From Strigamia acuminata (lineage: Eukaryota; Arthropoda; Chilopoda; Geophilomorpha; Linotaeniidae): DNA of 64,000 nt. Below, one piece after another: positions 1 through 64,000 of this stretch (position 1 is its first letter; each line of letters opens with the position of its first letter). Made by a program: the position numbers and the translations under genes. The stretch is taken from assembly GCA_949358305.1 (NCBI GenBank), contig OX442324.1, forward strand, positions 8,219,601-8,283,600, given 5' to 3'. Under the pieces are notes generated by a model that worked only from the letters and a program-made list of their open reading frames with translations, did no database searches and was not told where the DNA came from.

Positions 1-672
1 AAGAAGCTCGCCGATGTGAAACACAAATTAGAAGATTTGTACCAGGCTTTCCAACTCATACGATACTTACCACAAGAGTACCAATCGATCGTCCAAAGTA
101 TCTATAGATGGGAAGATATCAACTTCACTTTAGAGAAGGTCGAAGCAGAATTGGTCGCCGAAGAAGGGCGACTGGCACAGCAGCGAAGAGATTCAGGCCA
201 GGGGCCGATCATAGATGCTTTCAGCATGGGACCAAGCTCAACCAACTCTAAAAGTGGTGACAACTCGCCAAAATTCCAACAACAAGGAACCAACAACCGG
301 AATAATAGGGGAAATCAAAGCGGACAGAAGGGAGGACGATCGAATTATCGAGGAAACAAAAACACGAGAAGTTTTAGAGGGAATCCAACCGGATCATCAG
401 GACGGGGGCCGTGTTTTCGGTGCAACCAACCAGGACACTGGGCCAGAGATTGCACGGTGCAGCTCCCCCCAAACAACAATTTAAACACGAGCAGTGCGGA
501 AGAATTGGACGCCAATATGATGGATGTTGGCTTCCTGACCGAATTGGACAAGGAGGAGATGTTGCAGTGCAGTGCGGCCAACAATTGTTGGATATACGAC
601 ACCGGGGCCACTGGACATTTCTGTAAGGAAAAGGAACAATTCTTCAACTTTAAACAAACTACGGGTACAATC
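1..672 (+). pseudogene. Copia A Gag and protease N-terminus (5' part of split gag-pol)
   Basis: This is the C-terminal half of a copia Gag (UBN2-type capsid region, with the RYLPQEYQSIVQSIYRW segment) fused to the nucleocapsid and the first part of the protease. A CCHC zinc knuckle (CFRC...GHW...C) begins near 412, after a Gly/Asn/Arg-rich basic stretch typical of RNA-binding nucleocapsids. The protease active site reads IYDTGATGHF near 592-621. The frame is open to 672, where the LTR of element B begins. It enters from the left edge, so the true start codon is not visible. The stretch from 673 to the stop at 718-720 is LTR sequence, not native protein. Confidence 0.88.
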
Positions 673-1213
673 TGTGGGCGCAGAAAAACACCAAACAGGT
701 GTTGGAAGCGTGAAAAATGAGCCACGCACGTAGATTCTCGTGCGAGGTGCGCAGATACGCGCATTGGACGAACTCGACCCGAGTTTGGAGCAAAAACGAT
801 GCGTTTGCACTTATAGAGACGTGCAAACGAATTAAAGCAAGTAATATTACTAAAATATAATGTTTAATCAACTAAATACTCACTAAAAGATCCATTTCTT
901 GGATAAAATACAGGAAGACACACTTTTGCTGTGTGCAGACATCTTGGATTCGTCACTAGTGAACTCTAGTGGCGAAACCTTACAACGAACAAATATAAAA
1001 AGTATAGCAGATGCACGATACCCAAGACATAACCGAATATAAACATAAAAGCATCGTGCATTGTGTTATAAATACACAATAACACTGGAAATTAAAGGAA
1101 AGTAACCCAGGAAAAACAACCAAATGAAAATAAGTAATCATAACGTCCGAATAGCGTCATTACGCATCGAATACGTGCTAATAGAATGTCCGGAGTGGTT
1201 TCAAGGACCAACA
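673..1213 (-). repeat. 3' LTR of copia element B
   Basis: This 541-bp LTR has TG...CA ends. On the minus strand it is preceded by the purine tract GAAGGAGGGAAT (1214-1225), which abuts it and marks the plus-strand priming site. It is 99.6% identical by eye to the copy at 7076-7616. Confidence 0.95.
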
Positions 1214-1262
1214 ATTCCCTCCTTCGATGTGCAATGTCGATATAGAATGATCCGATGAAAGT

Positions 1263-4200
1263 TTATTTCGAGAAGAAGAAGATCCGAGATATCAAATTCC
1301 GAAGGCGCTCCGAACTGAGCCACTTTGTAAAAATGTCGGAAACGTTAATTTCACCCGGAATTTTGCGGAGTTCGAAACAGCCATTAATATGCCACTCACG
1401 AAGCCAATGAAACTTAACGCGGATATGCTTCGTTTTCGAGTTCTCGATGTCGTTGTTCGTGAACTGGATCGAGGCGAGGGCATCGGAGAAAATGATCGGT
1501 TTCGACAATCGGTTCAACGATGGAAAAACTCGATAGATACTGTCCAACCAGTATAACTCCCTAACGATTTCTACTAGTGCCACAAATTCGGCCTCCATAG
1601 TGGAACAGGCGACGCTGGTCTGCTTCTTGCAGCTCCAGCCAATTGGCACACTTCCGATGTAAACGATAAATCCCCCGAAGCTTCTCGATGTTGCGATGTC
1701 GGAGGCCCATGAGGCGTCGGTGTAACCCCAAAGTTGGCTCGACGTACATCTGGTAAGTTCGATCGAGAATTCGGCCGTGTTAGCCACATAACGGAGGACT
1801 TGGAGTAGGCATTTGATGTGGCTCCGGTCGTAACAGTTGTTAAACTGTGACAAATAAATTACCGAATACAAAATGTCGGGTCGGGTGCGCGAAGCGAGGA
1901 AAAGCAGAGATCCGACAAGTGATCGGTAAGGAAAATCCGGGAGGTCGGTGAGCGGTCCTTTGACTAACGTGGTCCCGGGTGTAACTGGGACTTTGATGAG
2001 GGCGTCGCATGTCACGTTGAACTTTTTCAAAAGTTTCTCGATGTAAGAGCGCTGTGACATAAAAACTCTTCCTTCTTTTCGGATGAATTCCACACCGAGC
2101 AATTTGGTTATCGGCCCGAGGTTGACGATGTCGAACTTACTGGAAATCAAAGCCAAAATACGGTCTCGGATATTCTCCGACGCGTAAAATACGACGATAT
2201 CGTCCACGTAGACCAACATGATGGCCGAATGTCCAAAAGCGTAAACGCAATTACAAGCCGGGAATTTCTGGAATCCGAGTTCGGTCAAAGTCTCATTTAA
2301 TTTCTGGTACCACATACGGCCCGATTGCCGTAATCCGTAGAGCGATTTCGTGAGTAACCAGACGTTGTCGGGCGACGTGCACGTGGCACCAGCGGGAATC
2401 CTCATGTAAATCTCGTGGTCGAGGTCGCCGTAAAGGTACGCGCACTTGACGTCGAGATGCATGTCCCTCCATCCTAGCAAAACGACCAGGAGGCAGAAAA
2501 AGAATCGGATGAGCACGAAGTTGACGACCGGGCTAAACACTTCATCGAAATCAACGCCCATTGTTTGGCGGAAACCTTGTGCGACGAGTCGGGCACGGTA
2601 GCGGTGAATTTTCCCGGTGGCATCCGATTTCAACCGAAAGATCCACTTACACTCGAGAATTGTCTTGTCCGGTGGTCGTGGAACTTCCTTGTAAATTTCG
2701 CGCTCTTTGAAAGTCGTGAGTTCCTCATCGATTGCCTCGGTCCACTTCGGTGCTTCCGGCAGCTTGACAGCTTCGGCGTACCTGGACGGCTCTCGGAAAC
2801 ACATGAGGACACGAGCAGGCGGTCGTAATTCCGGCAACTGATGTTCGAGGTTGCCGAAGAAGAAAATGTCGTCATCGTAAGGGAGTTGGTGAGCAATGCA
2901 ATATCTCTCGATGTCCCCTCTCGACCTTAAGCGGACACCGTGCTCCGGATAATAATAAACGTCGACTTTAACTCTTCCAGGCGTTTGGTCTTTCCGGAGA
3001 TGCTCTTCTCTCCTCCATCCGCTGAAGGGCGTATCTCCACCGATGAAACGATAAGGGCAGTGAAGAGCACGTAACGGAGCGAGAGGCGGTGGAGGTGATG
3101 CAGCGGCTGCTGATAAGGCGGCTGTCCGGTCGAGGAGATCGTCGAGGATGTCATCGAGCGGATCATTCGCAATGTCGTGGTCAGACTCCAGTGCAGGATA
3201 GTGTTCGTCGAAGTGTTCAGAATTGCGTTCGTCGAACTGTTCGGAATCACGTTCGCCTAACTGTTCGTAATCGCGTTCACTGCCGCTGGCGTCAGGGGTA
3301 CGAGGTCGGTGATCCACTGACCGGCGCAATCTCCTCCGAGGACGATAAAGTGGGAGCGGTGGGTCTGGTGTAATGTCCAGGCCAGCATCGATTTGCGTGT
3401 CATCAGCAAATAAATCAGGAGGAGGCAGTTCCTCTGCGATGTCGTCTTCGGTGTGCTCGAAGACAGAGCGAAACGAAGCGATGGATGATGCGCCTGATGG
3501 TCCCCGACGACGGAATTCATCATCGTCGTTGGACGTTTCATCGTCGGAATCACGGCGGTGACGGGGCCACGAGGTGGACGGATAGGCGCCATCGTCAAAT
3601 GTGACACGAGACGGTGTAGTGCCGCGGGAGGGCTCCTCCATGGTCGGAGTATTGTCGTTAGGATCCGGAACGTAAAACGGTGAGCGTTTGAAGTTCTGTC
3701 GTTCATCGATTTGGACATGAACGGATTCCGTGACGGTGTTCGTGGCCGGATTCCAAACTCGGTAACTGCGGGTGTTGGAAGCATAACCCACGAGAAAACC
3801 TTCCCACGCTCGCGGATCCATCTTGTTGCGTCCGGGCGCGGTGAAATGCACCCAGCATTTAGAACCGATTTTTCGGAAATGTTTAACGGAGAGACCGCGT
3901 TGGCGCCACAAAACATATGGGACTTCGCCGTTGAGTTTCGAATGCGGGCTCCGGTTCTTAATGTACGCGAAAGTTACCGCAAGTTCGGCCCAAAGTGTAT
4001 GCGGAAAACCGGCTTCGGGAGTAACAGAGCGAAGAAAATCGCCCATTGTCCGGTTCAGGCGTTCGGCGACTCCGTTCATTTGCGGGCTCTGGGGATTGGT
4101 CCGTTGTGCGACAATACCTTTGTCAGCAAGATAACGCTCAAAGTTCTTGGAAACAAATTCGCCGCCTCCATCGGTACGAATTGTTTTGACACGTGAATCC

Positions 4201-6329
4201 GTAATGCGTTCGACGCGAGAAACAAAGTCTTTGAAAGTTGCGAAGACGTCGGATTTACGGGCTATCGGAAAAATCCAAGAATATCGGGTCGCATCATCAA
4301 CAACGGAGAAAGCATAATTAGCGCCGCCAATCGAAGTCAATCTCGAGTGGCCCCAAACGTCCATGTGCAACAGTTCTAACGGTTTGGTCGTCGAAGGCGC
4401 GGAAATAGGTTTATGCGAGGCACGTGTGGATTTAGCAATGCGACACGTGTTGCAGGAAAGTTCTTGTCGAACTGCAGCCGGATCGAGTCCATAAACCTGG
4501 GAATTGGCTGCCAATGTCCGCATGGCTTCGGTATGGAGGTGGCCCAATCTGGCATGCCACAATCCCGTAGCGTCCGCAACGTTGGCACTCACAGTCTTGA
4601 CCGCTCTAGGGACAGGAGGTGCCTTCGATTTGGCAGCTGGAGGAGGAGGAGATGTCAGGACGTTGGAATACATCCGGATCTGTTGTGGCTGAGATCCGGG
4701 AACAGGGGTAGGAATAATCGGGAAAGGAGTGGGCACGAGTAAGGTGTTGGGAGAAATAGGTAAACGGAAGTCGGTTATTTGAGCAGTCGGCGTCTTTCTT
4801 GACTTTGTCGCAGGTAGTGCGGGAAAATCTTCCTCTTTTGTAACGAGGGTCACCGGCGCGGTGGTCGGAGGCAGCGACGAAATGGGCGGCGTGCTCGAAA
4901 CAGCGGTCGGCAACGCGAACGGCGAAATGAGTCCATCCACGAAGTAAAGTCCCGACTTTTGCTTCGCCCGAAGAACACTTTGTTTGATGTCCGTCCCATA
5001 AGTGTGCAACTCCGAATTATAAATGTGGATGTGATGACCACATTTGTCAATCCGCGAAACCGAAATTAAGTTGGCGCCGAAGTCGGGTGCGTATAAAACG
5101 TCACGCAGAAGAACCGTGCATTTGCAGCCATCGATGAGTGACTTGACTGGAACGTTTCCCTTTCCGGTGACTTTGGAGTTCCCTTGTCCTAATTCGATGT
5201 TAAAAGGGACAACATCGACAAAGTCCAAAAACCATGACTTCACGTGGGAAACGTGGTCGGTGGCGCCGCAATCGACAATCCACTCGTGGGATTGGAGAAA
5301 ATGCACAGTTGGGACTTCGATAACAGGCGATGCGGACAGGAGGTATGCAGCGTCTCGGCGCGGTCGTGAAGACTCGCGAAACTGTCCCTGTTGCTGTTGG
5401 TTCGGGTTCGGGTTCTGATTCGATCCTCTATTCCGGCGCTTACTCTTGCTGCGGGACCGAGTCTGAAGCGTGGCCACCGGTTGCTGACCTTTTGCTTGTC
5501 TGCGAGGTAGCTGGCACTTGTTGGCGTAGTGTCCAAGCTGATCGCAATTAAAGCAACGGACTTGTTCAAGCGGGCGCGGAGGTCGCGATTGATTACGTCC
5601 GCGTTGTCCAGTGGCGTAAGCGGAGGGGTTCAAAGAATTCCGGTTTGAATGCGATTTCAAACGAAGATACTCTGACAGCAACTGATCGGAGACCTTTTCC
5701 GGTGTAAACTCCACTAACGGCCAATGGTAGATGGAGAACGTTGCTTGGTCGTATTCGGCCGGGAGAAAGTCTAGATATTGGTAAGCGTGGTGTCGAGGGA
5801 GAATGTCTTCACCAACATCTGAAAGCTGGCGGACCATGAGGTCAACGCGGCTGAGGAAATCGGCCATCTCTTCGCCGGGCTCCAACTTGAGCTGGAGGAA
5901 CTCACGGCGCATCGCCGCTTGGCGGGCAAGAGAGCTGGGGGCGTAGATCTTCGCCAATATGTCCCACGCCTGTTTTGGGGTGGTACATCTATCGAGGGCC
6001 GATTGCTTCGCCTGCGAGACGTGGCAATAAATGGTGCCCAATGCTCGGGCTTTCCTACGTTGCCATTTCCGCCAAACGTCCTCGTCAACATCGGCCTTGA
6101 CCAACTCCTCGGTTTCTGTCACGTGGTGCCATACACCTTCGGACATCAGTAGCATTTTGATTGCCCGGTGCCAATGTTCGTAATTTCCGGTTACGAGGAT
6201 CGGCACTCGACCCGACGATTGAGCAGTGGCTTTCTGCATCGCGGTGTGAAGGAAGAGAAAAAGTAGCACAATCGATGCACAGAGCACGCACAAATGAAGC
6301 ACAAAACACTCGAAGCACTTTCGATGCAC
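1263..6329 (-). CDS. Copia B Gag-Pol polyprotein (1688 aa)
   Basis: This single frame encodes all copia proteins in the order Gag, protease, integrase, RT, RNase H. The UBN2-type Gag is followed by a CCHC knuckle (CFNC...GHY...C) at residue 259. The protease motif reads VDCGATDH at residue 353, with Cys where Ser or Thr is usual. The integrase has an HHCC finger and an exact D,D(35)E set at residues 657 (HMDVWG), 720 (RTDGGGEF) and 756 (NGVAERL). The RT box YVDD is at 1374. The RNase H has a DASW motif, and the tail motif SKTKHIRVKFHW is present. The first 30 residues form a Cys/Leu-rich hydrophobic stretch before a second Met (codon 6237-6239), from which the usual Gag sequence starts. The true start may therefore be Met31. 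No stops or frameshifts interrupt it. Confidence 0.95.
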   Translation of the reverse strand: MHRKCFECFVLHLCVLCASIVLLFLFLHTAMQKATAQSSGRVPILVTGNYEHWHRAIKMLLMSEGVWHHVTETEELVKADVDEDVWRKWQRRKARALGTIYCHVSQAKQSALDRCTTPKQAWDILAKIYAPSSLARQAAMRREFLQLKLEPGEEMADFLSRVDLMVRQLSDVGEDILPRHHAYQYLDFLPAEYDQATFSIYHWPLVEFTPEKVSDQLLSEYLRLKSHSNRNSLNPSAYATGQRGRNQSRPPRPLEQVRCFNCDQLGHYANKCQLPRRQAKGQQPVATLQTRSRSKSKRRNRGSNQNPNPNQQQQGQFRESSRPRRDAAYLLSASPVIEVPTVHFLQSHEWIVDCGATDHVSHVKSWFLDFVDVVPFNIELGQGNSKVTGKGNVPVKSLIDGCKCTVLLRDVLYAPDFGANLISVSRIDKCGHHIHIYNSELHTYGTDIKQSVLRAKQKSGLYFVDGLISPFALPTAVSSTPPISSLPPTTAPVTLVTKEEDFPALPATKSRKTPTAQITDFRLPISPNTLLVPTPFPIIPTPVPGSQPQQIRMYSNVLTSPPPPAAKSKAPPVPRAVKTVSANVADATGLWHARLGHLHTEAMRTLAANSQVYGLDPAAVRQELSCNTCRIAKSTRASHKPISAPSTTKPLELLHMDVWGHSRLTSIGGANYAFSVVDDATRYSWIFPIARKSDVFATFKDFVSRVERITDSRVKTIRTDGGGEFVSKNFERYLADKGIVAQRTNPQSPQMNGVAERLNRTMGDFLRSVTPEAGFPHTLWAELAVTFAYIKNRSPHSKLNGEVPYVLWRQRGLSVKHFRKIGSKCWVHFTAPGRNKMDPRAWEGFLVGYASNTRSYRVWNPATNTVTESVHVQIDERQNFKRSPFYVPDPNDNTPTMEEPSRGTTPSRVTFDDGAYPSTSWPRHRRDSDDETSNDDDEFRRRGPSGASSIASFRSVFEHTEDDIAEELPPPDLFADDTQIDAGLDITPDPPLPLYRPRRRLRRSVDHRPRTPDASGSERDYEQLGERDSEQFDERNSEHFDEHYPALESDHDIANDPLDDILDDLLDRTAALSAAAASPPPPLAPLRALHCPYRFIGGDTPFSGWRREEHLRKDQTPGRVKVDVYYYPEHGVRLRSRGDIERYCIAHQLPYDDDIFFFGNLEHQLPELRPPARVLMCFREPSRYAEAVKLPEAPKWTEAIDEELTTFKEREIYKEVPRPPDKTILECKWIFRLKSDATGKIHRYRARLVAQGFRQTMGVDFDEVFSPVVNFVLIRFFFCLLVVLLGWRDMHLDVKCAYLYGDLDHEIYMRIPAGATCTSPDNVWLLTKSLYGLRQSGRMWYQKLNETLTELGFQKFPACNCVYAFGHSAIMLVYVDDIVVFYASENIRDRILALISSKFDIVNLGPITKLLGVEFIRKEGRVFMSQRSYIEKLLKKFNVTCDALIKVPVTPGTTLVKGPLTDLPDFPYRSLVGSLLFLASRTRPDILYSVIYLSQFNNCYDRSHIKCLLQVLRYVANTAEFSIELTRCTSSQLWGYTDASWASDIATSRSFGGFIVYIGSVPIGWSCKKQTSVACSTMEAEFVALVEIVRELYWLDSIYRVFPSLNRLSKPIIFSDALASIQFTNNDIENSKTKHIRVKFHWLREWHINGCFELRKIPGEINVSDIFTKWLSSERLRNLISRIFFFSK

Positions 6330-7075
6330 GCACTAACGGTGTTCGAGGCGGAAAACCTAGACGGGGCGATTCCTTCTGAAGGAATCAAACAGCTTTCGGT
6401 TGCCAGTCTGAGAGGGTCCGTCCGACTACCTGGAGCCGCGGGAAACCTCACTTGTACCACGACAAGCACAACCGAAAAATACAACAGCGCTTGCCCGGAT
6501 TCGGACGAAGGGCGCCGAGGATTCTAATTGTCCCACCAAAAACTTAAACAATATCTTAACTTAACAAAGGAAATTGCGAAAGAAGGCGAAAAAGATGAAT
6601 CTTGTTGTGTGTAAACACACAACCTCGTGCGATAAGAAAACACGGGCGTGATTTTATCGAAAAATCACCGAAAAACGCTAATTCGGATTCGAAAAACCCG
6701 AATTCTTCTCGTAAAACGAGGCTCTTCAGTGCAAAATAATAGATCGACGATACTGTATACACGCCGGGGTGTATACAGCGGGATTCGACCCGTTTCTGGA
6801 CGGCAAACGTCGTAAAATCGTCGAATTTGCCGAAAATCAGCGATTTTGGCCCAAAATCGTCGCATAGAAGGAACCAACGGTGCGACGTCGAATGTACGTC
6901 GTAGCTACTGTACACAGCGTCCTGTGCACAGCAGTGATGCAAGACAAATCGCCGCAGATCGTCGGAAACCTAAAAATAAATAAAAGCGCAAAATCTTCAC
7001 GAAAATCGTGAAAATTTCGCGAATTACGACGAAAAAAGGTGTCAAACAGATCGTTTGCAGACCTCTGCTACCAAT
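6330..7075 (-). other. 5' leader and primer-binding site of copia B
   Basis: This is the untranslated leader between the 5' LTR and gag. The primer-binding site TGGTAGCAGAGG (7062-7073, minus strand) is complementary to the 3' end of animal initiator tRNA-Met and starts two bases inside the LTR. The leader has two consecutive hairpins (6680-6704 and 6708-6720) that recur in relic E. It also has an 18-base segment (6340-6357) shared exactly with the leader of element C. I see no convincing protein-coding frame in it. Confidence 0.8.
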
Positions 7076-7616
7076 TGTGGGCGCAGAAAAACACCAAACA
7101 GGTGTTGGAAGCGTGAAAAATGAGCCACGCACGTAGATTCTCGTGCGAGGTGCGCAGATACGCGCATTGGACGAACTCGACCCGAGTTCGGAGCAAAAAC
7201 GATGCGTTTGCACTTATAGAGACGTGCAAACGAATTAAAGCAAGTAATATTACTAAAATATAATGTTTAATCAACTAAATACTCACTAAAATATCCATTT
7301 CTTGGATAAAATACAGGAAGACACACTTTTGCTGTGTGCAGACATCTTGGATTCGTCACTAGTGAACTCTAGTGGCGAAACCTTACAACGAACAAATATA
7401 AAAAGTATAGCAGATGCACGATACCCAAGACATAACCGAATATAAACATAAAAGCATCGTGCATTGTGTTATAAATACACAATAACACTGGAAATTAAAG
7501 GAAAGTAACCCAGGAAAAACAACCAAATGAAAATAAGTAATCATAACGTCCGAATAGCGTCATTACGCATCGAATACGTGCTAATAGAATGTCCGGAGTG
7601 GTTTCAAGGACCAACA
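7076..7616 (-). repeat. 5' LTR of copia element B
   Basis: This 541-bp LTR with TG...CA ends pairs with 673-1213 and is followed on the right by the CAATC target duplication at 7617-7621. It should carry the element's promoter, reading leftwards. Confidence 0.95.
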
Positions 7617-7621
7617 CAATC

Positions 7622-10600
7622 AGCCAAACAGACAAAAAGACATTAATTCAAATACAAGGAGTTGGTGATGTCTGCGTGATGTGTGTTGTGGGAAAGGAAA
7701 CGATTCCGATAACCTTAAAGAAGGTTTATTACGCGCCGGATTTGAGACGAAACTTGATGTCGGGGCCGTGCATCGATGAAGCGAGGTGCAAAGTTGCAAT
7801 AGGCTCTGGAATTGTCAAAATTTACGATCCGCAGTGGCGAAGACAACTAATGCAAGCGGAGAAAAGGGATAGACTTTATTATATCAAGACAAGTGACCAG
7901 AAACCCGATATTGAGAAGTTGAAACAGAAGCAAAACAGGAAAGTAAATGTTGGCGAACAGCAAACACAACCGTTAACTCCACCAACTAAAACTACATCCA
8001 ATCCAGAAGAAGCAAGGCTTTGGCACGAGCGATTAGGACACATTCACTTCCCTAGTGTACAAGCGATGAGCAAAGGGGATGCGGTAATTGGATCGCCCAC
8101 TTTGAATGTGCCAATAACTCAATGCGACGTGTGCGACCTGGCCAAGAAGAAATCAGTTTCTCACAAGTCCATTCCAGGAATAAGATCAAAGCAACCTCTG
8201 GAACTATTGCATATGGATGTATGCGGAGCTTTTTCAACCGAAACGCTTTCACGAAACAAGTATTTCCTCACCATTACCGATGACTACTCGCGTTATTCAT
8301 CAGTTTATCTTATGAAGAGGAAAGATGAAGTGTTCGACTTGTTTTGTAAACATGCGAAACGCATAGAGCGACTGCTTGGGAAGCAGATTCTCGCAATTAG
8401 AACAAATAACGGAATGGAATTCTGTTCTAACAAGTTTGGACAATATTTGGGACAACAAGGAATTGCCCACGAGCGGACCAACGCGTACACACCTGCCCAG
8501 AACGGCGTTTCTGAGAGATTAAACCAGACTTTGGCAAATGGGATGCGAGCCCTTATTTATGATGCGCAGTTGGAACACCGATTTTGGGGTGAAGCAATCC
8601 TCACTTTCAACTATCTTAGGAATAGAATCGCCAAACTGAACTCGAACAAGACACCCATGGAATTGTATTATGGTCGAAAACCATCGCTTCGACATTTGAG
8701 AAAATTTGGGAGTTTGTGCTTCGTACAGAAGAGGATTCGAGATGGCAAGATAGATAACAAAGGAATATATGGAATCATGCTGGGATATTCAAGGATCACA
8801 AAAGGATATCGAATATGGCTGCCAGAATTTTCCAAAGTGATCGAGACCAGCGACGTTAAATTTGTGGAAAGCAAGCGCAGAGTTGAAGGCGTGCTGGGCC
8901 TACCGGAAAAATATACCACTTATATTGACAATTTAAACGACAACATAGAAAATGAGGATCGTCAATATTATTCTGACGAAGATATCAGGCCACCACTACC
9001 GCCACCACAACCAATCAAGAAGAAAGAGCCTCAACAACAAGAACAGCCTGAAGTGAAGCTCAAATTTAGATTGCCAAATGCAAAATTGCAAACAAGACTT
9101 CCTGAAGTTAAACCCAACATACCAGGAGCTGAAACAAGAGTCGAGTTGCAAGACAACTTACCACAACCCGGCGGAGGTATTTTGAATCCAGTTCCAACTA
9201 TACCTGCGCTAGTTTGGAGAAAAACCGAAAAGACAAGACCTACTGGACACAAAGACTATGAGTATACGATCGTGGGATACGATAAACCGAAGTTACGCTC
9301 AATACCAGACGTCAAACGTTATTGTGCCGATCACAACCTTTGCGTTCCAGAACATCTCTTTAAAGACAAAAGAAAGAAGAAGCCTTCTGAGTCAAATGTA
9401 ACGACGGATGATTTCGATCTGGACATTGATGAACTAACTCTCAGTTTTGAAGCGAATCATCTCGAAGTTTACATTCCTACTCGCTTTGAACAAATAGCCA
9501 ATTTACCGGAAAAGAAGGAATGGAATCAAGCGATGCATGATGAAATAGATACGATGCATGAACGAGAAGTGTGGGAATTGGTTCCACCACCATCCGACAC
9601 CAAGATAATAGGATGCAAGTGGATCTATACAGTCAAACAGAACGACAAACTGGAGATTGCACGATACAAAGCAAGACTTGTAGCACAAGGCTTTTCGCAA
9701 GTCTATGGCGAGTCGTACAAAGAAACTTTTTCACCTGTGGTCGACTTCTCCATAGTACGCTTCATGTTTACGCTATTAGTATGCATGCTGAAATGGTCCT
9801 ACGTCCAGGCTGATGTTAAATGCGCGTATCTTTACGCAAAGCTGCATAAGACTATATATATGCGCCAACCAAAGGGATTTGTCTGCCCAGGCAAAGAGAA
9901 CTACGTTTGCAGACTCCTGCGTGCAATATATGGACTACATCAATCGGGACGAGAATGGGGAATAGAATTAGAAGACACCCTTTTAAAGCTTGGACTGCAA
10001 CATGTCAACTGGTGCAATTGCGTCTACAAGTACGGAAATACTGCGTATTTAATCGTGTACGTCGATGACATCGTTGTATTTGGCAAGAAGTATGAAGACG
10101 CTATACACGTGCTTGACATGATCAAAACACAATTTGATTTGGTCATCTTAGGACAGACCAGAAAGTTACTCGGAGTCGAATTCTATCCCTACGGACAACA
10201 AATGGTTTTACATCAAAAATCGTATGTTAACAAAGTCATACTGAAATTCGAGGACCATTTGAAATTGGTGAAGATAAGGTCGCAGCCAATGATAAAGTCA
10301 ACCATCCTCACAAAGCAACAATGTCCGAGTACGATTGAAGATTTTAAAGTCATGGAACGAATACCATACAGGAATCTGCTTGGATGTTTAGCATTCATTA
10401 GTTCGAGGACAAGACCCGATATCACCTATGCTGTCAATATCTTGAGTCAATTCCAGTCCAATCCAGGATGGGACCATTGGATCGCATTGCTGGATTTACT
10501 CAGCTATCTGAGAACGACCAGGAATTTTGGACTAATGTTATTTCCGAATGATCGAGTCGAAGTCGTTGCCTACAGTGACTCCGACTATGCAAATAACCGG

Positions 10601-11033
10601 GACGACAGAATTTCCGTTGGAGGAACTCTGGTAACACTGGGAAGTTCACCCATTTACTGGAGAACCTTCAAACAACGAAACGTCACATTATCGACAATGG
10701 AAGCGGAGTATGTAGCCCTTACTGAAACTGTCAAGGACTACATATGGATTGTGCGAGTTCTTTATGAAATTGTTCCCGAGTTGGCAGATGAATTTCATCA
10801 CCACGTTTTGTGTGATAATATCTCGACGGTCGAATGTGGAAAATCGAAAGACTAAACACATAGATGTGCGGTATCACTTTATTTGGGAGCTTGTAAGGAG
10901 AGATAATCTTCAAATCACACATGTAGGGACAAAATGTAACTATGCGGATATCTTTACGAAATCCGTTGACAAAAACAATCTTGTACATTTTTGTAACCGT
11001 TTCCTAGTTGATTTAAGTATTTTAAGTGCTTGA
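7622..11033 (+). pseudogene. Copia A protease C-terminus, integrase, RT and RNase H (3' part of split gag-pol)
   Basis: This continues the frame that element B broke. The integrase has an HHCC finger (WHERLGHIH ... CDVCDLAKK), a first Asp in LHMDVCG and a Glu in NGVSERLNQ. The second catalytic Asp is replaced: near 8398-8415 it reads RTNNGMEF instead of RTDNG, which should abolish strand transfer. The RT is complete with YVDD near 10057-10068. The RNase H begins YSDSDYAN and is frameshifted near 10830-10850: one frame ends at 10855, while the matching ENRKTKHIDVRYHF tail continues in another frame to a stop at 11031-11033. The frame upstream of 7622 in this copy is LTR sequence of B. Confidence 0.9.
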
Positions 11034-11049
11034 CAATACGGGGGCCGAT

Positions 11050-11383
11050 TGTTAGAATAGTATATGTTATTACCAATCATTATATATGTATTCTTATAAC
11101 GTATTGTCAAAGCAATAACGCTTTCTATATTTATGTGACCATTTGTTTCTGTCTGCAATTAACTGCGTCAATTGCGACAGCTTTGTTTACAAAAGTGTTT
11201 GTATTCTCTGCCAGAAGGTGGCGTCGTATACCTGATGGCAAGTCACATGACTACCTGAATAAATTCACTCTATGTTTGATTTCTCACCTGCAAACACCTG
11301 GGACATTTATTTCACAACTAGTTTATTCCATACCACTGCATTTCTATGCACTCAGAAGTGATTTCAACACGAAATCAACAACA
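11050..11383 (+). repeat. 3' LTR of copia element A (right end approximate)
   Basis: A purine tract (ACGGGGGCCGA, ending 11048) is followed by TGTTAGAATAG at 11050, the usual arrangement for the start of a 3' LTR. The right end is uncertain because the 5' copy is outside the window. I place it at a CAACA end near 11380-11383, just before sequence that matches the leader of relic E. Confidence 0.55.
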
Positions 11384-12582
11384 AGTGTCTCCCTAGCGTC
11401 CTTTGTGACCACCTGGGGTCCCGGGAATGCTAGGTGGCGCAGGGCTCAGCCTTGTCACAGAATACAATCGCAGCTTGGACGGAATACCCGAAGGGCTGCG
11501 ACGATTCTAATAATGGCCCACACCAAAATCTCCAACTAATGCTAACAAAGGTAAATCGACAAGAAGGCGAAATAGACGAATCGATTGCGGATGCAATCCT
11601 CGTGCAAATGAAGGCACGGCACAGCTTTCTCGAAAAGCTGGATGAAAACGCAATTCGGACGTTAATGTCCGAATTCCTCTCGAAAATTCGAGGCTCTTCG
11701 TCCATTTGATAAGATCGGAGATAACCGCCGTTCACCGGGGAACTAAGCGGCGAAAAGCTAGTATTCGTTTCTCGTTGAAACTGCCGCTTCGTGCTAAGCA
11801 GTGTCGGAAAATCCAGATTTGATAAAAAATCTGCAAAAACAAAAGAAATTCGCCTCGAAATCCGCGAAACTCGCGAGACTTCGGACGAAATTAAACAAAT
11901 GTTGAAGGAATAGACAGCCCTGGCTGTCTAGAACGTCGGCGGTACGTCGTAGACGTTCGTAAAACGAAACTGCGAGGTGAAGGATCGTTGGAACCTGAAA
12001 ATAAATTAATTCGGCGCGCAAATTGCGAATTTCGCAACATACACGTCGATAATTAGCAAAATAAACGGTTGTATCAGCAGGCAACCATCCTCTGCTACCA
12101 AATGTAGCAGAGGAGTGCGCAATAATAGGAAAAGTTTGCAAATGTGCGACGAACGATACGCATTCGTATCGTGAAATGCGACGCGAAATATTGACACCAA
12201 AGAAGTGCTTTACACTTATAGCAACGTGTAAAGTAATTTAAACTAAAATATAACTCTATTTAATCTTGGAAAACATATAAAACTTACATAATGGTGTGAA
12301 AATTGGCAGGAAAGCTCTAACCGAGTTGTCTGCCATCTTGGGTTTTGGAAAAAGTACAGATCAGGCACTCTGGTGCTAAAAGTTGACATTAAGTGTCAAA
12401 CATAGAACAAATCATATTAGGAAATGTTACAAATGTATGGAATAACATACGGGACAATGTGAAAGAGTAAACAAATGCCGAATTCGGCTTACAAACAATA
12501 AATACCAACATTATCGGAATATAAACATAATATGGATGTCATAAATATTTAACATCGATAAATAGGCGGTCTTTGGCCAACA
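11384..12582 (-). mobile_element. Copia relic E: 5' LTR plus leader, gag-pol not present here
   Basis: This minus-strand copia fragment is related to B. Its leader (about 11400-12102) shares several blocks with the B leader, including a conserved pair of hairpins (11652-11675 and 11679-11692). Its primer site matches the last 17 bases of initiator tRNA-Met (12084-12100), longer than in the other elements. No gag-pol follows to the left, because element A begins there. If A inserted into E, the rest of E should lie left of this window. Confidence 0.75.
12103..12582 (-). repeat. 5' LTR of copia relic E
   Basis: This LTR of about 480 bp starts TGTAGCAGAGG at 12103, next to the tRNA-Met primer site, and ends GGCCAACA at 12582. 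The B LTR also ends in CCAACA. Internal blocks (for example the CACTTATAG...ACGTG region near 12211) resemble the B LTR, so the families are related. Confidence 0.7.
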
Positions 12583-12869
12583 GCGGCTTAGATAGCGCGG
12601 TAATCATTTGTTGTGTCGCCTGCTCGAAAGAGCTTATTGTTTCATTTTTTGGGCTGCTTATCGATTGATAATGCAAGCATTTAGTTGCCTTTTATGTAAA
12701 GGACAAATCAATGATGATTATCCATTGATTTGTTCTCATGTTTTATGTATTTGACATGTGAAGAACAAATCACATGCCAAGCCCACTTGTCTTTATGATT
12801 TAGGTTTGGCAACTTTGCAAAGAATGTTTGGTCCTTTCTGTCTGCACTCACAACGATTAAGAATCAACA
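12583..12869. other. AT-rich interval between copia relic E and Gypsy remnant H
   Basis: I see no coding frame or RNA gene here. The sequence holds short imperfect repeats of a TTGATTTGTTC-like word in both orientations (about 12700-12775). It may be decayed pol sequence of element H or the flank of E. Confidence 0.4.
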
Positions 12870-13217
12870 GGAAAGACGTTTCTTTCGGCCGTGGATGCCC
12901 GGACCAAGTGGTGTGAAGTCAAAGCAATGACCACGACGACTTCTAGAGCGACGATCGATGTTTTAAAATGTTGGTTTGAACAACATGGCCTGCCGATACT
13001 TGTCCACACGGACAACGGGCCTCAATTCACCTCGGTTGAATTCACTGACTTTTTGTCACGTAACGGAATTCGCCACACACGTTCACCACCATTCCATCAG
13101 GCTACTAATGGAGCCGTGGAAGGCTTTGTGAAGACATTTAAAGCCCAAGTCGGTACATTTTTGGCTATGAACTTGAACATTGCAGACGCTGTCAGCCAAT
13201 TTTCTGCACCCGTCTAG
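12870..13217 (+). pseudogene. Gypsy-type integrase core fragment (element H)
   Basis: This is a decayed retroviral-type integrase catalytic core. The three acidic positions are visible in order: the Asp in SAVDARTKWCEV near 12890, the Asp in HTDNGPQFTS near 13010, and the Glu in NGAVEGFVKTFK near 13117. The spacing and flanking words are those of Ty3/gypsy integrases. There is no intact RT upstream, and the frame stops at 13215-13217. Together with the pol-like tail at 39560-39754 it is probably the host element into which F inserted. Confidence 0.75.
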
Positions 13218-13402
13218 ATGGGTTCCTGGTGTTATTTCTTCGAGGACTTCGTCAACTACTTACGACGTGGCCGTCGGTAACGCCGTAATGTGGAACCTGT
13301 TGGTCTAAAATAGCCCAGAGTATATCGATGTGATATAGGATCACATTTGACCATTCATTTATTTATCATCTCGATGTATTTATCGTTATTATTCCTTTTT
13401 GG

Positions 13403-13995
13403 TGTGACTGCTATGGTCTCTCCCAGTGTAGTCAGGGGACTGAGAACACTTGGTAGGGACGCATACTTCACGTAAATGACGGAGACTTCCCACAATATTG
13501 GTTGGTTGGCCTTTATTGCGTTGTCTAGGGGTATGGGGAAATCCGTCACCCGCTGCAGTGGTGCCACGAAGGCACACCGCACCGGCAACCGACCCGCCGC
13601 GCATCGGGTGGGAACCCAATGCGTGGCGTGGTCGGTTCGACTTAACATTCGTGTCGTACTTACCTACGACCCACGCGTCCACTCATGGAGGCTGTACAAC
13701 GGTGGGAGCCGTCATACTGAGTATCATCGTGGTGAATGGTGAGGAGTACAGAGTCAAACCGGGACACTGCTTGTCCCTCCCAGATGAACACCTTCTCCTC
13801 TCGGGGAGCTGCTGCAGGCACGTCCTTCTCAGGCCGTGTCCAACACTCAACTCTCTCACAACACTCCCTCCTCACCACACCACTCCACTCCCTCCTCCCT
13901 GGGCTAGGTCAACTACCCACGTAGGGGTTGACCTTTGGGGCCGCACGGTGGTGTGTGGCAGTGCCGCAGGTCACCTAGGTGGCCTGGCGGTCACA
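13403..13995 (-). repeat. 3' LTR of element F
   Basis: This 593-bp LTR is GC-rich for the region. On the minus strand it is preceded by the purine tract CTTGGGGGGGGAGA (13996-14009). It differs from the right-hand copy at two bases (near 13548 and 13906). Confidence 0.9.
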
Positions 13996-14066
13996 TCTCC
14001 CCCCCCAAGAAAAAGGTAGGTCCAAGGGGCCACACACAACACCGACGGGGACACGCAAGTCGAGGC

Positions 14067-14339
14067 TGTTGAAAGTATGGATTGATGAACAAATTCCAGG
14101 CCAAAAGTGAGTAAAAGAACAAGATTTAATCATCTCATGCAAGCATGGAGAAAAATCAACAACAAGAGAACAAGTAATAACAACAGTTGCTAAGCAGCTA
14201 GAGAAAACAATCTCAACTACTGTAACCCAATTGATACATCAATGTATACATAATAAATAATTACAAATCAAACAAATCAAGCATGTATAACATTAATTAA
14301 CAATTGCATATCGCAAATCTCGGAGAACAAAAGCCAACA
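14067..14339 (-). repeat. 3' LTR of copia element C
   Basis: This 273-bp LTR starts TGTTGAAAG and ends GCCAACA in plus-strand reading. It appears identical to 20195-20467. Confidence 0.96.
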
Positions 14340-14397
14340 GTAGCCCCCCATTCTCCGAGACATGACTCAATCATATAACAAAAGTAAATGCGAAAAC

Positions 14398-17300
14398 CTA
14401 TCGCAAACCACTGTAAAAATGTTGACATAAATATCGAATGCGGGCAGGCGAGAAAAATTTTGTGAAGATGTCCGCAGGGTTTAATTCACCTGCAACTTTC
14501 CTCAAAATAAAAACACCCTCATTTAGCCAATCCCGCAGGAAAAAGAATTTCACGTCAATGTGCTTTGTCCTCCGATTCTCTATATCGTTGCGGGTGAAAA
14601 AAATCGTCGACAGAGAATCAGAGAACATGGTTGGGGCCGGAAGTTGAAAAATCCGGGTCCGCTCAATCGCACCATGAAGCCAGACAATTTCCTTTGCACC
14701 GTCCAAAAGCGCTAGGAATTCCGCTTCCATAATGGACAAGGCGCAATAGCGTTGCTTACAGCAACCCCAGGAAATGGGAACCCCGAACACCGAAATCGTA
14801 TAACCTCCGAAGCTCTTTCTTGTATCTCGATCTGAGATCCAAGAAGCATCGGAGTGCCCTGATAGAATATCTCCAGTGACCGCGGAAAGCTGAATTGAAT
14901 ATTCCCGCGTATTCTTCACATACTGGAGGATCTGTAGCAAAAGGGCCACGTGCCTTCCAGTAAAGCACGTGTTATATTGTGACATAAGGATAACTGGAAA
15001 GAGGATATCGGGACGCGTTCGAGAAGCTAGAAAGAGCAGAGACCCAATGAGAGACCGATATGGGAATTCATCATCCCTCAAAACACGTTCACCATCTCTA
15101 GCACAATTGACCATCGTGCCAACGGTAATCGGGACTTTGCACAAATGCTCGGAGGAAATTCCGTAGTCTTCAGCAATCTTATCAATGTAATCGCGCTGAT
15201 GGATGCAGATTTTACCACCATCGCGATCAAATTGGACGCCCAACAACTTCGATACCGGACCCAAATCTGTTATCGTGAAAATTGTACGAAGGGCCTTAAC
15301 AGTTCGATCACGCGGATCTTGTCCTTTGGTGAAAAGTACCATGTCATCAACATAAACAAGGATGACAGCATCATAAGTGTTGGAAATAAATACGCCATTA
15401 ATCCCAAGAAGCTTGTGGAAATTAATCCCTAGCAAAGCCTCAACTAGGCGGAAATTCCATTGCCGTCCGCTCTGATGAAGGCCGTAAAGGGCCTTATGAA
15501 GCCTCCATACCTTACCGGCATTCTGAGGAGTTTCCCAGCCCTTAGGAATTCTCATGAAGATAGCTTCATCTAAGTTGCCATATAAATAAGCACCCTTGAC
15601 ATCGAGATGTGCATCTAGCCAGCCTAAAACGACTACTAGAAGCACGAAAAACAGGCGTATAAGCACATAGTTAACCACGGGACTGAAAACCTCGGAATAG
15701 TCGACTCCGAACTTTTGGCTAAAGCCCTGGGCAACCAACATCGCTCTAAAACGGCGCACGACGCCTTCTGCATCGCGCTTGATGTAGTAAACCCATTTAT
15801 TCCCCACAATGTTCACATTAGAAGGAGGTTTCTCAACCTCTTCGTAAACACCTCGCTCACGGAAGAGTGAAAGCTCTTCCTCCATGGCTTTCTGCCAATG
15901 GACACGGTCGGGACTTGCAATAGCTTCCTTATAGGTGCGAGGAACCTGGGCAAATAAGGAGTGCGCGTACCGTGGTGTAGCAGAATAGCAATCCCCTAAT
16001 GCTTCATCTTCTGAAGCCGTAGGACTAGGAAGAGGAAAAGCAGTTGGATCTGCCGGAGGGGGATCAACCGTGCAAACAGGCACGTTCCGGGTGCAAAAGT
16101 CAAAATTATCCCGGTCATATGCTAATCGATGATCTGCGCAATATTGCGCAACGTCAACATGACTCCGTAATCTGGTATGATCCGGGGGATAAAAATACAC
16201 ATCAGTGTTTCCCATAGTCGCACCAGACTGCCGAATCACCTCGGAGCGAGTCCACTTGCCCCCCACAGCCGAAGTAGAAGGCTGAGGCTGATTTAGTGGT
16301 GAGGCAATAGTAGGTGGTGTAGGCAACGGATGCGCTTGCGCTGAAGGTCGAGTAACCACAGGCGGTGGAGGAGGAGGATAAGAAGGTGGAGGAGGATAAG
16401 AAGGCGGAGGAAGATTGGGGGGACGTTGAGGAGGAGGTGGAGGAAGAGGTGGATCGGAATCGAAATCCGAATCTAATGTCACCGATATAGCTCCCTCATC
16501 AGTTACCTCAGTACCCTCATAAAAACGAGGATGTCCCCACATGCAGTTTTCATCAAAACGAACATGCTTTGACTCAAACACTGCACGGCGCTTCGGGCAC
16601 CACACGCGATAACCTCGCGTGCGCAAAGCATAGCCAACAACTACACCCGTCCAGGCTCGAGACTCGAATTTTGAACCACGGACCTGTTGTGGTATGTGCA
16701 CGAAACACCTTGACCCAATCACTTTTAAGTGCTTGAGTGGAACAGCCTTATTGTACCACAGACAATAAGGGATAAGGTTGTTCAGAGATTTATGTGGAAA
16801 GCGATTCTTGAGATAAATCATTGAAACCGCGAGCTCAGCCCACAATTCTCGAGGCAAAGACGTCATCAAAAACAAGGAACGCACGCCTTCAAATAAGGTG
16901 CGGTTAAGGCGTTCCGCAACGCCATTCTGCTCAGGTGTATAAACATTCGTGCGCTGTGCCTTGATGCCACGCTGGAGCAAAAAATTTTCGAAATTTTTAG
17001 AGCAAAATTCCATCCCGTTATCGGTTCTGACTGCTTTAATGCAGCCAGCCCCCCATAATGTTTCCATCCGAGCATGGAAAAGTTTAAAAACTTCAAAAAC
17101 TTCCCCCTTCGTTTTCATAGGGACAACAAAGGAATAGCGAGAAAAGTCATCCACGATCGTTAATAAATAACGAGCGCCACCCACGGAAGTAGTTGGGGAA
17201 TTTCCCCAAACGTCCATATGGATTAAATCCAAAGGCTTCTTACTGGAAATTCTATTCTTTGCACTCGGAAACGAGGCTCGGGTGGATTTAGAACGAGCAC

Positions 17301-18879
17301 ACACGGCACATGCCGGAAATGCGGAAGTCGAAATATCGATTCCGGAAGCATTCGGAGATTTCGCTAAAAAGTGTAAACCTTCGGTATTAAAATGCCCAAA
17401 TCTCCAGTGCCAAAGCTCTAAATCGGATGACTTCCCCTTCGGGGGTTTACAAGGAGGGGATAAAGCAGGTCCCTCGGCAAAAGTGACATGCCGAGCAGGC
17501 TTTATAGTCTGCGCAGAGAGGACCGGCTTGACCACTGAGGTGGCCGTAAGCGCAGGAAGCGGCGCAGATGTAGAATCTGCGGGCAAGACATGCTGAAGGG
17601 AATATAAATCATCCTTCAGTTTGGCATGCAAAAGAAATTGTTTGGCTTTGTCGGACGGATCAAAAATGGTCATTAAACCATTTGAAGCCACAAAATGTAG
17701 TCCGGCGCGATCAATTTTTGACAAACTGACTAAATTACGCGAAAAAGCGGGGGCATGAAGAACATTATGCATTGTGACGGGAAATTCTCCTTTCGCGCCA
17801 CCACGACCAATCCGCAAAACCACGTCACCTATACCATCAACTCGTGAACGGCCTTCACCCAAAATGATGAAATAATTCGAAACGGGCTTGTACGTCGAAA
17901 AAGAATCACGACGGCAACACACGTGATCAGATGAACCCGAATCAATTAGCCATTCCAAAGACGAAGTCGATGCGACGTTGGATTCTGACCGTGCAAAGAA
18001 ACCTAAACCGGACCTTGCACTTGAAACACTTTGAGCACTCGGGGCAGGTGGTGTTGCATTACCGCGTCCACTTTTGCGGTTCCGAGACGAAGATCGGCGA
18101 CCACGATTGGTAGACGAGTTGGAAGACGCAACGCCCTGGACTCGAGGTTTGGGGCACTTGTTCGCATAGTGTCCCATTTCCTTGCAATTAAAGCACTGAA
18201 TTTGTGACAAGGGCTTGAAAACTCTCGTCGGTGCACTCGAAGACGAACTCGCTGACTGTAAACTAGTCGATGACCCCGAATCTGCATTCTTCATCTTCAA
18301 ACGATTAAATTCGGAGAGAAGATGGTCGGAGACTCCCTTTAATGTGAAATCCGCTTTGGACCAATGGTAAATTGTTTGCACGGTCGCCTCGTATGAATCC
18401 GGTAACAAATCCAAAAGTTGATAAGCGACATCCGAATCTGAAAATGTAACTTCCAAGTCCTTTAAAACTGCACGGGCTTTGGTGACACGGCTAATGAAAA
18501 CTGACATGTCTTCATTCGGAAGTAAACGCATCATCAGGAAATCTCGGCGGAGTTTAGCAATTCGGGCAAGAGAAGTCGGCTGAAATGTCGCTTTCAAGGC
18601 TACCCAGGCGTCACGTGCGGAGTCCGCAGCAAGAACAATGTCCTGATATTGGGACTCGACAAACAAGCCAAGCAAGGCTTTTGCACGCTTTGAACGGTCG
18701 TCGTGAAGCTGTTTTCGAGGCTGATCCCAGGCTTCGTCTCTGACCGGAGGATTCTCTGAGATGAAATCATCTACTCCTTTTTCCAAGAGCAAAAATTGGA
18801 TATTTCGGGACCAAGATTCGTAGTTATCAGAGTTCAGTCGTGGAATTGAAAATTGGTGAGATTTGCCGGAATCCGCCAT
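14398..18879 (-). CDS. Copia C Gag-Pol polyprotein (1493 aa)
   Basis: This single uninterrupted copia frame has a UBN2-type Gag and a CCHC knuckle (CFNC...GHY...C) at residue 229. The protease motif is IDSGSSDH at residue 313. The integrase has an HHCC finger and its catalytic motifs HMDVWG, RTDNGMEF and NGVAERLNR. A proline-rich linker lies between integrase and RT. The RT box YVDD is at residue 1176. The RNase H shows SDASWISD and ENRRTKHIDVKFFF. All expected catalytic residues are present. The start chosen opens directly onto Gag (MADSGKSHQFS), with the leader upstream. The encoded enzymes would make and integrate cDNA in virus-like particles. Confidence 0.96.
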   Translation of the reverse strand: MADSGKSHQFSIPRLNSDNYESWSRNIQFLLLEKGVDDFISENPPVRDEAWDQPRKQLHDDRSKRAKALLGLFVESQYQDIVLAADSARDAWVALKATFQPTSLARIAKLRRDFLMMRLLPNEDMSVFISRVTKARAVLKDLEVTFSDSDVAYQLLDLLPDSYEATVQTIYHWSKADFTLKGVSDHLLSEFNRLKMKNADSGSSTSLQSASSSSSAPTRVFKPLSQIQCFNCKEMGHYANKCPKPRVQGVASSNSSTNRGRRSSSRNRKSGRGNATPPAPSAQSVSSARSGLGFFARSESNVASTSSLEWLIDSGSSDHVCCRRDSFSTYKPVSNYFIILGEGRSRVDGIGDVVLRIGRGGAKGEFPVTMHNVLHAPAFSRNLVSLSKIDRAGLHFVASNGLMTIFDPSDKAKQFLLHAKLKDDLYSLQHVLPADSTSAPLPALTATSVVKPVLSAQTIKPARHVTFAEGPALSPPCKPPKGKSSDLELWHWRFGHFNTEGLHFLAKSPNASGIDISTSAFPACAVCARSKSTRASFPSAKNRISSKKPLDLIHMDVWGNSPTTSVGGARYLLTIVDDFSRYSFVVPMKTKGEVFEVFKLFHARMETLWGAGCIKAVRTDNGMEFCSKNFENFLLQRGIKAQRTNVYTPEQNGVAERLNRTLFEGVRSLFLMTSLPRELWAELAVSMIYLKNRFPHKSLNNLIPYCLWYNKAVPLKHLKVIGSRCFVHIPQQVRGSKFESRAWTGVVVGYALRTRGYRVWCPKRRAVFESKHVRFDENCMWGHPRFYEGTEVTDEGAISVTLDSDFDSDPPLPPPPPQRPPNLPPPSYPPPPSYPPPPPPVVTRPSAQAHPLPTPPTIASPLNQPQPSTSAVGGKWTRSEVIRQSGATMGNTDVYFYPPDHTRLRSHVDVAQYCADHRLAYDRDNFDFCTRNVPVCTVDPPPADPTAFPLPSPTASEDEALGDCYSATPRYAHSLFAQVPRTYKEAIASPDRVHWQKAMEEELSLFRERGVYEEVEKPPSNVNIVGNKWVYYIKRDAEGVVRRFRAMLVAQGFSQKFGVDYSEVFSPVVNYVLIRLFFVLLVVVLGWLDAHLDVKGAYLYGNLDEAIFMRIPKGWETPQNAGKVWRLHKALYGLHQSGRQWNFRLVEALLGINFHKLLGINGVFISNTYDAVILVYVDDMVLFTKGQDPRDRTVKALRTIFTITDLGPVSKLLGVQFDRDGGKICIHQRDYIDKIAEDYGISSEHLCKVPITVGTMVNCARDGERVLRDDEFPYRSLIGSLLFLASRTRPDILFPVILMSQYNTCFTGRHVALLLQILQYVKNTREYSIQLSAVTGDILSGHSDASWISDRDTRKSFGGYTISVFGVPISWGCCKQRYCALSIMEAEFLALLDGAKEIVWLHGAIERTRIFQLPAPTMFSDSLSTIFFTRNDIENRRTKHIDVKFFFLRDWLNEGVFILRKVAGELNPADIFTKFFSPARIRYLCQHFYSGLR

Positions 18880-20194
18880 GACGATATAAGTGAGCGGTTC
18901 TGCGAAAAGTTTGGTCGAGGTGACAGGAGAACGCGCGGTATCGTTGTTCGAGGCGGAAAACCAGAATTGGACTATTCAGGTTGCTAGCCAACCCAACTAA
19001 ACAGTGGCCGTTTAGGAGTTGTCGGGAAATAATGGCCCTATGGCCCCCGGATACTCCACTGTCGGGCACGGCAAATTAATACAACGGTCAAAGTGCAATG
19101 ACCGAGGCAAAGATTTGTATCTGTTAGGGCAATTAAATCCACTAACAAATACAAATCCAGGATCCTACACCAGGTCCCTACCAAAAACCTTAATCTTATA
19201 CAAAGTTTCACGAAACTTAATATTTAACAAAGTTTCATGAAAAAAAATGAGGAGAATCTGGTAGAATCTCTTGGAAAACTCGATCAAAACTTCTTGAAAA
19301 TCTCTGCAAATTGGTTGGCAAACTTCTGCCACTTCGTGTCTGATTTCACACGGAAATCCACGCAAAAATCGACGTAACCTGACGAAATCTGCAAAAATAA
19401 ACACGAAAAAGTACATGAGAATTCAATTCAATGTTTAAAATCTTCAAAGATCTTCGAAAATCGACGAAAATCTTGAAAAAAACAGTCACAAAATGCGTCT
19501 GCTGCTCTCGTGTTCGTAATCGACGTAACGGACACAAAAAAAATTTGAAACAAATCCCAAAGTACTCACAACACTTGTAGAAACAAGTGGAATAATCCAG
19601 TAATCCCTGGCACAACACAGTATCGACGAAAAAGCACTAAATTCGATGAAAAGCACGTTAAAATTCGGCGAGAAGATCCTCGTGAAGCGCACGGGTATAT
19701 GGCGCAAAAACAACGAAAATCGGCCCGAAAAACGTGGAAAACATGATGAAAAGTACTCACAATCGTGTGTATAACACGTACACTGCTAAACACAAGCAGA
19801 TACTGGATGGCACAGTCAAAAACTCGATGAAACACGCGAAAATCGTCGGCGAAAATCACTCGGAATTTGGTGCATCGCGATCGGGCGAATCTGCGGCGAT
19901 CATCGGCGAAAATTCACGGAAATCCATCAGGAAAAGTACCCACGATCCTTCTACAAGCTCAGGACAGTACCCACGAAAATTTGCAGCGTTCAAATCCGTT
20001 GCAAATTGCAGAAAAAGCATCAAAATCGTCGGGTGAGCAGGCATGAAGAAACGAGGTCGGCCATTTTGCCAGGAGCGAGTAATCGATCAGCAGGATAAGA
20101 TGAACGAAAATTCATGGAATTTTGACAAAAACTTGGCCAAAATTCAACATGAACAACTCACAGTGATGGAATGAACTCTAATCCTCTGCTACCA
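18880..20194 (-). other. 5' leader of copia C
   Basis: This untranslated leader is about 1.3 kb. It is rich in short GAAAATC/CGAAAATC words. It ends with the initiator tRNA-Met primer site beside the 5' LTR and carries the 18-base word shared with element B (18945-18962), 66 bases before the gag start. I see no convincing coding frame. Confidence 0.75.
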
Positions 20195-20467
20195 TGTTGA
20201 AAGTATGGATTGATGAACAAATTCCAGGCCAAAAGTGAGTAAAAGAACAAGATTTAATCATCTCATGCAAGCATGGAGAAAAATCAACAACAAGAGAACA
20301 AGTAATAACAACAGTTGCTAAGCAGCTAGAGAAAACAATCTCAACTACTGTAACCCAATTGATACATCAATGTATACATAATAAATAATTACAAATCAAA
20401 CAAATCAAGCATGTATAACATTAATTAACAATTGCATATCGCAAATCTCGGAGAACAAAAGCCAACA
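20195..20467 (-). repeat. 5' LTR of copia element C
   Basis: This 273-bp LTR pairs with 14067-14339 and is followed by the target duplication GAGGC at 20468-20472. Confidence 0.96.
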
Positions 20468-20472
20468 GAGGC

Positions 20473-21109
20473 AGACACAACAACGAAGTCAGTCGAAGAC
20501 CACAACTTGTCGGGTTACCGGCGCCGACCTTCGGTGCTGGCGGTCCGAAAACCACTGCACCGTCGGTCCACGATGTTAGCAGCATTGGGCGACAGGAAAC
20601 GCCTCGCCCTAGACTGGCCGAAAACAAAACAAACTATTGGTGTAATACAATGTAAAAAATAATTCACCGGGCCTGAACGTAACAAACCCGGGACGAGATC
20701 ATAAAATAAAATCGAACAAAAAAAAATAAAAAATAAATATGGCATATAAAAATGAAAACAAGGATGGGAGGGGTTGGTCAATCCTCTCGCAAAATAACCG
20801 AAAATAAAGTTACGTTAAACAAACAATGAAAATGATAATTTAAAAAAAAATAATATATATACAATGACCGGGACCTGACCAAGATCCACAGTCGGGAGGT
20901 CCACCGCTGGAACGGGAAAACTCCGGTATCCGTTTTCGTCGGGCACGTGGGCTTGTGGCGTGGCGTCTCCGTCTCGTCACTCGCTTTCGGCTCGGCGTTC
21001 ATGTCCCGGGACAGGCATCTCACGGCATGCTGTTGGGGAAAAAATATTATCGGGACCAGAGGTCCGTCGTTTGTACAATTTCGTGTCCAAGGACGACAGT
21101 CGAGGCTTT
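20473..21109 (-). other. 3' untranslated region of element F (right of C)
   Basis: This stretch lies between the ORF2 stop and the F purine tract and is interrupted by element C. It contains AT-rich, A-tract-rich sequence (20690-20870) and GC-rich sequence next to ORF2. I see no protein signature in it. Its continuation on the other side of C is 13996-14061. Confidence 0.6.
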
Positions 21110-22453
21110 TCACGGCTCCGGCTTGTCGTTGGACGGTGGTTGCGGCTGAGAGGGGTCTTGCGGCTCCTCTTCAGACTCGGTTGCAACCGCTGCGGGTCCT
21201 GCTGGGGCTGGCGAAGTTCTCGCCGCCTCCAGTATAGACCGTATCGACGGTGGGGGAGGCATTAGCTGCCTGCCCTCCGCCTCCGCCGCTCCTGCTGTAG
21301 TCGATGGTGACTGGGGGGGTAGCTGGGGCACCTCCTCCGTCGCCGCCGTTTTGACTGGGGCCAAGGCACGTCGCGCCGCCGCTTCCTCTCTCGACGCCGC
21401 CACGGATGCAGCGCTGCGGGACTTCTTCCCCTTTCCCTTCTGTTTGCGAGCATTGTGCGTCGCCTCGATCGGATCCCACACCTTGGGGCTGAACTTGTCG
21501 GGATAGGCCTTCCGCCTGTGCACGCGTTTCATCAGCACCTCCTCGTACGTAGGCGGGGGTGGTGGCGAGTGCGTCGCCAGTTCCGGTGGCATCACGATAG
21601 GTGCGGGCTCGTGGGACGCCGGTACAAACATCCGCTGGAAACCATGATTGTTGGTCAGCCTAGGGAGTCCGGCTAGTGTCTCCACGTAGCCCCGGCAGAT
21701 TGATGCGTCGAAATCCGCGTAGTCCGCCCCCACCGTCTGTTCCAATGTCCAAGTCTGGACCACGAACGGGGACGGTAGGTGGAGGTACCACGCGTTCATA
21801 GCAGTACCGACCGACCATGCGACGATGCGGACCGTCTCATACCACCGTATCCTCCGTGCCGCGGCCGTCGCAACAGGTGGAACGTTGAGGACGATCCACA
21901 TCCTCTGTCGGATCAGGGCGATAGCCCTAGTCGTCCTGATGTCACTCCCGGCCGCGTCCACAAAGCGCAGGTGAAGTTCCCTCCACCGCTTCGCTTCGGC
22001 GACCCAGAGTGCCACCGTCTGAGCGTGCGCATGCTCGAGGCGCGGGATCGCTTTCAAAACAAGCGCTGTGCAGACCACCGGAGCACCAGGCGGTAAGTCG
22101 GCGACCTCAAGCGGGATCTGGCCCTCGACGGGTTCCAAAAACACCGCTCCTTCCTGTTGTCCAGAGGGGCATGGTTCCTGGGAAGGTCCTTCGCCTCCTC
22201 CGGCAGCTCCTAAACCCACGTCGTCCATCCCGGGGTCGCCGCACCGCAACAGTTGTGCCTCGAGGGACAAACCCTCCAGCACCGACAATTGAAGCACATC
22301 GTCCTCCGAAACAGACAACTCCATCATCTCGTCATCTGGCGCTGGTAGTTGGGATTGCACCGTCGGCAGCTCGGCGTAAGCGCCGTCCTGCCTCTGGGAA
22401 ACAATACACTCCTCCCGCGGAGTAGATGGTTCCGACCGTCCCGCGAGATTCAT
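21110..22453 (-). CDS. Element F ORF2: unknown protein with PPTY motif (447 aa from its ATG)
   Basis: I do not recognise this protein family. The frame is open for 447 codons from the ATG at 22451-22453, and that ATG overlaps the ORF1 stop as ATGA. The N-terminal third is acidic and Pro/Gly-rich. The middle is a compact Trp/Arg-rich domain of about 150 residues (RWYETVRIVAWSVGTAMNAWY region). A proline run ending in PPTY (21545-21556), followed by EEV, matches the PPxY late-domain or WW-ligand pattern used by retroviral Gag. The rest is a basic Lys/Arg/Ala-rich segment and a disordered Pro/Ser tail. I see no transmembrane segment or signal peptide, so it is not a classical Env. It sits 3' of pol, where env normally lies. 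Confidence 0.7.
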   Translation of the reverse strand: MNLAGRSEPSTPREECIVSQRQDGAYAELPTVQSQLPAPDDEMMELSVSEDDVLQLSVLEGLSLEAQLLRCGDPGMDDVGLGAAGGGEGPSQEPCPSGQQEGAVFLEPVEGQIPLEVADLPPGAPVVCTALVLKAIPRLEHAHAQTVALWVAEAKRWRELHLRFVDAAGSDIRTTRAIALIRQRMWIVLNVPPVATAAARRIRWYETVRIVAWSVGTAMNAWYLHLPSPFVVQTWTLEQTVGADYADFDASICRGYVETLAGLPRLTNNHGFQRMFVPASHEPAPIVMPPELATHSPPPPPTYEEVLMKRVHRRKAYPDKFSPKVWDPIEATHNARKQKGKGKKSRSAASVAASREEAAARRALAPVKTAATEEVPQLPPQSPSTTAGAAEAEGRQLMPPPPSIRSILEAARTSPAPAGPAAVATESEEEPQDPSQPQPPSNDKPEP

Positions 22454-23231
22454 GAGGCTACCCCAAGTGCCGCCACGGGGATTCCAAGCGCGAGTGACGC
22501 GCAAGCGATCGCCTGCTCACTACAACCGGCTTCCTCCGTGGGCATCTCGACCACCTGTTCGCCAGACACTCCGGGAAGGTCCAGAGCAAGGGACACTGCT
22601 GGTTCAGCCTGTACCTCGTCTCTGACCACTTCCAACTGCTGTGTGGGTTCCGGCGTACCGTCCGCCACGGGGAGGGCGACAACCATCGGAACGGCCACAA
22701 CATCCGGTTCGCTGGTACCGGATCCACATGATCGCTGTGCGACCGGCAGTACGGCAGCAGCTTCAGCCTCGGCCACCGCTTGCCTCGCCGCCTCGGCGGA
22801 CCGTGCCTTCCTCGCATTGTCCTTGATACGACGACGCAGCAGCTTCCCTGCGGACTCGATCTGAACCGCAGTTGCGCGCGGGTAGGACGCCCGCCACTCT
22901 GCCAACGAGGTCTCCAGCCGCACGGTCATTTCTTCCGTCCACTTCGACGGCGCTGGTTTTTGCTTCTGGCGCTTCGGGTTCGGCTGGGCTGGGGCCTCTG
23001 CCGAAGCCGCTCGCCCCGCCTGAACCCTTGGTGCCGAAGGCGCAGAACCCGATGGGCCAGGCTGCCCGTCCCGTGCTCTGACAGCTTCCACCGTCAAACC
23101 ACGTGGTAGTAGGGCATGCCCGCGTCGCAACAGCTCCTGCGTCCGCCTCTCCCACGAGTCGACGCTCATCCACGACACCATCGAACGGGCGCGACTCCGG
23201 TCGCCGCCCGGTCGTTGTGAGTGGCGCGCAT
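22450..23231 (-). CDS. Element F ORF1, 3' part: unknown basic/Ala-rich protein
   Basis: This frame ends at 22450-22452 and is open to the right edge of F sequence at the D insertion. It continues in the same frame at 29987-30146 once D and one target copy are set aside. An internal ATG (23179-23181) would give 243 residues. The protein has a Pro/Ala/Arg-rich segment, a KRQKQK basic cluster, and a Trp/Glu/Arg-rich helical region (KWTEEMTVRLETSLAEW to AEAEAAAVL) that could form a coiled coil. The acidic C-terminus is rich in Val/Glu. I do not recognise it. Translation of ORF2 could be coupled to its termination. Confidence 0.65.
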
Positions 23232-23696
23232 TGTTAGAAAAATGCCCAACTGTTTGATCTTATCGGTTGCATGTTTCCGGTTAAATGCAACGTGTGTGTC
23301 ATTGCAATTCTGTATTTGTGTTACATTGGTTGATATTGACTTTTAAACCCTTATTCCTGTGCTAAGTGCCGCAACCAATGTACTTATTAGCAATGACATA
23401 CCGATATGTCGTCTGCTCGAATATGAGCACTTATCTTTTAGTTTCTCATGGCTTTTGTTTACATTATCGATTGTTTATGCCGTTGTTTTGCCTTTGTTAT
23501 GTAAAGAATGAATCTTTGCTTGTTAACAATGATTCGTTCTTGTTTAAGCTTTGTAGCCTCGAATGAGGTGCGCTTTTATGTTTCTCTCCTCTCATCACGA
23601 TGAATAAAGATGGCGGTCGCATGATGCGAGTTCCCGCACCGTTTAAATCGAGTGTCAGCTCCTTTTCGTTGATGTCCGGCGCCTACAAACCTATCA
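23232..23696 (+). repeat. 5' LTR of copia element D
   Basis: This 465-bp LTR runs from TGTTAGAAAA to CCTATCA. It differs from 29517-29981 near 23329, 23598 and 23674. The primer site TGGTAGCAGAGG (23699-23710) follows after two bases. Confidence 0.95.
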
Positions 23697-24783
23697 TATG
23701 GTAGCAGAGGGTGGTTGACGACGCGGCCAACCGTTTGTGATACGTTTGCGGCAAGTTTCGTGAAGAAACGGACATCACGGATCCTCGCCAGTATTGTCGC
23801 AGAGACGTATCGTCGGATTCGAGGTGTTTGTAAAGCTGACAACGTGTGCGGACGTTTGCGGAGGCATTTCTGGATCGAACAGTGTAAGAATTGTCGAAAT
23901 TCTGTGCGAAATAAGCACATTGCTCGATATAAAGAAGATTTTCTTCTGCGGGCGCCATTTTGTTTTGGTTTCATCGCGACGAGCCGTGAAGCCAGCGGAG
24001 AATCGTGTGTACGGATCGACACACGCTCTCATCGTGATTCAACGCGAGAATACGTCGAATCGACGTCGTTTTTGGATCGTTTCGTCGTGGGAAAGCACGG
24101 AAGTCATCGTACGAATCGAATTCTTCGACGGCGGCCATTTTCGTCAAAGTAGGCGAAATACGACGTGTTTATTTCCATTTGAGGAGAGAAGTCCTGTTAG
24201 CGGGTTAAACATACGCGCAGGCATTTGACCAGAAGACCAGTTAGCGGGTTAAACATACGCGCTGGCATTTTCCCGAGGTTTTGTGCACGGAGCACATCCT
24301 ACGAAGGTGCGGACGAGCACGTTAAGTCGACGTGCATCGATTTCACGACGTGGGATCAACGAGGGAATTTTTGCGACGCAAACCAACCCGCAAAACAACG
24401 GATTTTCACCTTGCCAACTATTATTTAGTTTTAAGTTGTCGAAATTCCTTGTTAATAAGCTTAAGGTTTTGTTCGGGGGTCTTGTAGTATCCTTTCCACC
24501 CTTTACGCAGTCGCGTAGTGGAATTGTATTTTTGCGTAGGCTTTCTCTGGCCACCGAGTGTCCCGCGGTCCTAGGAGTCCGGTCGGAACTCGGGAGATAC
24601 TACGTAAAGTTTTTCGTCTCATTTAGTGAGATTTGTCCAAGGGAGACTGTATAATTTTCGCCTAAACCTTTTGGGGGTTTACGCCACTTGTAAAAGTGTA
24701 AAAAGTGTGTTTTGTGCTTCATTTGGTGTGTGCGACGATTTATTTTGTGAAAAAGTGCAATCTCCGCAACGAATCGACTAGAT
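23697..24783 (+). other. 5' leader of copia D with a 44-bp tandem duplication
   Basis: This leader of 1,087 bases separates the 5' LTR from gag. It holds the tRNA-Met primer site at its start. At 24196-24272 there is a tandem duplication with a 44-base period that repeats the word TTAGCGGGTTAAACATACGC. Short frames exist, but none resembles a known protein. Confidence 0.75.
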
Positions 24784-27700
24784 ATGGCGTCAGAGGAAAA
24801 ATACGACGATTATAAGTCGATTAAAAAACTGAATGGGACGAATTATGCCCAATGGGCGATTGGTGTAAAATTATTGTTATCCCAGCAAGGCGTGTGGGAC
24901 CACGTGACGGGCGACGAGACTGCGCCCGCCGCAACCGCCACAGCGAAGGAGAAACGGGATTTCAAAGTGCGTGAGAAGCGGGCGTGGTCCACGATATGCC
25001 TGAGTTGCGAAGAAGCGCAACAGCTCGTGGCCGTTGCCAAGGATACCTCTAAGGGGGCGTGGGAAGCGATCCGAGATGCTTACCAGCCCACCACACGCGC
25101 CCGGAAAGGCAGATTGAGGCGCGAGTTCCTGCAAATGCATCTAATGGACAATGAGGAGATGATGTGTTTTCTGGCCCGTGTCGACAGAAAAGTCGCAGAA
25201 CTCGCGAACGTCAAGGTTATACCGACGGATGAGGAAATCGCATTTCAATATATGGATTTTCTGCCAACAACTTATGAGACAATCAAGCAGATAATGTACC
25301 ACTGGGATGATTTGGACTTCACCACTGCAAAAGTGAAAGAGCGATTATTAGGAGAGTATAATCGTTTATTTGAAGCTTCAGACTCCTATGGTATGCGTAC
25401 ACAGGATTCCATCGATAATGCAGGTGCATTCTTTGGAAAAGGGCGATTCCAACGCGGAAAAGGCGGAAATCAGCCATTTACACCTCGAACTTGTTTTTCC
25501 TGTGGCGGCACTGGTCACTTCGCGAGAGAATGCCCGTCACCGCCCAAACAACAAGCGAATATGCAAAGCCAACGAGGTGGCACCTCTGCACAGCTAGCAA
25601 AAAGCACTGCACGAGGACGTGGCCGTGGTGGAAAGACCAAAAAGGCCAATTTGGGACAAGTTGACATCTTTGATGAGCCATTGACAATGTTTTCGGCGGC
25701 AGTTCATCAAACTGAAGAGGAAGTCACCTTGTCGCCACCATTGTCTTTAATGTCGCATTGCGACTTTGATCCGCACTGGTACATAGATACCGGTGCGACA
25801 GATCACTTTTCATTTAATAGAAGTTGGTTCGTGACCTTCAAGCCACTGTCCGGCTATAGTGTCCAGCAGGGGGAAGGAAAGTCTAAAATCGAGGGCATTG
25901 GCAACGTGTTGATCACATCTTGTTATGCAGGCAGATGTAGGGAAATCACACTGCAAAATGTTTATTTTGCGCCAAATTTTAAGAAGAATCTCTTATCGCT
26001 GGGCCGGACAGATGAAGCTGGTTTCACAACTTTTATCAAAAATGGAAAGTTGACCATGTTTAAAGACCGAATTAGTGAGCCTTTTCTTGTTGCAGATAGA
26101 ACAAATGATCGGATGTACAAAGTTAACTGCAAACTAGAGGCTAATATTGTGAACACAGCTGCACCTTCTGCGCAACAGAGTGCAGCGGTGGGTGAAAATT
26201 CGGTCAAAAATGTTGTAAAAAGTGAAAGTGTCATTAATCCTTTACTAAAAACAGTAGATTTTAAGGCAGCATTACTAAACACATTGAGTGGCGCAGTGCA
26301 GACTGCAGCGAAGCAGCAAGTGAGCGTAAATGCGCTAGTAAATGCGTCAAATCTTAAGAAAAGCGATTTAAATGATACTAACGGGCAAAATGTTTCGAAT
26401 GGGGGAAAAATCGAAAAGATCAAAGTGAAACCGCAGCCAATGGACATTTGGCACTCCAGAATGGGCCATTTTAATGCAAGTGGGATTGCAAAAATGGAAG
26501 TTTCGCCTGACATTTTCGGAGTTAAACTCTCCGACAAAGAACTTTCGCCTTGCGACGCGTGTTCGAAGGCAAAGAGCACTAGGGCAACCTTTTCCCCAAT
26601 CCCAGAAATTTCTACAAAGGGAATTTTGGAAGTAATCCACATGGATCTGTGGGGCCCTCAACCTTTTAAATCTCTTGGTGGGGCCAGCTATTACTTGATA
26701 ATCGTGGACGATTACTCACGTTTTATGTGGGTGGAAATTATTAAAAACAAGGGGGATGCATTTGAGCGTTTCAAACGATGGCAAACTGAAGTTGAGCGCA
26801 GCACTGGGAAAAAGGTCAAATGCATCAAGACAGACAACGGCGGGGAGTTTGTGTCGAAAAAGTGGGATGACTATGCAGCTTCTATTGGGCTTAAGTGCAT
26901 CCAAACAAACCCCTACTCCCCAGAAATGAATTCCGTGGCCGAAAGAGCAAACAGAACAATTGTTGGGGGAATTAGGGCCATGCTCTTCGAAAACAATTTT
27001 CCAAAGGGTTTGTGGGCAGAATTGGCCGTGACAGTTGTCTATCTTAAAAATAGATTCCCACACGCAAGCTTAAGTGGGAAAACCCCTTATAACTTGTTTT
27101 ATAACAAGAAAATGTCGTTGAGACATTTAAGATGTATCGGTTCTAAAGTTTTCGTGCACATTCCTTCGCAAACAAGGAGAAGCAAGTTGGAAGAAAGGGC
27201 ATGGCCTGGGGCCCTAGTCGGTTACGCGATAAAGACGCGGGGGTATCGAGTTTGGGACCCCAAATCCAACCAAGTGATTGCTTCAAAACATGTGAAGATT
27301 AATGAGAATGTCTTTTGGCACGAGTCGGTGCAACTAAGTGAAATTCCATCCGAACCTAATTATATGGGAAATTTGAATTATGAAGATTCAGATGAGGAAG
27401 AAATTCCAGTGGCACAAGGGGGAATTCCAGCCCCAATACCACAGAAAGTGGCCCCTGTTCAGCAACAGGTTCCCCCTATCATACAGCAGTTGTTTCAGGC
27501 CCCGAAACATGCGGTTCCGAATCCCCAATTAGTCCAACAGGCGGTCGAGCCTGAAATTGTGGAAGAAATCGCTCAAGCTGTTGGTGGGATTGAAGAAGAG
27601 GAGGAGCAACAAGTGGAAGTTCGGCTTCCAAATCCGACCCTCACACCTCCACCAGTTAGGAGGAATCCACCACGCGGTGCTAAGTTAAAGGGGGATATCA

Positions 27701-29499
27701 TAAGAAAACGTATGACCGCTCCCCAGGATTTAAAAATTTTGGACATGACACAGTGGCAACGGAGGGAAACCGTTAGACAAAGTGGTGAAACTGCCGGGCA
27801 GGTAGATGTGATCTACATAACACCACTTGGCGATAGAATCCGCAGTCGGATTGATGTTGTACGATGGTGCAAAGAAGAAGACTATCAGTACGATGGGGGT
27901 TGTTTCGACTTTAAGGCAACAGATGAGACCGTTGGGTTTGCCGGCCATGCATTCGTTGAACCGGATACTTTCGAAGAAGCTATGTCCAATCCCAATAAAT
28001 CCGACTGGCAGGATGCCATGGATGACGAGATTAATATCTTTAATGACAGAAAAGTTTACGAGGAAGTTGACAAAACCGAAGGGATGAATTTACTGGGAAC
28101 AAAATGGATTTATAAAATCAAGCGTGACTACACTGGGGCAATCAAACGCTGGAGAGCACGTTTAGTTGCGCAAGGTTTTGGGCAGAAAGAAAGAGTTGAC
28201 TTCACTGAGATATTTTCACCAGTGGTCAACTTTGTTCTCGTACTGATATTCTTTTGTTCTCTTGTGGTTCTACAAGGCTGGCGAGATACACATCTCGACA
28301 TCAAGTCTGCGTACTTGTACGGAGACCTTGATGTGCCACAATACATCAATATCCCGAAGGGCTTTCGGACCAAAGAGAACCAACACAAGTGTTGGCGATT
28401 GGTCAAATCCTTGTACGGACTTCACCAGTCCGGAAGGATGTGGTATTTCAAGCTCCACGAACGATTATTAGAAATAGGATTTACTCCAGTCTTAGGATTG
28501 AATTGCGTATATAGTTACGGCTCAGATGCCGTCCTTTTGTTTTACGTCGACGATATTGTTTTGTTCAGTCGTGATGCTTTCGTTGAACAATGTATCATCG
28601 AGTGGGTCCAAGAGAGCTTTGAAATAGTCAACCTTGGACCAGTAACTCTACTATTAGGGATTCATTTTGAGAGGAAAAATGGGGACATTTTAGTACATCA
28701 AAAGAGTTATATTGCGAAATTAGTCGAGAAATATGACATTGACCCGTGCCATAAGATTAAAATCCCAGTCACAGTTGGTACCATGATACAGAAGGTACAA
28801 CCGGGTGAACAAGTAAACTCGACGTTCCCATACAGGTCCCTAGTAGGGAGTTTACTATTTATCGCGAACAGAACGCGCCCAGATATCCTTTTCAGCGTCA
28901 TTGTGTTATCTCAATACAATGAGACCCACTCTAACAGACATGTTAAAATGCTAGTACAAGTGTTGAGATATCTGGCGAATACCCCCAACTATGTTATCAA
29001 CCTGGCAAATTGTAAGAACAACAATTTAACGGTTTACACCGACGCATCTTTTGCTTTGGACCAAGACAGTAGGAGAAGCTTTGGTGGTCACATAGTTTAT
29101 TTAGGAGGGGTTCCGATTTCATGGAATTGTCGAAAACAATCCATGACTTCACTGAGTATCATGGAAAGCGAGTTTCTCGCAGTTGTCGATGGCGTGAGAG
29201 AAGTGATATGGCTAGAACGTTTATACGAGGCCGATATCATCTTGTGTTTTGGAAGAAGCGTTCCTTGTGTTTACGCCGATAGCATGCCGGCAATCAACTA
29301 TGCGAAAAACAAGATCGAAAACCGTGCAAATAAACATATAGATGTTAAATTGCACTTTCTCCGCGATTGGTTTGAAAGAAGGGTATTTAACATCAAACAT
29401 GTGCCTGGCGAATTGAACATCGCGGATTTGATGACAAAGTGGTTGCCGCGCCCCAGATTATGTCAGCTCTGTGAGCATATTTTTGTTGTAGTCAAATAG
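24784..29499 (+). CDS. Copia D Gag-Pol polyprotein (1571 aa)
   Basis: This is one open copia frame starting MASEEKYDDYKSI. The UBN2-type Gag is followed by a CCHC knuckle (CFSC...GHF...C) at residue 237. The protease motif YIDTGATDHF has its Asp at residue 335. The integrase shows WHSRMGHF...CDAC, HMDLWGPQ, KTDNGGEF and SVAERANR. The RT box YVDD is at residue 1254. The RNase H contains YTDASFALD, IMESEF and ENRANKHIDVKLHF. No catalytic residue is missing and no stop or frameshift is seen. An acidic Glu/Gln/Pro-rich linker joins integrase to RT. The product would be processed to Gag particles and enzymes for cytoplasmic reverse transcription and nuclear integration. Confidence 0.96.
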   Translation: MASEEKYDDYKSIKKLNGTNYAQWAIGVKLLLSQQGVWDHVTGDETAPAATATAKEKRDFKVREKRAWSTICLSCEEAQQLVAVAKDTSKGAWEAIRDAYQPTTRARKGRLRREFLQMHLMDNEEMMCFLARVDRKVAELANVKVIPTDEEIAFQYMDFLPTTYETIKQIMYHWDDLDFTTAKVKERLLGEYNRLFEASDSYGMRTQDSIDNAGAFFGKGRFQRGKGGNQPFTPRTCFSCGGTGHFARECPSPPKQQANMQSQRGGTSAQLAKSTARGRGRGGKTKKANLGQVDIFDEPLTMFSAAVHQTEEEVTLSPPLSLMSHCDFDPHWYIDTGATDHFSFNRSWFVTFKPLSGYSVQQGEGKSKIEGIGNVLITSCYAGRCREITLQNVYFAPNFKKNLLSLGRTDEAGFTTFIKNGKLTMFKDRISEPFLVADRTNDRMYKVNCKLEANIVNTAAPSAQQSAAVGENSVKNVVKSESVINPLLKTVDFKAALLNTLSGAVQTAAKQQVSVNALVNASNLKKSDLNDTNGQNVSNGGKIEKIKVKPQPMDIWHSRMGHFNASGIAKMEVSPDIFGVKLSDKELSPCDACSKAKSTRATFSPIPEISTKGILEVIHMDLWGPQPFKSLGGASYYLIIVDDYSRFMWVEIIKNKGDAFERFKRWQTEVERSTGKKVKCIKTDNGGEFVSKKWDDYAASIGLKCIQTNPYSPEMNSVAERANRTIVGGIRAMLFENNFPKGLWAELAVTVVYLKNRFPHASLSGKTPYNLFYNKKMSLRHLRCIGSKVFVHIPSQTRRSKLEERAWPGALVGYAIKTRGYRVWDPKSNQVIASKHVKINENVFWHESVQLSEIPSEPNYMGNLNYEDSDEEEIPVAQGGIPAPIPQKVAPVQQQVPPIIQQLFQAPKHAVPNPQLVQQAVEPEIVEEIAQAVGGIEEEEEQQVEVRLPNPTLTPPPVRRNPPRGAKLKGDIIRKRMTAPQDLKILDMTQWQRRETVRQSGETAGQVDVIYITPLGDRIRSRIDVVRWCKEEDYQYDGGCFDFKATDETVGFAGHAFVEPDTFEEAMSNPNKSDWQDAMDDEINIFNDRKVYEEVDKTEGMNLLGTKWIYKIKRDYTGAIKRWRARLVAQGFGQKERVDFTEIFSPVVNFVLVLIFFCSLVVLQGWRDTHLDIKSAYLYGDLDVPQYINIPKGFRTKENQHKCWRLVKSLYGLHQSGRMWYFKLHERLLEIGFTPVLGLNCVYSYGSDAVLLFYVDDIVLFSRDAFVEQCIIEWVQESFEIVNLGPVTLLLGIHFERKNGDILVHQKSYIAKLVEKYDIDPCHKIKIPVTVGTMIQKVQPGEQVNSTFPYRSLVGSLLFIANRTRPDILFSVIVLSQYNETHSNRHVKMLVQVLRYLANTPNYVINLANCKNNNLTVYTDASFALDQDSRRSFGGHIVYLGGVPISWNCRKQSMTSLSIMESEFLAVVDGVREVIWLERLYEADIILCFGRSVPCVYADSMPAINYAKNKIENRANKHIDVKLHFLRDWFERRVFNIKHVPGELNIADLMTKWLPRPRLCQLCEHIFVVVK

Positions 29500-29516
29500 T
29501 TGCGCAAAGGGGGATT

Positions 29517-29981
29517 TGTTAGAAAAATGCCCAACTGTTTGATCTTATCGGTTGCATGTTTCCGGTTAATTGCAACGTGTGTGTCATTGCAATTCTGTAT
29601 TTGTGTTACATTGGTTGATATTGACTTTTAAACCCTTATTCCTGTGCTAAGTGCCGCAACCAATGTACTTATTAGCAATGACATACCGATATGTCGTCTG
29701 CTCGAATATGAGCACTTATCTTTTAGTTTCTCATGGCTTTTGTTTACATTATCGATTGTTTATGCCGTTGTTTTGCCTTTGTTATGTAAAGAATGAATCT
29801 TTGCTTGTTAACAATGATTCGTTCTTGTTTAAGCTTTGTAGCCTCGAATGAGGTGCGCTTTTATGTTTCTCTCCTCTCATCACAATGAATAAAGATGGCG
29901 GTCGCATGATGCGAGTTCCCGCACCGTTTAAATCGAGTGTCAGCTCCTTTTCGTTGATATCCGGCGCCTACAAACCTATCA
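29517..29981 (+). repeat. 3' LTR of copia element D
   Basis: This 465-bp LTR starts directly after the purine tract at 29507-29514 and is followed by the CGCAT target duplication. Confidence 0.95.
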
Positions 29982-29986
29982 CGCAT

Positions 29987-30146
29987 ACCACCTCTGCCTG
30001 GGAATGGTGAAGTGCACCAATCCCATGCCGAGGCAGTTGCCGCACGGTGACTCCCAACCGCCCGCCGATAGTTCCCATCGCTCGCCCGAGCAAACAGGGC
30101 AGATGTGCCACTGTTCGCCTCCATCTCCGCCTCCGTTTCCCGAATT
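29987..30146 (-). CDS. Element F ORF1, 5' part with CxxC-x15-CxxC zinc ribbon
   Basis: This is the upstream part of the ORF1 frame, cut off by element D. On the minus strand the open frame begins at an apparent splice acceptor (intron ending in a T-rich tract and TTAG at 30147-30150), with an in-frame TAG just inside the intron. It encodes a Gly-rich start, then CPVC (30090-30101) and, after 15 residues, CGNC (30033-30044), a pattern that could bind one zinc ion. The combined length, 160 plus 782 bases, is an exact multiple of three (314 codons including the stop). This supports a single frame across the D target site. No ATG precedes the zinc ribbon, so a start codon would have to come from a spliced upstream exon. 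Confidence 0.55.
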
Positions 30147-32501
30147 CTAAATAATAAAATAATAAAAGATAAAATTAATAAATTATACAAAATGAAAGGG
30201 GAAAAAATTGGGTTGAGAGCATGATGTAAGGGTTATGAATTAGGATTCCGGCACGAGGGGGCGACAAACTCAACCTCCCACGCGAGTACATGATCACGTG
30301 CAAACACATGACGTCAGTGGATGTTACACAATCGACGGAGACATCGAGCTGGCAGAAGCCATTTTTCGGTGCTCCGGTGATATAAGCCGAAATAATTTCC
30401 TGGATTCGTTAAACCGAACCGGGATGATATAGAACTTTGACCAAAGCGTGGTGCCTGGTCTAAGAAATGATGGTTGTAAGAGCTTCACACACGACAAGGC
30501 AAGGGATGGTGAAGGCAACGCAAACCGCAACCAACATGGCGGACCGTTCTGCACAACGGCCCGGCATGTCGATGAAGTCTGGCGCCTGAATCAGTACCCA
30601 ATCCAGTCGCAGAAAACACGAACAAACCATCGATTGTGACAAAAAGGATGTCTCGAAAAGAAATACGCGAACGAGCGAAATGGTGGTACACCTTTTCTGC
30701 CTGAACGCGAGTGAAAAGAGAAAAGAAATAAAGTAATTTTTAATCTCACCGAACAAAAAGAAAGAAAAATAAATTTAGTTGCGCCGGCTGAGAAAGAAAC
30801 TCGAGTTCAGGGCAAAATAAACAAAGGAGGAGTTGAAGACTAAGGAAAAAAGAACGAAAAACTCCAAACGGAAGTGGACTTTGATTTCTTCGAGTCGCGT
30901 CGCGGTGGCGAGTGATTCGGGAAGCGAACTTCTCGGCTCCTCTTACCGCGGCGACAACCCCTCACCGCCCGCTATTGTTCTCCCAGATTTGCGGTCTCAG
31001 ATCGTGCCGCTGGCCACTCAAGTGACCAGCGTACAGGTCATTGACCTCAATTAGGGACAATAGGAACGAGGGATGCACGAATTCCGAGGGGTTAGGCGTG
31101 GGTCACGGTGTAACCTTTGCCAGCTGACTCGCGAATTCGACGCCGATACCCACCCATTTCAGAAAGAAAAACCGGGGACACGGCGAATGGAGGCAAAAAA
31201 CAAAAAAAAAGATACGTAATTAAAAAGAAATTAAAAAAATTAAAAAAAAAATTAAACGGAGCAAAAAAAAAGAAAAACTAATAACAAGAACTTTTCACAG
31301 AAACCTCGGGAAAAAGAAGAAAGAGAAGCGAAAAAAAGTGATAGAAAATTCAAGACGGTAGACGGATGGCAAACCGAAACCAATCGTATCAGGTATCACG
31401 AAGCGCTTCGTGAGAGAAAACGCCGAAATTTCAGGTTTTCTTCACACAAAATACTTCTTAAAATGTTTTCCGAACACTAAATGGTCGAAACCACAAGTGT
31501 TTCAGTGAATCAACTCGATCGCGGCGGTCAAAATGACTTTGATCCGCCTGCGTTCCTAGCGAGGAGCGGCGGCCGAAGCTGCCTGCTTGAGCGCTAAGTT
31601 GCACGTAATAACGGGGCTGGGGTACGAAAGAAAGCAATCGGTCACGGGTTTCATCGAGAAAAAGGGCCACAGTAAATGATGCAAAAAGGGAATAAATTTG
31701 TGTCTTACCCTCATATTGCAACTCAAAAACTTTATCCCCGAACACGAACACAAGCAAAAGTCAGCTGATGCTGAATGGTTGCTCTCTGGAAAACAAGTGA
31801 CACACGGGGACTATGTCCAGAAACAAGAAACCTCGAGTCTAAACAGAGAACAATCCTCGACCCGTGACCTGTGATTGGGTCCCACGACACCCTCACCCCT
31901 CTAATTGGTGCAATAACTAATTCCCAATCTAAAGAGACAATCTTTCTCAGAAAGCGCAGGAAAAACACCACGAAACAATATTATTTTATTGCCACGACAA
32001 TTTTCCGAATTTTTAGCGAAAAACTCCCACGATCCCCGGGCAGAGAAATAAAACCTGCTTAAAAATCGCGGCTGCGGTGCTGAGACCGTCGCCATGGTTA
32101 CGCTCCTCCGCGAGATTTCGTGACGTCACATGAACGCCACGATTCTCATCGGTTGAGACCGCAACATGACCGCTGAAACTGGCCACGGAAAGCAGGTAAT
32201 TAAACAAACTTCTCCGACCAATTTCAGTGACTTAATCAATCAATTCAACAGTGCTATCGGTCTAGTGACCAACACTGATCGATCGGCGACCATCGAGATG
32301 AATCACGGGCCTGCAAATCGATTTTTCCAACTTCACCGAGCAACAAGTGACTGCTACAAGAACGGGTGAGTTCGATAATAAAAAAAAATAAAAAACACTC
32401 ATTCCAATAAGCCATCGTTACAGGGTAACTTACGGGTTCAATTCTGTGTTTGTCGGTGTGACAATGACGAGGATTCGCCGTGTCTACGCCTGACGAACGT
32501 T
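30147..32501 (-). other. Interval between F pol and ORF1, possible intron
   Basis: No convincing protein is seen on either strand over these 2.35 kb. The stretch is A-rich in plus-strand reading (31190-31350), with a GC-rich island at 30890-31150. On the minus strand a good donor (GTAAGT, first base 32433) lies about 70 bases after the pol stop, and the acceptor described for ORF1 ends at 30147. The interval could be spliced out of a subgenomic RNA. Short frames at 31458-31757 and 30833-31054 have no recognisable features. Confidence 0.45.
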
Positions 32502-35111
32502 CTACATTTTAAATCCAGCCGAAACAAGGAATTTGTAAGTTCCTGGCCAGAAAAAAATGCGTCGTAGCCTTTTCACCATGTCGGCCGCGTTATCCTGCAT
32601 GTAGCGAGGGTGCAATCGAATGACGTCGAGGCAACGGTCAGCTAGCGGTGCAGGCATCAGGATTTTTATGTCCAAGCCTTGCTCCGCTCTGGTTAGTGAC
32701 GATTCGGGTGAGAACGGGGTATTGATACACAATTCTCCGCACTCGCCGAACGTATAATCGGACATGTATTGCGCCATGGATGGTGGGATTTGGGCCAGAA
32801 GACTGTCGTCATCTCGGTCCTCGTCTAACCATCTCATGATCGCGCCACAGTCGGCATCTGCTCGCTGGATCCGCCTAATCTCATCGTAAGACATGATCGC
32901 ACCAGTGAGGCTTTCTGAAACGAGAGTGTGGGCAAGCGTGGAAGCAGCTTTTTCTTCGCGTGAGGCCGCCAATGTCGTCTCCTCGTCATCTAGGCCTACA
33001 CGAAAAAGAGCAACTGCGATCCGATCGTCCACATCTCTCCTGAATGTAAACGAGAATCTCACCTGTTGGAGTTGCATTGCCCACCGCACCAGGCGACCTG
33101 ACGTGTTGACTGAGTGTAGTAACCAAAACAACGCCACGCAACCTGTTTCGATTTCGAATTTCGAATACGCGATGAAAGAACGAAAGGAAGCGACTGCCTG
33201 CAGAACTGCCAGACAATCGAGTTCCGGCGGGCTTAACGCTGTCTCGGCGCCTTGCAGCGCACGACTCGCGTAAGCAACGGGTCGTTTGACCCCCAGATGA
33301 TCGATCTGCGTGAGGACTGCACCGAGCCCAACCAAACTTGCGGCAGCATGAATGACGAAAGTCTTGTTGAAATCAGGCATCGGCTGCACGATACCACGCG
33401 AAAGATGATCCTTGAAAAATTCGAATACTCCCTGACACTCGTCGGACCAATTCCATTCCGCACCCACTGTGAGTAGGTCATCCAGCGGGTTCGACAGATG
33501 TTCCAGTCCCTCGATCGGCGGTGTGTCTCCTCCAAACATGCCGAGGAAACGTCGCAGCTGGGCGACATTCGCCGGTCGCGGGTAGTCCACGATCGCCTGA
33601 ACACGGCGTTCGTACGGTCGAAAACCTGCGGGAGTCATAGAATAGCCAAGAAAGTCCCAAGAAGTAGATATCACACAAGATCCAGACGGGCTAGCGGTCA
33701 AGCAATACTTGCTCAGCCTGCTCAGCACGTCGGACAGGTGTGTCAGGTGTTCCTCAAAAGTTTTGCTGAACACCACAATCGAGTCCAGGTAGGGCAACGC
33801 CCACTTAAACTTCGATTCGCCGAGTACCTTTCCCATCAGTCGCTGGAACGCCACAGGGGTACTTAACAATCCGTAGGGCAATTTCACGAACTGAAAGGTA
33901 CCTTGAGGTGTGTAAAACGCCGTCTTAGGTCTGTCCTTGGGCGTAATCCTTACCTGAAAGCAGCCCATGGCCAGATCCAAAGTAGAGAAGAACACACTCC
34001 CTTCTAAACAGGCCAAAATCATGGGAATAGACGGTACTGGGTACGTGTCTCTCTCCGTGACCGAATTGAGCTGTCTAAAATCGATGCAAGCGTCAAAGGT
34101 TCCGTCAGGTAATACACTTATCACCGGCTGGTTCCTATAATCACTTACACCTTTCTCTATTTCACCCTTTTTCAGCGCGCACCTCACCAAACGGCGAAGA
34201 GCTTTCGCTTCAGCAGGGGATGTTGGTTTGATATCGCACGAGAAGGGTGGCGCATTACCCGTGGGGATCCGAAGTTCCACCGTCGGATGACAGCCTCTTA
34301 TCTCGCTGAAGGTGTGGCTGAACTCGTCGAGCACACGAGCCAATCTCATCTTCCGCATATCTTCTATTTTGCAGTCTTCCAACAAATCTAATTGTTTGGA
34401 TGATAGTGACAGTTCGGCCGTGTCGACGCCGTGTTCCAGCGTGACCCTTGCCCACTTGTCAACATCTGCACCACTTTCGTCTAGCTGTCTAGGCCGAGGG
34501 GCGAAAGGAAACGTCATCCCTGGATTATCGGCTTGATACCAATCGTTCCGAGAAATGCGAATTACAATGCCAGATTCCCTCAACCAACTACACCCCAAAA
34601 GGATGAAGTCAGAAGAAGAAGGTAACACTGCAAACCGTAACCAATCTTCTCCCGTCCGCCAGCTGACGTACAATTTCACCGTCCCCAAGGGACTGGTTAC
34701 TCTATCGCCCGTCATAACCCTAACAAAATCATCACAGGGTTCAATCGAGGCTGTCAGTCCGTATTTTTCGGCCGCGGCACTACTCATATACTGCCCTGAA
34801 GCAGCGGTATCCATAAGTGCCACCGCTTCACGGTCGGAAAAACGAATGTCGACGAACGGGAGAGGGAAATCTCTGCCCAGTCCGGCGACACTCACTGTAT
34901 CCCAAACCGCTCCGACGGCTAAGCCTACGAAACAGACTTGGTCGGGCGGTGAGCCGTCTGCTACGACGCCTTCATCCGCCTCAATCAATTCTAGCGGCTG
35001 GGGTGGTGAGATCCGGTCGTAGAGTTCGGCGGGCTGAACCACACCGTTCTCCGCAACCAGGCCTACCTCCTCCGGCTCGCTTTCAACGTCCGAATCGTCC
35101 GATGCAGCGGC
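32502..35111 (-). CDS. Element F degenerate Gypsy-type Pol (protease, RT, RNase H, integrase stub)
   Basis: This frame is open for about 870 codons and aligns by motif to Ty3/gypsy Pol. The protease motif reads LMDTAAS (Asp at 34809-34811), with Ala for Gly. The RT fingers keep DFRQLN and the first catalytic Asp (STLDLAMG, 33975-33977). The catalytic box is YLDSIVVFS (33780-33791) instead of YLDD, and the conserved NAP and YYRRF regions are replaced. In RNase H, TDAS reads HAAAS (33335-33350) and TDH reads ETGC (33138-33149). The frame ends in an integrase finger stub (FFWPGTYKF) that lacks the second His and the CxxC. The catalytic core is missing. The upstream in-frame stop is TGA at 35112-35114; the first ATG-independent start is not clear. 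Confidence 0.8.
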   Translation of the reverse strand, partial: AAASDDSDVESEPEEVGLVAENGVVQPAELYDRISPPQPLELIEADEGVVADGSPPDQVCFVGLAVGAVWDTVSVAGLGRDFPLPFVDIRFSDREAVALMDTAASGQYMSSAAAEKYGLTASIEPCDDFVRVMTGDRVTSPLGTVKLYVSWRTGEDWLRFAVLPSSSDFILLGCSWLRESGIVIRISRNDWYQADNPGMTFPFAPRPRQLDESGADVDKWARVTLEHGVDTAELSLSSKQLDLLEDCKIEDMRKMRLARVLDEFSHTFSEIRGCHPTVELRIPTGNAPPFSCDIKPTSPAEAKALRRLVRCALKKGEIEKGVSDYRNQPVISVLPDGTFDACIDFRQLNSVTERDTYPVPSIPMILACLEGSVFFSTLDLAMGCFQVRITPKDRPKTAFYTPQGTFQFVKLPYGLLSTPVAFQRLMGKVLGESKFKWALPYLDSIVVFSKTFEEHLTHLSDVLSRLSKYCLTASPSGSCVISTSWDFLGYSMTPAGFRPYERRVQAIVDYPRPANVAQLRRFLGMFGGDTPPIEGLEHLSNPLDDLLTVGAEWNWSDECQGVFEFFKDHLSRGIVQPMPDFNKTFVIHAAASLVGLGAVLTQIDHLGVKRPVAYASRALQGAETALSPPELDCLAVLQAVASFRSFIAYSKFEIETGCVALFWLLHSVNTSGRLVRWAMQLQQVRFSFTFRRDVDDRIAVALFRVGLDDEETTLAASREEKAASTLAHTLVSESLTGAIMSYDEIRRIQRADADCGAIMRWLDEDRDDDSLLAQIPPSMAQYMSDYTFGECGELCINTPFSPESSLTRAEQGLDIKILMPAPLADRCLDVIRLHPRYMQDNAADMVKRLRRIFFWPGTYKFLVSAGFKM

Positions 35112-35441
35112 TCAAGCTATCGTCGACCTGCTGGACAATTCCATGATACGTTTACTGAAATCCAATTGCTGCGACACCGCGGATCTTGCCCAAGCTTCCG
35201 CCATGTCGCTGGCCTCATTTCGCGCACGAACAGCTGCTTTACGCGCCTGTTCTGCAGCAAAATTTGACCAAATTGCTTCGCCATGTGCAGCGGCGGCGTC
35301 AAGCGCTGCCAGCTGCTTCTCGCGTTAAAATAACCTAATGAGTTCCATGACGTCGTCCTGCGTCTTAATATCGCATGGGTCGACGTCGCAAAGAACAGCT
35401 AGTTCTCTGGCCCAAGCCGAATCAAGATCCTTGCTTGCCAT
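35112..35441 (-). pseudogene. Element F mini-Gag with in-frame TAA and TGA
   Basis: An ATG at 35439-35441 opens 38 codons (MASKDLDSAWARELAVLCDV...) and ends at TAA 35325-35327. The same frame then continues for 70 codons of an Ala/Arg/Glu-rich, coiled-coil-like segment to TGA 35112-35114, and beyond that directly into pol. All three parts therefore share one frame, separated by two stop codons. There is no capsid major-homology region and no CCHC knuckle. It may be a remnant Gag, or a short leader peptide with readthrough. Confidence 0.5.
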
Positions 35442-38400
35442 AAGATGCTATTTCTTTGCAACCAGTGGTAACCAAGTGTGTGCAGTCAAGACCACGCACA
35501 GGCAAGGAGTGAGAAGGAATCCAAGGACACTTTCACTTCCCACAGCCAAACCAAAGTCAGGGGTACCTTGACCAATTACAGGCGCCTACAACTAGGTCGA
35601 CCATAATTGTTTTACAAAAGATCTCAGCATCCCTTCCAAAGGAATGTCTGACCACTGGCCATGTGTTGGACCTTCGAGCGCTTTCCAGTGCTTCAAGGGC
35701 CCTTGATTCTATTTTAGGCTAATTGGCAATCGAACATCTGGTGAAGACCAAAGGCGCGCACCGGGGTGCCGTCCCGTTCTTTCAACAGAGTCCGTGCCCT
35801 TTATGCTAAAACTGATTAAACAGAGGAGCGGCGAGTCAATGGTCGAAACCCTGACCTCGTCATCAACCTGTTACTGCAGTCTGTGTACCTTCAAAAATAA
35901 AATATAATAAATTACAATGGAAGTATTTTTATTGAAAACAATAAAACATTAAGTTTTGGTTCATCTCTCCGCCCCAAAAAATAAAATTAGCGGTTATACT
36001 TTGGTTTTTTCTAATCCACGCCCCAAAATAAAAAATTAGCGAACACCTTTCTGGTACTTATCCACGCCCCAAAAGATAGAAAATGGCGAACACCTTTCCG
36101 GCACTTATCCACGCCCCAGAAGATAGAAATGGGCGACTGGAAGTTCTCTGACACTCCCAAACTAACAAACCAATGCATGATTCGTCTTTCCCTTCGTGTT
36201 CTAAATTATTCACGCCAGAACCAAGTAGAAAAAACTGCGTATATCGATTTTTCGTGGCATTTTCTCATCGCGCCCCACAGCTTCGATGCTAAGGTCGTAC
36301 GTTTTCCTTTGCACTGGTGTACACGTCTACCACCAGTTTTAACCTCTGCTGAAAACGCTAAAATCGCGTGTTTCAGGATTCCTCCGATATTGCCTGCTCC
36401 TGCACCGAAATCACACCCAAAACACCATCAAGATCGCGATAATCCTGATGAGGCAAAAAATTGTGACTCAGTCGCCTCAGACTAAGAGTGAAGGGAAATT
36501 GGCGAACCGAGCCTGAGTCAGATTGGAGAATATTGCAACTGAACACGGTCCAGCGCCAGGGAAAGTTAGGTCCAATCCCCGGGAGCCTCACTCCTTTCCA
36601 ACCCGGATATGAAATTAGAGTAGAAATAGGATAAAAGAAGAGAACAAGAAAAATGTGGTGTGTTTCACAAAATTGGGAAAAGGGATCCACACACAGCACA
36701 TTGAAAAAAAATAAAAGTTTGAAAGATGTTGGGCTGGATTCACAGTCTTCGTTTGAAGCTGTTAGCCACCCAATTCGTATTTGCAAGCATTCCACGCGCG
36801 GTTTGAAAGCAAACACCGTTAGGCCCGACACTCCAGCAGTCCCCTGCAAGAGCCGCCCTCCCTGCTGTCCGAGACCCAATTTCGACAGTAAGGCAGTGAA
36901 ATTGACAAAAATGTGCCATAAGTGGCCACAAAAACACAAAAAAAGCCAAAATTACGCTAAACTGCTTCCACCAGTGCCCGGGACAGGGTTGGAAACCCAG
37001 TCTTCGTGTGCTCTCCTTAAGTACATGTGCCTGTAATTCAAAAGATTAATCAAACCGCTGAAACCAGGAATGTACCTCTGGCCAGTAATGAACAGCGCTT
37101 CCCTAAATATACCGCATTAGTTTATTGCTGTCCGGGCGAAGCACAGGGCTGAACTGGGATACACCGCACCCAGCAGCATGCCTGCCCACCACAACAACAC
37201 CACAAACACATTTCCCGCCAAAAAACACACTCGGAAAAAGCACCAAATCGCCCGACCCTGAGGAAGAAATAAAAGAACTTAATCTACCAAATGTTAGTGT
37301 GGTGTCGACCCTCTAAGACACTCATTACGTCAGCGTAACCTCAGGAATGTCATGAGTAACACATTGTTGGTTTGTGAAAACCTAACCTCTACACACCCCA
37401 CTTTCAAATTGTGTTTGAAATGATGAACCAGATCTAATTCAACACTCCAAACCACAACATCTGAGCACCTACAAATGGTTTCTCACCTCTACAGGTTGCA
37501 CACCAAGAAATGAAAAATCATAAAACAAAATAAGGGGGTGTCCAACTTGTGTGCTGGTTGACCCTTGTCCCCCCAGGCTAATTAAAGGAACAAACGAGGT
37601 CAGACTCAAGCCAAGCCAAACACACAAAGAAAAACACCAAACAAAACAAAATAAAATTGGAAATTAGACTAATGTGCTGACTGGACATTCCTTCATGAGA
37701 TGAATGTAAAAAGACAACTCAATCCAATCCTAACCAGACCAAACACAAAAGAAAAATAAACCAAAAAAAAATAATATAAAATTGCACAAATTAACCCAAG
37801 ACTTGAGCATTACCCAGCCCAAACAAGAGAAAAAATGTGGCAGAAGAAAAACAAATGTTTCCCAACCCGGCACAAAAACTAAACAACAGCAAAAATGAGG
37901 TTTTAAAACAAGATCACTGCAGTTCAATTAAGTACAAGGGGTGGAGAACACCAAAGAAGATACACAATGGTGTCTATTCCTGTAGCTGCCTAAGGGAAAG
38001 AGCAAGACCCCCCAGGCTAATTAGAGGAACAAAACATCAAAGTGCTTTGGTCAGTTGCAGTGTGTCTGAAAATAAATTTCAGAGCCCCAACCACAACAGC
38101 ACTGAGAAAAATACAATTCCAAGACCTTCAAATGAAAAAGTGCCCAGCCCTCACAACTAAGCCTCTCACGCGACTCAAAGTGACTGCCAAAAACACCCTT
38201 CAAATTCCTCAGTCTCAAAGAAAAACATTTAACCCAAAATCCAAAAAATAAGAAAATGAAAAACAATACAATTGTCTCCCGCCAAAAAAAAATAAAGCAA
38301 AAATGTACCAACACTCTGAACAATGAATAAACAATCTGCAACAAAAAATTGAAGCAAACGGCAACCACAATGAAACAAAGGGTTCGCACACAAAGCAAAA

Positions 38401-38458
38401 CAAAATGGCGGGAAAAAAAAAAATTTTACAAGTTCAAATCCAGGACAGGGCCCTCAAT
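35442..38458 (-). other. 5' leader of element F
   Basis: This 3-kb region lies between the 5' LTR and the mini-Gag. It is A-rich in plus-strand reading and has no recognisable protein. It contains a tandem repeat at 35968-36140 and two dispersed copies of a CCCCCCAGGCTAATTA-like word (about 37570 and 38008). The bases next to the LTR (38430-38458) do not begin with TGG on the minus strand, so no standard primer site is evident. Confidence 0.55.
35968..36140. repeat. Tandem repeat, four units of 45-47 bp, in F leader
   Basis: Four units each start with TCC(A)CGCCCCAAAA, at about 35968, 36015, 36061 and 36108. They continue with ATAGAAAATGGCGAACACC in the better conserved copies. Confidence 0.75.
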
Positions 38459-39051
38459 TGTGACTGCTATGGTCTCTCCCAGTGTAGTCAGGGGACTGAG
38501 AACACTTGGTAGGGACGCATACTTCACGTAAATGACGGAGACTTCCCACAATATTGGTTGGTTGGCCTTTATTGCGTTGTCTAGGGGTATGGGGAAACCC
38601 GTCACCCGCTGCAGTGGTGCCACGAAGGCACACCGCACCGGCAACCGACCCGCCGCGCATCGGGTGGGAACCCAATGCGTGGCGTGGTCGGTTCGACTTA
38701 ACATTCGTGTCGTACTTACCTACGACCCACGCGTCCACTCATGGAGGCTGTACAACGGTGGGAGCCGTCATACTGAGTATCATCGTGGTGAATGGTGAGG
38801 AGTACAGAGTCAAACCGGGACACTGCTTGTCCCTCCCAGATGAACACCTTCTCCTCTCGGGGAGCTGCTGCAGGCACGTCCTTCTCAGGCCGTGTCCAAC
38901 ACTCAACTCTCTCACAACACTCCCTCCTCACCACACCACTCCACTCCCTCCTCCCCGGGCTAGGTCAACTACCCACGTAGGGGTTGACCTTTGGGGCCGC
39001 ACGGTGGTGTGTGGCAGTGCCGCAGGTCACCTAGGTGGCCTGGCGGTCACA
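38459..39051 (-). repeat. 5' LTR of element F
   Basis: This 593-bp LTR pairs with 13403-13995 and is followed on the right by TTGG, the other half of the 4-bp target duplication. The F promoter should lie here, reading leftwards. Confidence 0.9.
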
Positions 39052-39055
39052 TTGG

Positions 39056-39858
39056 TCTTATTTGACATTATTCCGATATTTAGCTTTGTTTACGTTTTTA
39101 GCATGAAGTATCATGCATTCCTTAGCTTTCATTTATGTTTTCACACGCTTTAGTATTATATAACGCATAATTCCGACACCAGGTGTCGTCCTTACACTTT
39201 TCTCACCATCCAAGATGGCCACGCACAGCGATATGTGCTCTCTCATGTTTTCTCCATTTGAAAAGGACACATTATGTAAGAATATTATTTGTTTTATTAA
39301 ACATTTATAGTTTTAACGTGTTTAACTTTCATTTAGAGCACCTTCTGTGCTTTTGTGTGCTTATAAGTGGCATTCAGCCACGCGCACATTATTTTTCGCA
39401 TCGTACGTCGCCATTACGTCCGTGTCGGAGACACGGCGCTCGTTTGGCACGCTTCCACATTCGGCTACGCCGATATTTCGCTGCTCTCCTCCGCTACAGA
39501 ACCGTCATGCGGACCAGCTCAGGAAGCGCCAAGTTTCGCGCGCAAAACCTTCGGAAGGGGGGGGGAATCGTACGCAGTTTCCTCTCCTTGAATTTGCTTC
39601 GAGCCCCGAGAACATGCTGCCTGTTACTCCAAATGTTCCCGACCAAGCTCCTACTCCTCCTCCTATCCCAGTTCGTACGCCAGTTGTACCGTATCGCCAC
39701 CCTCAACGCATACGCAGACCAACACAGTTTTACGGATTCGAGGACGAAGTTTAATTAATGCACTCATGTTTAATGATTAATTAGTTTGGTTCATTGCTTG
39801 TCATAATTCAGTTTTATTTGTCTTTGTGATTTAATATTAATGTTCCATTAATGGGGAA
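39056..39858 (+). pseudogene. 3' part of Gypsy remnant H (pol tail)
   Basis: This plus-strand sequence is right of F. A frame ending at 39752-39754 finishes with a Pro-rich tail and RIRRPTQFYGFEDEV, the type of C-terminus seen in Mag-like Gypsy polyproteins. The upstream part (39056-39560) is noncoding or decayed. A G-run (39548-39556) sits in the middle and shifts frames. A link to the integrase fragment at 12870 is inferred from strand and order, not from an alignment. Confidence 0.5.
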
Positions 39859-40004
39859 TGATGCTGTGTTTTAACTTCACTGCATGACCATGCTGTATTG
39901 GTCATCCAATCTTGGGCGCTGTACCCCCAGCGCCACCTATGTAATTTGACCAATAAAGATCACTTGTTAATTCAACTTTAATATGGCTGTCCGTTCTTTC
40001 AACA
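39859..40004 (+). repeat. Candidate short 3' LTR of Gypsy remnant H
   Basis: The purine-rich AATGGGGAA at 39850-39858 is followed by TGATGCTGTG. An AATAAA signal lies at 39952-39957, and the segment ends TTTCAACA at 40004. The length of about 146 bp fits short Mag-type LTRs. No second copy is available to confirm it. Confidence 0.4.
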
Positions 40005-50667
<10,663 letters not shown>

Positions 50668-51748
50668 CATTTGACAGTGACGTAGAATTGATTTTTCGTC
50701 GTTTGGCATTCAATGTTTTGGTAATAATGCCGAGTAGATACTGGCGAGAAGGAAGCAACCGGGAATTCACGAATAAGGATGATTGGCACTTAAAATAGGA
50801 GTGTAAACTAATTTAGAATCTGTAGCAAATTGAAAAAATCGGCCACCCTTGCTTTGCGTCATTGATTTCTTTTCTTGAGTATGAGCAGTTGCACCTGTAT
50901 TATTAAGTGGAACCAAGAAGACAAATGATTGTAAATGACTCGAATTGCATTGCATTATGAGATATTTTGTTGTCATTGGTTTTTTTTGTTTTGTTTTTCT
51001 TTTTTTTTAGTAAAAAATGATTTATAATACAATTTATAAATTGACTAATAATAGTTTGTAATAATTATATAGTAGTGATGCCAAATATATGTCAAACGTG
51101 GTTCATCTTTTCAAATGGGGAGATAGTTGCAGTTTCTGCTACTTCTATTTTATTTCTTGTTTTGTAATTAGTATTAAATTTATCATACATCTTAAAGAGT
51201 CATGTTGCTTTAAAATTGACATTTAGGATACAAAATTCAATAGTGTTTGATTACAACTGATTGGAAATTGCAATTATGTAAAAATCTGTTATTGAAATTT
51301 CCATTTTCGTACCTCCTACAGTTGTGATCCTTACTTACAAATGAGTAAATAAGGGGAGAAACGTATCTTGGTAATTGCATTACCATTTTTACATATTGGT
51401 GTATTTTTTTAAATCATGAATTACTTTTTCTTTTTCTGTTTCTTCTCAACGATTTCTGTTTAATATCTTGCTGATCTGTTTGTTTTGAACTAAAGTAATT
51501 TCAATAAATTCAACAAATGAGATGAATTTAATTATTGTATAATAATTGAATTTAAAACTTGGATTGTATTTACAAGTTACTGGTAAAGCTGGAATCACCA
51601 TTAAGCAAAATAAACATGCTTTGGCAGTTGGCACCACCACAAATTTTTTCATCAACCATTGTGGTGAACTGCAAATGGTGCAGCTGAACCAAATTCCACA
51701 TAAGAGGCTTCCAGTATAAATAATAGAAAGTAGCGGTAGCACAATATG
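50668..51748. other. AT-rich region downstream of DRP1
   Basis: This interval presumably holds the DRP1 3' untranslated region. I see no coding frame with features and no single clear polyadenylation signal to assign. Confidence 0.4.
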
Positions 51749-52138
51749 CAGGGTGTTCAACATAAAGTGTACCAGGCCAACTACCGTGTAACAAACCTGA
51801 ATTTCAAAAGTCTGTCGAAACAGTTAAACAGAAAGTGTTGGATGAAGATTGACCCTTGACCTTTGGAACAAATTCAACCATGTTGTAGATCCTACAGCAT
51901 TTGAGATACTCTGTACCAGAGAATTGTCAATTGTTTGCTAGGAAAGAGATGTGTTTACCAGATTTTCCCTTGATTTGTTACTTCGAATGAACACTTAAAA
52001 TTCGATAAGCAAGTGACGGCAGGTGGCTTTGCACCATTTCTCGTGTATTAAAATTTATCCATCACACAGGAATGACTAATGCGTACTAACCATGATTAAA
52101 TATATCATCCTTGCGGTTCAGATTTTTTAGACACCCTG
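51749..52138. repeat. Possible DNA-transposon remnant with CAGGGTGT ends
   Basis: Eight-base inverted ends, CAGGGTGT at 51749 and ACACCCTG at 52131-52138, enclose about 390 bp with no coding signature. The ACACCCTGTATA end resembles common arthropod MITE ends. Confidence 0.4.
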
Positions 52139-52149
52139 TATATACAGTA

Positions 52150-52275
52150 TATATATATAGGGGGGGTGGGGTGACACCCGGCAGGGGTTGAAAAAAAATG
52201 TTGATTTTAACTGTTTTCGGGGGTGACACCATCATATCCGCCTCGGGTGTGACCCATGCTAGCTACGCCACTGCC
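52150..52275 (-). repeat. Fragment of a DNA transposon end (TGGCGTAGCTAGC type)
   Basis: On the minus strand this reads GGCAGTGGCGTAGCTAGCAT followed by a G-rich segment, a pattern typical of degenerate cut-and-paste transposon ends in animal genomes. No partner end is seen. Confidence 0.4.
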
Positions 52276-52489
52276 AAAGTCCATTCCAAGTTGTGGCGAT
52301 GCAATCAAGGCAATCAAGTCAACCGCACCACTCGGATCGATCCACGATGATTTCTAAATGCAGGTGGTAAAAAATCCCACCCAAATTTCCTTAAAACGGC
52401 TGCCTACATATTTGAAGTTGTTGTCAAAGCTCAAGGCTACTTGAATACTATAAGGTTGTGCCATCTGGCGAAAAAATAACAATTTTGCG

Positions 52490-52905
52490 CGCATTGATCT
52501 GCGCACAACGTAACTGATGGGACCTCGCTGTATCGGCCACCTTAAACAGCGGTAAGTTTAAAATCACGACATGTAAAGTTGTGATCGGTTTGATTTTATT
52601 TATGATTCATTAATATTAATATGATTTACAATTTTCAGTTTTTGATGTTAACATAGATACTGCGCACAACGTCACCGTAGGAACCTGTCTCGCCCATCTC
52701 AAACAGCGGTAAGTTTAAAATCACGACATTTTACCAATATGATTTACAATTTTCAATTTTTGATTTTACATAACACAGACACTTCTGCGCTCAACGTCAC
52801 CGTAGGAACCTGTCTCACCCATCACAAACAGCGGTAAGTTTAAAATCACGACATGTAAAGTTCTTATTTATTATTCATTAATATGATTTACAATTTTGAA
52901 ATTTT
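52490..52905 (+). repeat. Tandem repeat of a splice-site-bearing cassette upstream of THAP exon
   Basis: There are three related units. Each has CTGCGC(A/T)CAACGT, a GAACCTGTCTC-like word in units 2 and 3, and AACAGCG followed by the donor GTAAGTTTAAAATC. The donors are at 52552, 52709 and 52834. Units 2 and 3 are preceded by AG acceptors at 52655-52656 and 52777-52778, which defines cassette exons of 52 and 55 bases. They could serve as alternative 5' exons for the downstream gene. Confidence 0.65.
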
Positions 52906-52973
52906 TGATTTTACATAACATAAAGACTTCAGTTCGGATTTTGATTATAATATTACATATTGCAGACATCACC

Positions 52974-53069
52974 ATGGTTCATCATCATACCTGTGCCATG
53001 GCTGTGTGTGGAAATCATGGGAAAAAAAGAGACTTAGAAGCTGACATCAAATTCCATTCTTTTTCAAAA
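52974..53069 (+). CDS. THAP-type zinc finger exon (N-terminal, 32 codons)
   Basis: After an acceptor ending at 52965, an ATG in a good context (ATCACCATGG) opens MVHHHTCAMAVCGNHGKK, followed by IKFHSFSK. The order Met, Cys-x4-Cys-x-Asn and FHxFxK matches the start of a THAP DNA-binding domain. A donor GTATGT follows at 53070. The next acceptor (53130-53131) begins WLSS, supplying the conserved Trp of THAP domains. The downstream exon then merges with a different, pseudogene-like sequence, so the gene looks incomplete or broken. The rest of the domain, including its later Cys and His, is not visible. Confidence 0.55.
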
Positions 53070-53131
53070 GTATGTTTATTTTTTGTGTGTAATATTTCTT
53101 TTATAATTTTTTACTTCTGTTTTTATTGTAG

Positions 53132-53170
53132 TGGTTGAGCAGCACAGGCAACATCATTTCGTTCGTTTCA
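53132..53170 (+). other. Candidate THAP exon 3 start, duplicated at 54190-54228
   Basis: TGGTTGAGCAGC...CAACATC...TTTCGTTCGTTT occurs here and again at 54190-54228 with few differences. The second copy reads WLSS..NILSFVS and a stop. The two copies flank the UBE2QL1-like pseudogene. Confidence 0.5.
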
Positions 53171-53808
53171 ATCCCAATCAACCCGACGACGAACAACAAT
53201 CACAACACGAGCAACAACAACAACAATAACAGCAGCTTTTTTAAGACAAAAAAGAACCATATGATGAACGAGAATTCGTTACAACACGCGAAACTGGTCC
53301 GCACACGACGTCTGGCGAAGAAATACCAAGAAATGTGTCGTCAACAGCGCGAAAGCGAATCGCCCATCTTCACGGTCGAATTGGCCGACGACAACCTCTT
53401 CTAACGGAACGTGAAGCTCCACAAAGTGGACCCTGACTCGGAGTTGTACAGGGACATGCAAGAACTGAGCACTCCTTACGTGCTCTTGAATCTCACTTTC
53501 CCAGACAACTTTCATTTCGCGCCCCCATTCACGCGCTTCATCACTCCGCGCATCGAGAAGGGATTCGTGATGGACGGCGGAGCCATCTGCATGGAACTTC
53601 TCACGCCGAGAGGTTGGGCCAGCGCCTACACCGTAGATGCGGTCATCATGCAGTTCGCTGCCAGCCTCGTCAAAGGCCAAGCTCGAATCGCCCGCAAAGC
53701 AAAGGGCACCAAGGATTTAGTCGCAAGTCAGCCGAGGCATCCTTCCGCAGTCTGGTGAAGACCCACGAGAAATACGGGTGGGTGACCCCTCCACTGTCCG
53801 ACGGATAA
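53171..53808 (+). pseudogene. UBE2QL1-like ubiquitin-conjugating enzyme processed pseudogene
   Basis: This intronless sequence matches the catalytic region of the E2 family UBE2Q/UBE2QL1, which transfers ubiquitin from E1 to substrates. An Asn/Gln-rich start precedes SLQHAKLVRTRRLAKKYQEM, then FTVELADDNLF. It continues NVKLHKVDPDSELYRDM, LLNLTFPDNFHFAPPF, the active-site block GGAICMELLTPRGWASAYT (catalytic Cys codon near 53588), and VKTHEKYGWVTPP. Two lesions are visible. A TAA at 53402-53404 replaces the Asp-Trp expected after NLF, and a frameshift near 53715 moves the C-terminus to another frame ending at 53806-53808. The missing introns and the lesions point to a retrocopy. Confidence 0.85.
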
Positions 53809-55258
53809 GTCGATTCCATTGGGCTTGCTGCTTTTGTTTGAGTAATCGAATTTCTATTCCTCGTTCTTTCTCTTTATGCCAAATTTTGAGTCTGATTTTA
53901 ATTTTTAACATTTTATGATGAATGCTTATAATTGTAATGAATATTTGTCGATGGATTTAACATCTACTGCAGTAATTTCTCTGTTTTAGAATTTTTTTTT
54001 GAATTTTTTTTGTTTTAATTCTGGTATTGGAGATGAATCAAAGAGAAATTTTAAAATTAACAAAAATGTCGATGGCAACCGGGGGCCAGACGCAGCTGTT
54101 TGAAACTGGAAAACCTAACCTAGAAACAAAAAATAAATACCAGTAAATTAAATAAATTTCACAATTTTTCCGTGAAAATTTCAATTCATACTGGTTGAGC
54201 AGCGTTGACAACATCCTTTCGTTCGTTTCTTGAGTAAATTGATGAGGAAGAGGATTTGATTCGGCAGTACTGCAAATAATAAATACAAATCACTTAATTC
54301 AAAATTGTAAAAGAATATTTCAACCGAGTTACGGAATGGGAGAAGATGTTACTTGTGTTTCTCGTTCAAATTGTTGACGTACTGTACATCGTGTTGTTGG
54401 GCTTCACGTCCAATTTGCCGGCAGAAAAACCAAAAATTTCGGGCGAATACGACGACGACTAACGAACAAACGTGCGTGCTACAACACAAAATTCAAACAA
54501 ATAAAATTAAATTAGTCTTTAAACATGGAAACTATAACATAACTTACTCTGCCTGCATTCCATAGTATTTGATCATTGCTAGTCCCGTTGACGACGTCAC
54601 GCTCTTCGACCAATGACGGCAAAGTAAGCAGAATGCATCCCCCTGGTCAAAGCTGCTTACCGGACTAGCACCGCACTCTGGTGGTAAATTAATGAAATAC
54701 GTAGCTTCCAAACCATTCGAAAGCGTAACAACATAAAATATATATTATACTCCACATTTTTAAAAGAACGAAAATCGCTTGAAACACAAAAGTGTTAGAA
54801 TTTTTTTTCAAAAATGTGTCAGGGTCTGTTATTTGCAGGAATTCGCCGTTCTGTGGTTTGGTTTGTGTGTTCTAATCATAGTTTATTTGCTGAGTAGTTT
54901 CGTCGCGCATGCGCTTCTTCCTCAATACTGGTACTTGAAATGTTTTGTTGCGTATGCGTACCGTATGCCTATTTTTCTAGGTGTTAGTCATTCTGTCTGT
55001 GTTTGTGTTCTCGGCTGTCGCTGGTCATTCATACATTTTTGCTAACCTACCGGTACTTCCTTCAATTTCGTAAGGAACACGTGGGACACTTTACAAACGT
55101 CGTATGTGTTATCAGTGTATGTTCCTTTCGTAGCTGGTATGTTGTTTTCAACTTGCGCACGAAGCTTCCTTTTGACTTGTGCATGATTTAATAATTTCTC
55201 TGATTTTCGTTAACCATTCAGATGCCAGATACCTCATTCTTATCCTCATCCTGATATA
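53809..55258. other. AT-rich intergenic region between UBE2QL1 pseudogene and MON2 exon
   Basis: No supported gene is seen here. The interval contains the duplicated THAP exon 3 word (54190-54228). An acceptor at 55220-55221 is followed by a short upstream frame (ATGCCAG... TGA) just before the MON2 start. Confidence 0.4.
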
Positions 55259-55454
55259 ATGATGATGACAAGTCCATTGCTCGAAGAGAAAGGCTGTACC
55301 TCAGTAACGAAAAAGCTTTTGGATAATTTGCTAACAGATTTACGAAGCCTTTCAAATGAAGCGAAACGTAAACATTCGAATGTGAAGGATGCCGCAGAAA
55401 ATGGAATTGTCAAACTGCTAACTCTAGCTTCGAAGACGGAAGATTTTATTCAAG
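55259..55454 (+). CDS. MON2: MON2 homologue, first coding exon
   Basis: MON2 is a large Golgi/endosome scaffold related to the BIG/GBF Arf exchange factors. It acts with Dopey and phosphatidylserine flippases in endosome-to-Golgi traffic. The exon encodes MMMTSPLLEEKGCTSVTKK and continues LLDNLLTDLRSLSNEAKRK...VKDAAENGIVKLLTLAS. This matches the extreme N-terminus (DCB domain) of MON2 proteins (KKLLENMQSDLRAL...VKEAAESGI). The donor GTATGG follows at 55455, phase 1. The start is the first of three consecutive ATG codons; an AG acceptor lies 37 bases upstream. No further exon is recognisable before 64000, so intron 1 would be at least 8.5 kb. Confidence 0.8.
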
Positions 55455-55489
55455 GTATGGGTACCCGAATAGTAGATAGAGAAATCGAT

Positions 55490-55493
<4 letters not shown>

Positions 55494-55530
<37 letters not shown>
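55494..55530. repeat. (GA)n microsatellite in MON2 intron 1
   Basis: About 17 AG units begin roughly 40 bases after the MON2 exon donor. Confidence 0.9.
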
Positions 55531-55535
<5 letters not shown>

Positions 55536-55923
55536 AACCTAGTTTTATATTTTAAACACAAAACATTTCGCCGAAGCTATTTCCATGCTTTTTTCGATGA
55601 AAATAGCAAAATGGCGAACCGCGAACTTGTTAAATTTTACACAAACTAGTCGTTCAGTTATTTCACTAATTCAGTACGGTACTGGAATACCTGCCAACAA
55701 CACTCACTGTTTTCAAATCCGAGTAGTTTTTGAAAAATTCAGTAAAACATGAAAACAAATGCAAACTCTGGCTGGCATTTATGTAACATGTAAGAATAAT
55801 AAATCGCATATATTAATTTACTACCGGTATGATAAAATCAATTGAATAATGTCATACACTGCAAACAATCCAAAAATGTTAAGTCAAATGATTATACTAT
55901 TTCCACAAATGATGTTTTCGATA

Positions 55924-56168
55924 CTCCGTTCCGGTACAAGGTGGTCTTAATTCACTGGTGTAGTGGCACAAAAAAGTAGCCCTTAACACATTGTTTAATT
56001 GATTTTTAGCAAATAAAATAAATATTTTATTACCAATTAAATAAAATCCATATTTCTAATCACTGTTTACACTTAAATTCATTGAAAATAAACAGAACTA
56101 CTTTTTCGCGTAGACGTAATCCACCAGTGATAAGGCTGGAGTTAAGACCACCTTGTACCGGAACGGAG
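55924..56168. repeat. Stowaway-like MITE (245 bp, TA target)
   Basis: The inverted ends CTCCGTTCCGGTACAAGGTG (from 55924) and the mirror copy ending at 56168 extend for about 28 bp. TA dinucleotides flank both sides (55922-55923 and 56169-56170), as expected for Tc1/mariner-type MITEs. It is noncoding. Confidence 0.85.
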
Positions 56169-56582
56169 TATAATGTTTTAGATTTATTTTACATCTTTCT
56201 GTTCATGGTAACAGCCAGCTAAGAAACAACTAACATGTGTGTATACCCATGAACAAAAAAACTTTCCTATCTACCAGGTAGCATAAAAAAATCATTGACA
56301 CTCAATTACTAAGTTTACACGTATCAAGTTTTCTAGGTAGTGGAAATCCAAATTTTGCTTTTCTGGAAAACTGACCATGTAAACAAACTCGTTTTCTGGA
56401 AAAGACAGACTTATTTGGAAAACGAAATTCTAGTTGTGTGAGGGAGATTTTTGGAGTTGTAAACACTCATCTTTCGTACTCTTATTAAAAATGGCAGCAT
56501 CAAGTATAAGTGAAAATTATGTATTCTAGGATAATGGGTTGAATAAACAAATTAATGATACTACTTATTTGTTGAGAGAAGC

Positions 56583-56850
56583 TACTACTCCCGGACATCA
56601 GTCAGAAAATCAATGTTAAAAAATTTACTCCTGCACTTTAAAAGTGGAATATCTTTGGGATGACCTGTCCTAGACATATGAACTAATATGGAAAATGAAG
56701 CCCTCTCTTTTCTCTTTATTTTCATATTTTATTAATATTTTACAAACTTTTATTTTGAAAAGTTAAAAAAAAAATATCACTGGACGAAAATAAAGAAACT
56801 GCACTTTTGCTGGACAAGAGTTTGGACATACCATTTGAAAAATCATATTA
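56583..56850. repeat. Solo inverted-repeat copy of the adjacent Tc1-like element
   Basis: This segment starts TACTACTCCCGGACATCAG and parallels the left long terminal inverted repeat of the element at 56862-57801 over its whole length, with scattered differences. Confidence 0.7.
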
Positions 56851-56861
56851 ATACTACTTCC

Positions 56862-57801
56862 GGACATAAGTCAAGAAATCATTGTTAAAATATGTACTCA
56901 TCCACTTTAAAAGTGGAACATCTGTGGGATGACTTGTCCTAGAAAAATGAACTAATATGAAAAATGAAGCCGCGTTTTTTTTCTTTATTTTCATATTTAT
57001 TAATAAACATTTTACAAACTTTTAATTTGGTGTAAAAATCAAAGTTAAAAAAAAAATATCACTGGACAACAATAAAGAAACTGCACTTTTGCTGGACAAA
57101 AGTTTGGAAATATTATCTGAAAGATTCTATTAATACTCTGCAGGATATCCATTGGCACAAATAACAGCCTGTGTGAACTTTGGCATTGATGCAGAAAACT
57201 TCTGACATTGGCTTGCTGTGACTTTTTTCCCACATCTCAACAAGATTTTGAATTAAATCCGCCTTACTGATCATTCTTACATCACATAATTGTTTTTTCA
57301 TAATTTACGAGACATTTTTTACCTGTTTTCAGCCATCATGTTGATTTAACCTCGTATGCTGGTGCCAGATCATGTTTTTCTTTTTTTTTGAATACTAATG
57401 ATTTTGAAAGGAGAAGTCCTGTTTCCTGCATATTAGGCCTAATAATAATGCTAAAATAAAATATAAAACACATTAAACTACCTGTCCATTTATTATCTAG
57501 TATTCAAGGAGTGGGTTGCTTGCTGGAGAATTTTTCAGATAATATTTCCAAACTTTTGTCCAGCAAAAGTGCAGTTTCTTTATTTTTGTCCAGTGATTTT
57601 TTTTAACTTTGATTTTTAGACCAATGGAAAAGTTTGTACAATATTAATAGAATATGAAAATGAAGAGAAAAAGCAGGGCTGTATTTTCCAGATTAGTTCA
57701 TTGTTTTATGACAAGTAAGTCATCCCAAAGATATTCCACTTGTAAAGTGCACGAATAAATTTTTTAGCACCAATTTCCTGCCTTATGTCCGGCAGTAGTA
57801 C
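56862..57801 (-). mobile_element. Tc1/mariner-like transposon remnant with long inverted repeats
   Basis: Long terminal inverted repeats (about 260-280 bp) run from TACTACTTCCGGACATAAG at the left to CCGGCAGTAGTA at the right. Each ends in a CACTGGAC...AAAGAAACTGCACTTTTGC block. Between them, on the minus strand, is the C-terminal end of a Tc1-type transposase (DLIQNLVEMWEK, then SMPKFTQAVICANG in another frame after a frameshift in an A-run). The catalytic DDE part is absent. It is a deletion derivative, not active. Confidence 0.75.
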
Positions 57802-59075
57802 ATGAGCGAAATTGGGTTTGTTTAGGGAATGAAATAGATCGACAGCTATTTTGTTGTTCCTGATAATCGAGATGCATTATGTGTAAAGTCTCACATGACA
57901 TCATGTTGCCCAGAAAACTAACAACCCGCGGTTGTAGTACATATTCCAATGTTTAAATCAAATTCACTTATTAATTAAATACCGTACATTACATTCATGC
58001 CTAAATCAAATATAGGGTGCCATTCGAAACTTAGCAGCAAACATGTTGCAAAGAAAAACGAAATTTTTCAACAGGTGGCTTGAGAACTTAAATACCTAAT
58101 TTGGTATTTGAAATTTCAAACAGTATACATATATCTAAAATCTGTTGAACATTTAAGAAATATATTCCAATTATTGATAATGTGTATTGAATGTGGACAG
58201 CCAGCTGTTGGTTGTATCAGTGGTTTTTACTCTCAGGTAAAATCAAGTCAAAATTTACTACAAATTTTCTACGAATTTGTAATTGAACATTTTCTTACAT
58301 CTCGAGTGTTTTATGGGTTATACAGTAAAATGGTGCCATGGTCAAGGGTCAATTTTCATCGTGCTGCTGAAATCACTCGTTAATACTTGTACAGGGTAAA
58401 CCAGAGAGACCTGACGATTTTTGAAAATGTAATTACTCTGCAACTGATGAAATTTCGTATTTGAAACTAAAGCCATTTTATAGAGTTTGAAAGGAAAATA
58501 GCCCATTGAGTTGCAATCACAAAGTGGTAAATTTAAAAGAAAAGTATCAACAGTAAATGTAACCTTGTAACTTTGTAACCTAAAACTATTGAGGCAACCA
58601 AGCTAATCCTCAATTAGGACACTTTATTTGGTCATACCTGTAAGTGGAAGAGAGGAAACACAAAAGGAAAGAAATAATTTTTTTGGAAATACATTTCAAC
58701 ATGATAATTTTAGGTTACAAAGCTGAGTAGACTAACGTTTCAGACCTTTTTTCTCAAAACTTTTCAGTAAGAAATAATTTTTTAAAGAATGGTTCTAGAC
58801 TAATTTCATGATTTCGTGGTTTCCGGGCCTAATTAGGTTTCCACGCAACGTGTTTTTATTTGGGGTTTTAGTGAGTGTGACAGGAAAGGATGAGATTGGT
58901 TTTATGTTTAAATTCAATTCAGTTTTATTTGACCGGACAAACGAAGTTTGTTCGATCCCTTTTAAATTCAGTTACATTTATTCTCAAAACAGTTTGGAAT
59001 GATATCCGGATAAACTATCATTTTTACATTCTTATTAATTTGTACAACCGTTATTAACTGGGTTATAAACAACTG
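57802..59075. other. MON2 intron 1 sequence, no gene seen
   Basis: This AT-rich sequence has no supported coding frame. At 58391-58520 it contains a member of the MITE family found at 43685 (ACAGGGTAAACCAGAGAGAC). No second inverted end is evident nearby. Confidence 0.5.
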
Positions 59076-59380
59076 TGTGATATCTTAATTGCGATGTAAT
59101 TATGGTTTTATAGTCATCAGCCGCGCTCTGTAATGAGGCAACATCAGACTCTCTAGAGCTGAAAAGCAAAAGTGATTAGAGCCTGTCTTAGTGCGGGCTC
59201 CTTATTTATAGCAAATCTGCCATAAACCCCATAATTGAATTGACTAATCCATCACATGGCGATGACGGATTCCAGCCGTCAGCGCCATCTGTGGACGAAA
59301 TTTAGCAACACTTAAATAATACTAAATCGAATTGCGTGTTACGAATCGCGCATTAATTGGCACGGTTCGTACACGTGACA
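59076..59380 (-). repeat. Candidate 3' LTR of Gypsy element G
   Basis: The right boundary is set by a purine tract on the minus strand (AGCAAAAAAGGGAGT, 59381-59395) next to TGTCACGTG. The left end TGTGATATC at 59076 is a best guess. A TATAAATAAGG word on the minus strand (about 59200-59210) could be its TATA box. The other LTR is outside the window. Confidence 0.55.
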
Positions 59381-59395
59381 ACTCCCTTTTTTGCT

Positions 59396-60404
59396 GTGTT
59401 TTGGACCCCAAAATACAAATTTCGATACCAGACAGGTGTCTTTCAAATCGGACATTCTTAAGGAATGTTCGGCTACTTCTACCTTTCATAAGTCATCACT
59501 CAGCTGTTTCATAATTATTACACAAACTTAAATTATTCTGGAGTTAACTTTACTCCCTTTTATTCCAATGTTACCATTCCAATTAAATCATAAAATAATT
59601 CAACTTAACCTAACTTAATATCACCAATACAATATTTGCTTTTCCATTGTTTATTTTTGAAAAGTCTAACAAAAAAAAACATAAGTCAAAAGAAAAATTT
59701 TGTCAAAATTAAATTATCAAAATCAAAGTTTATATTTTTGCACAACACTCAAAATCATTCACACTACAAACAAGCATTTTCATAATAAATTACAACTCTT
59801 AACAATTTTCCAAAATGGGGAAAGGGAAAAAAAAACAAATTCAAAAATATTTTTCCAATTTCTCTAATTTTCTTTAAAATTAACAATACCGTTAAAACAT
59901 CAACTCATTTCAATTATTTACAATAAATAACTCTTTCTAACATTCAATCAAAATTATGCCGTGAAATATTTACATTAAATTTACCAAAATTTTCAACACA
60001 TCATATTTTCAAGCAAAATTCGCGATAGATTCCTCTCGCGTCCTCAGTCAGTTTGCATTATCCAAATTAAATTTTTCCAATTTATTCTTTCAAACTATTT
60101 TTAAACTAAACTATTACACTACTGAATTCAATTCAAAATTATTTCAAAATTCCATCTATCTTATTACATGCTATAAAAATTCAAAGCAAATTGACGAAGA
60201 TCGCGATTGGTTTCGGTTCGCGAAGTCCGCTCATAAAGACGTTTAAAACCTAACATTTCATTCTTAAAAATCACCTATAATCATTCAAGACACTTACACA
60301 AACCTTTTGTAACACAATTTCAAACACAAAATATCAAAATAATCAGTGATTTTTGTTTCGGGTCACGCAAGAAATTCGCGTTCACCTCAACCAAAAATGT
60401 GCGC
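59396..60404 (-). other. 3' untranslated region of Gypsy G
   Basis: This is about 1 kb of AT-rich sequence between the pol stop and the purine tract. It shows no env-like frame or other recognisable coding sequence. A GCGCCATCTAGTGGCG word occurs at the pol end (near 60482). Confidence 0.6.
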
Positions 60405-63400
60405 TTAGTAGTATGGGCGGTAATCTTTTCGCTTACGCGGTCTGAGTCTGCGCGACCGGAAATCGTTGGTTTGTGGACTTGCGCCATCTAGTGGCGGGTT
60501 TTGAAGTTGATTTTCATTCGTTTTCACCGTAGGCTGTGGTTCAAACAGTGATTTTAGAGAGATTTGTTCTGTATCATCTATATATCGTTCTTTTGGCTTA
60601 ATTTTCGTTGTTTTCACTAGTTTTTCTGTGTTTTCAACTACAATTTCACCTTTTTTACTGATTTTTTTCACTTTATCAGCAAATTTCACTTTCTTTTCTG
60701 GCATATCTTTCAGAACTTCATCTATTTCTTCTTCAATTCGTTCCTTATATGGTTTTAACCTTTCTACATTCACTATGTCACTTTTCTTTCTTGTTGAATT
60801 GATTATTTCATAGTCATTTGGTGCAGTTCTTCGCACAATTTCATACGGGCCGGAAAATTGCGGTAAAAGTTTCTCAGATAAGCCAACTTTTCTGTTGATG
60901 GTTTTCAGATAAACCAATTCACCTGGTTCAAACTCTTTGTTGACTCTATCTTCATCAAACCTTTTCTTGCTTTTTGCAGATTGTTTTTCAAGTCTCTCAT
61001 TTGCAATTTTCCTGGCTGCTCGAATGAATTTTGCTGTTCTCAATGTATATTCTTTCTGTGGCAAGTCCAAATTTACCTCTACTGTCAAATCCACATCATA
61101 TCCACGAAGTAAATAATGTGGTGTATATCCTGTTGTTTCATGAACGCCCGTGTTGTAAGAAAACAGAAGGAATGGAAGAAATTCGTCCCAGTCAGTGTGT
61201 TCGTCGTTGACGTAACTTTGCAACATTTTTGCGAATGTCGCATTAAATCTCTCAGTCAATCCGTTTGTTCTTGGATGATATCCTGACGTAGTTTTATGCA
61301 AACTTTTAAACATATTTGAGACTTCTTCAACCATTTTGTTCCTGTATTCCGTTCCACGGTCGCTTAAGATTTCTCTTGGACTGCCTTCTTTCAGAATAAC
61401 TTCATAAAGCAATGTTCTTGCTGCTTCTAATGCTGTAGCTACTGCTGCTGGTCTAGCTATTGCATTCCTAGAAAGATAATCAGTTACAACAAAAACATGT
61501 TTATTTCCAAGACGTGACAATGGAAAAGGTCCAAGTGTATCTATTCCAATTCGCTCAAAAGGTTTTGAGACTGTTGACCATGGCTGCATTAATCCTTTAG
61601 CTGGCGTTGTCATTGTTTTTGCTTTTGCGCAGTGTTGGCAGGACAAGACGTAATTTCTGACATCTTTGTAGATTCTTGTCCAGAAGAATCGTGTTCTTAT
61701 TCGTTTCCACGTTTTTGCCAATCCCAAATGAGCTCCTAGTAATCCATCGTGCATTTCATACAATACATCTTTTTGAAGTTGTTTTGGAACTACTAGTAAT
61801 AAATCTTCCATGTTCAGGGCACTGTTAAGTTTTTTCTTCCTGAACAACGTTTCGTTTTGAAGAACGAACTGCTTTAGAGGTCGTCTTCTTTTTCTTGGAA
61901 GTTGCTCTTGGTTTTCTAGTGCTGTTATTAGGTCCAGTAGTTTGGGATCCTTCCTCTGTTCAACAGGGAGGTCCAAGTTTTCTAAGAAAAGCGAAGGTAA
62001 TTTTTCTATTTCTTCTTCACTTAATTCTTCCTGGATCCTACTTAAAGCATTGGCATCTGTATGTTTCTTGCCGCTTTTATGAAATATTTCAAAATCATAC
62101 TCAGCTAGTTGCAGCGCCCACCTGGCTAGACGTCCATTTGGATTTCGGACTCCTCTCAGCCATTGGAGGGCAGAATGGTCGGTGATAATTTGGAATTTCT
62201 GTCCATACAAGTACGGTCTAAATTTCTCTATTGCAAAAATGATGGCTAACATTTCTCTATCAGTTGCAGTGTAGTTCTGTTCAGCTGTGCTCATTAGACG
62301 ACTTGCATAAGCGATAACACGCTCTTGGTTGTTGACTTTTTGTTTTAGGATTGCTCCTAAACCATATGCGCTTGCATCAGTTGAAACCATGAAAGGCTGA
62401 GCGAAGTTTGGATGCGCTAACACCGGTACTGTTATTAATGCATTTCGGAGCGTGTGGAATGCTTTGTCGTGGGGTGGTCCCCAGTCAAACTTTTCATCCT
62501 TTTTGGTTAAATTCACCAGAGGTTTGGAAATGTCCGCAAAACCAGCGATGAACTTCCGGTAATACGAGCATAATCCTAAAAAACCACGTAGTTGTTTGAC
62601 GTTCACAGGAATCGGAAACTTCGCGACTGAATCCAAATTCCTGAGATCCGGTGAAATACCTTCAGCATCAACCACATGTCCGAGATATCGAATGGTGTGT
62701 GTCGCAAACGTACATTTGCTCAGCTTAACTTTGAGATTCGCTGTTCTAAGCTTCTGGAAAACTGCCTCCAAATCGACGAGGTGCTGATCGAAAGTCTTTG
62801 AAAACACTATCAAATCGTCAAGATATGCAATACATACTTTTCCCAGGAGGTTACCAAGCACTTTGTTCATCAATTTTTGAAAAGCGGCTGGGCTGTTACA
62901 TAATCCCATTCCGAGGACATTAAACTCATAATGTCCGCTAGACGTGGTAAACGCTGTCTTTTCACGATCTTGTTCATCTATTTCGACCTGGTGATATCCC
63001 TGGATAAGATCCATCATTGAAAAATACTTTGCACCCGCTAATTGATCTAGGGTGTCGTCAATACGTGGTAAGGGATAAACCATTTTCTTTGTTACTGCGT
63101 TTAACCGTCTCCAATCAACACAAAATCTCCATTTGCCGTCTCTTTTCTTGATGAGCAATACTGGTGCACTCCACGGGCTCTCGGATTCTCTAATTACTCC
63201 TTGCTCGAGTAACTTCTTTGTTTCAGCATCCTCGATTTCTTTTTCCTTAATTGATCGTCTATAAGGTTGTAAATGGATTGGAGGAGAATCTCCAGTATCA
63301 ATTCGATGCCTAATCGTGTGAGCTCTGCCTAAATCATTGTCAGTTTTTGCAAATCTATCAGAATTCTTCTCCAGCAACTGCACCATTAGCCCTCGTTGTG

Positions 63401-64000
63401 ATGGCGTCATGTTGTCATTCGCCATGGCCGTGCTAAAGTCAAATTGATTAGCTCTGTTTTCATCCAGCACGCCAGACTCAATTACATAAAAAGCTTTTGC
63501 AATTGCTGAGTTTTTTCCTAAATAGATTGTCTTTTTTGTTGGATTCGCAACTCGCAGAACTCCTTCACCTTTTCTGAACTTAGTCAATGTTTTGCAACAA
63601 ATTACTCCAAAGCGATCAATTACTCCACTGAGTGGTTCTATAAATAACTCATCATCAACTTTCTTTGCAATCTTTATTGGTACAATACATTCATGTAACG
63701 CTGGAATTGTTATTGGCTTTAAAACTCGGGCTATGTAATTTACATCAGTATGGTTCTTTGACATTGGGAAAACTTCTTGTTGTTCATCTTTTGGGCCTAC
63801 AAAGATCTTCTGTTGATCGTAGTCGAGTTTACACCTTGCAGATCTTAAGAAATTATCTCCCAGCAGTAAATGGCGTCCAAATCCATTAACGATCAATACC
63901 TCGATGGTGTGTTGTTGTTGTCCAACATCAATGGTTATCCTGGTTTTTCCTTCTGGGATTATCAATGAGCCATCCACAACTCTCAATCGAACACCTGGAC
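60405..64000 (-). CDS. Gypsy G Pol polyprotein, partial (protease end, RT, RNase H, integrase)
   Basis: The frame enters from the right edge and is open for about 1,197 codons to the stop at 60405-60407. It begins in the protease C-terminus (GRHLLLGDNFL). The RT has VLLIKKRDGKWRFCVDWR, LIQGYHQV, NSPAAFQ and YLDDLIVFSK. The RNase H has VSTDASAYGLGAIL, TATDREMLAI and ITDHSALQWL. The integrase has a His-Cys finger (HDGLLGAHLG...CQHCAKAK), catalytic Asp in GIDTLGPF, Asp in LSDRGTEY and Glu in NGLTERFN, then a GPY/F-type module (QFSGPYEIV). The Lys/Glu-rich basic tail ends RRLRPRKRKDYRPYY. All catalytic residues are present. Gag and the protease active site lie beyond the window. Confidence 0.94.
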   Translation of the reverse strand, partial: PGVRLRVVDGSLIIPEGKTRITIDVGQQQHTIEVLIVNGFGRHLLLGDNFLRSARCKLDYDQQKIFVGPKDEQQEVFPMSKNHTDVNYIARVLKPITIPALHECIVPIKIAKKVDDELFIEPLSGVIDRFGVICCKTLTKFRKGEGVLRVANPTKKTIYLGKNSAIAKAFYVIESGVLDENRANQFDFSTAMANDNMTPSQRGLMVQLLEKNSDRFAKTDNDLGRAHTIRHRIDTGDSPPIHLQPYRRSIKEKEIEDAETKKLLEQGVIRESESPWSAPVLLIKKRDGKWRFCVDWRRLNAVTKKMVYPLPRIDDTLDQLAGAKYFSMMDLIQGYHQVEIDEQDREKTAFTTSSGHYEFNVLGMGLCNSPAAFQKLMNKVLGNLLGKVCIAYLDDLIVFSKTFDQHLVDLEAVFQKLRTANLKVKLSKCTFATHTIRYLGHVVDAEGISPDLRNLDSVAKFPIPVNVKQLRGFLGLCSYYRKFIAGFADISKPLVNLTKKDEKFDWGPPHDKAFHTLRNALITVPVLAHPNFAQPFMVSTDASAYGLGAILKQKVNNQERVIAYASRLMSTAEQNYTATDREMLAIIFAIEKFRPYLYGQKFQIITDHSALQWLRGVRNPNGRLARWALQLAEYDFEIFHKSGKKHTDANALSRIQEELSEEEIEKLPSLFLENLDLPVEQRKDPKLLDLITALENQEQLPRKRRRPLKQFVLQNETLFRKKKLNSALNMEDLLLVVPKQLQKDVLYEMHDGLLGAHLGLAKTWKRIRTRFFWTRIYKDVRNYVLSCQHCAKAKTMTTPAKGLMQPWSTVSKPFERIGIDTLGPFPLSRLGNKHVFVVTDYLSRNAIARPAAVATALEAARTLLYEVILKEGSPREILSDRGTEYRNKMVEEVSNMFKSLHKTTSGYHPRTNGLTERFNATFAKMLQSYVNDEHTDWDEFLPFLLFSYNTGVHETTGYTPHYLLRGYDVDLTVEVNLDLPQKEYTLRTAKFIRAARKIANERLEKQSAKSKKRFDEDRVNKEFEPGELVYLKTINRKVGLSEKLLPQFSGPYEIVRRTAPNDYEIINSTRKKSDIVNVERLKPYKERIEEEIDEVLKDMPEKKVKFADKVKKISKKGEIVVENTEKLVKTTKIKPKERYIDDTEQISLKSLFEPQPTVKTNENQLQNPPLDGASPQTNDFRSRRLRPRKRKDYRPYY

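What the first reader, a model, noticed from the sequence alone, without database searches (positions are those of the whole stretch)
32502..35111. Young LTR element F keeps a long open pol frame whose catalytic residues are gone
Seen directly: about 870 open codons that align by motif to Gypsy Pol, but YLDD reads YLDS, the RNase H TDAS reads HAAAS, TDH reads ETGC, and the protease DTG reads DTA. The Asp-to-Ser codon (GAC or GAT to TCG) needs more than one base change. Random decay normally adds stops and frameshifts, and none are present. The two LTRs differ at only about 2 of 593 sites, so this element moved recently. Inference: it is moved by enzymes supplied in trans, and the dead Pol may be kept as a structural or RNA-binding protein, or as a dominant inhibitor.
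Basis: partly seen in the sequence, partly recalled or inferred. Interest (0 to 1): 0.85.

Follow-up and report, generated by a model that had tools for sequence, protein, structure and literature searches.

The report
Dead polymerase kept by retrotransposon lineage
A family of jumping genes in a centipede has lost the active sites of its copying enzyme yet still preserves the rest of that protein by natural selection, and it shares its control sequences with a working relative that probably does the copying for it.

Summary
In this genome (by inference the centipede Strigamia acuminata) I count 22 F loci (93-100% protein identity) and 12 F2 loci (78-81%). Codon 444 (YLDD to YLDS) is TCG in 33 of 33 fetched copies; RNase H losses, ETGC and the stop after FFWPGT are shared too, so the common ancestor was already dead. 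Since that split the frame stayed under purifying selection: pairwise ML dN/dS about 0.20; in the RT domain 0.086, like live sister G (0.082; one pair each). Invariant acidic (4 of 9 kept) and basic (4 of 11) residues went; the core stayed. ORF1 (968 aa) is a Gag-like N-terminal stub fused to dead PR-RT-RNase H. Family G (intact motifs, integrase, young LTRs) shares LTR and leader with F at about 80% as a recombination mosaic and is the likely helper. F, F2 and G carry a third ORF with a PPxY motif. The window copy itself is decayed: two upstream stops, broken third ORF. What the dead Pol does is not shown; a non-catalytic subunit of helper particles is my best guess, an inhibitor the main rival.

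The parts
38459..39052 (-). 5' LTR of element F (TG..CA, 593 bp plus one flanking A)
   Evidence: 40 of 41 LTR matches listed in the genome are 98-100%
13403..13996 (-). 3' LTR of element F; 2 differences from the 5' LTR; CCAA on the outer side of both LTRs
35949..38458 (-). Non-coding leader shared with families G and F2 (83-84% pairwise, gaps left out); a ~300-nt block near its 3' end is 94-100% identical
32535..35441 (-). ORF1 of the family frame (968 aa in the 4 F copies measured, ending FFWPGT-TAG); in this copy two premature stops, and TAC in place of TAG
35112..35441 (-). N-terminal part of ORF1, about 30% identical to the N-terminus of G Gag; weakly constrained (omega 0.47-0.60)
34533..34859 (-). 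Protease-like domain, DTAASG (Asp kept, Gly to Ala)
   Evidence: approximate ends from model residues 85-193
33612..34403 (-). Reverse transcriptase fold; motif A Asp kept, YLDD reads YLDS, fingers K334L and R340D; omega 0.086 (one pair)
   Evidence: approximate ends
33780..33782 (-). Codon 444, TCG (Ser) where G/H have GAC/GAT (Asp)
33003..33374 (-). RNase H-like domain, three invariant Asp lost (A590, G657, V700)
   Evidence: approximate ends
29982..32534 (-). Non-coding part of F downstream of ORF1; 91-94% among long F matches, 71-73% to F2 (30200-32500 tested)
22450..23181 (-). N-terminal piece of ORF3 (open frames of 772-774 aa in the intact copies read), broken in this copy
21110..22504 (-). 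C-terminal piece of ORF3, with PPPPPTYEEV
23231..29981 (+). Nested Copia element (LTRs 466 bp, 99.4%) splitting F
14067..20468 (-). Nested Copia element (LTRs 274 bp, 100%) splitting F

Best explanation
F (with sister lineage F2) is a non-autonomous Ty3/Gypsy lineage, about 12.5 kb long, that moves with enzymes supplied by the autonomous family G. SHOWN: F/F2 share one ancestral set of active-site losses; their Pol-derived protein is nevertheless under purifying selection; G has intact motifs and young LTRs and has homologous LTR and leader; the leader and LTR of F, F2 and G form a mosaic, as expected if their RNAs recombine. INFERRED: F RNA enters G particles through the shared leader and is copied and integrated by G enzymes. 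INFERRED, less certain: the 968-aa F protein (Gag-like N-terminal stub + protease-like + dead RT fold + dead RNase H) is a pseudoenzyme that co-assembles with G Gag-Pol as a non-catalytic subunit and favours the RNA it was translated from. Selection at the level of the element then preserves the fold, not the chemistry.
Against: No expression, protein or mobilisation data. In Ty3 one RT subunit of the dimer gives polymerase and the other RNase H (PMC5371799, passages); since F lacks both sets of active residues, a G-F RT dimer might be inactive, which favours inhibition. The Gag-like N-terminal stub, expected to mediate assembly, is only weakly constrained (omega 0.47-0.60, dlnL 1.6-3.8). RNase H (0.289) and tail (0.31) are less constrained than in the G pair (0.061, 0.191). 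The two Ty3 interface arginines named in that paper align, by eye, to non-Arg in both F and G, so that interface gives no test. Gene conversion between genomic copies could also make the mosaic.
Confidence: 0.55

Rival explanations
1. The dead Pol is a trans-dominant inhibitor: it enters G particles or RT dimers and lowers G activity, as Ty1 p22 does with Gag (recalled). Selection would act through reduced competition or reduced host damage.
For: Most catalytic residues are gone while the fold is kept (kept: protease Asp, two Asp of the RT triad, an acidic residue at the RNase H Glu); Ty3 RT needs both subunits; the Gag-like stub could target it to particles.
Against: F depends on G, so a strong inhibitor would harm its own spread; F has at least 22 loci, and 40 of 41 listed LTR matches are 98-100% to the window's.
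Confidence: 0.2
2. Neutral relic: the frame is open by chance or memory of past selection.
For: Individual copies do decay: 5 of 21 F and 3 of 12 F2 have a stop in codons 1-857, several are frameshifted, and the window copy has two upstream stops.
Against: F-F2 divergence post-dates the shared losses and shows dN/dS about 0.2; in a neutral simulation at 0.2 subs/site a mean of 14.1 stops arose and 0 of 500 runs stayed open.
Confidence: 0.03
3. The constraint is on RNA (packaging, structure), not on protein.
For: The leader is strongly conserved among F, F2 and G.
Against: In the ORF the changes sit mainly at third positions (110, 86, 295 differences at positions 1, 2, 3) and dS is 0.8.
Confidence: 0.03
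4. The protein is not dead: it uses a non-canonical active site.
For: Motif A Asp and the first Asp of motif C are kept (the latter in 32 of 33); F2 protease reads DSGASG in 6 of 8 copies.
Against: Three RNase H Asp, the second Asp of motif C, fingers Lys and Arg and the integrase core are lost together.
Confidence: 0.06
5. The helper is an unsampled family and not G.
For: Only the best candidates were scored (52 of 4093); H (42%) is intact too and its LTR was not fetched.
Against: G matches in LTR, the first 16 nt after it and the leader.
Confidence: 0.1
6. Host gene domestication.
For: RTL1/PEG11 is a host protein with a dead Gypsy RT (PMC2799525, passages).
Against: F is multi-copy, LTR-flanked and recent.
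Confidence: 0.03

Closest known systems
Athila non-autonomous families, Arabidopsis (Marco and Marin 2008, PMC2410132; abstract and sections 5, 8, 9 read)
   Same: Old non-autonomous LTR families with ORFs under purifying selection, mobilised in trans, recombining with other families; third ORF in env position
   Different: Athila non-autonomous families keep gag or gag+env and lack pol; F keeps a catalytically dead pol and has only a Gag-like stub
BARE-2 'life without GAG' (Tanskanen 2007; only its citation seen in PMC8704663, content recalled)
   Same: Gag-defective parasite sharing cis sequences with an autonomous relative
   Different: Not described, as far as recalled, as having a selected dead pol
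TR-GAG elements (PMC8704663, passages read)
   Same: LTR element with an incomplete protein set, moved in trans
   Different: TR-GAG keeps a single Gag ORF; F keeps dead Pol plus ORF3
RTL1/PEG11 (PMC2799525, passages read)
   Same: Gypsy-derived protein with probably inactivated RT, RNase H and integrase sites, kept in evolution
   Different: Single domesticated mammalian gene, no LTR mobility
Ty3 RT asymmetric homodimer (PMC3851607 whole text; PMC5371799 passages)
   Same: Best structural match; has a subunit not used for polymerisation
   Different: Both subunits are one active protein

Membership tests
Ty3/Gypsy LTR retrotransposon | LTRs with TG..CA and target-site duplication | tested here: met
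   (4-bp CCAA)
Ty3/Gypsy LTR retrotransposon | PR-RT-RNase H order with homology to Gypsy pol | tested here: met
Autonomous Ty3/Gypsy element | Intact YxDD, RNase H Asp and integrase core | tested here: not met
   (G: motifs, integrase frame of one copy)
Autonomous Ty3/Gypsy element | Complete Gag with nucleocapsid zinc knuckle | tested here: not met
   ORF1 has only an N-terminal stub before the protease; no Gag or zinc-knuckle hit in the quoted frame
Non-autonomous LTR element mobilised in trans | Autonomous partner with matching LTR and leader | tested here: met
Non-autonomous LTR element mobilised in trans | Partner enzymes shown to move it | not testable with these tools
   no expression or mobilisation data
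TR-GAG | Single ORF encoding Gag | tested here: not met
TRIM/LARD (definition recalled) | No coding capacity | tested here: not met
Domesticated RTL-type gene | Single fixed copy without LTRs | tested here: not met

The most novel reading that the evidence does not exclude
A selfish element has turned its polymerase into a selected pseudo-polymerase: a non-catalytic reverse transcriptase fold, retained by element-level selection for at least the F-F2 divergence (dS about 0.8), which enters the particles of a live relative and steers or regulates them in favour of F RNA.
Probability: 0.45. Interest if true: 0.87.

Novelty: new variant of a known kind. Interest (0 to 1): 0.74.

Why it matters
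Non-autonomous LTR families with selected gag or env ORFs are known (Athila). A mobile family that keeps a catalytically dead Pol, its RT domain as constrained as a live one (one pair each), did not appear in the listings of the literature searches made here (open-licence full texts only). It would separate the structural from the catalytic role of RT in a natural experiment, show pseudoenzyme evolution inside a parasite of a parasite, and give a testable helper-parasite pair in one genome.

Tried and rejected
Chance dead copy: rejected, the fetched F/F2 copies that cover the sites share the losses. Neutral drift: rejected. RNA-level constraint on the ORF: rejected. Host domestication: rejected for the family. 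Protease as dead: not accepted, Asp kept and F2 mostly DSG. A leader RNA structure was predicted, but 0 of 78 pairs had a two-sided change among 3 sequences, so there is no covariation evidence. ORF3: none of 7992 scored candidates for its 464-aa piece reached E 0.001, no match in phages, no Pfam hit at E 1 or better for the F and F2 frames and the first 418 aa of the G one; the window's 243-aa piece had only DUF2859 at E 0.084, below its cut-off. Literature for Morgane-type or pseudoenzyme elements: no match to this case in the listings; one search returned 0 papers. L055 gave nothing used: no G LTR in it.

Rows left out: F locus C95:293617 (listed at the same score as C1:57463814), the F2-like locus C3:10940567/10941170 and G locus C1:49507020 were listed but not fetched. 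L025 (an intermediate, degenerate copy; YLDS region deleted) was left out of the F/F2 counts. The tree omega used 26 of 33 copies (those with over 780 codons). Pairwise ML used 4 F-F2 pairs; domain ML used one F-F2 pair and one G pair. The mosaic test used one sequence per family. One search counts include one artefact position (residue 1). Scripts 17, 61 and 99 ended in errors; only lines printed before the error are used (17 was redone in 40, the rest of 61 in 64, 99 in 100).

Full report
Host and place. The window is G000:C12:8219601-8283600 of a 237,517,015-base, 157-contig genome. Its COX1 is nearest to Mecistocephalus marmoratus (84%; a geophilomorph centipede, recalled) among 120 listed hits. 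The Strigamia acuminata genome note (passages) gives 237,534,282 bp in 158 scaffolds and a longest scaffold of 66,985,994 bp, the exact length of C1. C12 (9,630,499 bases) fits its X (9.63 Mb) and C13 (10,344,242) its Y (10.34 Mb). I treat the host as S. acuminata, by inference; the small difference in span and number of scaffolds is unexplained.

The element. F lies on the minus strand between LTRs 38459-39052 and 13403-13996 (594 columns, 2 differences), with CCAA outside both. Two Copia elements are nested in it. Other F LTR pairs lie about 12.5 kb apart end to end, e.g. C1:35663132-35675602 and C1:45189478-45201987.

The dead Pol is a family trait. A genome search with the window frame gave 54 matches from 52 scored of 4093 candidates, so counts are lower bounds. 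I count 22 F loci at 93-100% and 12 F2 loci at 78-81%, plus two pieces of one more F2-like locus and the intermediate L025. Of these, 21 F and 12 F2 were fetched. YLDS is read in 21 of 21 F and 11 of 12 F2; the other F2 reads YLNS. Codon 444 is TCG in 33 of 33. RNase H Asp 590 is Ala in all 32 that cover it, Asp 657 is Gly in 33 of 33, and fingers Lys 334 is Leu in 31 of 31 covering it. Family G (12 fetched loci, about 48%) reads FLDD in 12 of 12, HTDAS in 11 of 12 and ETDH in 12 of 12; family H (2 loci, about 42%) reads YLDD, HTDAS and ETDH. The shared codons and shared stop mean that the losses precede the F-F2 split.

Selection after death. F-F2 by NG86: dN 0.127, dS 0.798, ratio 0.160 over 252 pairs; within F 0.256; within F2 0.177; within G 0.138. 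Pairwise maximum likelihood: omega 0.198-0.211 in 4 F-F2 pairs, dlnL 108.5-118.8 over omega 1; 0.284 for one F-F pair and 0.332 for one F2-F2 pair. By domain for one F-F2 pair: PR 0.213, linker 0.256, RT 0.086, connection 0.169, RNase H 0.289, tail 0.31; for one G pair RT 0.082, RNase H 0.061, tail 0.191. One omega over 26 copies is 0.301, lnL -10717.1 against -10913.2 at omega 1. Differences between the lineages by codon position are 110, 86 and 295 over 858 codons. The Athila authors warn that past selection can leave an imprint; here the compared divergence follows the shared losses, so that objection does not apply.

Gene content. ORF1 is 968 aa in 4 of 4 F and 969 aa in 3 of 3 F2 copies measured, ending FFWPGT. 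Its N-terminus resembles the N-terminus of G Gag (40 of 135 identical, E 4e-11 in a tiny search space). No Gag or zinc-knuckle domain was found in the quoted frame, while G has a gag frame with a CCHC-like motif, an overlapping pol frame and integrase in the copy read. A third ORF follows, open for 772-774 aa in the three intact copies read, 762-764 residues from a conserved EQW/DQW motif; its start codon is not settled. F-F2 omega is 0.127-0.163. G carries a 28-39%-identical relative near its pols, several with frames of 664 aa; the copy read (L056) is interrupted by a stop. A PPxY motif is present in F, F2 and G. No Pfam match was found. The window copy is decayed in both ORFs.

Helper. F LTR and leader align to G over 3.1 kb at 81%, and to F2 at 77-81% in three pieces. 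The LTR is 79% F-G and 86% F-F2; the leader is 83-84% in all three comparisons; a ~300-nt block near its 3' end reaches 94-100%. Sites at which two families agree against the third are clustered (leader 0 of 1000, LTR 1 of 1000 permutations reach the observed maximum; adjacent-site test 0 of 2000 in both). This indicates recombination among the lineages, by template switching in shared particles or by gene conversion. For G, 40 of 42 LTR matches are 95-100% to the query LTR, with pairs about 14.2 kb apart end to end, e.g. C1:49574312-49588475.

Mechanism. Shown: shared loss, constraint, homologous cis sequences, sister with intact motifs, mosaic. Inferred: trans mobilisation by G. Less certain: a non-catalytic subunit in G particles that benefits F. 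In Ty3, polymerase and RNase H are given by different subunits of a dimer, so a dead partner could equally poison it; that keeps the inhibitor model alive. Loss of basic invariant residues argues against nucleic-acid binding through the RT cleft.

Novelty. Athila has non-autonomous families with selected gag/env ORFs that recombine with others. TR-GAG and BARE-2 are other trans-mobilised types. RTL1 is a domesticated dead RT. The combination found here, a mobile multi-copy lineage with a selected dead Pol, did not appear in the listings of the searches made. I rate it a new variant of a known kind.

Noticed in passing
G000:C1:39555636-39564781: Three open ORF3 copies (773 aa frames, 87%) spaced exactly 3,889 bases: a tandem array of this element gene.
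   Followed up: no
window 1263-6329, 14398-18879, 24784-29499: Three Copia polyproteins carry a methyl-CpG-binding (MBD) domain between integrase and RT.
   Followed up: no
window 38443-38458; L049, L050: The 16 nt after the LTR (ATTGAGGGCCCTGTCC) are identical in F, F2 and G and do not begin with TGG; the primer-binding site is unclear.
   Followed up: partly
G000:C43:81455-93951 and C63:71746-91267: Equal scores at several F segments but different spans (12.5 and 19.5 kb); probably one insertion present twice on unplaced scaffolds, one with a further insert.
   Followed up: no
L056 (C1:49574900-49577900): G also encodes an ORF3 relative with PPPTYSQAV; CPIC and CQNC motifs suggest a zinc-binding N-terminus. 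Function unknown.
   Followed up: partly
window 60405-63986 (-): Another Gypsy pol with RT, RNase H, H2C2 and integrase domains.
   Followed up: no
window 56583-57800: A 270-290-bp repeat in direct and inverted copies, 83-84% alike.
   Followed up: no
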